Below, piece after piece: positions 1 through 64,000 of a stretch of DNA of 64,000 nt. How positions within the stretch are numbered: position 1 is the first letter of the stretch; each line of letters begins with the position of its first letter. A program made the position numbers and the translations under genes. The notes under the pieces were generated by a model. That model did not search any database and was not told the DNA's origin. It saw only the letters and a program-made list of their open reading frames with translations. The DNA is taken from contig CM046341.1 in NCBI GenBank assembly GCA_025403435.1, positions 17,503,319-17,567,318 on the forward strand, written 5' to 3'. The stretch is from Artocarpus heterophyllus. Its lineage: Eukaryota > Streptophyta > Magnoliopsida > Rosales > Moraceae.

Positions 1-395
1 TGACTTTTCCTTACTCAGAAAGGAAAAGGAACCTAAAGATGAAGTATACAAAATTTCTCTAGCAATCTCCTTAAATGTAATTGTAAATCACAATCCATGG
101 ACAAGGAAGGACTAGAAACATGGTATGGTTAATATGTATGCCTGATCAAATTCCTAGACCATAATACGGTGTTGTAAATTTGAAACCTGCTGTAAATACT
201 CTTGTTGAGGAATTTAATATTAAGAGTAAGGTTGATATCCCAAGCAAATGAATGGGGATATGGTAACCCATATTTGGAGACAAATAACAAAGACGATTTA
301 GAGACAGAAGTGGAATCATAGAGAAAGTACGATTTCTACTAGCATTGTTAGATTTGAAATTTTGAGGACGAAATTTCTTTAAGGGGGTAGAACCG
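1..395 (+). pseudogene. 3' end of Ty3/gypsy pol (chromovirus-like), decayed
   Basis: This stretch leads into a polypurine tract and an LTR in the plus orientation. Just before the LTR, around 350-390, the DNA reads as the usual pol terminus of plant chromoviruses (a short NFEDEIS-like end followed by a run of G and a stop). Upstream, no frame stays open for long, so the integrase/chromodomain part is decayed and cut off by the window edge. The assignment to a Tekay/Del-like chromovirus is inferred from this ending and from the long LTR that follows. Confidence 0.55.
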
Positions 396-2730
396 TGACA
401 TACACCTGTTAGTTTTTTAATAGGCATTATGGCAATTAAATTAATTATTAGTGTGCCAATTAAAATTTGTTTCATCTAAAATCTATTTCATGTTATTCAT
501 TTCTACTTAGTTTTAAATTTTCTAAAATTTTTCTATATCTATTTAGTATATTTACTTAAATGTCCTTGAAACTTCTAATTATTTACGAAAATGGCATTTT
601 GTCTCTAAAAGCCTCCAAAGAGACTCATTTTTCTTGCCCTCTTTCTTTTCTTTCCTCGTCCTTACCGACACTCTCTTTTTCTCTCTTTCTTTCTTCTTTC
701 TCTTTCTCTTTCTCTTTCTTCTTCTTCTTTACATCCACAGTGAAGCAAAACCAAGGAGATCAAAAGGGAAAATTCAAACGACCCTTTGACAAAAACCATA
801 AACAATCTCTCACAAGCTCAAAGAAGGATTTAGATGATTTCAAGATTAAACTCTACTTTTGAACTATGCTTGAGGTTAGATTTCTAAAACTTTAATCTTA
901 GTTCTCAATTATATTTTGGTATGAAAATTAAGAGAAATGTGTTCTTAATATTTGTGGGTAATTATACAATGTTGTTGAAGTTCGATTTACATAAGTCTTT
1001 ATTTAAAATGAGTTTTTGAGCTAGTTTTGAAACGTTTTGATTTTTGGTTTAGATATGTTTGTTGAGCATGAAAATTTTGAAAAAAATTTATTTATATGTG
1101 TTTAAATGTGTTGATCCATGGTTTTTATGCATTTTCTATACCCTAAAGATTGTTAAAAAGGATTTGGTTGAGGTTTAAAGTTTGAAAAATTTGAAAATGG
1201 AAATTGGAATTCCCAGAAGTTGTTCGTCGGTAGGCCGATCTTTTCAATCAGCATGTCGAAACCGTCGGCAGGTTCGGTAGGCTGAACACCATGAATCGGC
1301 ATGCCAAACACTGTTTAGTTTGGTAGGCTGATGAACAGTACCAATAGGTCGATGAATAGTAATCAGCAGGTTGAAAAAGAGTCCAAACATAGCAGTTTTA
1401 TTCAGAAGGTTGGAAATAGTTGATCGGTAGGCCGATTAGGCATTCCAAACACACTTGTTGTACACCATTTTATGTTACAAAATGTTCCGAGGATTTCATA
1501 TAAATGATTATGGTACATTAATAAGACTAGATGGTAAATCAATATGATTATGGATTAAGAATTTAGTTTAAGTATGGCTATTTTTATAGGTTGTAGGATG
1601 ACAGAGTACTTGGAGCTTATGTTGTGAGCTAGAAGTCATCAGCATGGTATTCGCTAAGAGGTAGGGAATTTATTACTCATCTTTTGTGAGATTTTTGTAG
1701 AATTAAAATTAATTGTTTTATTGCAAGATATATATATGCTATTATATGAGTATCACATATGAGATAATGATATGAACTCTTCCTGTGTTATACAACGAGA
1801 AATATATTGATTTGACATATGTTGTTGTAAATTGAAAACCATGGTTAGGAATAATTAACTTTATTAATAATGAATGATTATAGATGAATGGTAAGACGTA
1901 AAGAGGGCGGCGGTTACGTCGTTAGGCACGAATACCCTAAAAGGGAAAATAGGGGGAGGCGACGGCTCTCCCTTTGGTCGAAAGTCCCAGAACACACTGT
2001 ACAAGAATCGACTTGGTGAGAATCTAAGGCTTGATGTCCTCTCACCAGAATACCCTTGGAATGATTGGAGGGTAGTCAAGCGTGCCGATTTAGGTTTCGT
2101 TGAGTTGAATGATATGATATTCTATTGCACGGTGGATATAGATGAGCATAATTGAATCCCGAATTAATATGTGTATATATATGTATGGAACTTAGTAAGA
2201 ATGATCATAAGATATCCAATGGAATTGAACATGATAACATTGATGAATAATATTGTGAACTAACTAACTAACCATTTAGGTTTTAATGTGGTAAGGACAA
2301 AAACCTAAATGTGAGTAATAGTTTTTCTTACTGAGCATGTTATTGCTCATCCCGTTATATTTCTATCTTTTCAGGACTCACAAAATGTGAGGTGGTGACA
2401 AAAAAAAAACATAGTTGAGGAAGTTATGTAGCTGTATTACATTGGAATTGCTTCATTTGTTAGAGAATGTACTTCATGATAATGTAAGCATCTTGTGTTA
2501 CGTTCTGGCACTGTATTAAGATTATATTGAAGGTTGAAATGATGATGATGACAGTTGTTATTATAAAATATATAGTGCTATATTAAACTGTGGCTTATTT
2601 GTTTATGTTTTTATTTTGTTTTGAGAGTTTTCATTTAAGTCCCGGGCATATTTTTTTGATTTTTTGTTTTTATTTTTTAATTTTTATTTTATTTATTAAA
2701 AACTGTTAACCTCCACTTTGGGGCATTACA
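396..2730 (+). mobile_element. Long LTR of a chromovirus-like Ty3/gypsy element
   Basis: The LTR starts TGACAT directly after the polypurine tract AAGGGGGTAG (381-390) and ends GGGGCATTACA at 2730, giving about 2.3 kb, a length typical of Tekay-type elements. It contains a pyrimidine-rich tract at about 645-733, a GC-rich cluster of GGTAGGCCGA-like motifs at 1225-1450, and otherwise AT-rich sequence. No second LTR or target duplication lies within the window on the left, so completeness cannot be judged. The short reading frames inside it (for example 560-862) show no domain. Confidence 0.65.
1225..1450. repeat. Degenerate GC-rich motif cluster inside the LTR
   Basis: A loosely repeated word of the form TCGGTAGGCCGAT or TCGGCAGGTTGA recurs about eight to ten times, for example at 1227, 1270, 1298 and 1423. 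Several copies differ only by C-to-T or G-to-A changes, as expected from methylation-driven decay. The same word occurs in the LTR and leader of Copia-2 further right. Confidence 0.6.
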
Positions 2731-3007
2731 GACAAGCGTTTACCCTAGCGGAGATCTGAAGGTAAATCAATGTAGTAATGGTGGTGAAGTGGATTTTCTT
2801 TGAAGGGAGCAAAGGCAACAATTCTAAGTACCGTGCAAGTCATGTCCACAGTCTCCTCCAACAAATCAAGCATTCCGTTGCAGGCAATGGAAGGATTTGC
2901 ATCAAAATTTGCAGGGAATGAGGACTTTGATATTCTCCATTTTCTAGTCTACGAAGAAAAAATCAAGGCAGCAAAGTCTGCCTACAATCAGAGTAATAAT
3001 CAGTCCT
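2731..3007 (+). other. Unassigned stretch with a short open frame (2800-3009)
   Basis: This lies between the chromovirus LTR and the scrambled end of the left Copia-A copy. It holds a 69-codon frame with non-repetitive, fairly normal codon use, including the segment EGFASKFAGNEDFDILHF. The last codons run into the Copia-A LTR fragment. A pyrimidine-AG acceptor-like site precedes the AATGGAAGG segment near 2885, so this could be a host exon remnant. I do not recognise the protein. Confidence 0.25.
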
Positions 3008-3087
3008 GATATGAAATTAATGCGATAGAAACAAAGATCAAAACCACTTGATACCACTTGATACGAAATCAAAGCCTCGTATACCTT
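3008..3087. other. Scrambled Copia-A junction
   Basis: Bases 3008-3044 match the first 37 bases of the Copia-A LTR. They are followed by pieces of the primer-site region (CCACTTGATACC, then TTGATACGAAATC) and by CAAAGCCTCG, which normally flanks the gag start. The sequence then jumps into integrase near 3080. Short out-of-order pieces like this fit template switching during reverse transcription or microhomology repair, so the left copy is a rearranged truncation rather than a simple deletion. Confidence 0.6.
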
Positions 3088-3770
3088 CTCCATCAATGTC
3101 CTATTCATTCGCTTAACAACAACATTTTGCTGTGGAGTACGTCGGACTGTTAAATCCCTCATAATTCCTTCTGACTTACAGAGGCCATTAAATTCATCTG
3201 AACAAAACTCCAAGCCATTATCAGTACGGAGATGTTTAATTGGCTTACTGGTCTGCTTTTCTACCATGGTCTTCCAATCCTTGAATGTAGTAAAAACATA
3301 ATTCTTTTGCTTCAAAAAGAATGTCCATACCTTTCTGGAGAAGTCAAAAAGAATGTCCATACCTTTCTGGAGAAGTCATCAATAATCATAAGCATGTAAT
3401 TAGCTCCACCTTGAGAAGGAACCGTAGATGCTCCCTAAAGGTTAGAATGAACATACTCTACAATATCCTTTATGTTGTGAATGCCTTTGCCAAATCTGAC
3501 TCTCCTTTGTTTTCCAAACATGTAGTGCTCACAAAACTCCATCTTGCCTATGCACTGTCCATCAAGGAATCCTCTTTTACTTAACTCTGCCATCCCAAGC
3601 TCACTCATATGCCCCAGTCGCATATGCCATAACTTAGTAAGATCACTATCAGACATAGTGGACGTAGTAACAACTGCATCTCCTATAACTATAGTCCTCT
3701 TCAGAACATATAAACCAGCTGTCTTTTTTAGCCCTTTCATCATAACAAGAGCACCTTTGTTGACCTTCAA
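3080..3770 (-). pseudogene. Copia-A left copy: GAG-pre-integrase and integrase fragment
   Basis: On the minus strand the GAG-pre-integrase part (3435-3770) shows the LWHMRLGHMSELGM motif of the zinc-binding H-H region, with CEHYMFGKQRRVRF after it. The integrase core remnant (to about 3080) contains the TDNGLEF aspartate motif and RTPQQNVVVKRMNRTL, where the normal PQQNGVAERMNRTL has lost the catalytic glutamate (E to K). Frames change near 3435. A 32-bp stretch is tandemly duplicated at about 3315-3377. The rest of integrase, RT and RNase H are missing because the copy is cut at the scrambled junction. It cannot be functional. Confidence 0.85.
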
Positions 3771-4918
3771 AACTCAACCTTCACCGAAGTACCTATAACC
3801 TTTGAATCTAGAGCACTCAAGGAAATTAAATTCCTCTTTAGATCAGGGACATGCCTCACTTCACCCAGTGTCCTTACTACTCCATCATACATCTTGATCC
3901 TAATAGTTCCAATACCAGCAATCTTGCATGGAGTGTTATTACCCATCAAAACAGAGCCTTTAGATACTGTTTCATATGTTGAAAACCAGTCCTGGTTGGG
4001 ACACATATGAAACGTACATGCAGAGTCAAGAACCCAATCCTCACAGGGTTTGGATTCACCATTAGAAATCACCAAGATCTCTCCTTCAGAAACTTCTTCC
4101 ACAACACTGGCCTCACCGATCTTATCCATTTTCTTTCCCTTTTGATCAGCCGCTCTCTTATTCTTGTTTTGCAATTTATAGCAGTTGGTCTTAATGTGCC
4201 CCTTTTTCTTACAATAGTTGCAGATTTCATCCTTGTGCCTGGACTTCGATCTGCCCCTCACATCAGCACCAGAACTAAAACTCCTCTCCTGAGTGCTACC
4301 ACGAACAACAAGGCCTTCTCCTTGAGCCGCAGGTTCAGTCACAAGCTGCTTCATCTTTTCTTTAGACAGCAAGGCATCATAAACTTCATCCAAAGTAAGT
4401 GTATCTCAGCCATACAAAATTGTATCTCTAAACGTTGCATATGATGAGGGCAGCGAACACAACAAGATTAACCTTAAGTCTTCTTCCTCATACTTAACGT
4501 CCATGGCCTCTAAATCAGAGACAATCTCCTTAAAAATGGTTAATTGTTCTTCAAGAGACGCACCTTTAGCCATCTTGTGTAGATGCAAACGTTGCTTCAG
4601 ATGCAGTTTACTGGTGAGACTTTTCGTTATACACAATTGCTCCAACTTCAACCATAACGCAACACTGGTTTTCTCCTTCAAAACATCCTGCAAAATTCTA
4701 TTCGACAGATGAAGTTGAATTTGGGTTAAAGCCTTCCGATCCTTACGTTGTTTCTCCTTCGTCGTCCATGATGAGGGCATCTTCTTAAACCCTATCAGCA
4801 CTTCTTCCAAATCCATCTGCGCCAGCACAGGCCGCATCTTAACCTGCCAAAGACTAAACCTGGTGTCGCAATCCAAAAGTGGAATGTCGTACTTCATTAT
4901 TGCCATCGCCGAAATCAA
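3767..4918 (-). pseudogene. Copia-A left copy: gag and protease region
   Basis: Minus-strand gag (4406-4918) begins with the Tork/Tnt1-like MKYDIPLLDCDTRFSLWQVK start. An in-frame break near 4400 separates it from the zinc knuckle and protease part (3767-4393). The knuckle is [14 protein letters not shown] (CX2CX4HX4C). The aspartic protease site reads [12 protein letters not shown], an altered form of the usual D-S/T-G/A signature. It is nearly identical to the right copy at 8493-9425. The lineage call (Tork-like) comes from the gag and primer site and is moderately secure. Confidence 0.85.
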
Positions 4919-4924
4919 AGCCTC

Positions 4925-4936
4925 GCTCTGATACCA
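4925..4936 (-). other. Primer binding site of Copia-A left copy
   Basis: The minus strand reads TGGTATCAGAGC, the standard site complementary to initiator-Met tRNA in plant Ty1/copia elements. It lies two bases from the LTR edge. Confidence 0.85.
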
Positions 4937-4938
4937 CT

Positions 4939-5362
4939 TGATACGAAATTAATGCGATAGAAACAAAGATCAAAAACATGCAGAGAATTTACGTGAAAAC
5001 CCAAAACAGGAAAAAACCACAGGCAGAGGAGAAGAAAATCACTAAACTAGTGAAGATTACAATGGAGGCGCTAGGGAGGCTCAAAATTCGCTAATCATAA
5101 AGCCCTAACGCAATACATCATATATATAGGTATAGACAAAACCCTATGGGCCCAAAAATATAAACTAAACGGCCCAACAACAAAGGTCCGTACCGCGGGG
5201 GCAAACCCTAGCGAGATCAGTGGTGGGCTACAGATAGGCCCGATCCCTTCGCTACCACCATAGATCTCATGAAAAATCCCACTTTTGTTTTTTACCATAA
5301 TTTGTCGCACCATGAGCTTTTCGGGTCGGGTCAAACTAAATTCAGGTCACCATATTTTAACA
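4939..5362 (-). repeat. Copia-A shared LTR (424 bp)
   Basis: On the plus strand it begins TGATACGAAATTAAT and ends TATTTTAACA, giving TG...CA ends. On its left lies the primer site of the left copy, and on its right the polypurine tract of the right copy, so one LTR serves two elements. It is about 80 bp longer than the right LTR, which has an internal deletion near 9715. Confidence 0.85.
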
Positions 5363-5378
5363 ATCTCCACCTTGACAC
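5363..5378 (-). other. Polypurine tract of Copia-A right copy
   Basis: The minus strand reads GTGTCAAGGTGGAGAT directly before the LTR start TGTTAAAATA, the normal plus-strand priming site arrangement. Confidence 0.75.
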
Positions 5379-5453
5379 GAATTCCACTTCAAGGAACAAA
5401 TCTTTAATGAGCTATCTTCACCTCTTCCACAAAAAAACCACTAAGGGCAAACT

Positions 5454-6122
5454 TCAATAGTGAACACCAACCAAGTCCAAGCAATGCTCAAACTTGGATG
5501 TAGATAATGTCTTAGTCATCATATCAGTAGGATTATCATGGGTACTAATCTTGCTCACAATAATATCACCACGAGCAATAACCTCACGAACAAAGTGATA
5601 ACGAACATCGATGTGCTTAGTTCTCTCATGAAACATCTGATCTTTAGTGAGAAAAATAGCACTCTAACTATCAAAAAACACCGTAGTAATCTGCAAGTCT
5701 TCACTGAGCTCACCAAATAGCCCCTTCAACCAAATAACTTCCTTACAAGCTTCAGTGATCGCCATATATTATGCCTCAGTAGTAGACAAAGCCACTGTAG
5801 TCTACAAAGTAGCCTTCCAACTAATAGCATAGCCACCAACGGTAAATACATATCCTGTAAGCGATCTCCTCTTATCAAGATCTCCAGCAAAATCAGAGGC
5901 AACATATCCAATGACTCCATCTCTTGTCCTCCCAAACTGTAAACATGTATTAGTAGTACCACGCAAGTACCTGAATATCCATTGAACTGCTTTCCAATGT
6001 TCCTTACCAGGATTAGCCAAGTATCTACTAACTGTATTCACTGCATATGATAAGTCTGGATGAGAACATACCATAGCATACATGAGTGATCCCATTGCAC
6101 TAGAATATGGAACTCGAGACAT
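5454..6122 (-). pseudogene. Copia-A RNase H region
   Basis: Two frames cover the copia RNase H part. The segment at 5802-6122 begins SRVPYSSAMGSLMYAMVCS and includes GYVASDFAGDLDKRRSLTGY. The end at 5454-5636 has [14 protein letters not shown] and [12 protein letters not shown]. These are the usual H/D landmarks of this family. A frameshift and a stop near 5640-5800 break it. It follows RT on the same strand. Confidence 0.85.
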
Positions 6123-6143
6123 ATACTCAATCTCATCGTCTGA

Positions 6144-7235
6144 TTATGGAGACAAAGTGGAAGAAAGTTTGAAATACGTAGCTAGTGGAGTACTCACAGG
6201 TTTAGCACTATGCATATTGAATCTTTGCAAAACTTTTTCAATGTACCCTTTCTGACTCAAATATAACTTGCCTACCTTTCTATCTCTTAGAATCTCCATG
6301 CCAAGAATCTTCTTTGCAGCCCCCAAATCTTTCATCTCAAACTCTTTACTAAGTTGAGCCTTTAACTTCTTAATCTCTCCTTTATCCTTGGCAGCAATCA
6401 ATATATCATCAACATATAAGAGCAAATAAACAAAGGACCCATTATCACCCTTCTTGAAGTAGACACAACTGTCATAGCTACTCCTCTTAAACTCATGAGC
6501 GATCATAAATGAGTCAAACCTCTTATACCATTGCCTGGGAGATTGTTTCAGGTCGTAGAGAGACTTTTTCAATAAGCACACATGGCCCTCCTTACCTAAA
6601 ACTACAAAGCCCTTTGGCTGCTGCATGTAGATATCTTCCTCAAGCTCCCCATGCAAGAATGCAGTCTTCACATCTAACTGCTCAAGCTCAAGATCCTGCA
6701 TGGCCACAATACCAAGCAAAGCTCGAATCAAACTATGCTTCACAACTGAAGAGAACACGTCCGTGAAGTCTACACTTGGAACCTGACTATAACCTTTTGC
6801 AACTAGTCTGGCCTTATATCTGTGTTCTTCAACTCCTGGCATACCATCTTTTCTCTTAAACAACCACTTGCAGCAAACATCTTTCTTATCTTTAGGCAAC
6901 CTCACCAAATTCCAAGTGTCATTCTTATGAAGAGATTCCATCTCCTCCTGCATAGCAATCATCCATTTCCCTGAGTCATTACAACTAACCGCCTCTGAAT
7001 AAGTGGAAGGTTCTTCACTGCAACTAATACCTTCCGCCACTGATAAAGCATAAGCCACCAAGTCGGCCTCAGCAAACCTCTTTGGTGGCCTAACTTCTCT
7101 TCTAGGAATATCCTTGGCAATGGAATACTGTGGTAGTCTCGGCGGCGGTGATGGGGAAGCAACATCTCCATGACTTTCTAAACTTGACTGAAACATGGAA
7201 TCGAATGATGTACCAATCTCAATCTGAAGCTCCAC
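6144..7235 (-). pseudogene. Copia-A reverse transcriptase
   Basis: This is the longest frame in the element, about 363 codons. It has all RT landmarks in order: CKWLFKRKDG, KARLVAKGYSQ, DVKTAFLHGELEEDIYM and the catalytic YVDDILIAAKD. It joins the integrase frame immediately upstream at an in-frame TAG at 7236-7238, so only one stop separates the two parts there. A stop just downstream (near 6140) splits it from RNase H. This is the best preserved domain of the element. Confidence 0.9.
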
Positions 7236-8330
7236 CTATCTGCTAGACTTCTCCTGATCAATGTCACTAGATCCCGTAGTAGATGTCCCACGTAACATGG
7301 TAGTCTCATCAAACACAACATCTCTACTAATAATTACCTTCTTGGTTTCCAGGCACCATAACTTGAAGCCTTTAACTCCAGGCTTATAACCAAGAAACAC
7401 ACACTTCATAGATCTAGGCTCTAATTTACCATTATCAACATGAGCATAGGCAAGACAGCCAAAAATTCTTAAATTAGAGTAATCTGCAGGTTTACCCGAC
7501 CATACCTCCTGTGGAGTCTTCTTGTTAATAGCAATAGAAGGAGAGCGATTTACCAAGTAGCAAGCTGTAGAAGCAGCTTCAGCCCAAAACAACTTAGGTA
7601 GCCCAGTATTGGAGCGAATACAACGTACCTTCTCCATCAATGTTCTATTCATTCGCTCTGCCACACCATTTTGTTGTGGAGTACGTCGGACTGTTAAATC
7701 CCTCATAATTCCTTCTGACTTACAGAAGCCATTAAATTCATCTGAACAAAACTCTAAGCCATTATCAGTGCGGAGACGTTTAACTGGCTTATCGGTCTGT
7801 TTTTTTACCATGGTCTTCCAATGTCTGAACGTAGCAAAAACATCATTCTTTTGTTCAAAAAGAATGTCCATACCTTTCCGGAGAAGTCATCAATAATCGT
7901 AAGCATGTAATTAGCTCCACCTAGAGAAGGAACCATAGATGGTCTCCAAAGGTCAGATGGAACATACTCCAGAATATCCTTTGTGTTGTGAATGCCTTTG
8001 CCAAATCTGGCTCTCCTTTTTTTTTTCCAAACACACAGTGCTCACAAAACTCCATCTTGCCTACGCACTATCCATCAAGCAATCCTCTTTTACTTAACTC
8101 TGTCATCCTAAGCTCACTCATATGCCCCAGTCGCATATGCCATAACTTAGTGAGATCACTATCAGACATAGTGGATGTAGTAACAGCTGCATCTCCTATA
8201 ACTATAGTCCCTTTCAGAACATATAAACCAGCTGTCTTTTTCAGCCCTTTCATCATAACAAGAGCACCTTTGCTGACCTTCAAAACTCCACCTTCACCGG
8301 AGTACTTGTAACCTTTTGAGCACTCAAGGA
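7236..8330 (-). pseudogene. Copia-A GAG-pre-integrase and integrase
   Basis: The pre-integrase frame (8068-8283) has LWHMRLGHMSELRM and ends in a premature stop at the position where the left copy reads on. The integrase frame (7236-7871) has RTDNGLEFCSDEF, RTPQQNGVAERMNRTL with the catalytic glutamate, and the C-terminal PSIAINKKTPQEVW to KCVFLGY region. The first catalytic aspartate region (7890-8010) is present but in shifted frames. At least two frame breaks are seen. Confidence 0.88.
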
Positions 8331-8492
8331 AATTAAATTCCTCTTTAGATCAAGGACATGCCTCACTTCACCCAATGTCCTTACTACTCCATCATACATC
8401 TTGATCCTAATAGTTCCAATACCAGCAATCTTGCATGGAGTGTTATTACCCATCAAAATAGAGCCTTTAGATACTGTTTCATATGTTGAAAA

Positions 8493-9425
8493 CTAGTCTT
8501 GGTTGGGACACATATGAAACGTACATGCAGAGTCAAGAACCCAATCCCCACAGGGTTTCGATTCACCATCAAAAATCACCAAGAGCTCCCCTTCAGAAAC
8601 TTCTTCCACAACACTGGCCTTACCGGTCTTTTTCGTTTGCCTTCCTTTTTGATCAGCCGCTCTCTTATTCTTGTTTTGCAGTTTATAGCAGTCGGTCTTA
8701 ATGTGCCCCTTTTTCTTACAATAGTTGCAGATTTTGTCCTTGTGCCTGGACTTCGATCTGCCCTTCACATCAGCACCAGAACTAAAACTCCTCTCCTGAG
8801 TCCTACCACGAACAACAAGGCCTTCTCCTTGAGCCGCAGGTTCAGTCACAAGCTGCTTCATCTTTTCTTTAGACAGCAAGGCATCATAAACTGCATCCAA
8901 AGTAAGTGTATCCTGGCCATACAAAATTGTATCTCTAAACGTTGCATATGATGAGGGCAACGAACACAACAAGATTAACCCTAAGTCTTCTTCCTCATAC
9001 TTAACGTCCATGGCCTCCAAATCAGAGACAATCTCCTTAAAAATGGTTAAGTGTTCTTCAAGAGACGCACCTTCAGCCATCTTGTGTAGATGCAAACGTT
9101 GCTTCAGATGCAGCTTACTGGTGAGACTTTTCGTTATACACAATTGCTCCAACTTCAACCATAACGCAGTACCGGTTTTCTCCTTCAAAACATCCTGCAA
9201 ATTTCTATTCGACACATGAAGTTGAATTTGGGTTAAAGCCTTCCGATCCTTACGTTGTTTCTCCTTCGTCGTCCACGATGATGGTATCTTCTCAAACCCT
9301 AACAGCGCTTCTTCCAAATCCATCTGCCCCAACACAGCCCGCATCTTAACCTGCCAAAGACTAAACCTGGTGTCGCGATCCAAAAGTGGAATGTCGTACT
9401 TCATTTTTGCCATCGCCGAAATCAA
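8493..9425 (-). pseudogene. Copia-A gag and protease start
   Basis: A 310-codon frame runs from the gag N-terminus (MKYDIPLLDRDTRFSLWQ) through the knuckle [14 protein letters not shown] to the protease start [12 protein letters not shown]. It stops near 8493, and the downstream protease continues in other frames to about 8330. The gag part itself is uninterrupted, unlike the left copy. The N-terminal codons lie about 20 bases from the primer site, which fits a very short leader. Confidence 0.88.
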
Positions 9426-9431
9426 AGCCTC

Positions 9432-9443
9432 GCTCTGATACCA
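9432..9443 (-). other. Primer binding site of Copia-A right copy
   Basis: The minus strand reads TGGTATCAGAGC next to the 5' LTR, identical to the left copy. Confidence 0.85.
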
Positions 9444-9445
9444 CT

Positions 9446-9789
9446 TGATACGAAATTAATACGATAAAAACAAAGATTAAAAACACGCAGAGAATTTACA
9501 GGGAAATCCAAAATGAGAAAAAACCATTGGTAGAGGAGAAGAAAATCACTAAATTCGTAAAGATTACAATGGAGGCTCTAGGGAGGCTCAAAATTCGCTA
9601 ATCATAAAGCCCTAACGCAATACATCATATATATAGGTATAGGCAAAACCTTATGGGCCTGAAAATATAAACTAAACGGCCCAACAACAAAGGTCTGTAC
9701 CGTAGGGGCTCTGCCCCCGCACCACAATTTGTTGCACCGCGAGCTTTTCGGGTTAGGCCAAACTGAATTCGGGTCACCATACTTTAGTA
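9446..9789 (-). repeat. Copia-A 5' LTR of right copy (344 bp)
   Basis: It starts TGATACGAAATTAAT like the other LTR and ends TACTTTAGTA, with the terminal CA mutated to TA. About 80 bp present in the left LTR between the GGGGGC and CACAATTTGT segments is missing. The base after it belongs to the F-box gene remnant. Confidence 0.82.
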
Positions 9790-10421
9790 AGTCCCGTAAA
9801 CCATATCACCAGTAAATAGTACCATGACCCTGTGTCTCTATTGATCTAGTTTGAGCTGTCGATGAGGTCGTTGTTCTTGTACGCAAGGCTCACAGACAAA
9901 TCCCCCAATTTGAGCCGATGAATCTGACTTGGTTAGTTTAGGGAGCTCAACCCATTGCCTAGTAAACAGACTGCATATTGCGAGACGTTCCACAATATCA
10001 CTATCAGGTGGAAAATATCCGGACTTTCTGCCAAGGCAAAAAGCTCAAAAAATGCTCGTCATAGTAGAGAATGTGGGATTTCTTAGGATGATATTCGCAC
10101 ATTGGTTTTCAGATCAAATCTAGAGGGCAAGGAGGATTTAGATCTAGAACCTATTCTTTCATGATGGTAGTCAGCTGAATTGATGATAGAGAACCAATAC
10201 TTGCAGACAGCGCTACATCGGATTACAGATCGCACATCTGCTACTCGAATTAATATTTCAAGAAGCAGATCATATCTAAGACTATAAATGGCTGATTCCG
10301 CTTTTGCTTTTCTCCTCCTCTTTCCGTTGTCACTTCTCTCACTAATACTAATTTGCTGCTGCTGCGGCTGCTGCATATTGAACTTGACGATTGTCTCTTG
10401 CTGTCTTCCTCTTATTATCAT
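9790..10421 (-). pseudogene. F-box protein gene, truncated by Copia-A
   Basis: The minus-strand frame 10083-10421 has a glutamine-rich start (MQQPQQQQ is the more likely initiator, 16 codons in). An F-box follows at residues 46-86, with LRYDLLLEILIRVADVRSVI and RCSAVCKYWFSII. F-box proteins bind SKP1 in SCF ubiquitin ligases. After a frameshift near 10085, a second frame continues with VERLAICSLFTRQWVELPKL and GFVCEPC, the kind of segment found in the C-terminal half of plant F-box proteins. It is interrupted by stops near 10050 and 9840. The gene then runs into the Copia-A LTR at 9789 and its 3' part is not seen. Frameshift, stops and truncation make it a pseudogene. Confidence 0.7.
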
Positions 10422-10730
10422 TATTAGTGGACCTGCGCATATATAAGTATAATTATATTAGTTTTTACATTCTAATCTCTTTGGTCATCACACAGAGCCT
10501 TTGTTATTGTAAAACAAATAGCAAAAACCACAAAATGACAACAGTTCACACACGTAAGCTATTTTTTATTTCTTTTGGTTCTTCTAGCAAAAGAGGAAAA
10601 AAAATGTAACTGAACGGGAACACATATACAACTACCACTAACAACATATCATAGATTCCTAACTAATTGGAATCTAACATTTTGTAAGTAGTGGAGTTTT
10701 AACCTATGGGATAAAAATAATCTCTCCATT
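10422..10730. other. Upstream region of the F-box remnant
   Basis: AT-rich non-coding DNA. A TATA-like stretch (CATATATAAG) lies at about 10438-10447, close to the first ATG of the F-box frame, which favours the internal start. I see no other feature. Confidence 0.3.
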
Positions 10731-11276
10731 ATGGGTGTTCATAAATTGGATTTCGTGGATTTAAGGTTAATTCGAAATTCAATTCAAAACTTTTGGAATG
10801 AGAAAATCCTAATCTGCAATCCCATCCAAAACCTTCTGATTGAATTCATAGATTCACGAATTAAACTGACATTTTAAAAATAAAAATATTGAAAACCAAT
10901 TTTTTCAACATTAAAAATTAAAATAAACAATCTATAATATAAAATAGCTTACTAAAGATAAATTTATTACAATCAATTACTAAGACAAACTAGTTTCAAG
11001 AAACCTTAAAATAAAGTTTTTTTAAAAAAAAAACTCAAAATAAAGTATTGTTTATTCGTGAACAGTATTGAGAACTTCAAATCAATTCAAAATTATAAGA
11101 CATATAAATATATATATATATATATATATATGTGGTTTTAAATTGATGGATTAAGAATTTTTTGATGTGTAATCTAATCTAAAACTTCCAAATTGGAATT
11201 TTTTTCAATTCGTTACTAATACAAAACTCTTCACAATAGTATATATTACGGATTGATAGATTTTATGAACACCCCT
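10731..11276. mobile_element. Non-autonomous inverted-repeat element, hAT-like
   Basis: The ends are inverted copies of about 14 bp: GGGTGTTCATAAA at 10733 and TTTATGAACACCCC at 11261. The inner 100 bp on each side also look partly inverted (AATTCAATTCAAAA against CAAATCAATTCAAAA). The terminal sequence TAGGGGTGTTCA resembles plant hAT-type MITE ends. Possible 8-bp flanks CTCTCCAT and CTATCTTT match at only 5 of 8 bases, so a target duplication is not convincing. It contains a (TA)n tract at 11108-11131. Confidence 0.5.
11108..11131. repeat. (TA)n microsatellite
   Basis: Uninterrupted TA dinucleotides inside the inverted-repeat element. Confidence 0.9.
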
Positions 11277-12430
11277 ACTATCTTTCTCACATGAAACCCA
11301 CGCAAAATAAATAAATAAATAAATAAATAAAAACATAAAAATAAAAATAAAAACAGTGAAAACCAAATAGTACTAAAAACTGAAATAAAAGGCTAGCAAC
11401 CTCCATAACTCGTCTAATGTACTAAATCATTCAACAAGAAGGGAACAAGAAAGTCATTTGAGTAGAGAAAACGATTCACAAAATGCTCATCGACTATTAT
11501 TTTGCACCAACAAAATATTCATAGACAAATTGGAAGATAAACTGAAAATGCCTAGGCAAAATAGCATAAGCGTTGAGCAAGAATATAAAATTCACTAAAA
11601 TAAGAAAATCAATGTATACGAGTTTAAAGGTATATATATACCAGAAAGTGCTAGACCAAGAGGCACTGAGTGAGAGAGTCATGCGTCGAGCAAGAAGAGG
11701 CGGTGGGCCGAGTAAGGGAACTGGGATGGGAAACCTCAAGCGGTGGCTAGTGCAAAGTGGAAAGTAAAATTTGAAACCAAAAGAAGAGATGAATGGAGAG
11801 ATAATTCAAATGAAAACCCAACAGCTATATATGGCTATTTAGTCTATGGGGTATATGGGCTCAGTTTATGGAATATTGAGTTAGAGCGTGAGAATCACAA
11901 TCTAAATTGGTTAACAATTAATCCTTGTAACATCCGTAAATTTCAAGGCATTATCGTTTTACTAAGAGACACCGTTTTTATTAATTACCGCGTTTCTATC
12001 AAAAGTCATCGTTTTCTAAGCCACTATCATTTAAAAGATAATTCAATATTCTGATCGCTGTCCTTTTTTTAAGGGAGTGTCGTTTTCTTTTGTTACTACT
12101 AATAATGAAAAATCATAAATAATTCTCTATTTTTGGGTGTGTGGTAGTGTTTTCAATTGTTTTTGAAAATGTTGATGCACTCTTTAGAGGTATGATGAAA
12201 ACCAAAACGTTTTCTAAATGGCATTTCTTTAACAAATATTTTGAAAACAAAAAAAAATAGTGAGAATGATTTTTTTTAAGGAAATAGAAAATTGTAAAAA
12301 GTTAGATTTTGCAAGCTTCATTTAATGTTCCTTGATGATGTAATCTTATCTTATAACATGAGGTAAGGCTGATAATTTGTCTTAATGGGTCGTGTTTATG
12401 TCAATTCATTTATTAATTATGTCAGAAAAC
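11277..12430. other. AT-rich intergenic region left of the tandem array
   Basis: It holds an (AAAT)n-like tract at 11305-11355 and little else that is clear. On the minus strand, 11640-11739 could be a short exon (MRFPIPVPLLGPPPLLARRM onward) because it is GC-rich against its surroundings and ends at a GTATAT donor-like site, but there is no recognised domain or partner exon. The last 60 bases (from about 12370) have TAATGGGTCGTGTTTATG, a word typical of degenerate plant repeats that continues into unit 1 of the array. Confidence 0.3.
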
Positions 12431-13108
12431 ATCAACCCAACCATGCCCCATATATCAAACGTGTCAAAAGATATCAATCCAAACACGACTCATTTAATAA
12501 TCGTGTTAATCGTATCAACCCGTTAAACCTGTTTAAATTTGTATATTGAATTAATAATTGAAATAACTATGACTTATTTAACATAATTAAGACATATATA
12601 ATAGATTTATTGACCACTTTATCAATTGTTTTTAGATTACCTATAGATTTAAAAATTCATAATATTCATATTTAATAAAAGTAAGTAGCGTTTTTTTGTG
12701 CATCATACAAATATTCTATTATATCATATATAATAGTTTCAAATTATATATGTAGTTAATTATATTATTTTTTGCCAATCGGATTAAGATAGTCAACTTT
12801 AACTCAATACATTTAATAATCGTATTAATCGTGTCAACTTGTTATTGACTTGAACCATTTATAGTTAATCTACACCCTTTTAACTTCTGGCAGATTTCGT
12901 TTACACAGGCCCAAATCAATGCAACTAATTGTAAAATAAAAATATCACAAACATATAAATGGGATAAGTATTATTGTGGTTTATAATCATTATGTTATGA
13001 AATCATTGCATAACCGAAAATACACAAACTTTCGATGATTATTAGGTATAAAGTTTGATATGTTATCAAGCATTGATCCCATGACTGGGTGAATCAATAT
13101 GTGGACAT
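12431..13108. other. AT-rich part of the tandem unit, 3' of the peptide gene
   Basis: The equivalent stretches in the other units are 15405-16081, 18378-19055 and 21340-22017. They contain repeated words of the type TTTAATAATCGTGTTAATCG and ATCAACCCGTTAAACC, possibly from an old degenerate transposon, and no open frame with a domain. The 3' UTR and polyadenylation region of IDL-A must lie here. No further signal can be defended. Confidence 0.5.
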
Positions 13109-13429
13109 TCAAACCATCAAGTGGGGTGGATCCGGAGGCGATCTATGGCTGGGCCCAGATGGAGGAACAGGAGGTCCCTTGGGCTTCATGCTAAACCAAA
13201 TTTGTTTGCCGTCGAAGAGGGGTGGATGGTCAGGAGTTGTTCCTCGGTTGGGCCTAGATGGAGGAATCGGGATTCCTTTGGGCCTTATGGTGAACCTTAT
13301 TCTGTTGTCGTTTACTGAGATTACTCTTCCGTCGGTGGAATAGGAGGAGGAGCCTAGAATTACAAGTATCATTAGCACAAATGCCATCCAAAATGATAGA
13401 GACTTTTTAGAATTATTTGCCATCCCCAT
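13109..13429 (-). CDS. IDA/PIP-like secreted peptide precursor, IDL-A unit 1
   Basis: An intact 106-residue protein. Residues 1-33 form a signal peptide with the hydrophobic core FWMAFVLMILVILG. A variable linker follows, then two copies of a proline-rich motif: PKGIPIPPSRPN (50-61) and PKGPPVPPSGPS (83-94). The motif closely matches the conserved C-terminal motif of IDA/IDL precursors (core PIPPSAPSK in Arabidopsis IDA) and the SGPS core of PIP/PIPL peptides. Those peptides are cut out in the apoplast and activate LRR receptor kinases in abscission, root emergence or immunity. Known IDA proteins have one motif at the very C-terminus; here there are two and a further 12-residue tail. In this unit the first SGPS core is changed to SRPN. 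A 284-bp MITE lies just upstream of the start. Member of a four-copy array; receptor and expression are unknown. Confidence 0.8.
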   Translation of the reverse strand: MGMANNSKKSLSFWMAFVLMILVILGSSSYSTDGRVISVNDNRIRFTIRPKGIPIPPSRPNRGTTPDHPPLFDGKQIWFSMKPKGPPVPPSGPSHRSPPDPPHLMV

Positions 13430-13457
13430 TTTTTGTTTCTTTTTCTATGGCCTTGGA

Positions 13458-13741
13458 GGAAGATTTTGATGAAAGGGACAAAAAAAATTTTCAATTGGGT
13501 AAGAGGCCACTTTTTTTTGGAACAAAAAAAACACGCTTTTTTTTGCGGGTAAACTGTCCCAGTTTTATCAACAAAACAAGAAAAATGACTGTAGCAAAAT
13601 AAGGAACCTCAACATGATGAAAAAAAAACTGGAACCGTTTTGATATCCAAAAAGCCTTTTTTTGTGCCAAAAACTGTCCAAAAAAAAGTGGCCTGCTTAC
13701 CAAAAAAATTTTTGGCCAGAGGCCATTTCTCAAAATGCCCC
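13458..13741. mobile_element. MITE, unit 1, in the IDL-A 5' region
   Basis: Long imperfect terminal inverted repeats: GGAAGATTTTGATGAAA at the left and the inverse of GGGGCATTTTGAGAAA at the right. The similarity continues inward to CAGGCCACTTTTTTTTGGA. It is flanked by the 9-bp target duplication GGCCTTGGA (13449-13457 and 13742-13750), which suits a Mutator-like MITE. The frames across it (13491-13803) are by-products. It sits 28 bp upstream of the IDL-A start. Confidence 0.85.
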
Positions 13742-13805
13742 GGCCTTGGAGAATGAGGATTTCTGGGCTCTCTAGCTCTTAAAATAACAGTTTCCACGTC
13801 CATTA

Positions 13806-13897
13806 TTAGGAATGTAAATCTTTAATTAGGAAATAAATATTGGCCATTCAATTAGGAATGTAAATCTTTAATTAGGAAATAAATATTGGCCATTCAA
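13806..13897. repeat. 46-bp minisatellite, 2 copies, unit 1
   Basis: Two tandem copies of a 46-bp unit starting TTAGGAATGTAAATCTTTAA, in the IDL-A promoter. A TATA-like ATTATAAATG follows at its right. Confidence 0.9.
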
Positions 13898-13970
13898 TAT
13901 TATAAATGGATCAGATTTGTTACTTCATTTAGTTATCTTAGTGATGTTTAAATCACAAAAAATTAATTAA

Positions 13971-14040
13971 GAGCATATTGCTAGCATAAAGGTCATCCAA
14001 AACCGCATTGACTTCTTACCATATAATTTTCCATAACCAT
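13971..14040 (-). pseudogene. IDL-B remnant (start of a second peptide gene), unit 1
   Basis: On the minus strand it starts ATGGTTATGGAAAATTATAT and aligns base by base to the first 20 codons of IDL-A, including the FWM(A/T)F signal-peptide core. A one-base shift breaks the frame and nothing after the signal peptide is recognisable. It abuts the Gypsy-1 LTR fragment at the start codon. Confidence 0.7.
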
Positions 14041-14043
14041 TTT

Positions 14044-14520
14044 TGTTGATGCTTACCAGAGTTCAGCGGCGGATCAACACCACATGCTGCAACACATGGT
14101 GGTCAGCGTTTTCCCTGCTCATCTCTGCCTGATCGGATGGACCTGCTACAAGAGGAAGGATGCTTTGCGAGCAAGAAAAAGATAGGACAATCAATAGACA
14201 AGGGCTCTCCGATGCTCGAGGCAGGGGTTACTCGGCAGATAACGGGAACTTGTTAGTTTGGAAAAAGCATGCATGTTGGATGCAACAAATGCACCCTGTT
14301 TATAGGTTGCCACTTGGACCGGGTGTTAGGTGGGTTTTGCCCACGACCCGAGTGTCACATCAAGGACTATTAGGTGGTAGAGGACAAGTGTCGTGCTCTC
14401 TGTCGGTGGATTGTTTTCCATCCGATGGCAAGTTGTCCGCCATCTGTTGGCCATGATGGTAGTAGCAGTCCATTTACAAGTGAAAAGAATTTGACCCGAG
14501 TTGCTGCTTGACCAGAGGAG
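14044..14520 (-). mobile_element. Gypsy-1 LTR fragment carried in unit 1
   Basis: It matches 22705-23181 and the first 475 bases of the complete LTR at 50238-50876. It starts TGTTGATGCTTACC after the target bases ATTTT and ends at GCGAC, where the Copia-1 LTR was inserted. It includes the LTR TATA box (CTATTTATAG on the plus strand near 14300, mutated in this unit). Confidence 0.9.
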
Positions 14521-14525
14521 GCGAC

Positions 14526-14936
14526 TGTTCGGTTTTGTTGGATTGTGTGATTCAAAAAAGTAACAAAAAATTAAAATTAATTCCCAAAAAAGGCTCGCAA
14601 GATTCATGCAATTCGATTAGATTGATAGGAAAGTCATAGAATCTTACGAGGATAACAAAAAGGGGGATCATTTTTGGAAGGAAGAGAGCGGGTTTACTTC
14701 GGTGACACCCTAACTTAGGCTTTTCGTATTCGGGATCGGATTAAGACGTTGTTACTTAGAGCAACGCCTTCTGCAAGTATCCACATGAACAGACTCTCTC
14801 AAAAACGAATTGGTGTGCTAGCACTCTCTCCTTTGCATTAAATGACTCTTTCTAATTTTTAGGGTTTTTAATTTTCTCGCCTTTTAGAATAATAAAACGC
14901 CTTCTTTCTGCTTAATTTAGCTAGAAACCCTGAAAT

Positions 14937-14972
<36 letters not shown>

Positions 14973-15404
14973 ATTGACTTCGAGAAAGAGTCAGATTTTA
15001 ACTAAGGTAAACTATAATTTGAATATGATTCAGAGAATCTAGATAATGTCTGTAATTCGATTATGATTCAGTGAATCTAGATAATATCTATAATTCGAAT
15101 ATGATTCAGAGAATTTGGATAATGTCAGATTCAATGAACCTAGACTTATCTAGTACATTAAATCTGGACATTATCAGGTTTATTGAACCTAGACACAATA
15201 AACCCAAAATTCATTTTTTATCTGTTTTTAGTGTGCGACCCTGTAGGTTTACATTACATTTGTAGTGGGCATGAAATTCCGTTTCTAGCCCACAAATCAT
15301 AAGTGGCCTCTAGCAAGACATTATGATTACCCAAGTTATGTGAATGTCAATAATCCGACATAACCTAATCTACAATAAGTATTAAAGTCCTTTTGTCACT
15401 TCAT
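14526..15404 (-). mobile_element. Copia-1 LTR fragment carried in unit 1
   Basis: It matches 23187-24048 of the Copia-1 LTR and stops at the duplication breakpoint. It starts TGTTCGGTTTTGTTGG. A long (TA)n run lies at 14937-14971, and three tandem copies of a 38-bp repeat (TAATTCGAATATGATTCAGA onward) lie at about 15015-15124. Confidence 0.9.
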
Positions 15405-16081
15405 ATCAACCCAAACATGACCCATAAATCAAACGTGTCAAAAGATATCAATCCAAACACAACTCATTTAATAATCGTGTTAATCGTATCAACCCGTTAA
15501 ACCTGTTTAAATTTGTATATTGAATTAATAATTGAAATAACTATGACTTATTTAACATGATAAGACATATATAATAGATTTATTGACCACTTTATCAATT
15601 GTTTTTAGATTACCTATAGATTTAAAAATTCATAATATTCATATTTAATAAAAGTAAGTAGTGTTTTTTTGTGCATCATACAAATATTCTATTATATCAT
15701 ATATAATAGTTTCAAATTATATATGTAGTTAATTATATTATTTTTTGCCAATCGTATTAAGATAGTCAACTTTAACTCAATACATTTAATAATCGTATTA
15801 ATTGTGTCAACTTGTTATTGACTTGAACCATTTATAGTTCATCCGCACCCTTTTAACTTCCGGCAGATTTCGTTTACACAAGCCCAAATCAATGCATCTA
15901 ATTGTAAAATAAAAATATCACAAACATATAAATGGGATAAGTATTATTGTGGTTTATAATCATTATGTTATGAAATCATTGCATAACCGAAAATACACAA
16001 ACTTTCGATGATTATTAGGTATAAAATTTGATATGTTATCAAGCACTGATCCCATGACTGGGTGAATCAATATGTGGACAT

Positions 16082-16402
16082 TCAAACCATCAAGTGGGGT
16101 GGATCCGGAGGTGATCTATGGCTGGACCCAGATGGAGGAACAAGAGGTCCCTTGGGCTTCATGCTAAACCAAATTTGGTTGCCGTCGAAGAGGGGTGGAT
16201 GGCTAGGAGTTGTTCCTCGGCTGGACCCAGATGGAGGAATCGGGATTCCTTTAGGCCTTATGGTGAACCTTATTCTGTTGTCGTTTACTGAGATTACTCT
16301 TCCGTCGGTGGAATAGGAGGAGGAGCCTAGAGTTACAAGTATCATCAGCACAAATGCCATCCAAAACGACAGAGACTTTTTAGAATTATTTGCCATCCCC
16401 AT
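16082..16402 (-). CDS. IDA/PIP-like secreted peptide precursor, IDL-A unit 2
   Basis: Intact, 106 residues, with the same start, signal peptide and two-motif layout as unit 1. Motif 1 is PKGIPIPPSGSS and motif 2 PKGPLVPPSGSS, so both SGPS cores have become SGSS by single C-to-T changes. The linker has DHPP changed to SHPP and DGKQ to DGNQ. If the proline in the core matters for receptor binding, as in IDA/PIP peptides, this copy may give weaker or different ligands; that is inference. A MITE lies 28 bp upstream. Confidence 0.8.
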   Translation of the reverse strand: MGMANNSKKSLSFWMAFVLMILVTLGSSSYSTDGRVISVNDNRIRFTIRPKGIPIPPSGSSRGTTPSHPPLFDGNQIWFSMKPKGPLVPPSGSSHRSPPDPPHLMV

Positions 16403-16430
16403 TTTTTGTTTCTTTTTCTATGGCCTTGGA

Positions 16431-16717
16431 GGAAGATTTTGATGAAAGGGACAAAAAAAATTTTGAATTGGGTAAAAGGCCTCTTTTTTTTTGAAACAAA
16501 AAAAACACGCTTTTTTGTGCAGGGAAACTGTCCCAGTTTTTTTCAACAAAACAAGGAAAATGACTGTAGCAGAATAAGGAACCTCAACATGATGAAAAAA
16601 AAAACTGGAACCGTTTTGATGTCCAAAAAGCCTTTTTTTTGTGCCAAAAACTGTCCAAAAAAAAGTGGCCAATTTACCAAAAAAATTTTGGCCAGAGGCC
16701 ATTTCTCAAAATGCCCT
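16431..16717. mobile_element. MITE, unit 2
   Basis: Same element and position as in unit 1, with the 9-bp duplication GGCCTTGGA at 16422-16430 and 16718-16726. Confidence 0.85.
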
Positions 16718-16781
16718 GGCCTTGGAGAATGAGGATTTCTAGGCTCTCTAGCTCTTAAAATAACAGTTTCCACGTCCATTA

Positions 16782-16873
16782 TTAGGAATGTAAATCTTTA
16801 ATTAGGAAATAAATATTGGCCATTCAATTAGGAATGTAAATCTTTAATTAGGAAATAAATATTGGCCATTCAA
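16782..16873. repeat. 46-bp minisatellite, 2 copies, unit 2
   Basis: Two copies of the same 46-bp unit as in unit 1, in the IDL-A promoter. Confidence 0.9.
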
Positions 16874-16946
16874 TATTATAAATGAATCAGATTTGTTACT
16901 TCATTTAGTTATCTTAGTGATGTTTAAATCACAAAAAATTAATTAA

Positions 16947-17016
16947 GAGCATATTGTTAGCATAAATGTCATCCAAAACCACATTGACTTCTTACCATAT
17001 AATTTTCCATAACCAT
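16947..17016 (-). pseudogene. IDL-B remnant, unit 2
   Basis: Same start-codon and signal-peptide remnant as in unit 1, with minor changes, again directly followed by the Gypsy-1 LTR fragment. Confidence 0.7.
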
Positions 17017-17019
17017 TTT

Positions 17020-17495
17020 TGTTGATGCTTACCGGAGTTCAGCGGCAGATCAACACCACATGTGACTACACACGGTGGTCAGCGTTTTCCCTGCTCGTCT
17101 ATGCCTGATCGGATGGACCTGCTACAAGAGGAGGGATGCTTTACGAGCAAGAAAAAGACAGGACAATCAATAGACAAGGGCTCTCTGATGCTCGAGGCAG
17201 GGGTTACTTGGCAGATAACGGGAACTTGTCAGTTTGGAAAAAGCATGCATGTTGGATGCAACAATGCACCCTTTTTATAAGTTGCCACTTGGACTGGGTG
17301 ATAGGTGGGTTTTGCCCACGACCCGAGTGTCACATCAAGGCCTATCAGGTGGTAGAGGACAAGTGTCGTGCTCTTTGTCGGTGGATTGTTTTCCATCCGA
17401 TGGCAAGTTATCCGCCATCTATTGGCCATGATGGTAGTAGCAGTCCATTTACAAGTGAAAAGAATTTGACCCAAGTTGGTGCTTGACCTGAGGAG
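17020..17495 (-). mobile_element. Gypsy-1 LTR fragment, unit 2
   Basis: Equivalent of 22705-23181. It ends at the target duplication GCGAC (17496-17500) of Copia-1. The frames on both strands across it are LTR by-products. Confidence 0.9.
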
Positions 17496-17500
17496 GCGAC

Positions 17501-18377
17501 TGTTCGGTTTTGTTGGATTTTGTGATTAAAAAAAGTAACAAAAAATTAAAATTAATTCCCACAAAATGCTTGCAAGATTCATGCAATTCGATTAGATTGA
17601 TAGGAAAGTCATAGAATCTTACTAGGATAACAAAAAGGGGGATCATTTTGGAAGGAAGAGAGTGGGTTTACTCCGGTGACACCCAAACTCAAGCTTTTCG
17701 TATTCGGGATCGGATTCTGACGTTGTTACTTAGATCAATGCCTTCTGCAGGTATCCACCCGAACAGACTCTCTCAAAAACGAATTGGTGTGCTAGCACTC
17801 TCTCCTTTGCATTAATTGACTCTTTCTAATTTTTAGGGTTTTTAATTTTCTCGCCTTTTAGAATAATAGAACGCCTTTTTTCTTCTTAATTTAGCTAGAA
17901 ACCCTGAAATAGATATATTTATATATATCTATTGACTTCGAGAAAGAGTCAGATTTTAACTAAGGTAAACTATAATTCGAATATGATTCAGAGAATCTAG
18001 ATAATGCCTGTAATTCGAATATGATTCAGAGAATCTAGATAATATCTATAATTCGAATATGATTCAATGAATTTGGATAATGTCAGATTCAATGCACCTA
18101 GACTTATCTAGTACATTGAATCTAGGTGCATTGAATCTGGACATTATCATGTTTATTGAACCTAGACACAGTAAACCCAAAATTTATTTTCTATCTGTTT
18201 TAAGTGTGCGACCTTGTAGGTTTACATTACATTAGTGGTGTGCATGAAATTCCATTTCTAGCCCACAAATCATAAGTGGCCTCTAGCACGACATTATGAT
18301 TACCCAAGTTATGTGAATGTCAATAATCCGACATAACCTAATCCACAATAAGTATTAAAGTCCTTTTGTCACTAGAT
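17501..18377 (-). mobile_element. Copia-1 LTR fragment, unit 2
   Basis: Equivalent of 23187-24048. The (TA)n tract is short and interrupted here, and a small extra duplication (TGCACCTAGA / AGGTGCATTGAATC) is seen near 18090-18135. Confidence 0.9.
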
Positions 18378-19055
18378 ATCAACCCAAACATGAAACATAT
18401 ATCAAACGTGTCAAAAGATATCAATCTAGACACGACTCATTTAATAATCGTGTTAATCGTATCAACACATTAAACCAGTTTAAATTTGTATATTGAATTA
18501 ATAATTGAAATAACTATGACTTATTTAACATGATTAAAACATATATAATAGATTTATTGACCACTTTATCAATTGTTTTTAGATTACCTATAGATTTAAA
18601 AATTCATAATATTCATATTTAATAAAAGTAAGTAGCATTTTTTTGTGCATCATACAAATACTCTATTATATCATATATAATAGTTTCAAATTATATATGT
18701 AGTTAATTATATTATTTTTTGCCAATCGTATTAAGATAGTCAACTTTAACTCAATACATTTAATAATCGTATTAATTGTGTCAACTTGTGATTGACTTGA
18801 ACCATTTATAGTGAATCCGCACCCTTTTAACTTCCGACAGATTTCGTTTACACAGTCCCAAATCAATGCAACTAATTGTAAAATAAAAATATCACAAACA
18901 TATAAATGGGATAAGTATTATTGTGGTTTATAATCATTATGTTATGAAATCATTGCATAACTGAAAATACACAAACTTTTGATGATTATTAGGGATAAAG
19001 TTTGATATGTTATCAAGCACTGATCCCATGACTGGGTGAATCAATATGTGGACAT

Positions 19056-19376
19056 TCAAACCATCAAGTGGGGTGGATCCGGAGGCGATCTATGGCTGGG
19101 CCCAGATGGAGGAACAGGAGGTCCCTTGGGCTTCAAGCTAAACCAAATTTGTTTGCCGTCAAAGAGGGGTGGATGGTCAGGAGTTGTTCCTCGGCTGGAC
19201 CCAGATGGAGGAATCAGGATTCCTTTGGGCCTTATGGTGAACCTTATTCTGTTGTCGTTTACTAAGATTACTCTTCCGTCGGTGGAATAGGAGGAGGAGC
19301 CTAGAATTACAAGTATCATCAGCACAAATGCCATCCAAAACGACAGAGACTTTTTAGAATTATTTGCCATCCCCAT
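19056..19376 (-). CDS. IDA/PIP-like secreted peptide precursor, IDL-A unit 3
   Basis: Intact, 106 residues, same layout. Motif 1 is PKGILIPPSGSS, with the conserved I-P-I-P changed to I-L-I-P and the core SGPS to SGSS. Motif 2 is PKGPPVPPSGPS and keeps the full core. Other changes are VISV to VILV and FSM to FSL. The second motif is therefore the better candidate ligand from this copy. A MITE lies upstream, as in units 1 and 2. Confidence 0.8.
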   Translation of the reverse strand: MGMANNSKKSLSFWMAFVLMILVILGSSSYSTDGRVILVNDNRIRFTIRPKGILIPPSGSSRGTTPDHPPLFDGKQIWFSLKPKGPPVPPSGPSHRSPPDPPHLMV

Positions 19377-19404
19377 TTTTTGTTTCTTTTTCTATGGCCT
19401 TGGA

Positions 19405-19693
19405 GGAAGATTTTGGTGAAAGGGACAAAAAAAATTTTGAATTGGGTAAAAGGCCTCATTTTTTTTAAACAAAAAAAAACACGCTTTTTTGTGCAGGTAA
19501 GCTGTCCTAGTTTTTTTTAACAAAACAAGAAAAATGACTGTAGCAGAATAAGGAACCTCAGCATGATTAAAAAAAAAATGGAACCGTTTTGATGTCCAAA
19601 AAGCCTTTTTTTTTTGTGCCAAAAACTGCCCAAAAAAAAGTGGCCTATTTACCAAAAAAAATTTTGGCTGGAGGCCATTTCTCAAAATGCCCC
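19405..19693. mobile_element. MITE, unit 3
   Basis: Same element and position as in unit 1, with the 9-bp duplication GGCCTTGGA at 19396-19404 and 19694-19702. Confidence 0.85.
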
Positions 19694-19757
19694 GGCCTTG
19701 GAGAATGAGGATTTCTGGGCTCTCTAGCTCTTAAAATAACAGTTTCCACATCCATTA

Positions 19758-19849
19758 TTAGGAATGTAAATCTTTAATTAGGAAATAAATATTGGCCATT
19801 CAATTAGGAGTGTAAATCTCTAATTAGGAAATAAATATTGGCCATTCAA
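19758..19849. repeat. 46-bp minisatellite, 2 copies, unit 3
   Basis: Two copies of the promoter minisatellite, the second with two point changes. Confidence 0.9.
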
Positions 19850-19924
19850 TATTATAAATGGATAAGATTTGTTACTTCATTTAGTTATCTTAGTGATGTT
19901 TAAATCACAAAAAAAATTAATTAA

Positions 19925-19994
19925 GAGCATATTGTTAGCATAAAGGTCATCCAAAACCGCATTGACTTCTTACCATATAATTTTCCATAACCAT
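19925..19994 (-). pseudogene. IDL-B remnant, unit 3
   Basis: Same remnant of the second peptide gene, abutting the Gypsy-1 LTR fragment. Confidence 0.7.
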
Positions 19995-19997
19995 TTT

Positions 19998-20474
19998 TGT
20001 TGATGCTTACCGGAGTTCAGCGGCGGATCAACAACACATGCGGCTACACACGGTGGTCAGTGTTTTCCCTGCTCGTCTCTGCCTGATCGGATGGACCTGC
20101 TACAAGAGGAGGGACGCTTTGCGAGCAAGAAAAAGATAGGACAATCAATAGACAAGGGCTCTTCGATGCTCAAGGCAGGAGTTACTCGGCAGATAACGGG
20201 AACTTGTTAGTTTGGAAAAAGCATGCATGCTGGATGCAACAAATGCACCCTATTTATAGGTTGCCACTTGGACCGGGTGTTAGGTGGGTTTTGCCCACGA
20301 CCCGAGTGTCACATCAAGGCCTATCAGGTGGTAGAGGACAAGTGTCGTGCTCTCTGTCGGTGGATTGTTTTCCATCCGATGGCAAGTTATCTGCCATCTG
20401 TTGGCCATGATGGTAGCAGCAGTCCTTTTACAAGTGAAAAGAATTTGACCCGAGTTGGTGCTTGACCTGAGGAG
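19998..20474 (-). mobile_element. Gypsy-1 LTR fragment, unit 3
   Basis: Equivalent of 22705-23181, ending at GCGAC (20475-20479). Confidence 0.9.
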
Positions 20475-20479
20475 GCGAC

Positions 20480-21339
20480 TGTTCGATTTTGTTGGATTGT
20501 GTGATTCAAAAAAGTAACAAAAAATTAAAATTAATTCCCAAAAAAGGCTCGCAAGATTCATGCAATTCGATTAGATTGATAGGAAAGTCATAGAATCTTA
20601 CTAGGATAACAAAAAGGGGGATCATTTTTGGAAGGAAGAGAGCGGGTTTACTCCGGTGACACCCTAACTCAGGCTTTTCGTATTCGAGATCGGATTAAGA
20701 CGTTGTTACTTAGAGCAACGCCTTCTGCAAGTATCCACATGAACAGACTCTCTCAAAAATGAATTGGTGTGCTAGCACTCTCTCCTTTGCATTAAATGAC
20801 TCTTTCTAATTTTTAGGGTTTTTAATTTTCTCACCTTTTAGAATAATAGAACGCCTTCTTTCTTCTTAATTTAGCTAGAAACCCTGAAATAGATATATAT
20901 ATATATCTATTGACTTCGAGAAAGAGTCAGATTTTAACTAAGGTAAACTATAATTCGAATATGATTCAGAGAATCTAGATAATGTCTGAATTCGAATATG
21001 ATTCAGAGAATCTAGATAATATCTATAATTCAAATATGATTCAGAGAATTTGGATAATGTTAGATTCAATGAACCTAGACTTATCTAGTACATTGAATCT
21101 GGACATTATCAGGTTTATTGAACCTAGACACAGTAAACCCAAAATTCATTTTTTATCTGTTTTAAGTGTGCGACCCTATAGGTTTACATTACATTAGTAG
21201 TGGGCATGAAATTCCGTTTCTAGCCCACAAATCATAAGTGGCCTCTAGCAAGACATTATGATTACCCAAGTTATGTGAATGTCAATAATCTGACATAACC
21301 TAATCCACAGTAAGTATTAAAGTCCCTTTGTCACTAGAT
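20480..21339 (-). mobile_element. Copia-1 LTR fragment, unit 3
   Basis: Equivalent of 23187-24048, ending at the unit junction CACTAGAT/ATTAACCC. Confidence 0.9.
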
Positions 21340-22017
21340 ATTAACCCAAACATGACCCATATATCAAACGTGTCAAAAGATATCAATCCCGACACGACTC
21401 GTTTAATAATCGTGTTAATCGTATCAACCCGTTAAACCTATTTAAATTTGTATATTGAATTAATAATTGAAATAACTATGACTTATTAAACATTATTAAG
21501 ACATATATAATAGATTTATTGACCACTTTATCAATTGTTTTTAGATTACCTATTGATTTAAAAATTCATAATATTCATATTTAATAAAAGTAAGTAGCGT
21601 TTTTTTGTGCACCATACAAATATTCTATTATATCATATATAATAGTTTCAAATTATATATGTAGTTAATTATATTATTTTTTGCCAATCGTATTAAAATA
21701 GTCAACTTTAACTCAATACATTTAATAATCGTATTAATTGTGTCAACTTGTTATTGACTTGAACCATTTATAGTTAATCCGCACCCTTTTAACTTTCGGT
21801 AGATTTCGTTTACACAGGCCCAAATCAATGCAACTAATTGTAAAATAAAAATATCACAATCATATAAATGGGATAAGTATTATTGTGGTTTATAATCATT
21901 ATGTTATGAAATCATTGCATAACCGAAAATACACAAACTTTTGATGATTATTAGGTATAAAGTTTGATATGTTATCAAGCACTGATCCCATGACTGGGTG
22001 AATCAATATGTGGACAT

Positions 22018-22338
22018 TCAAACCATCAATTGGGGTGGATCCGGAGGTGGTCTAAGGTTGGGCCCAGATGGATCAGAAGGCATTCCCCTGGGCTTCATGC
22101 TAAACCAAATTTGTTTGCCGTCAAAGAGGGGCGGATGGTCAGGAGTTGTTCCTCGGCTGGGCCCAGATGGAGGAATCGGGATTCCTTTAGGCCTTATGGT
22201 GAACCTTATTCTATTGTCGTTTACTGAGATTACTCTTCCGTCGGTGGAATAGGAGGAGGAGCCTAGAATTACAAGTATCATCAGCACAAATGCCATCCAA
22301 AACGACAGAGACTTTTTAGAATTATTTGCCATCCCCAT
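22018..22338 (-). CDS. IDA/PIP-like secreted peptide precursor, IDL-A unit 4
   Basis: Intact, 106 residues, with the signal peptide at residues 1-33. Motif 1 is PKGIPIPPSGPS, the most canonical form in the array and the closest to IDA/IDL ligands. Motif 2 is PRGMPSDPSGPN, clearly different from the PKGPPVPPSGPS of units 1 and 3, with several changes packed into about 45 bases, and the tail is PPPDPPQLMV. This copy lacks the MITE, so its promoter keeps the original spacing: a TATA-like ATTATAAAT near 22560 lies about 220 bp upstream of the start, against about 470 bp in unit 1. As the copy still joined to the original right flank, it is a good candidate for the ancestral regulatory state. Confidence 0.82.
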   Translation of the reverse strand: MGMANNSKKSLSFWMAFVLMILVILGSSSYSTDGRVISVNDNRIRFTIRPKGIPIPPSGPSRGTTPDHPPLFDGKQIWFSMKPRGMPSDPSGPNLRPPPDPPQLMV

Positions 22339-22356
22339 TTTTTTTTCTTTTTCTAT

Positions 22357-22365
22357 GGCCTTGGA
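22357..22365. other. Empty MITE target site in unit 4
   Basis: A single copy of GGCCTTGGA with no MITE, exactly as expected of an unoccupied site. The IDL-B promoter at 50877 onward also has no insertion here. Confidence 0.85.
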
Positions 22366-22420
22366 GAATGAGGATTTCTGGGCTCTCTAGCTCTTAAAAT
22401 AACAGTTTCCATGTCCATTA

Positions 22421-22558
22421 TTAGGAATGTAAATCTCTAATTAGGAAATAAATATTGGCCATTCAATTAGGAATGTAAATCTTTAATTAGGAAATAAATA
22501 TTGGCCATTCAATTAGGAATGTAAATCTTTAATTAGGAAATAAATATTGGCCATTCAA
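22421..22558. repeat. 46-bp minisatellite, 3 copies, unit 4
   Basis: Three tandem copies here, against two in the other units. The repeat lies between the IDL-A start and the TATA-like site. Confidence 0.9.
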
Positions 22559-22631
22559 TATTATAAATGGATCAGATTTGTTACTTCATTTAGTTATCTT
22601 AGTGATGTTTAAATCACAAAAAATTAATTAA

Positions 22632-22701
22632 GAGCATATTGTTAGCATAAAGGTCATCCAAAACCGCATTGACTTCTTACCATATAATTTTCCATAACCA
22701 T
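22632..22701 (-). pseudogene. IDL-B remnant at the true Gypsy-1 insertion site
   Basis: The minus strand starts ATGGTTATGGAAAATTATAT. It aligns to the IDL-A start (ATGGGGATGGCAAATAATTC) and on through AAGTC..TTTTGGATG, coding the signal-peptide core FWM-F. One base is missing or gained relative to IDL-A, so the frame is broken, and beyond about 22632 the sequence no longer matches. Gypsy-1 begins at 22705, with the target bases ATTTT overlapping the start codon. The matching promoter is found across the nest at 50877. Confidence 0.72.
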
Positions 22702-22704
22702 TTT
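22700..22704. other. Gypsy-1 target site duplication, left
   Basis: ATTTT, repeated at 50877-50881 directly after the right LTR of Gypsy-1. Confidence 0.85.
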
Positions 22705-23181
22705 TGTTGATGCTTACCGGAGTTCAGCGGCAGATCAACACCACATGCGGCTACGCACGATGGTCAGCGTTTTCCCTGCTCGTCTCTGCCTGATCGGATG
22801 GACCTGCTACAAGAGGAGGGACGCTTTGCGAGCAAGAAAAAGACAGGACAATCAATAGACAAGGGCTCTCCGATGCTCGAGGCAGGGGTTACTCGACAGA
22901 TAATGGGAACTTATTAGTTTGGAAAAAGCATGCATGCTGGATGCAACAAATGCACCCTATTTATAGGTTGCCACTTGGACCAGGTGTTAGGTAGGTTTTG
23001 CCCACGACCCGAGTATCACATCAAGGCCTATCAGGTGGTAGAGGACAAGTGTCGTGCTCTCTATCGGTGGATTGTTTTCCATCTGATGGCGAGTTGTCCG
23101 CCATCTGTTGGCCATGATGGTAGTAGCAGTCCATTTACAAGTGAAAAGAAATTGACCCGAGCTGGTGCTTGACCTGAGGAG

Positions 23182-23186
23182 GCAAC
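23182..23186. other. Copia-1 target site duplication, left
   Basis: GCAAC here and GCGAC in units 1-3, matching GCGAC at 40585-40589 beyond the right end of Copia-1. The one-base difference is a later mutation in unit 4. Confidence 0.82.
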
Positions 23187-24785
23187 TGTTTGGTTTTGTT
23201 GGATTTTGTGATTCAAAAAAGTAACGGAAAATTAAAATTAATTCCCACAAAACGCTCGCAAGATTCATGCAATTCGATTAGATTGATAGGAAAGTCGTAG
23301 AATCTTACTAGGATAACAAAAAGGGGGATCATTTTTAGAAGGAAGAGAGCGGGTTTACTCCGGTGACACCCTAACTCAAGCTTTTTGTATTCAAGATCGG
23401 ATTCAGATGTTGTTACTTAGAGCAACGCCTTCTGTAGGTATCCACACGAACTGACTCTCTCAAAAACGAATTGGTGTGCTAGCACTCTCTCCTTTGCATT
23501 AAATGACTCTTTCTAATTTTTAGGGTTTTTAATTTTCTCGCCTTTAGAATAATAGAACGCCTTCTTTCTTCTTAATTTAGCTAGAAACCCTGAAATAGAT
23601 ATATATATATATATCTATTGACTTCGAGAAAGAGTCAGTTTTTTACTAAGGTAAACTATAATTCGAATATGTTTCAAAGAATCTAGATAATTTCTGTAAT
23701 TCGAATGTGATTCAGAGAATCTAGATAATATCTATAATTTGAATATGATTCAAAGAATTTAGATAATGTCAGATTCAATGAACCTAGACTTATCTAGTAC
23801 ATTGAATCTGGATATTATCAAGTTTATTGAACCTAGACACAGTAAACCCAAAATTCATTTTTTATCTATTTTAAGTGTGCGACCCTATAGGTTTACATTA
23901 CATTAGTAGTGGGCTTGAAATTTCGTTTCTAGCCCACAAATTATAAGTGGCTTCTCGCAAGACATTATAATTACCCAAGTTATGTGAATGTCAATAATCC
24001 GACATAACCTAATCCACAATAAGTATTAAAGTCCTTTTATCTCTAGATACCTTGATTGAACATAAGGCATGGTTTCTGTTATCCTTATACTATTCAATCA
24101 TATTATTTCTCAATCTTAAGTAAACTGATATTGATAACCCTTATCAATTCATTCCAATATGGCCATACATTTTTCTTTAGTCTAACTTTTTAAGGGGCCC
24201 ATAGATATCTTTCTTATAATAAATGAGGGACAAATTCCTCCTTAATCACTCACATTCCTTACATGATTCACTCTATATCCAACAACAATCTATTCCATCA
24301 TCCTGTTAAAGATAATATTAGAATGTGTCAAAATATAGAACTTGTCATGTAGGAAATAATGGTGATTTCAGGTCAGAAGACTAGGATAATACTATTGTGA
24401 TGAGAATCACTTATGACAATTATCTATGCAGTACTCTCATAACAGTTCGATCCAATACACCATTTCTCAAATATGTATCTATGAGTTGACTTTGTATCTC
24501 ATACACATGATTTGTAAAACATAATCATCAATCAAACTTCATACTAGTCTTTATTCATTATTATCCCAATAATAATGACTAACTAGGGATAATTTAGAAT
24601 AGAATTCAATTTTCACCTAAGAGTTTTACTATCAAGTCACATACTTGATGACCTTAGGCAGAATTAACTATTCATGGAATTAGAATAAAAAACAATTATA
24701 AAAATCCCTCTTTATTAATAAAATGCAAATGTAACGAAGTCAAAATGTGGTTATTACATAATTGGCCTAGGGCACATCACTTATA
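23187..24785 (-). repeat. Copia-1 3' LTR (1599 bp)
   Basis: Plus-strand ends are TGTTTGGTTTTG and CATCACTTATA, the latter a mutated form of the CATCACTAACA seen at 40584. It contains a (TA)n tract near 23600 and the 38-bp tandem repeat near 23655-23770. Its first 862 bp are what was multiplied in the tandem array. Confidence 0.88.
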
Positions 24786-24800
24786 GTCTCCCACTTGCAC
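24786..24800 (-). other. Polypurine tract of Copia-1
   Basis: The minus strand reads GTGCAAGTGGGAGAC directly before the 3' LTR, a form common in plant copia elements. Confidence 0.8.
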
Positions 24801-25914
24801 TAGGCCCAATCAATATTGTATCTAATACCCATTGACCTAGTATGACTCTCATGCTTAGGCTGTGGAAGAAGCTTAGTGAGTGGATCAGTAACATTGTCAT
24901 TTGTAGGTACTCTGCTGGTTATGCTAAAGGCATATGAGACATTAGGTTGAGTATGTAACATTGCATACATGATAGATCCAATGGCTGAAGCATATGGAAT
25001 CTTATTCATGCAGTCTTGCTCATCCTGTGTCATTGGACACTGAGTCTTGCTGAGACTAATTCCATGTGACATTGGCAAGAATCCCCTATCGGAATCTTGC
25101 ATACTAAACTTATTCAATACCTTGTCAATGTATGTACTTTGACTTAGGCCAATAAGCCTTTTAGATCTATCCCTATAGATCTTGATGCCTAGAACATAGG
25201 CAGCTTCACCTAAGTCTTTCATTGAGAAACAATTCCCTAACCATGACTTAACATTTTGTAGAGCAGGGATATCATTTCCAGTGAGTAATATGTCATCAAC
25301 ATATAGCACTAGAAAGACTATTGCGCTCCCACTAACTTTCTTGTAAACACAAGGCTCATCTTCATTTTTAATGAAACCAAACTCTTTGATTGCTTCATCA
25401 AAACGAAGATTCCGACTCCGAGATGCTTGCTTCAATCCATAAATGGATCTTTGAAGCTTGCAAACCTTTCTAGAATTCTCAAGACTAACAAAACCCTCGG
25501 GTTGTGTCATATACACATCCTCAAGTAGGTTTCCATTAAGAAACTCTATTTTGACATCCATTTGCCAATCTCATAATCATGGTATGCAGCTATGGCGAGG
25601 AGAATCCAAATGGATTTAAGCATAGCAACTGGTGAAAAAGTTTCATCATTTTTTATACCATGTGTTTGCTTGAAACGTTTTACAACAAGTCTTGCCTTAA
25701 AGGTATGCACATTGCCATCCATGTCTGTTTTCCTTTTGAAAACCCAATTGCACCCAATAGTCTTTAAACCATCAGGTGGATCAATCAAAGTCCATACTTG
25801 ATTATCATACACGGATTGCATCTCCGACTTCATGGCTTCTAGCCATTTATCATAGTCAGGGCTATTCATGGCCTCTTGGTAGGATGTGGGCTCATTTTGA
25901 TCCACAATCATCAC
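24800..25914 (-). pseudogene. Copia-1 reverse transcriptase with RNase H deleted
   Basis: The frame 25546-25914 has the RT start region (CNWVFKRKTDMDGNVHTFKA). The frame 24800-25561 has DVKIEFLNGNLLEDVYMTQ and the catalytic YVDDILLTGND. After SYAFSITSR the protein jumps straight to VPTNDNVTDPLTKLLPQP, the usual extreme C-terminus, so roughly the whole RNase H domain is missing in frame. A frameshift near 25550 separates the two RT frames. Confidence 0.88.
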
Positions 25915-25956
25915 ATCATTATTATCAGTGAAGAGAAATCCATATCTCTTAGGGCT

Positions 25957-26730
25957 CTAACGTGTCCTACCAGACCTCTTCGGGCCTTGTGCTACTTGTG
26001 TAGGCTCAACAACTACTTGTTGATCAAGTTGAGATTCCACAGGTGGTTCAATGCTATTTTGTGGTTCTTGAATTTCTTCAAGTTGAACTTTACTCCCACT
26101 GGTTCCTTTATAAATGAATTCTCTTTCTAAAGAGACACCATTCCGAGCAACAAACACTTTGTTCTCAGAAGCATTGTAGAAGTAATATCCTTTAATTTCT
26201 TTAAGATATCCCACAAAAAGGCATTTGTCTGGTTTGGGTGCCAATTTATCTGAAATTTGACGCTTCACATAAGCCTTACATTCCCAAATTTAAGAAAAGA
26301 CAAACTAGGCGACCTCCTGGTACACATCTCATATGGTGTCTTTTGAACCGCCTTTGATGGAACTCTCTTCAGTATGAACGTAGCAATTTCTAGAGCATAG
26401 CTCCAAAAGCATATTGGAAGATCTGACTGACTCATCATAGATCGAACCATATCCAATAAAGTTTAATTTCTCCATTCAGACACACCATTCCAGTATGGTG
26501 TTCCTGGTGGAGTTAATTGTGAGACTATCCCATAATCTCTAAGATGATCAATGAATTCTTAGTTTAAGTATTCACTACCTAGATCTGATCGAAGTGCTTT
26601 AATACTTTTACCAAGTTGATTTTGTACTTCATTTTTGAAAATTTTGAAAATCTCAAAAGATTCAGATTTTTGTTTCATTAGATAGACATAGCCTATCTAC
26701 TGAAATCATCTATGAAAGTAATGAAGTACT
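25957..26730 (-). pseudogene. Copia-1 integrase core and C-terminal part
   Basis: Frames at 25957-26268 (C-terminal, with KPDKCLFVGYLKEIKGYYFY) and 26265-26456 (DMVRSMMSQSDLPICFW) belong to integrase. Between 26457 and 26730 the core continues with stops. The LRSD aspartate segment and a PGTP..NGVSE-like glutamate segment can be read, the latter with a tryptophan codon turned to stop. Confidence 0.8.
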
Positions 26731-27238
26731 AAAAATCTCCTCTAGTAGTGGAACTTAATGGTCCACATACATCAGAATGTACAAGGCCCAATAAGTTATT
26801 AGCCCTTTCACTATGTCCAGTAAAAGGTGTCTTAGTCATTTTGCCTAATAAATAAGACTCACATACTTCAAATGATTCAAAATCGAATGAATTCAAAAGC
26901 CCATGTCGATGGAGTTTTGAAATGCGTTTCTCATTTATATGGCCCAAACGACAGTGCCAAAGATAGGTAGGGTTTAAATCTTTAGATTTAAACTTCTTTG
27001 TGTTAACATTATAGATGGACTTTTCACTTTTGTTTTCAATGTTTAGAACATAAAGACCATTCGTTCGTGGAGCATATCCATAGAAAATGTTATCACGGTA
27101 AATGGAGCATTTATTATTCCTAATAATAAACTCAAAATTTTCCTTGTCCAAACAAGAAATAGAAATAATATTCCTACTCATAGCAGGTGCATAATAACAA
27201 TTTTCTAAACTTAAAATAAGTCCACTAGGCAAAGTCAA
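26729..27238 (-). pseudogene. Copia-1 GAG-pre-integrase and integrase start
   Basis: It contains YLWHCRLGHINEKRISKLHR and CESYLLGKMTKTPF (zinc-binding region), then LVHSDVCGPLSSTTRGDF with the first catalytic aspartate. It ends at a stop where the core should go on. Confidence 0.85.
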
Positions 27239-27255
27239 CTCATATGTTCCTATAG

Positions 27256-28310
27256 CTAATTTCTAGCTCGTAGAGCCACTTCGCCTTTAGCAAAGATTCT
27301 ACTCTTCTTAAGACCCTGCACATTAGTATAAATGTGAGATCTAGATCTAGTATCTAATGCCCAGGAATCAGAAGTAGACAAATTGACTTCTATAACATAA
27401 ATACCTGAAGGAGTAGTCGCACTACTCTTTTTCTTCTTCAGATCATCCAAATAGAGCTTGCAGTTTCTTTTCCAATGACCAGGCTCATTGCAGAAAAAGC
27501 ATACTCTCTCCTTTGGTGGTTTAGCCTTAGGTTCAGGATTGGGCTTAGGGTTAGGATTAGGCTTCTTAAAGTCCTTGGGAGCCTTATTCTTGCTCTTACC
27601 CTTTCCTTTCCTTTTCATACCTTTCCCTTTATTAACCATCAGAACATCTTTGGTATTCTTGATATTTTGTTCAGCAGTCTTAAGCATACCATGCAACTCA
27701 GAAATAGTCTTCTCCATATTATGCATGTTGTAGTTCATAACAAACCCATCAAGCATCTGGCAAAGATTGGAGAATGATATCAACAGCCAACTCTTGGCTA
27801 ATCTTAAGACCAAGTTTCTGCAAATGATCAAGATGACCCTTCATCTTCAGAACATGAGGACTTACTGAACCGCCAACAGTCAACTTGCACGAGAGTAATG
27901 CCTTTAAGGTGGAAAACCTCTCAATTCTAGCTTTCTCTTGGACATTTCCTAGAGATGTCAATTCCATTACTATGAGCATGAGATGTCAATTCTATCATGG
28001 TATAAGCCTCCATTCCATTAGTTGCTTCTGAAGCTCTGATTCCATGCTTCCAAGCATGAGGCAAGTGACATCAATAGAGTCATTGAGATGCTTACTATGA
28101 GCATCCTTTTGAGCTCTAGGAGCATTAACAGCTGGTTCATCAGGGATAGGTTGATCAAGGACATATTCCTTCCTCTCTTGCTTAAGAACAATTCTCAAGT
28201 TTCTGTACTAGTCAAGGAAGTTAGTCCCATTGAGCTTATCCTTCCTAAGGATCGTTCGCAGTGACAAGTTAGATGTGGTGTTTCATGCCATTATCTACAA
28301 CAAATATACA
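27256..28310 (-). pseudogene. Copia-1 gag and protease
   Basis: The gag N-terminus (27995-28198) has RIVLKQERKEYVLDQPIPDE, the middle is at 27749-27979, and the knuckle CFFCNEPGHWKRNC lies in 27256-27831 after a lysine/proline-rich stretch. The protease motif reads WALDTRSRSHI, with the essential DTG changed to DTR. The start codon ATGGCATGAAA near 28293 follows a TTGTTGTAG acceptor-like site but hits a stop within two codons. Frame breaks lie near 27980 and 27830. Confidence 0.85.
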
Positions 28311-28595
28311 AACAGAGTACTTAGCATTTTATTAAACAATTTTTAACGAGGCATAATTTAAATCCCACTAATTTTATCAAATTAATAACCCTCAATATTA
28401 ATTTGGCAATCACAACAATTGTAATTTTAGTGGGCCAAGATCCATATTTTACCTCACTTTAAGTAAGCTTTGGCTTATCACCAATTACATCTTATGTAAC
28501 TCTTGGATAAATATGGGATTTGACATCACAAGTCCTGGCAAATTAAAATCCCATCTAATGCCCTAGGTCCAAAACCATTTTGATAACCTAGTTAA
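28311..28595 (-). other. Copia-1 leader, part next to gag
   Basis: AT-rich untranslated leader between the gag start and the Copia-2 insertion. It continues at 37831-39010 on the far side of Copia-2. Nothing else is seen. Confidence 0.6.
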
Positions 28596-30626
28596 TGTCG
28601 GAAAAAGGGTGCGTAGCAGAATTTTAAAAATTTTACATTAGAGTAATTTCCAAAGCACAAGTTTGACACACTATATGCATAAATTAACCAGATCTTACTA
28701 ACCTTTGTGTGCCGAAGAACCCTCGCAAAACGTGAAGAGAAGTAACGTTCCAAAAGAGCCTCAACTAATTGGTTTTATTTGCTATTCTCAATCTACGATC
28801 GGAGTGAGTGTGGGCTCACATGTACAGCTCTTCCACCAGGTAACTCTCCTTCCAACCAATCGAGAGAACCCAAAGCAAGTGTTCATGATTTGTGAACAAA
28901 AGCTCTCAGAGAGTTTTCAGATTTTCACTAGCAGAGCATCACTCTTAATCTCTCAATTGATCTTAGAAACTCTTAAGACTTACTCCATTTATATAGAAAT
29001 TGGTCATGGGGTCAATCCTAATCAGATTAGGTCTCAAAAACTCGAAATAGAATCAAGTTTGGATCAATATTTGATAAGATCTGCGTGGAAATGCATGATC
29101 TTATCCTTCACTGATCGGTAGGCCGAACCACCTGATCGGTAGGCCGAACAGGCCCCATTGACAGGCCGAACACGTCCATCGGCAGGCCGAATTGTCGAAT
29201 AAGAATCTCATGAATATTTTATTTTTCACCCGAGATTCTATAGGATAAAGTCTCAGTTTTAATTCAAATAACCCAATAGAGAAGTTATCTGATCAAAACG
29301 ACTTTATCTAGATAATCTCTAAGAAAATAAAAAAATTTCCAATAATTCTATAGGTTTATCTTAATCTAATTTATCTAAAATTAAATCAATCGATAAACAG
29401 ACAAGAATTATCCGATCCCAATAATTCAACAAGTTTATCTTGAATCAATTTTATCACAAAATTAATTCAACTGATAAACAGACATGAATTATCTAATTCT
29501 TCTAAATTTTAACCAATTTAGTAAATCCGACATAAGTTACCAATTATTGGAAAAGCACGCTGTGTCGTTACAGGATGTTGTGAGCTAGCAAAGGGGACCA
29601 AATGGACCTATATAGTTCAAGCTCCTGATAATTACGAAACCCAATATCCCAGATATACATTTCATAATTATCAACTCCAACGCTACTCCACTAAAAGCTT
29701 GGAGCTACACTCTTGAACTATATAGAATTACGAAGCTCATATAGCTAAGTCTCCATGACATATAATAGTGTATCGTATCCCTATATGATAATCCATAATC
29801 GGCTTAAGGACAAGTTCTATCTTACCTTCCCAATTATTTTTATCTTACGTTCTATTATCTCACCATCAGAAAACTTACCATCCAAAGACAGTATACCATT
29901 CGATTACACCTATGTATCCAAATGGTTGAGCGCTCTAGTTTTTCAATTACAGGATAACGCATATAAGAGATATCATTACTTCTAAAGAGGAGCTATGGAT
30001 TCCATATCTATGAATAATAGGTCTACGCTATCAAGAGTCATGCCTCCAACGTATCAGCATGCATACCACTATTAAAATGTGGGTGTCACCCTTTGGTACA
30101 TCAAAAGTCACAAGCCAAGACAATGGGCCCACTATTCATCTCAGGATTAAGATACAACACAAATGATTGTCTAAAGTGAATTGATTTGCCGAGACAGAAT
30201 TATTAATCCAAATCAATTCACTTTATGTCCCAATCCAACACATTGTCACCTATGATAACGTGCCAATGTTTCTATTCACGGAGTCCACCACCGATGGTCA
30301 AGACAAACCATCTCTCAAAAGGGATATAGACAACATAACAATCTTTACATGAATAAAGCGCCCAAATTTATTCCCTCGATTGCGGATCTTATGATTTAGA
30401 CCATCACCTTAAGAATCGTGTCTTCCGCATAATCATCGTATCATATGCCCAATTCTTAATGTTTAGACTGACAGTCTCAGACTACTGTTTTTTTATCATA
30501 CATTCAACAAATACGAACATAAAGAGGACAAGATTTGGTATATAAATAATAAATAAATTATTTATTAATAAAAATGTCTTCAAAAACTTATTACATTTTT
30601 ACTCCTTAGGGCATACATGTCTAACA
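28596..30626 (-). repeat. Copia-2 3' LTR (2031 bp)
   Basis: Plus-strand ends are TGTCGGAAAAAGGG and ATGTCTAACA. It holds a cluster of GATCGGTAGGCCGAA-like words at 29105-29195. Frames inside it (28705-29121, 29755-29985) recur in the other LTR but have no domain, and are treated as by-products. Confidence 0.88.
29105..29195. repeat. GC-rich GGTAGGCCGA motif cluster in the Copia-2 LTR
   Basis: Four spaced copies of a CGGTAGGCCGAA or CGGCAGGCCGAA word. The 5' LTR has two decayed copies at the same place (about 36755-36800). Confidence 0.7.
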
Positions 30627-30641
30627 ATCTCCCACTTGCAC
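30627..30641 (-). other. Polypurine tract of Copia-2
   Basis: The minus strand reads GTGCAAGTGGGAGAT immediately before the LTR start TGTTAGACAT. Confidence 0.85.
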
Positions 30642-31282
30642 TAAGTGAGTAAATATGACAAATCTCGCGTCCCCATAGCTTCCACATGCTTCTCGAAGAC
30701 TCTCCCAGTAAGTGTCTTCGCAAATGGATCAGCTAAATTGTCCTCTGATGCGATTTTGTACACCGTGACATGCCCGTCCTCAATGAAGTCCTTTATTACA
30801 TGATATTTTCGATCAATATGCTTACTCTTTTTGTGAAATCTTGGTTCCTTAGCATTAGCTACCGCCACACTGTTATCACAATATAGTGATACCACCTTAT
30901 CCATACCAAGAACTATATCAAGATCCCCAAGGAACTTGCGGAGCCACACTGCTTCTTTCAAAGCATCACTAGCTGCCACATACTCGGCCTCCATCATTGA
31001 ATCCGAAGTGCAATCTTGCTTAGCACTTCTCCAACTGATGGCACCGCCGCCTAGAGTAAACACAAAACCTGAAGTCGATTTCCTAGAATCCAGACAGGAT
31101 TGAAAATCTGAGTCAGTATATCCTAGAGGAGTCAGGTCCTCACCTGAATATACAAGCATGTACCCTCGAGTCCTTCTTAGGTACTTGAAAATATGCTTTA
31201 CCGCAACCCAATGGTTTGGTCCTAGATCCGCCTGAAATCGACTTACAATCCCGACCGCATAACTAAATCCGGTCATGTGCAA
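30641..31282 (-). pseudogene. Copia-2 RNase H
   Basis: A 213-codon frame with GYTDSDFQSCLDSRKSTSGF, SMMEAEYVAASDALKEAVWL, LYCDNSVAVANAKEP and HKKSKHIDRKYHVIKDFIED, the ordered RNase H landmarks of copia elements, including the D-E-D residues. It ends just before the polypurine tract, as expected of the pol C-terminus. A frameshift near 31290 separates it from RT. Confidence 0.9.
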
Positions 31283-32111
31283 AGCATGGCATACATGAGA
31301 CTACCCACTGCCGAAGCATAAGGTGCCTTCTTCATGTATTCTCTTTCTTCATAAGACTTTGGAAAGTCTTTCTTAGAAAGGGTAATTCTAGACCTAGATG
31401 GTTGCCCACCTTTCTTGGAATCCTGCATTGCAAACCTCTCGAGAATTTTATCTATGTACCCGGCCTGGACAAAGCTATCATTTTGTTCTTTCTATCCCAA
31501 AAGATCTGGATACCAAGAACAAAATTAGCCTCACCCAAGTCCTTCATGTCAAACTGCTTGGTCAACCATAATTTGATCGATGACAACGCCCCAACATTAT
31601 TGCCAATTAGCAGAATGTCATCTACGTAGAGCAGTAGAAAAACCACTTTCCCATCCTTAATGTGTTTGTAAACACATGGTTCATCCACATTTTGTGAGAA
31701 CCCATAAGTCTTGATCACCTGATCAAATCTTATGTTCCAAGAACGAGAAGCCTGCTTAAGTCCATAAATTGACTTCAGTAGCTTACAAACCTTACCCTCT
31801 TGACCCATGACTTTGAACCCGTCTGGTTGTTCCATATAAATGGACTCATCAAGATGGCCATTCAGAAAAGCCATCTTGACATCTATTTGCCAAATCTCGT
31901 AGTCGAGAGCGACAGCTATGGACAAGAGAATCTTGATGGACTTAAGCATGGCTATAGGCAAAAAGGTTTCCTCATAATCGATTCCTTCCTTTTGCGTGTA
32001 ACCCTTAGCTACCAGTCTAGCCTTAAAGGTTTCGACCTTTCCATCCACTCCTCTTTTCCTCTTGTAGATCCACTGACACCCTATGGGTTTTACCCCTTCG
32101 GGAAGATCCAC
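31283..32111 (-). pseudogene. Copia-2 reverse transcriptase
   Basis: The frame 31452-32111 has GCQWIYKRKRGVDGKVETFK, DVKMAFLNGHLDESIYMEQ and LLYVDDILLIGNN, with the YVDD catalytic site intact. The stretch 31283-31451 continues the RT-RNase H connection in a shifted frame. A stop near 32112 cuts the N-terminal part, which continues in decayed frames to about 32300. Confidence 0.9.
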
Positions 32112-32730
32112 AAGCTCCTAGACCTGATTAGTCTCCATAGACTTCATCTCTATGTTCATGGCCTCTGTCCAGAGTTTTGAATCAACATCCTCTATAGCTT
32201 CTGTGTAAGTATAAGGATCCCTGTCATGTTCATCCGATTCAGCCAAAAAGACTTCTCCATTGAATATATACCTCTCAGGTTAACGCTCGATCCTCCCACT
32301 ATGCCGAAACCCATGAGGTTATTGTTCAGGTTTGTTTGGTTTTTCTACACTGATCGGAACGGTCTCATTTGGAACCTCCAGAGTGATCGAATCACTCCTT
32401 AACTCCTCAAGCACCACTTTGCTTTGAGGTTTAAAGTCGTCCATGTAACTCTCCTTAAGCAAAGTTGCAGTAGTTGAAACCATGATTTTATTTTCCTTTG
32501 GGTTATAAAAATAAACACTTTAGTCCCTTTGGATATCTTACAAACATGCAAACTTCTGAACATGCTTCCAACTTATTCGGATCCTTAAACAGGACATGAG
32601 CCAGACATCCCTATATGCGAATATGGTTTAAGGATGTCTTCCTACCCATTCACAACTCGTGAGGAGTTTTAGGGACCGATTTTGAATGCACATTGTTCAA
32701 AAGATAACATGTCGTTTGTAGTGCATATCC
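32112..32730 (-). pseudogene. Copia-2 integrase C-terminal and linker, decayed
   Basis: No long frame is open, but the region lies between the integrase core and RT, where the integrase C-terminal domain and linker belong. Short recognisable pieces include a downstream RT-lead segment (EDVDSKLWTEAMN-like) near 32160-32200 and the CLAHVLFKDPNKLEAC-like segment near 32550-32600, the latter split by frameshifts. Confidence 0.6.
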
Positions 32731-33963
32731 CTAAAAGGATAAAGGCAATGATGAATAACTCATCATGGACCTAATAATGTCCAACAAAGTCCTATTTCTT
32801 CTCTCTGCTATGCCATTCTGCTGCGGAGTGCCCGGTGCAGTCAAATGGGATAAAATCCCATTCTCTAATAAGTGTTCCAAGAACTCATCAGAAAGGTATT
32901 CCCCACCTCGATCGGATCGAAGTGCCTTTATGGGTCTACCCAATTGCTTTTCCACTTCAGCCCAAAACTCCCTGAACTTGTCAAAAGTTTCGCTTTTATG
33001 GTGCATCAGGTACACATACCCATATCTTGAGTAATCATTAATAAAAGTGACGAAGTACTCATACCTTCCTCGTGCCTGGATGTTCATCGGTCCGCAAACA
33101 TCACTATATACAAGTTCTAGAACCCCTTTGGCCCTATTGTGCTTAGACCCAAATGGTCTTTTGGTCTTTGTACCCTCCAAACAAGATTCACATTGAGGTA
33201 TAGATTCCACCTTCAAGTGACTTAAAGGTCCATCCCTTACCAACCTTTGAATCCTGTTCAGGTTAATATGACCAAGGCGCAAATGCCAAAGATAAGTCTT
33301 ATTAGAGTGAGAAGTTTTAAGTCTTTTAGAGTTATTATCATTCATCTCAACATTAAGCAATAAGTCCATCTTAGGTTTGATAAAATATAGATTATTTTGC
33401 ATCCATCTAGAATAGATAAAAGATTTATTTTTACGAATCACCACTTTATTATTAAAAGAAACCAAGTAGGACCCTTTAAATAAACAAGCTACAGAAATTA
33501 AATTCCTTTTAAATTTAGGAACATAAAAACAATCTTGCAAAAATAAATTCCTATAGTTATCAAAATGAAGATGGACGTCTCCCACTGCTTCCGTTGAGAC
33601 CAAGGATCCATCGCCCATTTGAAGCGTGAAGTCTTCAAGCAGCGGACTTCTCGTTTCTTTGCCCTTCAGAGAAACACAAACATGATTAGTTGCACTAGAA
33701 TCTATGACCCAAATGTCACTGGATTCCTCAACCAAACAAGTTTCTAAATACAGAAGATCACACCTACCTCCTTTGGAAAGGAAGTCCTTGCAATGCTTCT
33801 TGATATGTCTGACCTTTCCACAGAAGAAGCACTTAAGCTTCTTTGGGTTCTTCTTCTTTTTATCCTTGCTCTTGGTAGTAGCAGGAATAGAAGACTTCCC
33901 GTTCTTGGCCTGTTGTTTCTTTCCATTCCTAGAGTTAGGATTGGGACTAGAAGCAACTACCAT
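32731..33963 (-). pseudogene. Copia-2 zinc knuckle, protease and integrase core
   Basis: One 410-codon frame. Zinc knuckle CFFCGKVRHIKKHC, whose G-H spacing is kept but the glycine is altered. Protease site WVIDSSATNHVC. GAG-pre-integrase TYLWHLRLGHINLNRIQ and CESCLEGTKTKRPF. Integrase core with SDVCGPMN, RSDRGGEYLSDEF and PQQNGIAERRNRTL, so all three catalytic acidic residues (DD35E) are present. It stops near 32731. This is the longest preserved retroelement frame in the window. Confidence 0.92.
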
Positions 33964-34679
33964 GTTGGCCTCACCACCCGCAGGAGACTCCCTGATCAGT
34001 AGTTCAAACTCCTATAACTGTTTCATCAGTTCTGTTAAAGTTATATCCTGTCTATTGCTTAAATTAATTGTAGGTCTAAATGAAATTAATTCCTTTGACA
34101 GAGTCTCAAAGACCATAGTCATCTGAGTTTCAGCATCGATGTCGGCTCCATTGGTTTGAGCCTCAACGAGGTAACCCATGACCAACATCATATGCTCCTT
34201 TACAGATGTCTTGGCCTCTGTTTACAGTTTAGAAGTTTTTGAAGCGCCCCTTGCCGCTTTGTTATGGCTTGGCCTCCATAATATCTTCAAGATTATCCAA
34301 GATCTGCTTTGTAGTCTCATAATCCTGATGTTGAGCCTGCAGCACGTTGTTCATGCTAGCCATAACACAGCAGCGGGCCTGATCATTAGCATCTTTCCAG
34401 CAATCATACGCTTGGAATTGCTCATTAGTTGAGTCTCCCGTAGGCTTGAGAGGACAAGGGGTTGTCAGTATATATTTCAGTTTCTCAAAGGATAGGATGA
34501 TATCCAGGTTCCGTTTCTTATCATTATAATTCTCACCAGTTAATAGGTTTTTGTCAAGTATCAATGATAAAGCATTTTTAGACATTTTTAATCTACAATA
34601 AAGAATCATATACCAAACATAAGCAAATATATCATAAAAGTTTAGTAAGATAACACAATCATGTAAAAAATACAAATGT
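33964..34679 (-). pseudogene. Copia-2 gag
   Basis: The frame 34262-34675 covers the gag N-terminus (KNALSLILDKNLLTGENYND, RNLDIILSFEKLKYILT) up to the QAQHQDYETTKQILDNLEDI segment. A frameshift at about 34260 and stops near 34015 divide the rest of gag up to the zinc knuckle. The first ATG of the frame is some codons upstream of the true gag start, which is probably the methionine before SKNALS. Confidence 0.85.
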
Positions 34680-36230
34680 GTTTATGTGTCAAAACCTTGA
34701 AAATATTACAACCTTACAACGATAATTCCCAACTCAGAATTCAACAAGCTCCTAGGGGAGTCATGCCAAATTCAATCAGGAACACGGATCCCCTCATGAT
34801 TAATATATGCCATCCAGGACCTGTATGATCCAGCATATATTAATAATCGTTTCTTTGGCTATTAATTTATTAACAGAGCTCCTATGAGAGGTTAATAATA
34901 AAATTAACGTGAGTGTATAACCATCGTTTCAATATTTTATCCATGATTTATAATCACCACCTAGGAGTGTACAACCATAAATCATGCTAAAATACCTTAT
35001 CCTCTCGGAGATCCAATCTGGTACATGATAGAATCCCTTCCTAGGAGTCGGGACCATCATGTTCTACCTATAGACCAACGATGGAGGCCTTAGGTTCTCT
35101 CTTCGAAAACCTTCTCCCACTTAATCTTTTGAAATCAAGGTTTTATTTTAAGGATATTCATGAACAATTTTAATATGAGCGGCGCTCCCTATTCTATATG
35201 ACATGTTAACAATATACATGGCAAATCATATTATAATACAGACAAGCAAAGCAATCAAGCAAAGGTATAAGCAAAATAATAAATAAATGTAATATTATGG
35301 CTCCACCCTAGAGAATAAAAAACTAAGATTACAAGTAAATAATCGAGACATATTATCGATTCTTCATCCTTGAATCCTCAAGCTGTATCCTTCTTCATGT
35401 AATTCCCATCTTTAAGTCTTCAATCTCGTATGAATCAAATACTTTATATTTCCAGTCAGATCCAAATTTAATGTTCTTAGAATTGTCCTAAGAATAAAAT
35501 TAAAACTGCATCGGAAAAACTGCATCTCGGTCGGCAGGCCAATCTGAGTGATCGGCCTGCCGGTCATGCTCCAACGGCCTGTGGATCAGGAAGATCGGCC
35601 TGCCGACTCATGAAAGTTCAGCCTGTCGCCAGAGCCACCTGATTGTTGCCCCATTAATGGCCTACCAAACCACAAGTCTAGTCTGTTGATCTGCGACCAT
35701 CAGCCTACCGAACTGTGAGGTTCGACATGCCGATCGAGCAGAAATCTCCATTTCAAAAATGCAATTTTTAATGCAATTCATCAATTTTATTTTCAATAAT
35801 TCAAAAACATAAAATTAGAGACTCAGAAAATACCTAGGAGCATCATCATCAATCTTCTAGATCCATCTTCTAGATCCGTCTTCTCCAAATAATTATTTAA
35901 TTACAAAATTCTTAAAAATTTAAAATTAAATAACAATTCCTAGACAGAGATGATAGTTCGCCATCTAATTACATGAAAAACCTAGATACACATTCTAACC
36001 TCTAAGGAACCATAACCGGTATAAATTATTTAATAGATAATTAAATAAGAATTTAATGAACCATAATTAATTAATAAACATTCACCACATAATCTATGAC
36101 AACATATATAATATATAGAAACCTAGAGTGCCAACTCTCTATAAAATTAAATTCAAGAATAAGAGAGATTAAGATCACAAAATTTATACATATAACATGA
36201 TCACAAACTCGTAAATTTATATAAAAAGTC
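34680..36230 (-). other. Copia-2 leader
   Basis: Untranslated leader between the primer site and gag, about 1.5 kb, without a supported frame. It contains direct words of CCTAGGAG(T/A) spaced through 34750-35060 and a GC-rich block of GATCGGCCTGCCG-like motifs at 35525-35745. Confidence 0.6.
35525..35745. repeat. GC-rich motif block in the Copia-2 leader
   Basis: About eight to ten copies of GGTCGGCAGGCC / GATCGGCCTGCCG in both orientations. It is the same word as in the Copia-2 LTR and in the chromovirus LTR at 1225-1450. Confidence 0.65.
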
Positions 36231-36243
36231 AACTTTGATACCA
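36231..36243 (-). other. Primer binding site of Copia-2
   Basis: The minus strand reads TGGTATCAAAGTT two bases from the 5' LTR, an initiator-Met type site with one change. Confidence 0.8.
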
Positions 36244-36245
36244 AG

Positions 36246-37830
36246 TGTTGGAAAAAGGGTGCGCAGCGAAATTTTAAAATTTTTACATCAAAGTAATTTC
36301 CAAAACACAAGTTTGACATGCTATATGCACAAATTAACCAGATCTTACTAACCTTTGTGTGCCGAAGAACCCTCGCAAAACGTGAAGAGAAGTAACATTC
36401 CAGAAGAGCCTAAACCAACTGGTCTTCTTTGCTATTCTCTATCCACGACCGGAGTGAGTGTAGGCTCACACGTACAGCTCTTCCACCAGGTGGCTCTCCT
36501 TCCAACCAATCGAGAGAAACCAAAGCAAGTTTCGTGATTTATGAACAAAAGCTCTCAGGGAGTTTTCAGATTCTCACTAGCAGAGTATCACTCTTAATCT
36601 CTCAATTGATCTTAGTAACTCTTAAGACTTACTCTCTTTATATAGAGATTGGTCTTGGGGTTAGTCCTTATCAGATTAGGTCTCAAAAACTCAAAATAGA
36701 ATCAAGTTTAGATCAATATCTGATAAGATTCACATGAAAATGCATGATCTATCCTTTGCAGATCTGTAGGCCGAACACGTCCATTGACAGGCCAAACTGT
36801 CGAATAAAAATCTCGCGAATCTTTTATTTTCCACCCGAGATTCTATAGGATAAAGTCTCAGTTTTAATTCAAATAACCCAAGAGAGAAGTTATTTGATCA
36901 AAACAACTTTATCTAGATAATCTCTAAGAAAAAAAAATAATTCCCAATAATTCTACAAGTTTATGTTGATCTAATTTATCTAAAATTAAACCAACCGATA
37001 AACAGACAAGAATTATCCAATCCCAATAATTCAACAAGTTTATCTTGAATCAATTTTATCACAAAATTCATTCAACTGATAAACAGAAATAAATTATCCG
37101 ATTCTTTCAAATTTTAACAAATCCAATAAATTCGACATAAGTTACCAATTATAGGAAAAGTACGTCGTGTCGTTACAAGATGTTGTGAGCTCGCAAAGGG
37201 GACCCAATGGACTTATATAGTTCAAGCTCCTGATAATTACAAAATCCAATATCCCAGATATACATTTCATAATTATCAACTCCAACGCTACTCCACTAAA
37301 AGCTTGGAGCTGCACTCTCGAACTACATAGAATTACGAAGCTCGTATAGCTAAGTCTCCACGACATATCATAGTGTATCGTATCCCTATATGATAATCCA
37401 TAATCGGCTTAAGGACAAGTTCTATCTCACCTTCCCAATTATTTTTATCTTACATTCTATTATCTCACCATCAGAAAACTTACCATGCAAAGACAGTATA
37501 CCATTCGGTTACACCTATGTATCCAAATGGTTGAGCACTTCAGTTTTTCAATTGCAGGATAATGCACATAAGAGGATATCATTACTCCTGAAGAGGAGCT
37601 ATGGATTCCTAATCTATGAATAACAGGTCTACGCTATCAAGAGTTATGCCTCCAACGTACCGGCATGCATACCACTATTAAGATGTGGGTGTCACCATTT
37701 GGCACATCAAAAGACACAAGCCAAGACAACGGACCCACTATTCATCTCAAGATTAAGATACAACACAAATGATTGTCTAAAATGAATCAATTTTTTGAGA
37801 CAAAATTATTAATCCAAATCAATTCACTTT
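36246..37830 (-). repeat. Copia-2 5' LTR, truncated (1585 bp)
   Basis: It matches 28596-30226 of the other LTR from TGTTGGAAAAAGGG onward. Similarity stops after AATTCACTTT at 37830, so the last 400 bp are absent. At the break the word TTTTTGAGACAAA occurs twice (37793 and 37828), which suggests a templated repair junction. Confidence 0.85.
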
Positions 37831-39010
37831 TTGAGACAAAGTGCTGAATTATGGGAGGCATTTTAATGACTTAATATTAAGTGAGGGTTCTACTTTTATT
37901 TTTATTTTATAGTTTATTATTATGTCACATCACATATATAGCATCATATACACAGCATCACATACATGGCATAATAATAACAGAATAAGTGTGTCATAGC
38001 ATGGCCCAAATCTAGATTGATCTTCATAAGCCAATATGAAGGTTAATGGTCAATCCTAGGTAATCTTCATCTCCATGGATTTCCTTAGATTGCCATGAAC
38101 GGACTCCATCTTGAGCCTCTATCTTGGACCTCCATCTATCTTGATCTTGGGATTTGATTTTACATTACAAATTGCAATCTAAACTATTCTATTTCTACTA
38201 AATAAATGAATAAATTACAACAAATTGAAAAATGACACACAGGTCGTATTTAAAATTACAAACCCAAAATAAATTAAATAAATCCTGCCAATCACATTGG
38301 TATGAAGGGCCATGCTATGCACCATGCAATTCACACTAAGCACATAAATATAATAATATAATTTTATTATAGTTAAATTTTTATTATGACCAAAACGATA
38401 TATGATGAATTAATTCGAGGTCAAGGGGCAGCACCCCTTGCGGGGTCCAAGGGGCAGCACCCCTGGCAGCCGATTAAGAGGTGAGGGTCAAGGGGGCATC
38501 GCCTCCGAAAGGTAAACAATTTACCTTGTTTAAATGGGTTGCTACCTTATTTTTTTAATCTTAATTAATCAAATTACCTAATCTGTTCAAAACATAATTA
38601 CATAATCTCTGTTTAAAATTTAAACAGATTCATGAAATTTATTGATCTGTTCTAAACCAATCATCCTTGTTTAATAATTAAACAGACCCTATGATATTTA
38701 TTAATCTGTTCAAAATAGATTATCACTATTTAACATTTAAACAGTTCATCACCTTAATAAAACTGAAACCATATTTACAATATATCGTTTACTCATCTTA
38801 AACAGATTACTAGATTCTTGTTAAATTGTAATATTAATCAAATTAACAACAATAAGTTATAAGAAACAGTAATCGTATTAATCAAATTAACACGGTAAAA
38901 ATGTTTAATCAAATAAAGCCTCAAACACATTAATCTAATTAATGTATAAATCGATCCATGCATATCACATACACACAAACTATATAAAATCAATTTAATC
39001 AAATTCGTAA
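37831..39010 (-). other. Copia-1 leader, part next to the primer site
   Basis: AT-rich untranslated leader, about 1.2 kb. At 38421-38508 it has a GC-rich block in which GGTCAAGGGGCAGCACCCC is repeated with variations (two or three copies), a type of block often seen in plant copia leaders. Further left are repeated CATCACATA(C/T)A words at 37925-37970. No frame is supported. Confidence 0.6.
38421..38508. repeat. GC-rich GGGGCAGCACCCC repeats in the Copia-1 leader
   Basis: Imperfect repeats of CAAGGGGCAGCACCCCT(T/G)GC with internal dyad symmetry (GGGG...CCCC), which could form hairpins in the RNA. They stand out against about 75 percent AT surroundings. Confidence 0.7.
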
Positions 39011-39025
39011 GTCACTCTGATACCA
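39011..39025 (-). other. Primer binding site of Copia-1
   Basis: The minus strand reads TGGTATCAGAGTGAC next to the 5' LTR, complementary to the initiator-Met tRNA 3' end. Confidence 0.88.
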
Positions 39026-39026
39026 T

Positions 39027-40584
39027 TTTTGGGTTTTGTTGGATTTTGTGATTCAAATAAGTAGCAAAAAATTAAAATTAATTCTCAGAAAACCCTCGCA
39101 GGATCCATGCAATTTGATTAGATTGATAAAAAAGTCATAGAATCTTACCAAGACAACAAAAAGGGGGAAGATTTTTGGAAGGAAGAGAGCGGGTTCACTC
39201 CGATGACACCCTAACTTGAGCTTTTTGTATTTGAGATCGGATTCAAACATTGTTACTTAGAGCAACACCCTTTGCAGGTATCCACACAAACAGACTTTCT
39301 CAAAAACAAATTGGTGTGCTAGCACCCTCTCCTTTGCGTTAAATGACTCTTTCTAATTTTTAGGGTTTTTAATTTTCTCGCCTTTTAGAATAATAGAACG
39401 CCTTCTTTCTTCTTAATTCGGCTAAAAACCCTAAAACAAATATATATATATCTATTGACTTTGAGATAGAGTCAGATTTTAACTAAGGTAAACTATAATT
39501 CGAATATGATTTAGATAACCTAGATAATGTCTGTAATTTGAATATGATTCAGAGAATTTGGATAATGTCAGATTTAATGAGCCTAGACATATCTAGTACA
39601 TCAAATCTGGACATTATTAGGTTCATTGAACCTAGACACAATAAACCCAAAATTCATTTTTGATATGTTCTAAGTGTGCGACCCTGTAGGTTCACATAAC
39701 GTTGGTAGTGGGCTTGAAATTCCGTTTCTGGCCCACAAATCATAAGCAGCCTCTAGCAAGACATTATGATTACCCAAGTTATGCGATTGTCAATAATCTG
39801 ACATAACCTAACCTACAATAAGTATTAAAATCCTTTTGTCACTAGATTTCTTGATTGAACATAAGGCGTGGTTTATGTCATCCTTATACTATTCAATCAT
39901 ATTATTTCTCGATCTTAAATAGACTGATATTGATAACCCTTATCAATTCATTCCAGTATGGCCATACATTTTTCTTTAGTCTAACTTATCGAGGGGCCCA
40001 TAGATATCTTTCTCATAATAAATGAGGGACAAATTCCTTCTTAATCACTCACATTCCTTACATGATTCACTCTATATCCAACAACAATCTATTCCATCAT
40101 CCTGTTAAAGATAATATTAGAATATGTCAAAATATAGAACTTGTCATGTGGGAAACAATGGTGATTTCAAGTCAGAGGACTAGGATAATACTATTGTGAT
40201 GAGAATCACTTATGACAATTATCGATGCAGTATTCTCATAGCGGGTCGATCCAATACATCATTTCTCAAATATGTATCTATGAGTTGACTTAGTATCTCA
40301 TACACATGATTAGTAAAACATAATCATCAATCAAACTTCATACTAGTTTTCATTCATTATTATCCCATTAATAATGACCGATTAGGGGTAATTTAGAATA
40401 TACTTCAATTTTCACCTAAGAGTTTTACTATCATGTCTCATACTTGATGACCTTACGCAGAATTAAGTATTCGTAGAATTAGAATAAAAAACAATAATGA
40501 AAATGCCTCTTTATTAATAAAATGCAAATGTAACAAAGTTAAAATGTGGTCATTACATAATTGGCCGAGGGCACATCACTAACA
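39027..40584 (-). repeat. Copia-1 5' LTR (1558 bp)
   Basis: It matches 23187-24785 throughout, with many substitutions. It ends CATCACTAACA, followed by the target duplication GCGAC (40585-40589), after which the Gypsy-1 LTR resumes with CAGTTGCGG. It has one fewer 38-bp internal repeat than the 3' LTR. Confidence 0.88.
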
Positions 40585-40589
40585 GCGAC

Positions 40590-40733
40590 CAGTTGCGGTG
40601 TGGCCCGAGAGACCCTAAAAAGCACTTCAGACAAACGATCCAAGCTTATTAGGAATAGTTATCTATTCATCATAGCTTTGTCGACCCCCTGAAGTAAAGC
40701 TCCTCGGTGGTGGCATCGAGCTCACCTTCAACA
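40590..40733 (-). repeat. Gypsy-1 left LTR, second part
   Basis: It matches 50735-50876 and completes the LTR begun at 22705-23186. It ends CTTCAACA, followed by the polypurine tract region. Confidence 0.88.
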
Positions 40734-40749
40734 GTAGCCCCCAGTTCAC
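40734..40749 (-). other. Polypurine tract of Gypsy-1
   Basis: The minus strand reads GTGAACTGGGGGCTAC before the 3' LTR. Gypsy-2 has GTGAACTGGGGGTTAC at the same place. Confidence 0.8.
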
Positions 40750-40958
40750 TTGGTCGATGCTCGACCGAGTGGACTATGCCGAGTGGGTGGGGTCGGCTCA
40801 AGATGGAAGTCTAAATAACGTCCCGAGGTAGTGCAAGATGAAAGGTCACATGATGACACTTGGAGGGACACGTGTCGTAAAAGCGATCGAGTATTTCCCT
40901 GACAGGCTAATCATCGCACCTTTTTGTTTTCTACGTCTGAGTTTTGCGCTTGGAATGG

Positions 40959-40970
40959 CTATAAATAGGG
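40959..40970 (+). promoter_or_regulatory. TATA box of the Gypsy-1 antisense gene
   Basis: CTATAAATAGGG lies 149 bp upstream of the antisense gene start. The same sequence at the same distance is found in Gypsy-2 (61651-61662, minus). Conservation of sequence and spacing in two diverged copies supports a real promoter that is separate from the LTR. Confidence 0.65.
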
Positions 40971-41118
40971 CTTTTCTTCTTGTTATTTTCATGTGCAATC
41001 AAGGCCATACTCCGCTACCTTTGAGTTTTAGCTACCAAGCCATAGTTGACTACTCGAGAACTCTTTATTCCCAAGCTTCCATGACCTAATCAAGTACTTT
41101 CTCGAGAAGTGTGAGAAA

Positions 41119-43641
41119 ATGAGTGACCTTTTGAGCTCCCAAAATGTTAACATCTTCTGGTCAGACAATAGCGCTGAGACTGAGGAGTTGACCTTTGAGG
41201 AGGTCGGTATTGGAGCATTATCTCAAGAACAGGGCAGAACAGGCCAACTGGTTGAAATATTAAAGGTTGATGTTGAACAGCACCTAAGCAGGAGTTCCTC
41301 AACTTGATGGATGGGGGGCACCTGGTAAGACTGTGTAGGGGCGAGGATCCCTACATTAGAGTGGCCTCTATCGACAGGTCTCGAGTTACAACCCAGGAGC
41401 GGGCTGAGCTAGAGTTAGCCGTCGATGTACCAAGCACCTTCAGCCGAAACTCTAGGGCCCCTATCCAGGTCATGGGTAGGGTGACAGTTGACATTTTCGA
41501 CGAGGAGGAAGCCACCGAGGAGGCAAAGTCGGAGATGAACGCCGTTGACTGCTTATCGCGTAACCCAGCCCGGGCAAACATTTATCGCGGCCTACTCCAA
41601 TGTAATGACAGCATCCTAGCTTGAGGACCTGCTCTAAGAATTTGATATTTTAGATGACATCATCCTTATCATGCCTGAGGAGAATGATTCACCCCTAACT
41701 CTGCTCGAGGGGTGTATAACATTGTACGTGGAGTTTTTCAGGGCTGGCTGTGCCTGTTGTTCCATCCATTTCTACATCAGGCACTCAATGACCTGAATGT
41801 GTGCCCAGCCCAACTTAACCCAAACAACTACAGGTCGTTGATCGAGATGTATATATTATGGAGGTACCATCGGGCTACCGAGATGTTATGGGAAGCTTTT
41901 AAACAAGTTTACAAGATGAAGAAACTTCCCTGGCAGTTCAGCTGGTATTACGTCACCGGCTTCAAGAAGGATTTTATTTTGGGCAACCCTGACTTAGACC
42001 AGCTCTAGAAGTTCAAGTGGTTCTATGTCAGGGAAAATTATTTACCCCAAGCCGGTAAGGCCATCCCTGCAGATCAGCGCGTCCTAAGGACATTTAAGCA
42101 GGGGCACGTTTGGTCTAAGAGGCCTTTGGCACCGAGCCACATCATTAGGGCAGTCAAAGACCTGTTTAACAAGCCAGAGGCCACGACACAGCAGGCATTC
42201 CTACTTGAGAAAGAAACCCTTTCCCGTTATAGCTGGTTTAGGGAGTCTAGCAGAACCAATCCCCCTTCCAACATACAACCTGCCTGGTTGGCAGGGCAGG
42301 TGACAATAGCGAGACTGAGCGCCGTCGATATCCCGGGGCTGAGCACCTCTAAATTGAGTGGCCGATGATGGAGCCATCATTGTCTAGAACTGAGGACTCA
42401 TTGAGTGGCTCCTTCAACGCGGGGCCACCCATAGCAGACGAGGGCCTTATGGACATGATTCAGTTCCTATGCTTGTATGGTCAGCTTCGAATTGGAGGTG
42501 AGCTTTGAGTTTTTTTTTTTACCAAGCTTGTCCTGACTTGGAGGATTTACTTGGTTTTGTAGAGATGTCTTCCCAACCAACCAACGTAGAAGAAAGGTGA
42601 GCCATGATGGAGCGCCTTCATCGCCAAAAGGGGAAGGCAGTGGCCTGGAAGAAGCGGAAGAGGACTCCAAGGCCAGAGCTACCATCAAGGTCCGAGTAGC
42701 TGCCGTAGTCTGAGCGACCATCCCAAACAATCCAAGTTCCCCTACCACTGCAGATGAGGATTGGGGCATCGTCGAGCCAAACCCCACCTCTCGCTGTCAC
42801 AACCGCCGTAGTGCTTCCCACGAGAGACCCTCCGAGAAGGTGACCAAATTACAGCTGCCACATCCTCGAACACCTTGAAGATGTTGTTCCTAATGAGTCA
42901 TTCCTAAAGAACCTCTGAGGAGAGGATTTCGAGGGTCTATCCAGCACTCCCTTCTGCTCTGCTGCCAAGATGAGTTAAAGAATTTGAAACTAAGCTCCGT
43001 TTGACTTCATTTTTGTGCTCTGACCTCTATCTTTTTAGGCGTGCGCATTCTTGGACCTTGCCTACATGACCGAGCGGAAGGAGTTGAACCTAGAGAGGGA
43101 GAGGCTCAAGAAGTCTATCAAAAAAGCCAAGGTTAAGAAGGAGCTTGATGCTAAGAACATTAAGCTAGAACAAATCAAGGAGGCTACTGCTCGGGCCAAA
43201 GACGAGGCCAGGAAGGCAAAAGAGGAAGTCGAGAAAGCCAAGGCAATGACGAAAAAGGTGAGGAAGGTAGCCGAAAAGGCGAGAAATGAGGCCGGCCAGT
43301 CTTAGGACAAGGTTGTCCTACTCAGGGATCAGTTGTAGGCCTCTTAGGCCAAGCATTAGCATTTTTGGGAGGAGCTGCTTGGCCGACTCGCCTAGGCCGT
43401 GGAGGACTTTAAGGCATCCCCAGAGTACGCTAATTACTACTACTTCGGCATGACCAATTATGAGACTACCTCATCAGGAAGCATCCTGAGGCAGTGGACT
43501 TTGACTGGTCACTCATTGTTGAGCCAAAACAGGGGGAGCGTAGCAGTCCGAGCAAGAGGAGGTCGTCGAAGTGGACTACAAAGATAACGGGGACAACCAG
43601 AGTGGAGACGGTGATGTCGGGGAAGGGGTCCAGGCCTAGTT
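41119..43641 (+). pseudogene. Antisense gene of Gypsy-1 (Tat-type extra ORF)
   Basis: Read opposite to gag-pol. Parts: N-terminus MSDLLSSQNVNIFWSDNSAE (41119); an acidic middle (41304-41624); a segment at 41640-42008 with SPLTLLEGCITLYVEFFRAG and LNPNNYRSLIEMYILWRYHR, which resembles the Pfam family named putative gypsy type transposon (Transposase_28); a linker (42126-42368); and a long Lys/Glu coiled coil (43051-43305, LKKSIKKAKVKKELDAKNIK). The end is near 43641. Several stops and frame changes occur. CTCTATCTTTTTAG before 43040 could be an intron acceptor. Antisense extra frames are known in Tat elements; their function is not established. Confidence 0.75.
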
Positions 43642-44845
43642 TTTTGTTGTTTTTATCTAGGCTCGGGAGGTGCCCGGTTATTTGTACCTCCCCATCTCTT
43701 TTCATAATAAAAATTTTTACTTTCCTGAAGTTTATCGCTTCTCAATTTTGCCCTTTAAATTTTCTTTTTCAAGTACGACTGTCCTTAGGTAAAAAATTTC
43801 GTTCTTTAAAAGCTAGTGGGGCGGCTATTCGGGAACAAAGTTCAAACTTCCTTCCTCGGAGTCAAGTGCTTCCCAGAAGAGGTATTGAGTGGAGGATTTT
43901 CCAAAGTTGGATGTTCCTCAGGAGAGAACGTATTTGAATCAGAGATTCTAAACCCTTCCCAATTACATTCTCATTGAATTTAGCGCCTCGATGACAAAAC
44001 GTCTTACCTTCCCAAGTTAGAGGTTCCTCAGGAAGGAAACTTCCTGGGAAAAAGTGATTACCGAGTTTAACTGAGCAGGGAAAGCCCATTTCTTGATCAG
44101 GCAGAGCACAACGGCATGTGGTACCCTATACCCTGTCTCCCCCTTAGACTTGTTTAAGGTTCATTGAAACTTTTACAAGTCTAATGTTAGTTGGGCATAG
44201 TTACGCTAGGGCGACATTGATCGGGCTGTCCGTATAGCGACAGACTAATGGTTGGCATTATACGCCAACTAGCCCCCTAGTTTGATTAGTTGAGACGACT
44301 CTCCCTCTTCGAGAGTTATGGTTAGGTCCCTCGGGCTAGAGTTATGACCCCTTTTTAAGGAGTTGTTTTTTCCTTAACACATATTGTCAATGGAACAGTG
44401 TAGAAATTGAAAATTTCATTGATGTATAATATTTACATTCCAATCTTGTTTAGTACCCCTAGTTACAAAAAGAATATAGCCAGAGATCAAAAAGAATTTC
44501 TGGCATCAGTTAACAAAAGAATTATTTTAGGAGCTCGGCGTTCCAAGAATGACCGAGCAGGTTGCCCTCCATGTTTGATAGCCTGTAGGTTCCTGGTCAG
44601 ATAATTCCAATGACTTTATATGATCTGTCCCATGTTGGACCAAAGGACCCTAGCCCAGGCTGCTTAATAGTGACCTTCTTTAGCACCAGATCTCTAACTT
44701 TGAAGCTCCTTGGTTAGACCCGTTTGTTATAGTATCGGGTAACAACTTGGTTTTGAGCTGTATTACGAATCCCTGCACGGTTCCTCTTTTCCTCGAGCAA
44801 GTCAAGTTCTGACATTGTGGCCTCAACATTTTAAACTTCTTCGTA
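43642..44845. other. Gypsy-1 region between antisense gene and integrase
   Basis: It contains repeated blocks of the type TTCCCAAGTTAGAGGTTCCTCAGGA (43890-44060), which recur in Gypsy-2 at 58480-58750 and may be 3' UTR or spacer repeats. No supported gene. The integrase C-terminus decays into 44600-44845. Confidence 0.5.
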
Positions 44846-45985
44846 CTATTTGACCCTGAAGCCTAGTAGTCTTACTTCCGCCAGGATGACTGCCTCGGCC
44901 CGGTATACAAGAGAGAATGTAGTCTTCCTAGTAGTAGTTTGGGCCATTGTTCGATAGGCCCAGAGCATCTTTGGGAGCTCATCAATCCATGCCCCTTTGA
45001 GGCCCTCAAGCTTTTTCTTGAGGTTGTCCTTAATTGTTTTATTGATAGCTTCAACTTGTTCATTGCTTTGAGGACAGCTCGAAGAGGAAAAGACCTTAAT
45101 GCCGAGCTGCTCGCATAGGCGGAGGAGACTCAAGGACTCAAACTGCTTTGTGTTGTCGGTCATGATGGTATGCCGGATCCCAAACGGCAGATGATGTTTC
45201 TCCATATAAAGTTGGTGCACTTGGCTTCGGTCATGTTAGTGCATTGCTCTACCTCGAACCATTTGATGAGGTAGTTGATGGCCACAATACAGTACTTAAA
45301 TTGAGATCGGTCTTGGGGAAGGGGCCTGATAAGATCAATGGCCCACTTAGCAAAAGGCCATGCTAATGTTACCGAGTTGAGAGGCTCGACATGATGTCCA
45401 GGCACCCTCGCAAACTGTTAACATTTTAAGCGTTTTTGTGTGAACTCTTTATAGTCTTTCTTCATGGTCGGCCAATAGTAGCCCTGTCGAAGACATTTTT
45501 GGGCCTATGATCACCCCCAGAGTGATAACCACATAGCCCCTCATGAATCTCCCTCATTAGATATTGAGCTTCTTTAGGCCCTAGGCACTTCAGGCATGGT
45601 CTAATGTAGCCTCATCGATATAGCTTCCCACTGATCATTGAATACTGGGCCGAGCTATTGCGATCAGGCGTCCCTCTTCTCAGTCGATAGGCAATTTGGC
45701 TGTGGTCAGGTATTAGATGATCAGGTCCATCTAAGTAGTCTCCTGCTGATTGGCTACACATGCTATTTCTTTGTTAATACTGGGCTCAGCTAATCTTTCC
45801 ATAGGGATCGAGATTAACTCACTGTCGCCTGGGCCCGAGCCAAACTGAGCAAGCACATCGGCCTTGGAGTTTTTCAATTTGGGGATCTGCTTAAACATGT
45901 AAGATTTAAACTATCCAAGCAACGTCTTGACCTCTTGTAAATATGTGGTCATAGATTCTGTCCGGGCTTGAAACACCCCAATGAC
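44846..45985 (-). pseudogene. Gypsy-1 integrase
   Basis: The minus-strand frame 45160-45405 has WPFAKWAIDLIRPLPQ (first catalytic aspartate) and YCIVAINYLIKWFEVE. The frame 44846-45220 has PFGIRHTIMTDNTKQF (second aspartate) and SSCPQSNEQVEAINKTIKDN (glutamate), followed by the C-terminal AYRTMAQTTTRKTTFSLVY. The zinc-binding N-terminal part lies in 45405-45700 with frame changes. A frameshift near 45160 splits the core. Confidence 0.85.
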
Positions 45986-46354
45986 CTATTGGATGATGAG
46001 CATGGAGTCGCTATGGATGACTAGGTGGTCTACCTTGAGATCCCTAGCGATTCTGAGATCAGCCAACAATGCTTCATACTCTGCTTCATTGTTAGAGGAC
46101 TTGAAATCGAATCGAAGTACATAGATCGTCTTATATCCATCTGGGCTTGTTAAAACTAGCCCAACACCCAAACCTTTTGCGTAGGCAGATCCATCTACTA
46201 AAAGCTTCCATTCTGGTTCTGACATGGCGTGACCACCACTGCAGCTAGGGGTGTCCAAAACTTCCACGAGTGCCTTCTCGGCTAGTGCTGTGCCTTGCTT
46301 GGTCTCGGTGAACTCGGTAATGAAATCTGTGAGGGCCTGAGCCTTGATGGCCAT
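45986..46354 (-). pseudogene. Gypsy-1 extra (archaeal-type) RNase H
   Basis: The frame contains EWKLLVDGSAYAKGLGVGLV, SNNEAEYEALLADLRIARDL and VIHSDSMLII, with the D-E-D catalytic residues of the second RNase H found after the normal RT-RNase H in Tat-clade elements. It supports the Tat assignment. It stops near 45986. Confidence 0.85.
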
Positions 46355-46429
46355 CCTTAGTACAAAATGAATGTCATACTAGCCAAGCTCAATTGACCAT
46401 TTGGCCATCTGTCTCGATATCTTTGGACT

Positions 46430-47540
46430 CTAAAAAACTTGCCGAAGAGGGAACTTTGTTGGGACTCGTATTGTGTGGCCTTGAAAATCAGGTCGCAGTT
46501 TTTGAGCAGAAGTGACTAGGGTGAATGCCAATTTCTCAAATGGAGGGTACCTCTTCTCGGCTCCTTGGATCGCATGGCTCATGTAATAGATGGGCTTTTG
46601 AACTCTATCTTCTTCACAGACGAGGACCGAGCTAATAGCCTTCTCGGACACGACAAGGTAGGTGTACAATACTTCCCTCTGTAAAGGTTTGGACAGGAGC
46701 GGGGGCGTGGCTAAGTATCTCTTTAAATTTTGGAAGGCTTCTTCACACTCCTTGCTCCACTCAAACCTCCCCTTGCATACCTTGAAAAATAGGTGGCACT
46801 TGTCAGTAGATCGGGAGACAAATCTAGAGAGAGCCGCTACCATGCTAGTAAGTTTTTTCACCTCTTTTATTGTCCAAGGTGAATGCATGTCTATAACAGC
46901 TTGAGCCTTGGCCGTGTTAACCTCGATTCCTCTTTAATTGACTAAAAATTTGAGAAACTTGCCTGAGCTAACCCTAAATGCACATTTCACTGGGTTGAGC
47001 TTCATTCCATACTCCAAGAAAATGTCAAAGTTCACTCGGAGATCGGCCATGTGATCCACTACTTGGACAAATTTAACTAACATATCGTCCATGTATACTT
47101 CTATAGTTTTGCCGATCAGCCGAGCAAACATCTTGTTGACTAGAAGTTGGTAGATTGCCCCAGCATTCTTGAGTCCAAAAGGCATTACTACGTAACAGTA
47201 GAGCCCTTGATCGGTAACAAAGGCTATTTTTATTTGACCTTCCTTGGCCATCTATATCTGGTTATAGCTAGAACAGGCATCCATGAAGCGGAGCAGCTGA
47301 TGCCCGATGGTTGTATCAACGAGCTGGTCTATTTGGGGTAGTGAAAAGCAGTCCTTAGGTAGGCCTTTTTTAGGTCGGTGTAGTCCATACAAACCTGCCA
47401 TTTTCCATTCGCCTTCTTGACTAGGACTACATTCGCCAACCACTTCGGATACTTCACAGATGAATCTTGCCTTCAATAGTTTATGGACCTCTTCATTAAT
47501 GGTGGCATACCTTTTTGGATTGAAAGCCCTTCTCTTTTAA
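46430..47540 (-). pseudogene. Gypsy-1 reverse transcriptase and first RNase H
   Basis: RT pieces: KDCFSLPQIDQLVDTTIGHQ (47252-47476), then YVVMPFGLKNAGAIYQLLVN and the catalytic YMDDMLVK (46934-47251). The connection and RNase H remnant (46430-46888) include LFKVCKGRFEWSKECEEAF and AISSVLVCEED. Stops near 47251, 46930 and 46430 break the frame. Confidence 0.88.
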
Positions 47541-48659
47541 ATAACCAGCTCGTTCTCTAGTTGGACATTAAGCCAGTGACATATTATGTTTGGATCAATA
47601 CCAGGAATGTCCTCGTGGGACCATTCAAACACATCCCGAAACTCTACAAGGAGCTTCTCAAGGTCAGCCTAGATCTCAGGCTTCAGCTGAGAGCTGAGTT
47701 GGACCGTATGGTCAGGATGTGCTGGATCGAGGCCAAAGGGCACCAAATCGTGGACGGGGGTGACTCTCACTTCCTCCTCAGGTAGACATGGGTCAAGGTT
47801 GGAAAGCATTTTGGGCACTGACACTGATGGAAACTATATTTCGTCAGCCTTGTATATGGCCAAGACATTTAAGTGCCAAGTTGACACAGCCTTGATAGCA
47901 TTAGCCTAACAAGCTTGAGAATCTTTCTGTAGTGACTGGATTACTCTAACCTCATTGTCCGTTGGGAACTTCATGGCCAGGTGGTAGGTGAATACCACAG
48001 CCTTTAGTGCATTTAATGTCAGACGATCGATTATAATATTGTATTGGGAGGGTTTGTCAATGATTAGGAAGTCGACGACACTTGTGACATGAGCAGCGCC
48101 CTTACCGAAGGTGATCGACAGGCCAACCTTCTCGACTGCTCTGACGCATTCATCTATAAAGCCGTAAAGGGACGTCTAAATTGGGAAAAGGTTAGCATGC
48201 TGATCTTCAGCTTATTGTATGCTTGCTTAAACAGGATGTCGGTTGAGCTACCATCGTCGATCAGCACACATTGTACTATGTTGGCGATATGCAACTTGCA
48301 CACAAGAGCATCGTTGTGCGGATGAATTAACTTCTCCGCCTCCTTCTCTGTAAAGGTGATCGCCAGTCTTGTTGGTGGCAAATTTTATTGACATGCTCAG
48401 ACATGTTAATAAGCTCACCTCTTTTGACCAGTCGAGCTTCTCGGATGTAAGGCCGCCGCCCACTCAATGTGTCCCCAATGACAGGCCCTCCAAAAATCGT
48501 GTGAACAATATTTGAGGGTTTCGGGGCATTCTCACCATCGTTGCATGAGCAGTTTGACATGTCTCGACTTAGTTGGTTGTCTCTCCTAGTTGTAGAGCCC
48601 AGAGCTAAAACTCGCTTGATAAATTCCTGCAAATGTCTGTCTCGAACCAGTCGCTCGAT
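47541..48659 (-). pseudogene. Gypsy-1 protease region
   Basis: The frame 48154-48381 has PHNDALVCKLHIANIVQCVL and DDGSSTDILFKQAY, the Tat-type aspartic protease active site (DDGSS, where relatives have DNGSS). The frame 48327-48632 precedes it. The stretch 47541-48153 corresponds to the protease-RT spacer (read as MAMKFPT..-like and YHQLNV-like pieces in shifted frames). Confidence 0.75.
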
Positions 48660-50000
48660 CTAGTCCTTGAGCTGAATACAGTCTAGGGTGTTATGTCCCA
48701 TATCCTTATGAAAATTGTAGTACTTGCTTTGGTCTCGCTTTGCTTTGCTACCCTTAAGCTTGGGCAGGTAGACCAGTAGGTTCTTCCCGCTCACCTGGGA
48801 AAGTACCTCCTTTATGCTCGCTACCAGAGGCATGTAGCTTTGAAATTTCCCAATTGACACTTTTGGTTTCTCAGCCTTCTTGTCCTTCTTCTGCTTCTTG
48901 TTCTGCTCGATGTTAGATTGTTTGAGCACTTTCTTCCACTTCTTTTCCTTTTTCACACTGCTGCTGCTGGCCTCTTCTTTGCAGCTCTTCATATATTCAA
49001 CTGTGTCGGCATACCTTTGTGTGTAGTCGAGCATTTGAGAAAACATTCTCGGCTGCTTGAATGCCAACAACAAGGTTAGCTTCTCATCTCGAAGACCCCT
49101 AACAAAAGCATGTTTTAGGGTCTCGTCTTTGAAGTTCTTAACCTCGAGTGCAGCTTGGGTAAATCAGTTTACATAATCTCAGACATTGCCATCTCCTTGA
49201 TTAATGACATATAGGTAGGTAATCTCCTTTCTCCTTGTTTTGTTGTGGAGAAGGCTGCCAAGAAGGCATCAGAAAGCTATCAAAAAGAAGTGATCGAAGC
49301 TAGTTTGAGTCACCAGAACCATTGCTGAGCTGGTTTGGTAAGGGTCAAAGAAAAAGCCTTACACATGGCTGTGTCACTGGCGTTCTGTAGGAGCATGTGT
49401 CCTTGGTATAACTTGACATGCTCGTCAGCGTCTGCGGTCCTATTGTAGGACTTGGTTTACGGGACTTTCAATTTGGGCGGCATTGGGCCTCGCATAATGG
49501 CATCGGTGAATGGTAGATCTAGGGCACCGACGTCGTCTAAACTGAAACGGTTGTTGCAGATTTCATCAATTTAACATTGCAATTCTTGGAACTAGCGACT
49601 ATTGGTATCTTCGGGTAGTTCAACTCTATAGGGTGCTCTGCCCTCAACCCTGTTACCTACTCTAGGGTGGTGATCCTACTGCAGCTCCCTTTGGCGCCTG
49701 AGCTGATAAAAAACAGATGCTCGGGAGCCCTGTGGCGACGGAGCCCGTGCTTCCTGAGGGCCAAGACGTGCCTCTCAGATAAGCCTATTGTTTGCCAAGG
49801 TGCCATGTGTAGATCTTCTAGAGTGCTAAGAGTCGGCTTCACTCGGGTTAGCAGCTTCTTGTCTTGCTCGACCCGTAGCCTGGTCAGCCAGGGTTGGAGG
49901 TAAGAGGTCAGGAGCCACCTGGTGGTGAGCCTGCTGTGCGAGCTATTAAGTAAGTATCCAAACAGCATTAGTTAGTTCCCAGATAGGGTCTTGGACAATC
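48660..50000 (-). pseudogene. Gypsy-1 gag
   Basis: Gag pieces include KHAFVRGLRDEKLTL and FSQMLDYTQRYADTVEYMKS, a Lys-rich stretch, and the Tat-type knuckle-like YYNFHKDMGHNTLDCIQLKD (48660-49073). The N-terminal part at 49657-49968 is in another frame. Gypsy-2 has the same order at 52640-54010 on the plus strand. Confidence 0.78.
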
Positions 50001-50218
50001 AGATCTTGCATCTATTCGGCCCTCACCATGTTTCCTTGACCCCAGAACAGGATCTCGTGGCTCGAGGATGGCCTTTGGGTCTGGCCAGATTCTGGTTTCG
50101 GTTTCAAACTTCACCCGACCCCTCTTGTCAAGCACCCTTGTCCCAGACATTGCCTCGAGTTACCATCTCAGTTCATTGGCTTGCTGTGGCTAGTAATTTC
50201 AGGTAAAGGCATAGAGGA

Positions 50219-50234
50219 CCTCCTTCTAGTGCCA
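50219..50234 (-). other. Primer binding site of Gypsy-1
   Basis: The minus strand reads TGGCACTAGAAGGAGG three bases from the 5' LTR. Gypsy-2 has TGACGCTAGAAGGAGG. The tRNA used is not assigned here. Confidence 0.7.
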
Positions 50235-50237
50235 AAA

Positions 50238-50876
50238 TGTTGACGCTTACTGGAGTTCGGTGCAGATCAACACCACATGCGGCTGCGGACGGTGGTCAGC
50301 TTTTCCCCTACTTGTCTCTACTTGATCAGATGGACCTGCTACAAGAGGAGGGATGCTTCAGGAGCAAGAAAAAGATGGGACAGTCAATAGACGAAGGCTT
50401 CTTGATGCTCAAGGCAGGAGTTGCTCGGCAGAGAGCGAGAACTTGTTAGGAAGGAAGAAGCATGCATGCTGGATGCAATAAATGCACCCTATTTATAGGT
50501 TGCCACTTGGACCGGGTGTTAGGTGGGTTTTGCCCATGACCTGAGTGCCACATCAAGGCATGTCAGGTGGCAGAGGACAAGTGCCATGCCCTTCGCTGGT
50601 GGATTGTTTCCCATCCGATGACGAGTTGTTCACCATCTATTGGCCAGTGATGACGAGTAGCAGTCCATTTACAAGTGAAAAGAATCCAACACGAGCTGGT
50701 GCTTGACCCGAGGAGGTGACCAGTTACAGTGCAGCCCAAGAGACCCTAAAAAGCACCTTGGACAAATGATCCAAGCTTATTGGGAACAATTATGAATTCA
50801 CCATAGCTTTGCCGAGCTTCTTTGCCGACCACCCAAAGTAAAGCTCCTCGACGGTGGTGCCAAGCTCACCCCAACA
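50238..50876 (-). repeat. Gypsy-1 5' LTR (639 bp)
   Basis: Plus-strand ends are TGTTGACGCTTACTGG and CTCACCCCAACA. It contains a TATA box on the minus strand (CTATAAATAGGG, 50487-50498), as do the Gypsy-2 LTRs. It matches the split left LTR. Confidence 0.92.
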
Positions 50877-51050
50877 ATTTTTGTTTCTTTTATATGTCCA
50901 ATGAGGAATGAGGAAAAATTGCCAAATTCCTTTATTATGAATGTAAATCTAATGTCTTTTTTAGAAAATGAATATTGGCCATTCAATGTTATATTTGTTT
51001 CATAATTTTCGATTTTATTTTGGATTCTCATTGATATACAAAAATCACAC
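50877..51050 (-). promoter_or_regulatory. Displaced IDL-B promoter right of the nest
   Basis: It begins with the target duplication ATTTT and continues TGTTTCTTTTATATGTCC, then a GAATGAGGA block, GAATGTAAATCT and GAATATTGGCCATTCAATG. The same landmarks in the same order lie upstream of IDL-A (22340-22570), with one diverged copy of the 46-bp minisatellite and no MITE. This is the 5' UTR and promoter that belonged to the IDL-B remnant at 22632-22701. Confidence 0.72.
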
Positions 51051-51053
51051 AAT

Positions 51054-51054
<1 letters not shown>

Positions 51055-51089
<35 letters not shown>
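51055..51089. repeat. (TTA)n microsatellite
   Basis: About eleven uninterrupted ATT/TTA triplets. Confidence 0.95.
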
Positions 51090-51092
<3 letters not shown>

Positions 51093-51523
51093 ATTCACAT
51101 CTTGGTTGTAATATAATTCAATTGTGGACAGTTTTTTTTAAACATGAAATATATATTTATACATTTGCTTATAATTTGGTTAGATAAGTGTCATTATCCA
51201 ATTACATCAATTTGCTTAACCCTAAACTCGAGAAATTGGTGAAGAACTCACTAATCAGTACACTGTTAAGAGGTCCCCTTAATCACGCAATCTAAAAGAT
51301 AAAGTTGGCATTGGATAGTGATGAAGAGAATATCAAAAGTTATGGAAGTTAATTCTGATGATTTTAATGATAAATTAAAGGTAGGGAGTTGATTCGAAAA
51401 TTATTCAGCTATTGGAAAGAAAAACCAAATCAATTCAAATTTTCTTAAAGGCGTTTTGGTTTTTCAGAAGCAAGGGATAGTAAGGTATCTCTCTTTGTCC
51501 TAAAGCTGGTACTTGGTAATTCA
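51090..51523. other. AT-rich intergenic stretch
   Basis: No open frame, repeat or motif that I can support. It separates the IDL-B promoter from the possible CACTA end. Confidence 0.5.
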
Positions 51524-51737
51524 CACTACAATAAAAAGGAGTTTTCGTAACTCTTATTAGAAGACGATTTAGCAAGAAACCGCCATCTAAAGTCACACGA
51601 TATTTATTAGGTCTGATGTCATGTACCTTAGATAATGATTTCTAAATAGCTGTATCTAACGTTAATCATTGGATGATAGTTTATTATGCTTTATAATCAT
51701 CCCGCCTACTCAAAGGTCAAACTTAACTCTCAGCGCC
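51524..51737. mobile_element. Possible CACTA transposon end
   Basis: It starts CACTACAATAAAAAGGAG, close to the CACTACAAGAAAA ends of plant CACTA elements, and continues with subterminal-like words (GACGATTTAGCAAGAAACCGCC, TCTAAATAGCTGTATCTAA). Gypsy-2 inserted at 51737. I could not find the matching opposite end to the right of Gypsy-2, so this may be a fragment. Confidence 0.4.
51733..51737. other. Gypsy-2 target site duplication, left
   Basis: GCGCC here and GTGCC at 62526-62530, one change. Confidence 0.75.
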
Positions 51738-52374
51738 TATTGGGGGTGAGATCGACGCCACCATCAAGGAGCCTTACTTTAGGTGGTCGGCCAAACAACT
51801 CGGCAAAGCCTCTAGGAGCTAACAACTGATCCTAATGAGCTTGGATCGCTTATTTGAGGTGCTTTTTAGGGTCCCTCTGGCCGCACTACAACTAGTTGCC
51901 TCCTCGGGTCAGGCACCAGCTCGGGTTGGATTCTTGTCACTCGCAAGTAGGTTGTTACTTGCCATCACTGGATGACAGATACGGATAACTCGTCATCAGA
52001 TGGGAAACAATCCACCGATGGAAGGCATGACACTTGTCTTTTGCCTTCTGACATGCCTTGATGTGACACACGGGTCGTGGGCAAAACCCACCAAACACTT
52101 TGTCCAAGTGGCAGCCTATAAATATGGTGCATTTATTACATTTGGCAAGCATGCTCCTCCCATGTAACAAGTTCCCATCCTCTGTCGAGCAACGCCTGCC
52201 TTGAGCGTCAGAGAGCCCTTGTCTGTTGACTAACCTGCCTTTTCTTGCCTCCAAAGCATCTCTCCTCTTGTTGCAGGTCCACTCGAGCAGACAGAGGCAA
52301 ACAGGGAAGAGCTGTCCACTGTGTGCAGTCGCATGTGGTATTGATTCACCGCCTTATTATGTTAAGCATCAACA
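51738..52374 (+). repeat. Gypsy-2 5' LTR (637 bp)
   Basis: It starts TATTGGGGGTGAG (TG mutated to TA) and ends AAGCATCAACA. The LTR TATA box CTATAAATATGG lies at 52116-52127. It matches 61888-62525. Confidence 0.92.
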
Positions 52375-52377
52375 TTG

Positions 52378-52393
52378 TGACGCTAGAAGGAGG
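52378..52393 (+). other. Primer binding site of Gypsy-2
   Basis: TGACGCTAGAAGGAGG three bases after the 5' LTR, matching the Gypsy-1 site except at two positions. Confidence 0.65.
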
Positions 52394-52639
52394 GCGCCTA
52401 TGCCTTCGCTTGAAATCACTAGCCACAATAAGCCATGATCTGAGATGGTAACCCAAGTCCACACTTGTGACGAGGCTGCCTGACAAGAGGGGTCGGGCCA
52501 AGCCAAAAATCAAAACCAAAATCCGACCAGACCCAAAGGCCATCCTTAAGCCACTAGATCCCGTTCTGGGGGTCAGGGAAGTGCGGCGAGGGCTGAATAA
52601 ATGCAAGATCCGATTGTCCAAGACCCTATCTAGGAACTG

Positions 52640-54010
52640 ACCAATGCAGTTTGGAAACTTACCCAGCAGCTCACACAGTAGGCACAACACCATGCGACTC
52701 TTGACCGCCTTCCCCTAGCCCCAGTTGACCAGGATAGGGGCGAGCAGGACAAGTTGTCGCCAACCACAGTGAAGCTAACTAAAAGCGCTCCAAAAGATCC
52801 ACACATGGCGTCTTGGCAACCAACAGGCTAGTCTAAGAAGGCCACCTTGGCCCACAGGAAGTGCAGGCCCCATCCCTGCAATGCTCTTGAGCTTCCATTT
52901 TTTATTGGCTCGAGCGCCAAGTGGAAGCATAGTAGGGTCGCCTCCCCGAAGCATGTGACAGGGTTGAGGGCAGAGCACCCTATAGTGTTGAACTACCTGA
53001 AGATACCAATAGTCACTAATTTCGGGAACTACAACACCAAATTGACGAAATTCACAACAATTGTTTTGGTTTGGACGATGTCTGTGCCTTAGATCTACCG
53101 TTTACCGATGCCATACTGTGAGCGCCAATGTCGCCCAAATTCAAAGTCCCACAAATCAAGGCCTATAATAGGGTCGCAGACGTTGATAAGCATGTCGAAT
53201 TGTACCAAGGACACATGCTCCTACAAAACGCCAACAATGCAGCCATGTACAAGGCCTTTTCTTTGACCCTAACTAGACTAGCTCGGCAATAGTTTTGGCG
53301 ACTTGAACCAGCTTCAATCACTTCTTTTTAACAGCTCTCTGATGCCTTTTTGGTAGCCTTCTCCACAACAAAAATAAGGAGAAAGGAAATAACTTATTTA
53401 TATGCCGTTAAGTAAGGAGATGACAATGTCAGAGATTATATAAATTGGTTTACCCGAGCAGCTCTCGAAGTTAAGCACGTCAAAGACAAGACCCTAAAAC
53501 ATGCCTTTGTAGGGGGTCTTCGAGACGAGAAGCTAACCTGCTTGTTAGCATTTAAGCAGCCGAGCACATTTTCTCAAATGCTTGGCTACGTGCAAAGGTA
53601 TGCCGATACGGCTGAATATATGAAGAACCATAGAGAAAAAGCTAGTAGTAGCGGCACGAAGAAGGAGAAAAAGTAGAAGAAAGCGCAAAAACAGTCTGGC
53701 GTCGAGCAGAACAAGAAGCAAAAGAAGGACAAGAAGATCAAGAAGCCAAAAGTGCCAATGAGGAAATTCCAAAGCTACACGCCCTTGGTAGCAAGCATTG
53801 ATAAGGTACTTGCCCAAGTGAGCAGAAGGAACCTACTGGTCGACCCGCCCAAGCTCAAAGGCAGCAAAGCAAAGTAGGACCAAAGTAAGTACTACAATTT
53901 TCACGAGGATGTGGGACATAACACCTGTGACTGCATTGAGCTCAAGGACCAAATCGAGAGACTGGTCCGAGATGGACATTTGTAGGAGTTTGTAGAGCGA
54001 GTTTTAACTC
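52640..54010 (+). pseudogene. Gypsy-2 gag
   Basis: Plus-strand gag read through many stops. The clearest parts are FSQMLGYVQRYADTAEYMKN (53575-53635), a Lys-rich stretch, and YYNFHEDVGHNTCDCIELKD (53890-53950). No single frame exceeds about 100 codons. The minus-strand frame 53545-53817 is a by-product. Confidence 0.75.
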
Positions 54011-54640
54011 TAGGCTCTGCAGCCTGGAGAGATAACTAGCCGAGCTGAGACACGCCGAATCACACACGCAATGGTGGGAAAGCCCTAGAACCCCCGAACA
54101 TTATTCACATAATTTTTGGAGAGCTTGTTACCAAGGACACATCGAGTGGGTGGCGAGCTTACGTCTGAGAAGCTCGACTGGTCGAAAAAGGTGAGCTCAT
54201 TAACAAGTTCGAGCACGTTAATAAAATTTACTACCAGCAAGACACGCCAATCACCTTTACGGAAGAAGAGGCAGATAAATTAATCCATCCGCACAATGAT
54301 GCCCTTGTGTGCGAGTTGCACATCGCCAATAACATAGTATGGCTTGTGCTAATCGACAATGGTAGTTCTGTTGACATCCTATTCAAGCAAGTTTACGATA
54401 AGCTAAAGATTAGCAATGCTACCATTATCCTAGTCCAAACACCACTTTATGGCTTTATAGGTGAATGCGTCCAAGCAGTTGGGAAGGTGGGCTTGTTAGT
54501 CACCTTTGATGAGGATGCTGCTCGAGTGACACGCGTTGTCAACTTCCTTTTTGTTGCAAACTCTACCAATATTATATTATTATTGATCGTTTGACGTTAA
54601 ACGCACTAAAGCCTATGGTCTCCACTTACCACCTGGCCAT
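54011..54640 (+). pseudogene. Gypsy-2 protease
   Basis: The frame 54307-54594 carries CELHIANNIVWLVLIDNGSS and VDILFKQVYDKLKIS, with the canonical DNGSS active site that Gypsy-1 has as DDGSS. The preceding ITFTEEEADKLIHPHNDALV segment (54255-54310) is joined but for a frame change near 54310. It ends at a stop at 54594. Confidence 0.78.
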
Positions 54641-56200
54641 GAAGTTCCCAACGGACAATGGGGTCGGAGTAATCAGGTCACGACAGAAGGATTCCCGAGC
54701 TTGTTATGCTAATATTATCAAGGCTGCATCAGCTTAGCAATTGGACGTCTCGGCCATCTACAAGGTTGATGAAATACAATTACTAGCTGAGCCAGCGCCT
54801 AAGATGCTTTTTGACCTTGACCTCTGTATGCCTGAGAAGGAGGTGAGGGCCACCCCTATCGAGGATTTGGTGTCGTTTAGCCTTGATCTAGCACATCCTG
54901 ACCACATAGTCTAACTTGGCTCTTAACTGAAGCTTGAGATCTGGGCCGACCTTGAAAAGCTCCTTACAGAGTATCAGGATGTGTTTGCATGGACTCACGA
55001 GGACATGCCCGGCATTGATCCTAGCATAATCTATCACTAACTTAACGTCCAACCAGACTACAAGCCGGTTATTCAGAAGAGAAGGGCCTTCAACCTAAAA
55101 AGGTATGCTGCCATTAGTGAAGAGGTCCAAAAGCTGCTAAAGGTAGGATTCATCTGAGAAGTAAAGTATCTGGAGTGGTTGGCGAACATGGTCTTACTCA
55201 AGAAGAAAAATGGGAAATGGTAGGTTTGTATAGACTACACCGAACTAAACAAGGCCTGCCCTAAGGACCGCTTCCCATTGCCCCAAATAGACCATCTCAT
55301 TGATGCAACTGTTGGGCACGAGCTACTTAGCTTCATGGACGCTTATTCCAGCTATAACCAAATATGGATGGTCGAGGAAGATTAAATAAAAATGGCCTTC
55401 ATTACTAACCAAGGGTTTTACTATTACGTAGTTATGCCCTTTGGACTTAAGAATGCCAGGACTACCTATTAATGCCTAGTAAACAAAATGTTTGCTTGGC
55501 TGCTCGGCAAAAACAATAGAGGCATACGTGGATGATATGTTAGTTAAATCCATCCAAGCAGTGGACCACATGGCCGATCTTCAAGCAAGTTTCGATATTC
55601 TTCAGGAGTATGGGATGAAACTCAACCCGGCGAAGTGCACATATGGGGTTAGCTCGGGCAAATTTCTCAGATTTCTGTTCAATCAAAGCAAAATCGAGGT
55701 CAACCCAGCCAGGGCTCAAGATGTTATAGACATGCATTCACCTCGGACAGTGAAGGAGGTGCAGAAACTTATTGGCATGGTGGGGGCTCTCTTTAGGTTC
55801 GTCTCCCGTTCTACCGACAAGTGCCATCCATTTTTTCAGGCACTCAAGGGGAGGTTTGAATGGAGCAGAGAGTGTGAGGAAGCCTTCTAGAATTTAAAGA
55901 GGTACTTAGCCACGTCCCCACTCCTATCCAAACCTTTATCAGGGGAAGTATTATATGCCTACCTCATCATGTCTGAGAAGGCTGTTAGCTCGGTCCTTGT
56001 CTGAGAAGAAGACAGAGTTCAGAAGCCAGCCTATTACACAAGCCATGTGTTTCAAGATGCCGAGGAAAGGTACCCCCAGTTGAAAAATTAGCATTTTCCC
56101 TAGTCATTTCGTCTCAAAAACTATAGCCTTATTTTCTTGGCCACACTGTACTAGTCCCGACAAAGTTCCCTCTCCGGCAAGTTCTTTAGAGTTTGGAGAT
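54641..56200 (+). pseudogene. Gypsy-2 reverse transcriptase and first RNase H
   Basis: RT pieces from 54930: the EVFAWTHEDMPGIDP-like lead, KDRFPLPQIDHLIDATVGHE, YVVMPFGLKNARTTY, then the frame 55492-55890 with AYVDDMLVKSIQAVDHMADL (YVDD catalytic site) and DMHSPRTVKEVQKLIGMVGA. The first RNase H follows in broken frames to 56200. Stops are present near 55385, 55470 and 55890. Confidence 0.85.
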
Positions 56201-56210
56201 ATCAAGATGA

Positions 56211-56640
56211 ATGGCCAAGCGGTCGGTCAAACTCGGCCAGTATGACATTCATTTTGTACCAAGGGTGGCTATCAAGGCTCACGCCCTCGTAGATTTCATT
56301 GTTGTGCAAGGCAGGCCATTAGCTAAGAAAGCACTTGTGAAAGACCCAGACACCTCTAGCTATAGTAGGGGTGATTGCGCCGCTACGCTAGAATTAGAAT
56401 GGAATCTCTTTGTGGATGGATCCTCCTATGCTGTGGATTTGGGTGTCGGGCTGGTTTTAAGAAGCCTAGATGGATATAAGACAATCTACGTACTTCGATT
56501 AGATTTCAAGGCCTCTAACAATGAGGCAGAGTACGAAGCGCTCCTGGTTGGACTTAGAATCGCCAGGGTTCTCGGGTAGACCATATAGTCATCCATAGCG
56601 ATTCTATGCTCGTCGCCCAATAGGTCACTAGGGTATTTCA
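56211..56640 (+). pseudogene. Gypsy-2 extra (archaeal-type) RNase H
   Basis: The frame 56211-56579 has EWNLFVDGSSYAVDLGVGLV and SNNEAEYEALLVGLRIARVL. The third catalytic segment (VIHSDSMLV) follows after a frame change at 56575. It is homologous to Gypsy-1 45986-46354 and supports the Tat clade. Confidence 0.85.
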
Positions 56641-57960
56641 AACCCAGTCCAAATCCATGACTGCATATTTACAAGAGGTCGGGACGTTGCTCGGACAGTT
56701 TAAATCTTATTCATTCAAACAGATCCCCAGATCAAAAAACTTTGAGGCCGATGTGCTTGCTCGACTCTCCTCGGGCCTAGGCGATAGTGAGTTAACCTCA
56801 GTCCCCATTGAAAGATTAGCCGAGCCAAGTATTAACAAAGAAGTGGCAAGTGTAGCTGAAGAGTAGGAGACCACCTGCATGGACCCGATCATCTAATACC
56901 TGACTATAGCTGAATTGCCCAATGACCGAGAAGAGGCACACTATATCCGCAACAGCTCAGCCTGGTATTCGATGATTGGTTGTAAACTATATCAATGAGG
57001 CCACAATATACTGTGTTTGAATATACAAGGCCTAGAGAAGCTCAATATCTGATGAAGGAGATCCACGAGGGGCTATGTGGTAATCATTATGGGGGTAATC
57101 CCTAGCACAAAAATGTCTCTAACAGGGGTAATATTAGCCATGGAGCAGGACTGTAAAGACTTTGTGTGGAAATTTCTAAAATGTCAACAGTTTGTGAGAA
57201 TTCCCGGGCACCATGCCGAGCCACTTACATCAGTAACATCAACGTGGCCTTTTGTTATCTTATCGAGCCCTTTCCCTAAGCCCTGTCTCAGTTTAAATAC
57301 TAGACCAAAGCTAAGTGCACAAACTTTGTGTGGAGGAACATCATTTGTCAGTTCAGAATCTCGCATACTATTGTGACCAACAACGCAAAACATTCAAATC
57401 CTTCAGTCTCCCCCGCCTATACGAACAGCTCGGCATCAAGAAGGTCTTCCCTTCTCTGAGCTACCCTCAAATCAATGGGCAAGTTGAAGCTGTCAATAAA
57501 ACAATGAAGGACAACATAAAGAAAAAAGCTTGAGGGCCTTAAAAGGGCATGGATTCATAAGCTCTCAAAGGTTCTCTAGCCCTAACGAACAACGGCCCAA
57601 ACTGCCACTGGGAGACTCCATTCTCTCTTATATATGGGGCTTAGGCTGTCATCCTGGTAGAGGTAGGATTGCTAGGCTTCAGCGTTGAGCAATACGAAGA
57701 AATTCAAAATGCTAAAGCCATGATGTCTGAACTTGATTTACTCGAGGAGAAGAGGAACCATGCTGCAGTTCGTAATGCAGCTCAGAACCAGGCCGTTGCT
57801 CGGTACTATAACAAATGGGTCCAACTAAGGAGCTTCAAAGAGGGAGATTTGGTAGTAAAGGTCACTGTTCAACAGCCCAGGCTAGGGTCCTTCGGTCTGA
57901 AGTGGGACGGACCATATAAGGTCATTGGAATTGTCCGACTAGCCACCTACTAACTATCTA
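56641..57960 (+). pseudogene. Gypsy-2 integrase
   Basis: The linker frame 56657-56866 (FKSYSFKQIPRSKNFEADVL) leads into the integrase. Its core is in pieces at 57077-57533, including YPQINGQVEAVNKTMKDNIK with the glutamate. The first catalytic aspartate region (57250-57310) is disrupted. The C-terminal frame 57669-57953 has ARYYNKWVQLRSFKEGDLVV and LGSFGLKWDGPYKV, the usual DNA-binding C-terminal segment of Tat integrases. Confidence 0.8.
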
Positions 57961-58983
57961 ACATGGAGGGCAACCTGCTTAGTCATCCTTGGAATGCCGA
58001 GCTCCTAAAAAAGTTCTTTTGCTAACTGACGCCAGAAACTCTTTTTGACCTCTGGCTATATTCTTTTTGTAACTAGGCCTACTAAACAGGACTAGAATGT
58101 AAATATTATACATCAATGAATATTTTAATTCCTACACTATTTTATTGAGCAATTCGTGTTAAGGAAGATACAAATCCCAAAGAGGGATGCCATAACTCTA
58201 GCCTGGAGTGCCAGACACTAACTCCTGAAGAGAGAGGGTCGCCCAAAACAACTGGGCTTGGGGGCTGGTCGGCATAATGCCAACTACTAATCCATCGCTG
58301 CGTGGACCACCTAGACAAAGTTGCCCTAGCACGACCATGCGTGACCAACATTAGACCTATAAAAGTTTGAATGAAGTTTAACAAGTCTAAAAGGGGCAAT
58401 AAGGTACAAGGTACCACACGCTGTTGTGCTCTGCCTGACTAAGAAATGGATTTTCCCTACTCGGCTAAACTCAATAATCACTTTTTCCTAGGAAGTTTCT
58501 TCTCGAGGAACATTTAACTTAGAAAAGTAAGACGCTTCATCACCGAGATGCTAAACTCGACGAGAATACAATTGGGAAAATGTGAGTTCACTTCGTCACC
58601 GAGATGCTAAAATTGGCGAGAATGCAATTTGGAAAATGTGAGTTTGGAATCTCTGATTCAAAAATGTTGTCTCCTGAGGAACATCCAACTTGGAAAATCC
58701 TAAACTCAATTCCTCTCCCAAGAAGCACCTAACTTCAAGGACGGAGGTTCGAAGTTCATTCCCAAGAAGCCGCCCCACAAGCTTTCAAAGAACGAAATTT
58801 TTAATCTGAAGACAGTAGCACTTGGAAAAGAGAATTCAAAGATCAAAACTAAAAGAAAATGCCGAGAAGTGATAAACTTCGAGGAAAATAAAAATTTCAT
58901 TACAGAAAGGGTGGGGAGGTACAAATAACCAGGCACCTCCCGAGCCTAGATAAAGAAAAAGGGAAGAAAATAAAAACTAAGCC
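57961..58983. other. Gypsy-2 spacer between integrase and antisense gene
   Basis: It matches the Gypsy-1 spacer (43642-44845) in reverse orientation, with repeated blocks of the type TTCTCGAGGAACATTTAACTT (58500-58800). No supported gene. Confidence 0.5.
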
Positions 58984-61501
58984 TAGGCCTTAACCCCGGC
59001 ATCACCGTTTATGCCGTCTCTGCCCTGGTTGTCCACGCCGATATCGCCATCCACTGTGCCTCACCCTGCTCTGGCTTAACAATGAGCGACTAGTCGAAGC
59101 CCGCTGCCTCAGTATGCTTCCTAATGAGGTAATCACGGACGTCAGTCACCCAAAATAGTAGTAGTCAGCATACTCCAGAGATGCCTTGAATTCCTCCATG
59201 GACTCGACAAGACGGCCGGGTAGCTCCTCCCTCAAGAATCGTTGGTGTTCGGCCCGGGAGGCCCGCAGCTGATCCTTAAGGTGGACAACCTCATCTTGGA
59301 ACTGATTAGCCTCATTCTTCGCACCTTTAGCCACCTTTCTCACCTCCTTTGCCATTGCCTTGGCTTGCTCGGCCTCCTCCTTTGCCTTCCTGGCCTCGTC
59401 TTCGGCCTAAGCAAAAGCCTCCTTGATTTGATGAAGCTCGATGTTCTTGGCCTCAAGCTCCTTGTTGACCTCAATCTTTTTGAGGGCGGTCTTCTTGTGC
59501 CTCTCCTTCTCTAGGTTAAGCTCCTTTCACCCGACCATGTAGGCTAGGTCTAAGAACGCGTAAGCTTGAAAAGATAGAAGTGAGAATGCACACGCCTAAA
59601 AGTTAAATGGAGCTCAATTTCATATTTTTAAAAACTCACCTTGGCAGCAGAGCGGAAGGCAATGCTTGAAAGGCCCTCAAAGTCCTCTCCTTAGGGGTTC
59701 TCTAAGAACGACTCCTCAAAAACAACTTCCCCAAAGTGTTTAAGGATGTGGTAGTGGTAGTTTGGTTGCCGTCTCGAGTGATCTCTTGAGGGAGGTATCA
59801 CGTCGGTGGTGATGACGGGAGGTTGGACCTGGCTTAATGAAGCCCCCGTTCTTGTTGGCAGAGGTGGGGGAACCACTTAGACTATCTGGGGTAGTTGCTC
59901 AGCCCAGGGTAGCTACTCGGACCTCGGTGGCAGCTTTGGTTTTGGGGTCCTCTTTCGCTTCGACCCAACCATTGTCTTCCCCTTTAAACGGCAAAGGCAC
60001 TCCATCAGAGCCTACCTTTCTTCTTGTGTGGTCGGCCAAGAAGACATCTCTGTAGAACCAAAAATAATCTCCCAAAGTCAAGTTGAGTTTGGCAAAAAAA
60101 AAAAAAAACTCAAAGCTCACCACCAATCAAGAGCTGGCCCGACGTGTATAAGAACCAAATAACATCCTTGAGGTCCTCGTCTGCTATAGATGACCCTGCA
60201 TCGAAGGAGCCACTTGATGAGTCCTCGGTGGATGATGATGGCTCCCTCATCGGGCACTCAGATCTGGAAGTGCTTGGTCTTGCTACCGTCGACCAGGCAG
60301 ATTGGATGTTGGAAGGAGGAATGGTTTTACTAGATTCCCAAAATCAACCATAACAGGAAAGGGTCTCTTTCCTGAGTAGGAAAGATTGCTGCCATGTGGA
60401 CTCCAGCTTGGTAAACAAGTCCTCCACTGCCCTTATAATGTGGCCCGACCCCACAGCCTCTTGGACTACACATGCCCCTGCTCGAACGTCCTCGGGTCAC
60501 ATTGGTCCGCATGGATAGCTTCATCGGCCCTGGCTAAATAATTTCCTCCGATGTAGAATCACTCAAACTTCCAAAGCTTGTCTGAGTCAGGGTTGCCCAG
60601 GATGAAGTCCTTCCTGAAGCCAGTGACATAATACCAGCCGGAGTGTCAGGGAAGCTTTTTCATCTTATACACCTATTTAAAGGCCTCCCACGGCATCTTA
60701 GTAGCCCGGTGGTACCTCCACAACATGTACATCCCGATCAGCGACCTGTAACTATTCGAGTTGAGCTGGACCAGTAGAAATTTAGGTCATTGAGTGCCCA
60801 ACGGAGGAATGAATGGAATGGCAAGCGCAGCCCGGCCCTGAAGAACTCCGCGTACAAAGTTATACACCCCTCAGGCAGAGTCAGAGGCGAATCATTGTCC
60901 TCAGGCACGATGAAAACAACGTTGTCTGGGATATCAAATTCTTGGCATAGGTCCTCGAGCTGGAATTCTGTTATTGCGCTGGAGTAGGTTGTTGTTGACG
61001 TTTGCCTATGCCAGGATACGTGATAAATGGTCACCCCCTAAACTCTAGTGACCACAACCTTCTCGGCCTCGTCTTCGACAGTGCTCTCCTTCGGCTCTGC
61101 CTCTTCGGTCGCTTGTTCCTCATCGAAGATATCCACAGTTACCCTACTGATGACTTGGACAGGGGCCCCAGAGTCTCGACCAGAGGTACTCGGGACATCA
61201 GCGGCTACCTTCAGCTCAGCCTGCTCTTGGGTTGTAACTCAAGACATGCTGGTGGTGGTGCCCTAATGTAGGGATCCCCACCCTACACGGTCTAACCAGA
61301 TGCCCCCCATCCAACAAGTCAAGGAATTCTTACTCGGGTACCGTCTCAGCATCGACCCTCAGTATTTCGGCCAGCCGGCCTGCTCCATCTTGGTCCGATG
61401 ACATTCCTTCTATGTCGACCTCCACGGAGGTTGACTCTAGGTCTTGGTGCTACTTTTGACCAGGAAATGTTAACATTTTGGGAGTCTGAAAGGTCACTCA
61501 T
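58984..61501 (-). pseudogene. Antisense gene of Gypsy-2 (Tat-type extra ORF)
   Basis: Opposite strand to gag-pol. The start MSDLSDSQNVNISWS at 61501 matches the Gypsy-1 antisense start. The segment 60738-61034 has NDSPLTLPEGCITLYAEFFRAG-like text and LRLPFHSFLRWALNDLNFYW (resembling Transposase_28). The coiled-coil part lies at 59146-59520 (EVRKVAKGAKNEANQFQDEV). Multiple stops and frameshifts break it. The plus-strand frames 60144-60353, 61002-61271 and 59242-59514 lie opposite and are by-products. Confidence 0.72.
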
Positions 61502-61650
61502 ATTTTCATGTGCTTCTCAGGAAATTACCTGATCGGGTTGTGGAAGCTTGACAAAGAAGAGTTTTGGTTTGTCAACTACGGCTCGACGGCTAAAACTCAA
61601 GAGTAGTGAAGTATGACCTTGATTGCACGTGAAAATGATAGGGAGTAAAG

Positions 61651-61662
61651 CCCTATTTATAG
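61651..61662 (-). promoter_or_regulatory. TATA box of the Gypsy-2 antisense gene
   Basis: The minus strand reads CTATAAATAGGG, 150 bp upstream of the antisense start, as in Gypsy-1. Confidence 0.65.
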
Positions 61663-61871
61663 CCGCTCTAGACGTGAAACCTGGGTGTAAAAAATGAAGA
61701 GGTGCAATGATTACGCTTATTAGGGAAGTACCTAATCGTATTGCGACACATGTTCGTTCAAGCTTTATCGTGTGACCTTTCGTCTCCCACTACCTTAGGA
61801 CACTGTTTAGGCTTCCATTCTGAGCTGACCTTACCCTCTTGGCATAGTCAACCCAGCCGAGCATCAACTAG

Positions 61872-61887
61872 GTGAACTGGGGGTTAC
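61872..61887 (+). other. Polypurine tract of Gypsy-2
   Basis: GTGAACTGGGGGTTAC directly before the 3' LTR start TGTTGGGGGTGAG. Confidence 0.85.
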
Positions 61888-62525
61888 TGTTGGGGGTGAG
61901 CTCGGCGCCTCCACTAAGGAGCCTTACTCTAGGTGATCTACCAAACAGCTCGGCAAAGCCTCGGGGAGCTAACAACTGATCCCAATGAGCTTGGATCACT
62001 TTTCCGAGGTGCTTTTCAGGGTCCTTCGGGCCACACTAGAACTGGTGGCCTCCTCAGGTTAGGCACCAGCTAAGGTCAGATTCTTGTCACTCGTAAGTAG
62101 GCTGCTACTTACATCATTGGACGATAGATGGCAGATAACTCACCATCAGATGGGAAACAATCCACCAGTGGAGGGCATGACACTTGTCTTCTGCCTTCTG
62201 ACATGCCTTGATGTGACACACGGGTCGTGGACAAAACCTACCTAACACTCAGTCCAAGTGGCAACCTATAAATAGGGTGCATTTATTGCATTCGGCAAGC
62301 ACGCTCCTTCCCACCTAACAAGTTCTCGTTCTCTACCTAGCCATGCCTGCCTTGAGTGTCAGAGAGCCCTTGTTTGTTGACTAACTCGTCTTTTCTTGCC
62401 TCTAAAGCCTCCTTCCTCTTGTTGCAAGTCCACCCGAGCAGGTAGAGACGAACAAGGAAGAGTTGTCCACCATGCGCAGTCGCACTTAGTGTTGATTCGC
62501 CGCCTTATTACGATAAGCATCAACA
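61888..62525 (+). repeat. Gypsy-2 3' LTR (638 bp)
   Basis: Ends TGTTGGGGGTGAGC and AAGCATCAACA, with a TATA box CTATAAATAGGG at 62266-62277. The reading frame 62396-62761 starts in it and runs into the flank, so it is not a gene. Confidence 0.92.
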
Positions 62526-63124
62526 GTGCCATTGTCCTCTCTCTCTCACAAACACACTCTCTCATATCTCTCAAATCTTCATCGTCCTCTCTACTTCCCA
62601 TCACAAAGCCCAACCACAAACACCCATTGCCATCGCTCAGCCCCTACTACGGGTACTCCTTAAAGCCCACCATCGGCATGCTCCATCATGGCCGTGAACT
62701 TCTGCCAGTCACCACCCTCCATCACCACCACTACAACCCTTTCAAAATGATAACTCTATAAAACAAAGTTATTTTACCATATTTTTATGTAAAAAATTGG
62801 CTTTGTCTTTGAGATTTTACTTTGTTTTAATTTATTTTCTATTTTTTTAGTTTAGTATAATTTTAATTTATTTTGTTTTATTTTGATCTAGTTTGTAATT
62901 TGCTTTGTTGTATTGTAAATAGTTTGATTCTCAAGTATGTATTTGATTAAGTAAGATTTGGGTAAAAAAATGTAATAAAAATTGTATGGTTTAGTTTTGA
63001 AGAGAAAAGAAAAGCCAACCAAGCCTAGACATGTGATATGCAAGTTAGAAAAGCAAAGCAACTAACTGACTCCTCTTTGCACTAATTTAGTGCTCAAATA
63101 CAAGGACGGCACCCAACTCCTTTA

Positions 63125-63158
63125 TTGACATTTGAGTAAGCAACAATCAAATATATTT
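63125..63158. repeat. Direct repeat, copy 1
   Basis: About 34 bp (TTGACATTTGAGTAAGCAAC onward), repeated at 63921-63955 with two changes. Words like CTATAAAGGTATT lie near both copies. Confidence 0.8.
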
Positions 63159-63920
63159 TTTGTTGATGAAAAATAGCCTTAGAGTGGCTATTTTTAAAAA
63201 CTATAAAGGTATTTTTTAAATTTAAAAAATTTATTTTAATTCTATCTCTTGCAAATTTTTTAACCAAAAAAAACATAGAAAAAAGATCATGATGCCTTTG
63301 GTTAGACTGAATTTATTTATAAAATATACTTTTCTTCTTGAGAAATTTTTTTAAAAGATATTTTTTACATTTAAAAAGACATAAGACATGAAACTTAAGG
63401 TCTTTTTGCTAAAATAAGATGTTTTGTTTTAAGATTTTTTTATGTTTAAATCTACAAAATATTTTTCATAACTATTTAAGAGTAGTTATATTCTTTTGCC
63501 TAATTGTTTTCATAAGGATGAAATTAAAATTAGTTTTTTTAAAAAAATTTAAATGATATCTTTATAGTATTGAAAAACAGATAAACAAATTGAGAAATTA
63601 ATAAGTATAATTATGTAATTAATCTTTTCAACAAATAGCTGATTTTGTCTATTTTTTATGACTTTATTGTACATATTATTATTAAAACTTTTACACACAC
63701 ATACAAATATGTGCATGTGTCTGGCGTGTGTCTATATATATATATATATGATATTGATTTTTTGTTTACTATCTACAATTAGTTACCCAAAAATGTAACA
63801 ATTAATGAATGTATATAAGAAAAAAAATACTTGAAAGAACCACACAATTTGAATTCGTATCGACGCGAATGATTGTTAGTTAACTTAAAATTCTATTTTA
63901 AGGGGACTATAAAGGTATTG

Positions 63921-63955
63921 TTGACATCTGAGTAAGCAATAATCAAATATATTTT
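63921..63955. repeat. Direct repeat, copy 2
   Basis: Second copy of the 34-bp repeat, followed by AT-rich sequence. Confidence 0.8.
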
Positions 63956-64000
63956 ATTCTAATATAATTAAAATTAAAAGGAGGGCCCACCAAAACTTGC

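Follow-up and report, generated by a model that had tools for sequence, protein, structure and literature searches.

Four head-to-tail units of about 2.97 kb, each with one minus-strand open reading frame (ORF) of 106 codons, occupy positions 12431-24048 of the window, which here means the whole 64,000-nucleotide stretch of Artocarpus heterophyllus DNA that was analysed (Table 1). We read the array as a recent burst of amplification in which the leader half of the encoded precursor has been constrained and the ligand half relaxed, so that most copies in the window likely lack the original ligand, and the chances of this reading are judged to be about even.

Copy number, assembly and transposon context

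The four ORFs (W1 to W4) each start with an ATG preceded by an A-rich leader and consist of a single open frame. The best repeat family had spacings of 2973, 2974 and 2962, and self-BLAST of the window recovered unit boundaries at 12431, 15405, 18378, 21340 and 24049, with 94.8-95.3% identity between the longest pieces of the units; the portions of unit 4 lying past its gene were 91.1-92.5% identical to the other units. The four head-to-tail units with open 106-codon frames that were described in an earlier note on this DNA are thus confirmed by ORF calls, repeat spacing and self-BLAST, and the transposon pieces said to surround them were borne out by self-BLAST and a genome search.

Nine copies were found when 985 Mb of the genome were searched. 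Eight are located on the contig of the window (C15), namely W1-W4 and, 0.3 Mb away, B1-B4, and one on another contig (C6), with homology that extends beyond the end of unit 1 to position 11878. The copy-number expansion proposed in the note was upheld by these counts, and its fairly recent origin by the distance of about 5% between the longest pieces of the units and by three trees of the copies, which had no starred, that is well-supported, branch. The frame is open in seven of the nine copies (W1-W4, B1, B3 and B4). In B2 both start ATGs are gone and motif 2 is interrupted by a 28-bp insertion, which is the sole one of 30 gap intervals in a seven-unit alignment to fall in the ORF, and the C6 copy has a stop codon in frame.

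Four-fold assembly of a single unit does not explain the array, since the four aligned window units differ by 18 indel intervals, yet their ORFs are equal in length. A misplacement of haplotypes, whether as single copies or as the two clusters, is highly improbable: positions 1-13458 of the window are 95.35% identical across 13.5 kb to the stretch with B4, which might be haplotype divergence, but the window contains no N, the copy numbers differ (4, 3 and 1), and the divergence among units of one array is about as large as that between clusters, private indels and an irregular MITE distribution included.

A MITE-like insertion that is dispersed in the genome adjoins the start codon in W1-W3, not in W4, and does so in five of the eight C15 copies (W4, B2 and B4 are free of it). 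A lowering of translation by upstream ATGs in the MITE was considered and dropped, as ATGs within 420 bp upstream number 2-5 in the MITE copies versus 14, 11 and 15 in W4, B2 and B4. Unit 4 includes, up to 24048, part of a repeat read as a Copia 3′ LTR, and this part recurs in units 1-3. These truncated pieces have the orientation of each gene, and an LTR promoter was considered as a candidate driver.

Table 1. Positions of the units, frames, motifs and transposon pieces in the window.
Feature	Position	Strand	Remarks
Unit 1 (W1)	12431..15404	-	Array end with natural 3′ flank; repeat and self-BLAST
Unit 2 (W2)	15405..18377	-	Repeat and self-BLAST
Unit 3 (W3)	18378..21339	-	Repeat and self-BLAST
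Unit 4 (W4)	21340..24048	-	Without MITE; runs on into full Copia LTR
ORF W1	13109..13429	-	106 aa, leader and two EPIP-like motifs
W1 motif 1 (residues 46-71)	13217..13294	-	Core SRPN
W1 motif 2 (residues 79-104)	13118..13195	-	Core SGPS
ORF W2	16082..16402	-	106 aa, both cores SGPS to SGSS
W2 motif 1	16190..16267	-	Core SGSS
W2 motif 2	16091..16168	-	Core SGSS
ORF W3	19056..19376	-	106 aa
W3 motif 1	19164..19241	-	Core SGSS
W3 motif 2	19065..19142	-	Core SGPS
ORF W4	22018..22338	-	106 aa, motif 2 heavily altered
W4 motif 1	22126..22203	-	Core SGPS
W4 motif 2	22027..22104	-	Core SGPN; clustered private changes at 22030-22088
MITE-like insertion at W1	13458..13741	.	284 bp, between 9-bp direct repeat copies, 28 bp from start codon
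Same MITE-like insertion at W2	16433..16721	.	Genome search, approximate limits
Same MITE-like insertion at W3	19407..19697	.	Approximate limits
Repeat read as Copia 3′ LTR	23189..24781	-	Partner 39029-40580, 88.6% identical; BLAST limits
Truncated LTR piece, unit 1	14528..15400	-	Self-BLAST
Truncated LTR piece, units 2 and 3	about 17503-18377 and 20487-21339

Affinities of the precursor and state of its motifs

Judged by sequence similarity, the predicted precursor belongs with multi-motif relatives of IDA/IDL. A profile of the seven open C15 copies and a relative denoted C25 was searched against a protein collection and retrieved nine proteins at E<=10, six of them with E below 0.05 and the best from Morus (4.7e-22), all nine bearing the Pfam tag PF27884.1. 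In seven (P0041-P0047) PPSGPS precedes a proline-rich stretch; of the other two, P0048 is a typical IDL with RRHN at its end and P0049 is mixed. With a query profile that is shallow (Neff 1.3), hhalign gave E 1.1e-18 over 86 columns to six of P0041-P0047 and E 7.6e-13 to 15 IDL-type rows. W4 as a single query sequence matched nothing in the protein collection, and it was the profile with the C25 relative that reached the family. The PDB sequence search gave one chance match only (E 0.32), and the absence of a useful Pfam match is uninformative, the positive controls (Arabidopsis IDA and three IDLs of this genome) being equally matchless. When Arabidopsis IDA was used as query in the same genome, 9 of 11 loci were IDL-like frames with HN.

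The repeated PPSGPS module, the proline-rich tail and the profile similarity are shared with Morus notabilis L484_008897, Manihot A0A2C9VMK3, Nelumbo 'proline-rich protein 2' and proteins of Cochlearia and Microthlaspi, so that relatives of the precursor occur in other eudicots; the last three are weak matches (E 0.0017, 0.012 and 1.6). In these precursors a leader is followed by two or three PPSGPS motifs, each with a proline-rich stretch instead of RHN, and before most motifs stands F-G-x-LP(K/R)G or a similar sequence. The jackfruit genes differ in their number, eight on a single contig in two clusters, and in the many cores that are altered. How far the expansion is lineage-specific, as the note proposed, was judged from the protein collection, in which one double-motif relative, from Morus (P0041), was present. 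Multi-motif IDA-like precursors lacking a His-Asn end were found neither named nor treated as a group in the open-access papers searched.

IDA/IDL coding regions are described as shorter than 120 aa with a hydrophobic secretion signal (PMC4627355). The copies agree with this at 106 aa with a hydrophobic stretch from residue 13, and, as read from the sequence, with a small one-exon gene, the leader and both motifs lying in one open frame. They further resemble IDA/IDL in a leader followed by Arg and, as far as the core is kept (SGPS in three of eight window motifs, six of six in B1, B3 and B4), in PKG..PPS(G/A)PS, whose Pro and Ser are conserved in IDA/IDL. They have two motifs versus one, a proline-rich tail and no His-Asn end, the position of which is taken by SRGTTPDHPP, SHRSPPDPPH or variants; the window copies terminate in PPHLMV or PPQLMV. 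Two tandem SGPS motifs in one secreted precursor are described for PIP2, PIP3 and PIPL1, the double-motif class of PIP/PIPL, and GxGH at the C-terminus for PIP/PIPL (PMC4526919). The tandem arrangement of two modules in one precursor is found here also, but GxGH is absent from the window copies and PKG stands before the core, as in the IDLs of this genome. Of the IDA/PIP membership that had been claimed, an IDA-like double-motif precursor remains, whereas strict IDA/IDL or PIP/PIPL identity was not supported, for want of His-Asn and GxGH.

A signal peptide had also been claimed, and the majority protein does have a predicted hydrophobic leader, with a best 14-residue mean hydropathy of 2.76 from residue 13; the two motif stretches span residues 46-71 and 79-104. 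The four genes had been called intact, which is true of their frames but not of their ligand motifs. The SGPS core is intact in three of the eight window motifs (W1 motif 2, W3 motif 2 and W4 motif 1), as compared to 6/6 in B1, B3 and B4 (P 0.03, post hoc), and both cores are intact in the same precursor in each of these latter three and in 0/4 window copies. C6 and B2 retain their cores despite broken frames, and the loss of cores is hence a feature of the window copies and not of the family.

Substitutions in the leader and ligand halves

All selection tests were run without B2, whose frame is broken; C6 served as outgroup or comparison only, and B4 was excluded from whole-unit comparisons, a different repeat forming its 5′ side. 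The dN/dS check proposed in the earlier note gave a split answer, pooled pN/pS for the seven open C15 copies being 0.13 in codons 1-46, the leader half, 1.34 in codons 47-106, the ligand half with both motifs, and 0.80 in all. Only two residues of codons 1-46 vary among the four window copies. With the 3′ flank as yardstick, nonsynonymous changes in the seven copies numbered 3 versus 12.4 expected in codons 1-46 (P 0.0017) and 38 versus 21.0 in codons 47-106 (P 0.0005), synonymous changes being 6 versus 5.6 and 7 versus 7.3, respectively, and the N/S split between the halves gave a Fisher P of 0.0037. The whole noncoding unit as yardstick for six copies gave 3 versus 11.6 (P 0.01) and 29 versus 19.3 (P 0.025) nonsynonymous changes, and the noncoding-unit yardstick for the four window copies alone 2 versus 8.1 (P 0.018) and 21 versus 13.2 (P 0.05). 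Pairwise ratios against C6 were 0.18-0.29 for codons 1-46 and 0.57-0.90 for codons 47-106. Among the open copies the leader half is conserved in amino-acid sequence, and ligand-half residues have altered as fast as the neutral expectation or faster.

These values do not support the claim that four ligand genes have been kept by selection. An increase in dosage of a working IDA/PIP ligand through four conserved hormone genes is very unlikely: the four open frames, their A-rich leaders and the eudicot relatives would suit it, but not the ligand-half pN/pS of 1.34, the SGPS cores (3/8 kept, 0/2 in W2) or the missing His-Asn and GxGH ends.

The copies may instead be non-functional passengers in transposon-rich DNA, with a leader that is quiet by chance or gene conversion, an explanation that we hold to be rather unlikely. 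It agrees with the two broken copies, the MITE at five of eight start codons, the five altered cores among eight in the window and a leader-half total variation that is not significantly under that of noncoding DNA (P 0.12); the leader constraint is visible in amino-acid changes only. The open frames were dropped as a proof of selection, as the probability of no stop in four copies by substitutions alone is approximately 0.36. The deficit of leader nonsynonymous changes at the expected synonymous level and an ORF free of indels apart from the B2 insertion speak against non-functional passengers.

Venom and defensin families offer the pattern for another reading, in which secretion keeps the leader conserved while selection drives change in the ligand half, so that the array yields an assortment of variants or decoys. 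Such diversifying selection is unlikely, and quite unlikely also is its elaboration into a fast-changing peptide arsenal, amplified at transposon joints, in which variant or antagonist peptides from a diversifying ligand half behind a fixed leader would be directed at LRR receptor kinases. In favour of diversifying selection are the ligand-half nonsynonymous excess and the variability of this half in W1-W4, B1 and B3, which exceeds that of each of the unit's 106 noncoding windows of 180 columns, but without W4 17/121 noncoding windows are as variable, and 7/106 when events are counted with W4 included. The nonsynonymous excess fell to 27 versus 18.2 expected without W4 (P 0.03) and was gone without W4 and B4 (18 versus 16.1, P 0.35), and the 'above neutral' ligand half therefore rests on two copies. 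When the adjacent changes of one split were merged into a single event, P was 0.028 with W4 included and 0.11 with W4 left out, and in W1-W3 alone the ligand half is no more variable than noncoding DNA (P 0.87). The private changes of W4 are clustered, as a single event might leave them, although no donor for its motif-2 patch was found (all nine DNA matches were W4 itself and known copies, the latter at <=87%), and many changes in W1-W3 are C-to-T or G-to-A, as expected of methylated DNA. That altered ligands can have effects is suggested by an IDA peptide in which Ala replaces Lys66 and Arg67; in Arabidopsis it may have a weak dominant negative effect (PMC4848090).

A possible course of amplification and its meaning

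Under the preferred reading of burst amplification with a relaxed ligand half, a single gene for a predicted secreted precursor of two IDA-like peptides would have been amplified in tandem. A Copia element may have lain upstream of this gene, and the first duplicate likely arose by a join between the inside of the Copia 3′ LTR and the gene's 3′ flank, the junctions being seen and their order inferred. The eight copies in two clusters could then have come from unequal exchange together with a segmental duplication of larger size. In five of them the MITE now lies between the start codon and the older 5′ flank. The hydrophobic leader is predicted to route the precursor to the secretory pathway, and by analogy with IDA proteases may cut out one or both proline-rich peptides and the central proline of SGPS may be hydroxylated. 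The putative sensor is a HAESA/HSL-type or related leucine-rich-repeat receptor kinase, though the His-Asn end that HAESA requires is missing. Replacement of hydroxyproline by proline in IDA weakened HAESA binding, and no binding was seen for IDA without the terminal Asn (PMC4848090).

In peptide hormones of this type, according to PMC4526919, the C-terminal ligand is conserved and the remainder varies. The amplified copies show the opposite pattern, with a stable leader half and a changing ligand half. If expressed, they would form a compact natural test of what becomes of a peptide hormone once its gene has been amplified, in which B1, B3 and B4, whose cores are intact, stand beside W1-W4. 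The copies also draw attention to the multi-motif IDA-like precursors without a His-Asn end as a group.

Copies of the peptide gene in the window and genome

Self-BLAST and the reading frames confirmed both the array coordinates of the earlier note and its four-unit structure. The units are arranged head-to-tail with 94.8-95.3% identity across the longest pieces (91.1-92.5% for unit 4 pieces lying past the gene), the minus strand has one open 106-codon ORF in each of the four, and no N was found in the window sequence. A six-frame search of the genome (985.0 Mb, 334 contigs), where the window occupies C15:17503319-17567318, gave at least 10 matches, comprising these copies (W1-W4), four more about 0.3 Mb away (B1-B4), a single copy on contig C6 and a distant relative on C25. 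Frames are open in 7 of the 9 close copies. The C6 copy has a TGA at codon 38, and B2 is broken, with both start ATGs gone and a 28-bp insertion within motif 2. This insertion is a repeat of the SGPS-coding stretch, and may exemplify how motif number changes in the family. The C25 relative has a single motif, LPKGMLVPPSGPSRRPPPPDQPTS, and its partner on C26 is broken (DNA identity 80-83%).

Positions and motif cores of the peptide-gene copies and of IDL-like loci (bare positions are window coordinates)
Feature	Position	Source	Motif 1 core	Motif 2 core
Unit 1 (W1)	12431-15404	self-BLAST	SRPN	SGPS
Unit 2 (W2)	15405-18377	self-BLAST	SGSS	SGSS
Unit 3 (W3)	18378-21339	self-BLAST	SGSS	SGPS
Unit 4 (W4)	21340-24048	self-BLAST	SGPS	SGPN, plus clustered private-change patch
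B1	C15:17171661	six-frame search		
B2 (L011)	C15:17174680	six-frame search		
B3	C15:17177352	six-frame search		
B4	C15:17198767	six-frame search		
C6 copy	C6:11370150	six-frame search		
C25 relative, distant	C25:1053943	six-frame search		
IDL-like loci with His-Asn end	C7 (two), C8, C13, C14, C23, C24, C28, C235	IDA query		

Origin of the array and neighbouring repeats

Unit 4 continues into a repeat at 23189-24781, which comes after the end of a Copia-like ORF at 24800 and has an 88.6% identical partner at 39029-40580, followed by primer-binding-site-like sequence. Because of this adjoining ORF end and the sequence following the partner, the repeat is taken to be a Copia element's 3′ LTR. In units 1-3 the LTR is present only up to the equivalent of 24048, where it meets the 3′ flank of the gene; the second cluster shows these same end points. 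The Jukes-Cantor distance, compared here with no rate assumed, is larger for the LTR pair (0.124) than for the units (0.054, from a 5.2% difference entered by hand), which suggests that the Copia element predates the array. C6 shows homology to the window over 11878-13447, and W1 therefore retains the natural 3′ flank. Since window 1-13458 matches the stretch of B4 and its flank at 95.35% identity, segmental duplication accompanied the tandem duplication. Trees of the 3′ flank, ORF and noncoding unit had no starred branch and did not separate the two clusters, as in burst amplification or exchange between copies.

Between the 5′ flank of the gene and the LTR piece, each unit has a 482-bp stretch, likely transposon-derived (14044-14525 and its equivalents), that recurs at 50238-50720, 51894-52374 and 62045-62525 (77-85%). 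In W1, a 284-bp MITE insertion with an 18-bp subterminal inverted repeat lies between TCCAAGGCC copies, 28 bp from the start codon. It is shared by W2, W3, B1 and B3; W4 has a single TCCAAGGCC and no insertion, and by BLAST the MITE is absent from B2 and B4. C6 also lacks it, and is no clean empty site because some neighbouring sequence is missing too. The MITE is dispersed in the genome, with at least 44 matches from the best 40 of 2518 first-look candidates. Upstream ATGs within the last 420 bp are more numerous in MITE-free copies than in MITE copies.

Other repeats occur in the region. A satellite at C15:17199147-17205499 (L014, L053), which begins some 60 bp away from the start codon of B4, consists of 21 copies spaced 301-304 bp apart, averaging 95.7% identity to one chosen copy, and is built from the peptide gene's own 5′ flank (window 13784-14133). 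Inverted repeats of about 10.3 kb (40585-50876 and 51737-62049) are 72-79% identical and less than 1 kb apart; their ORF pieces are presumably Gypsy-like, and the arrangement reflects either an ancient inverted duplication or a pair of related elements lying back to back. The direct repeat 3082-5202/7626-9709 (91.8% identical) has long open frames on each strand and resembles a Copia gag region.

Family placement and motif cores

A profile built from C25 and the seven C15 copies with open frames matched 9 proteins in a large protein collection at E≤10, all tagged PF27884.1. Seven share PPSGPS followed by prolines: Morus L484_008897 (best match, E 4.7e-22, two modules), the unnamed ENA proteins P0042 (E 4.1e-15, three modules) and P0043 (E 4.0e-9, two), a Manihot and a Nelumbo protein with three intact SGPS each (E 8.8e-6 and 0.0017), and two Brassicaceae proteins with two each (E 0.012 and 1.6). 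The other two comprise a mixed case (E 4.6) and a potato IDL of the ordinary type with RRHN at its end (E 2.5). P0042 and P0043 are near-identical apart from module number, a case of close relatives having gained or lost a module. By hhalign the copies aligned with six of the seven PPSGPS-proline relatives at E 1.1e-18 and more weakly with 15 IDL-type rows (E 7.6e-13), the query profile being shallow and including C25, itself similar to the Morus protein. Arabidopsis IDA as genome query found at least 11 loci, nine with IDL-like frames and a His-Asn end; a canonical IDL from this genome has its closest proteins in Ficus (70% identical) and Morus (69%).

Among the published criteria are a terminal His-Asn for IDA/IDL (PMC4627355, section 10) and a terminal GxGH for PIP/PIPL (PMC4526919). 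The array precursor, in contrast, has neither, so that of the proposed IDA/PIP-like identity the IDA-type character holds, as judged from sequence profiles, whereas strict membership of either family does not. Among IDA-like genes, it falls in a multi-motif branch.

SGPS is retained in all six motifs of B1, B3 and B4; the cores of W1-W4 do not bear out the description of the window copies as four intact ligand genes. According to PMC4848090, the central hydroxyproline of IDA occupies a receptor pocket, substituting proline for it impairs binding, and IDA without its last Asn showed no receptor interaction. Both W2 motifs have serine at the position aligned to this hydroxyproline, and the W2 peptides are predicted to be inactive on HAESA-type receptors.

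Selection on the leader and ligand halves

The non-synonymous to synonymous comparison proposed in the earlier note revealed constraint in one half of the precursor only. Pooled pN/pS over the seven open C15 copies was 0.13 for the leader half (codons 1-46) and 1.34 for the ligand half (codons 47-106), with pS equal at 0.063. With the 3′ flank as neutral yardstick, 3 nonsynonymous changes were observed in the leader half against 12.4 expected (P 0.0017) and 38 in the ligand half against 21.0 (P 0.0005), synonymous counts being as expected in both. The leader deficit persisted without W4 (P 0.007) and without W4 and B4 (P 0.015), while the ligand excess fell to 27 against 18.2 (P 0.03) and 18 against 16.1 (P 0.35), respectively. 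Fisher tests of N/S between halves gave P 0.0037 for all seven, 0.022 without W4 and 0.088 without both. With the whole noncoding unit as yardstick and six copies compared, counts were 3 against 11.6 in the leader (P 0.01) and 29 against 19.3 in the ligand half (P 0.025), the latter becoming 18 against 16.0 without W4 (P 0.34). When adjacent changes were merged into single events, the ligand half exceeded noncoding sequence with P 0.028 including W4 and 0.11 excluding it; counted as events, W1-W3 alone showed no such excess (P 0.87).

These counts indicate amino-acid constraint on the leader half and, for the ligand half, at least an absence of constraint, any excess above neutral depending on W4 and B4. 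The array is most likely a recent amplification in which the leader is constrained and the ligand half relaxed.
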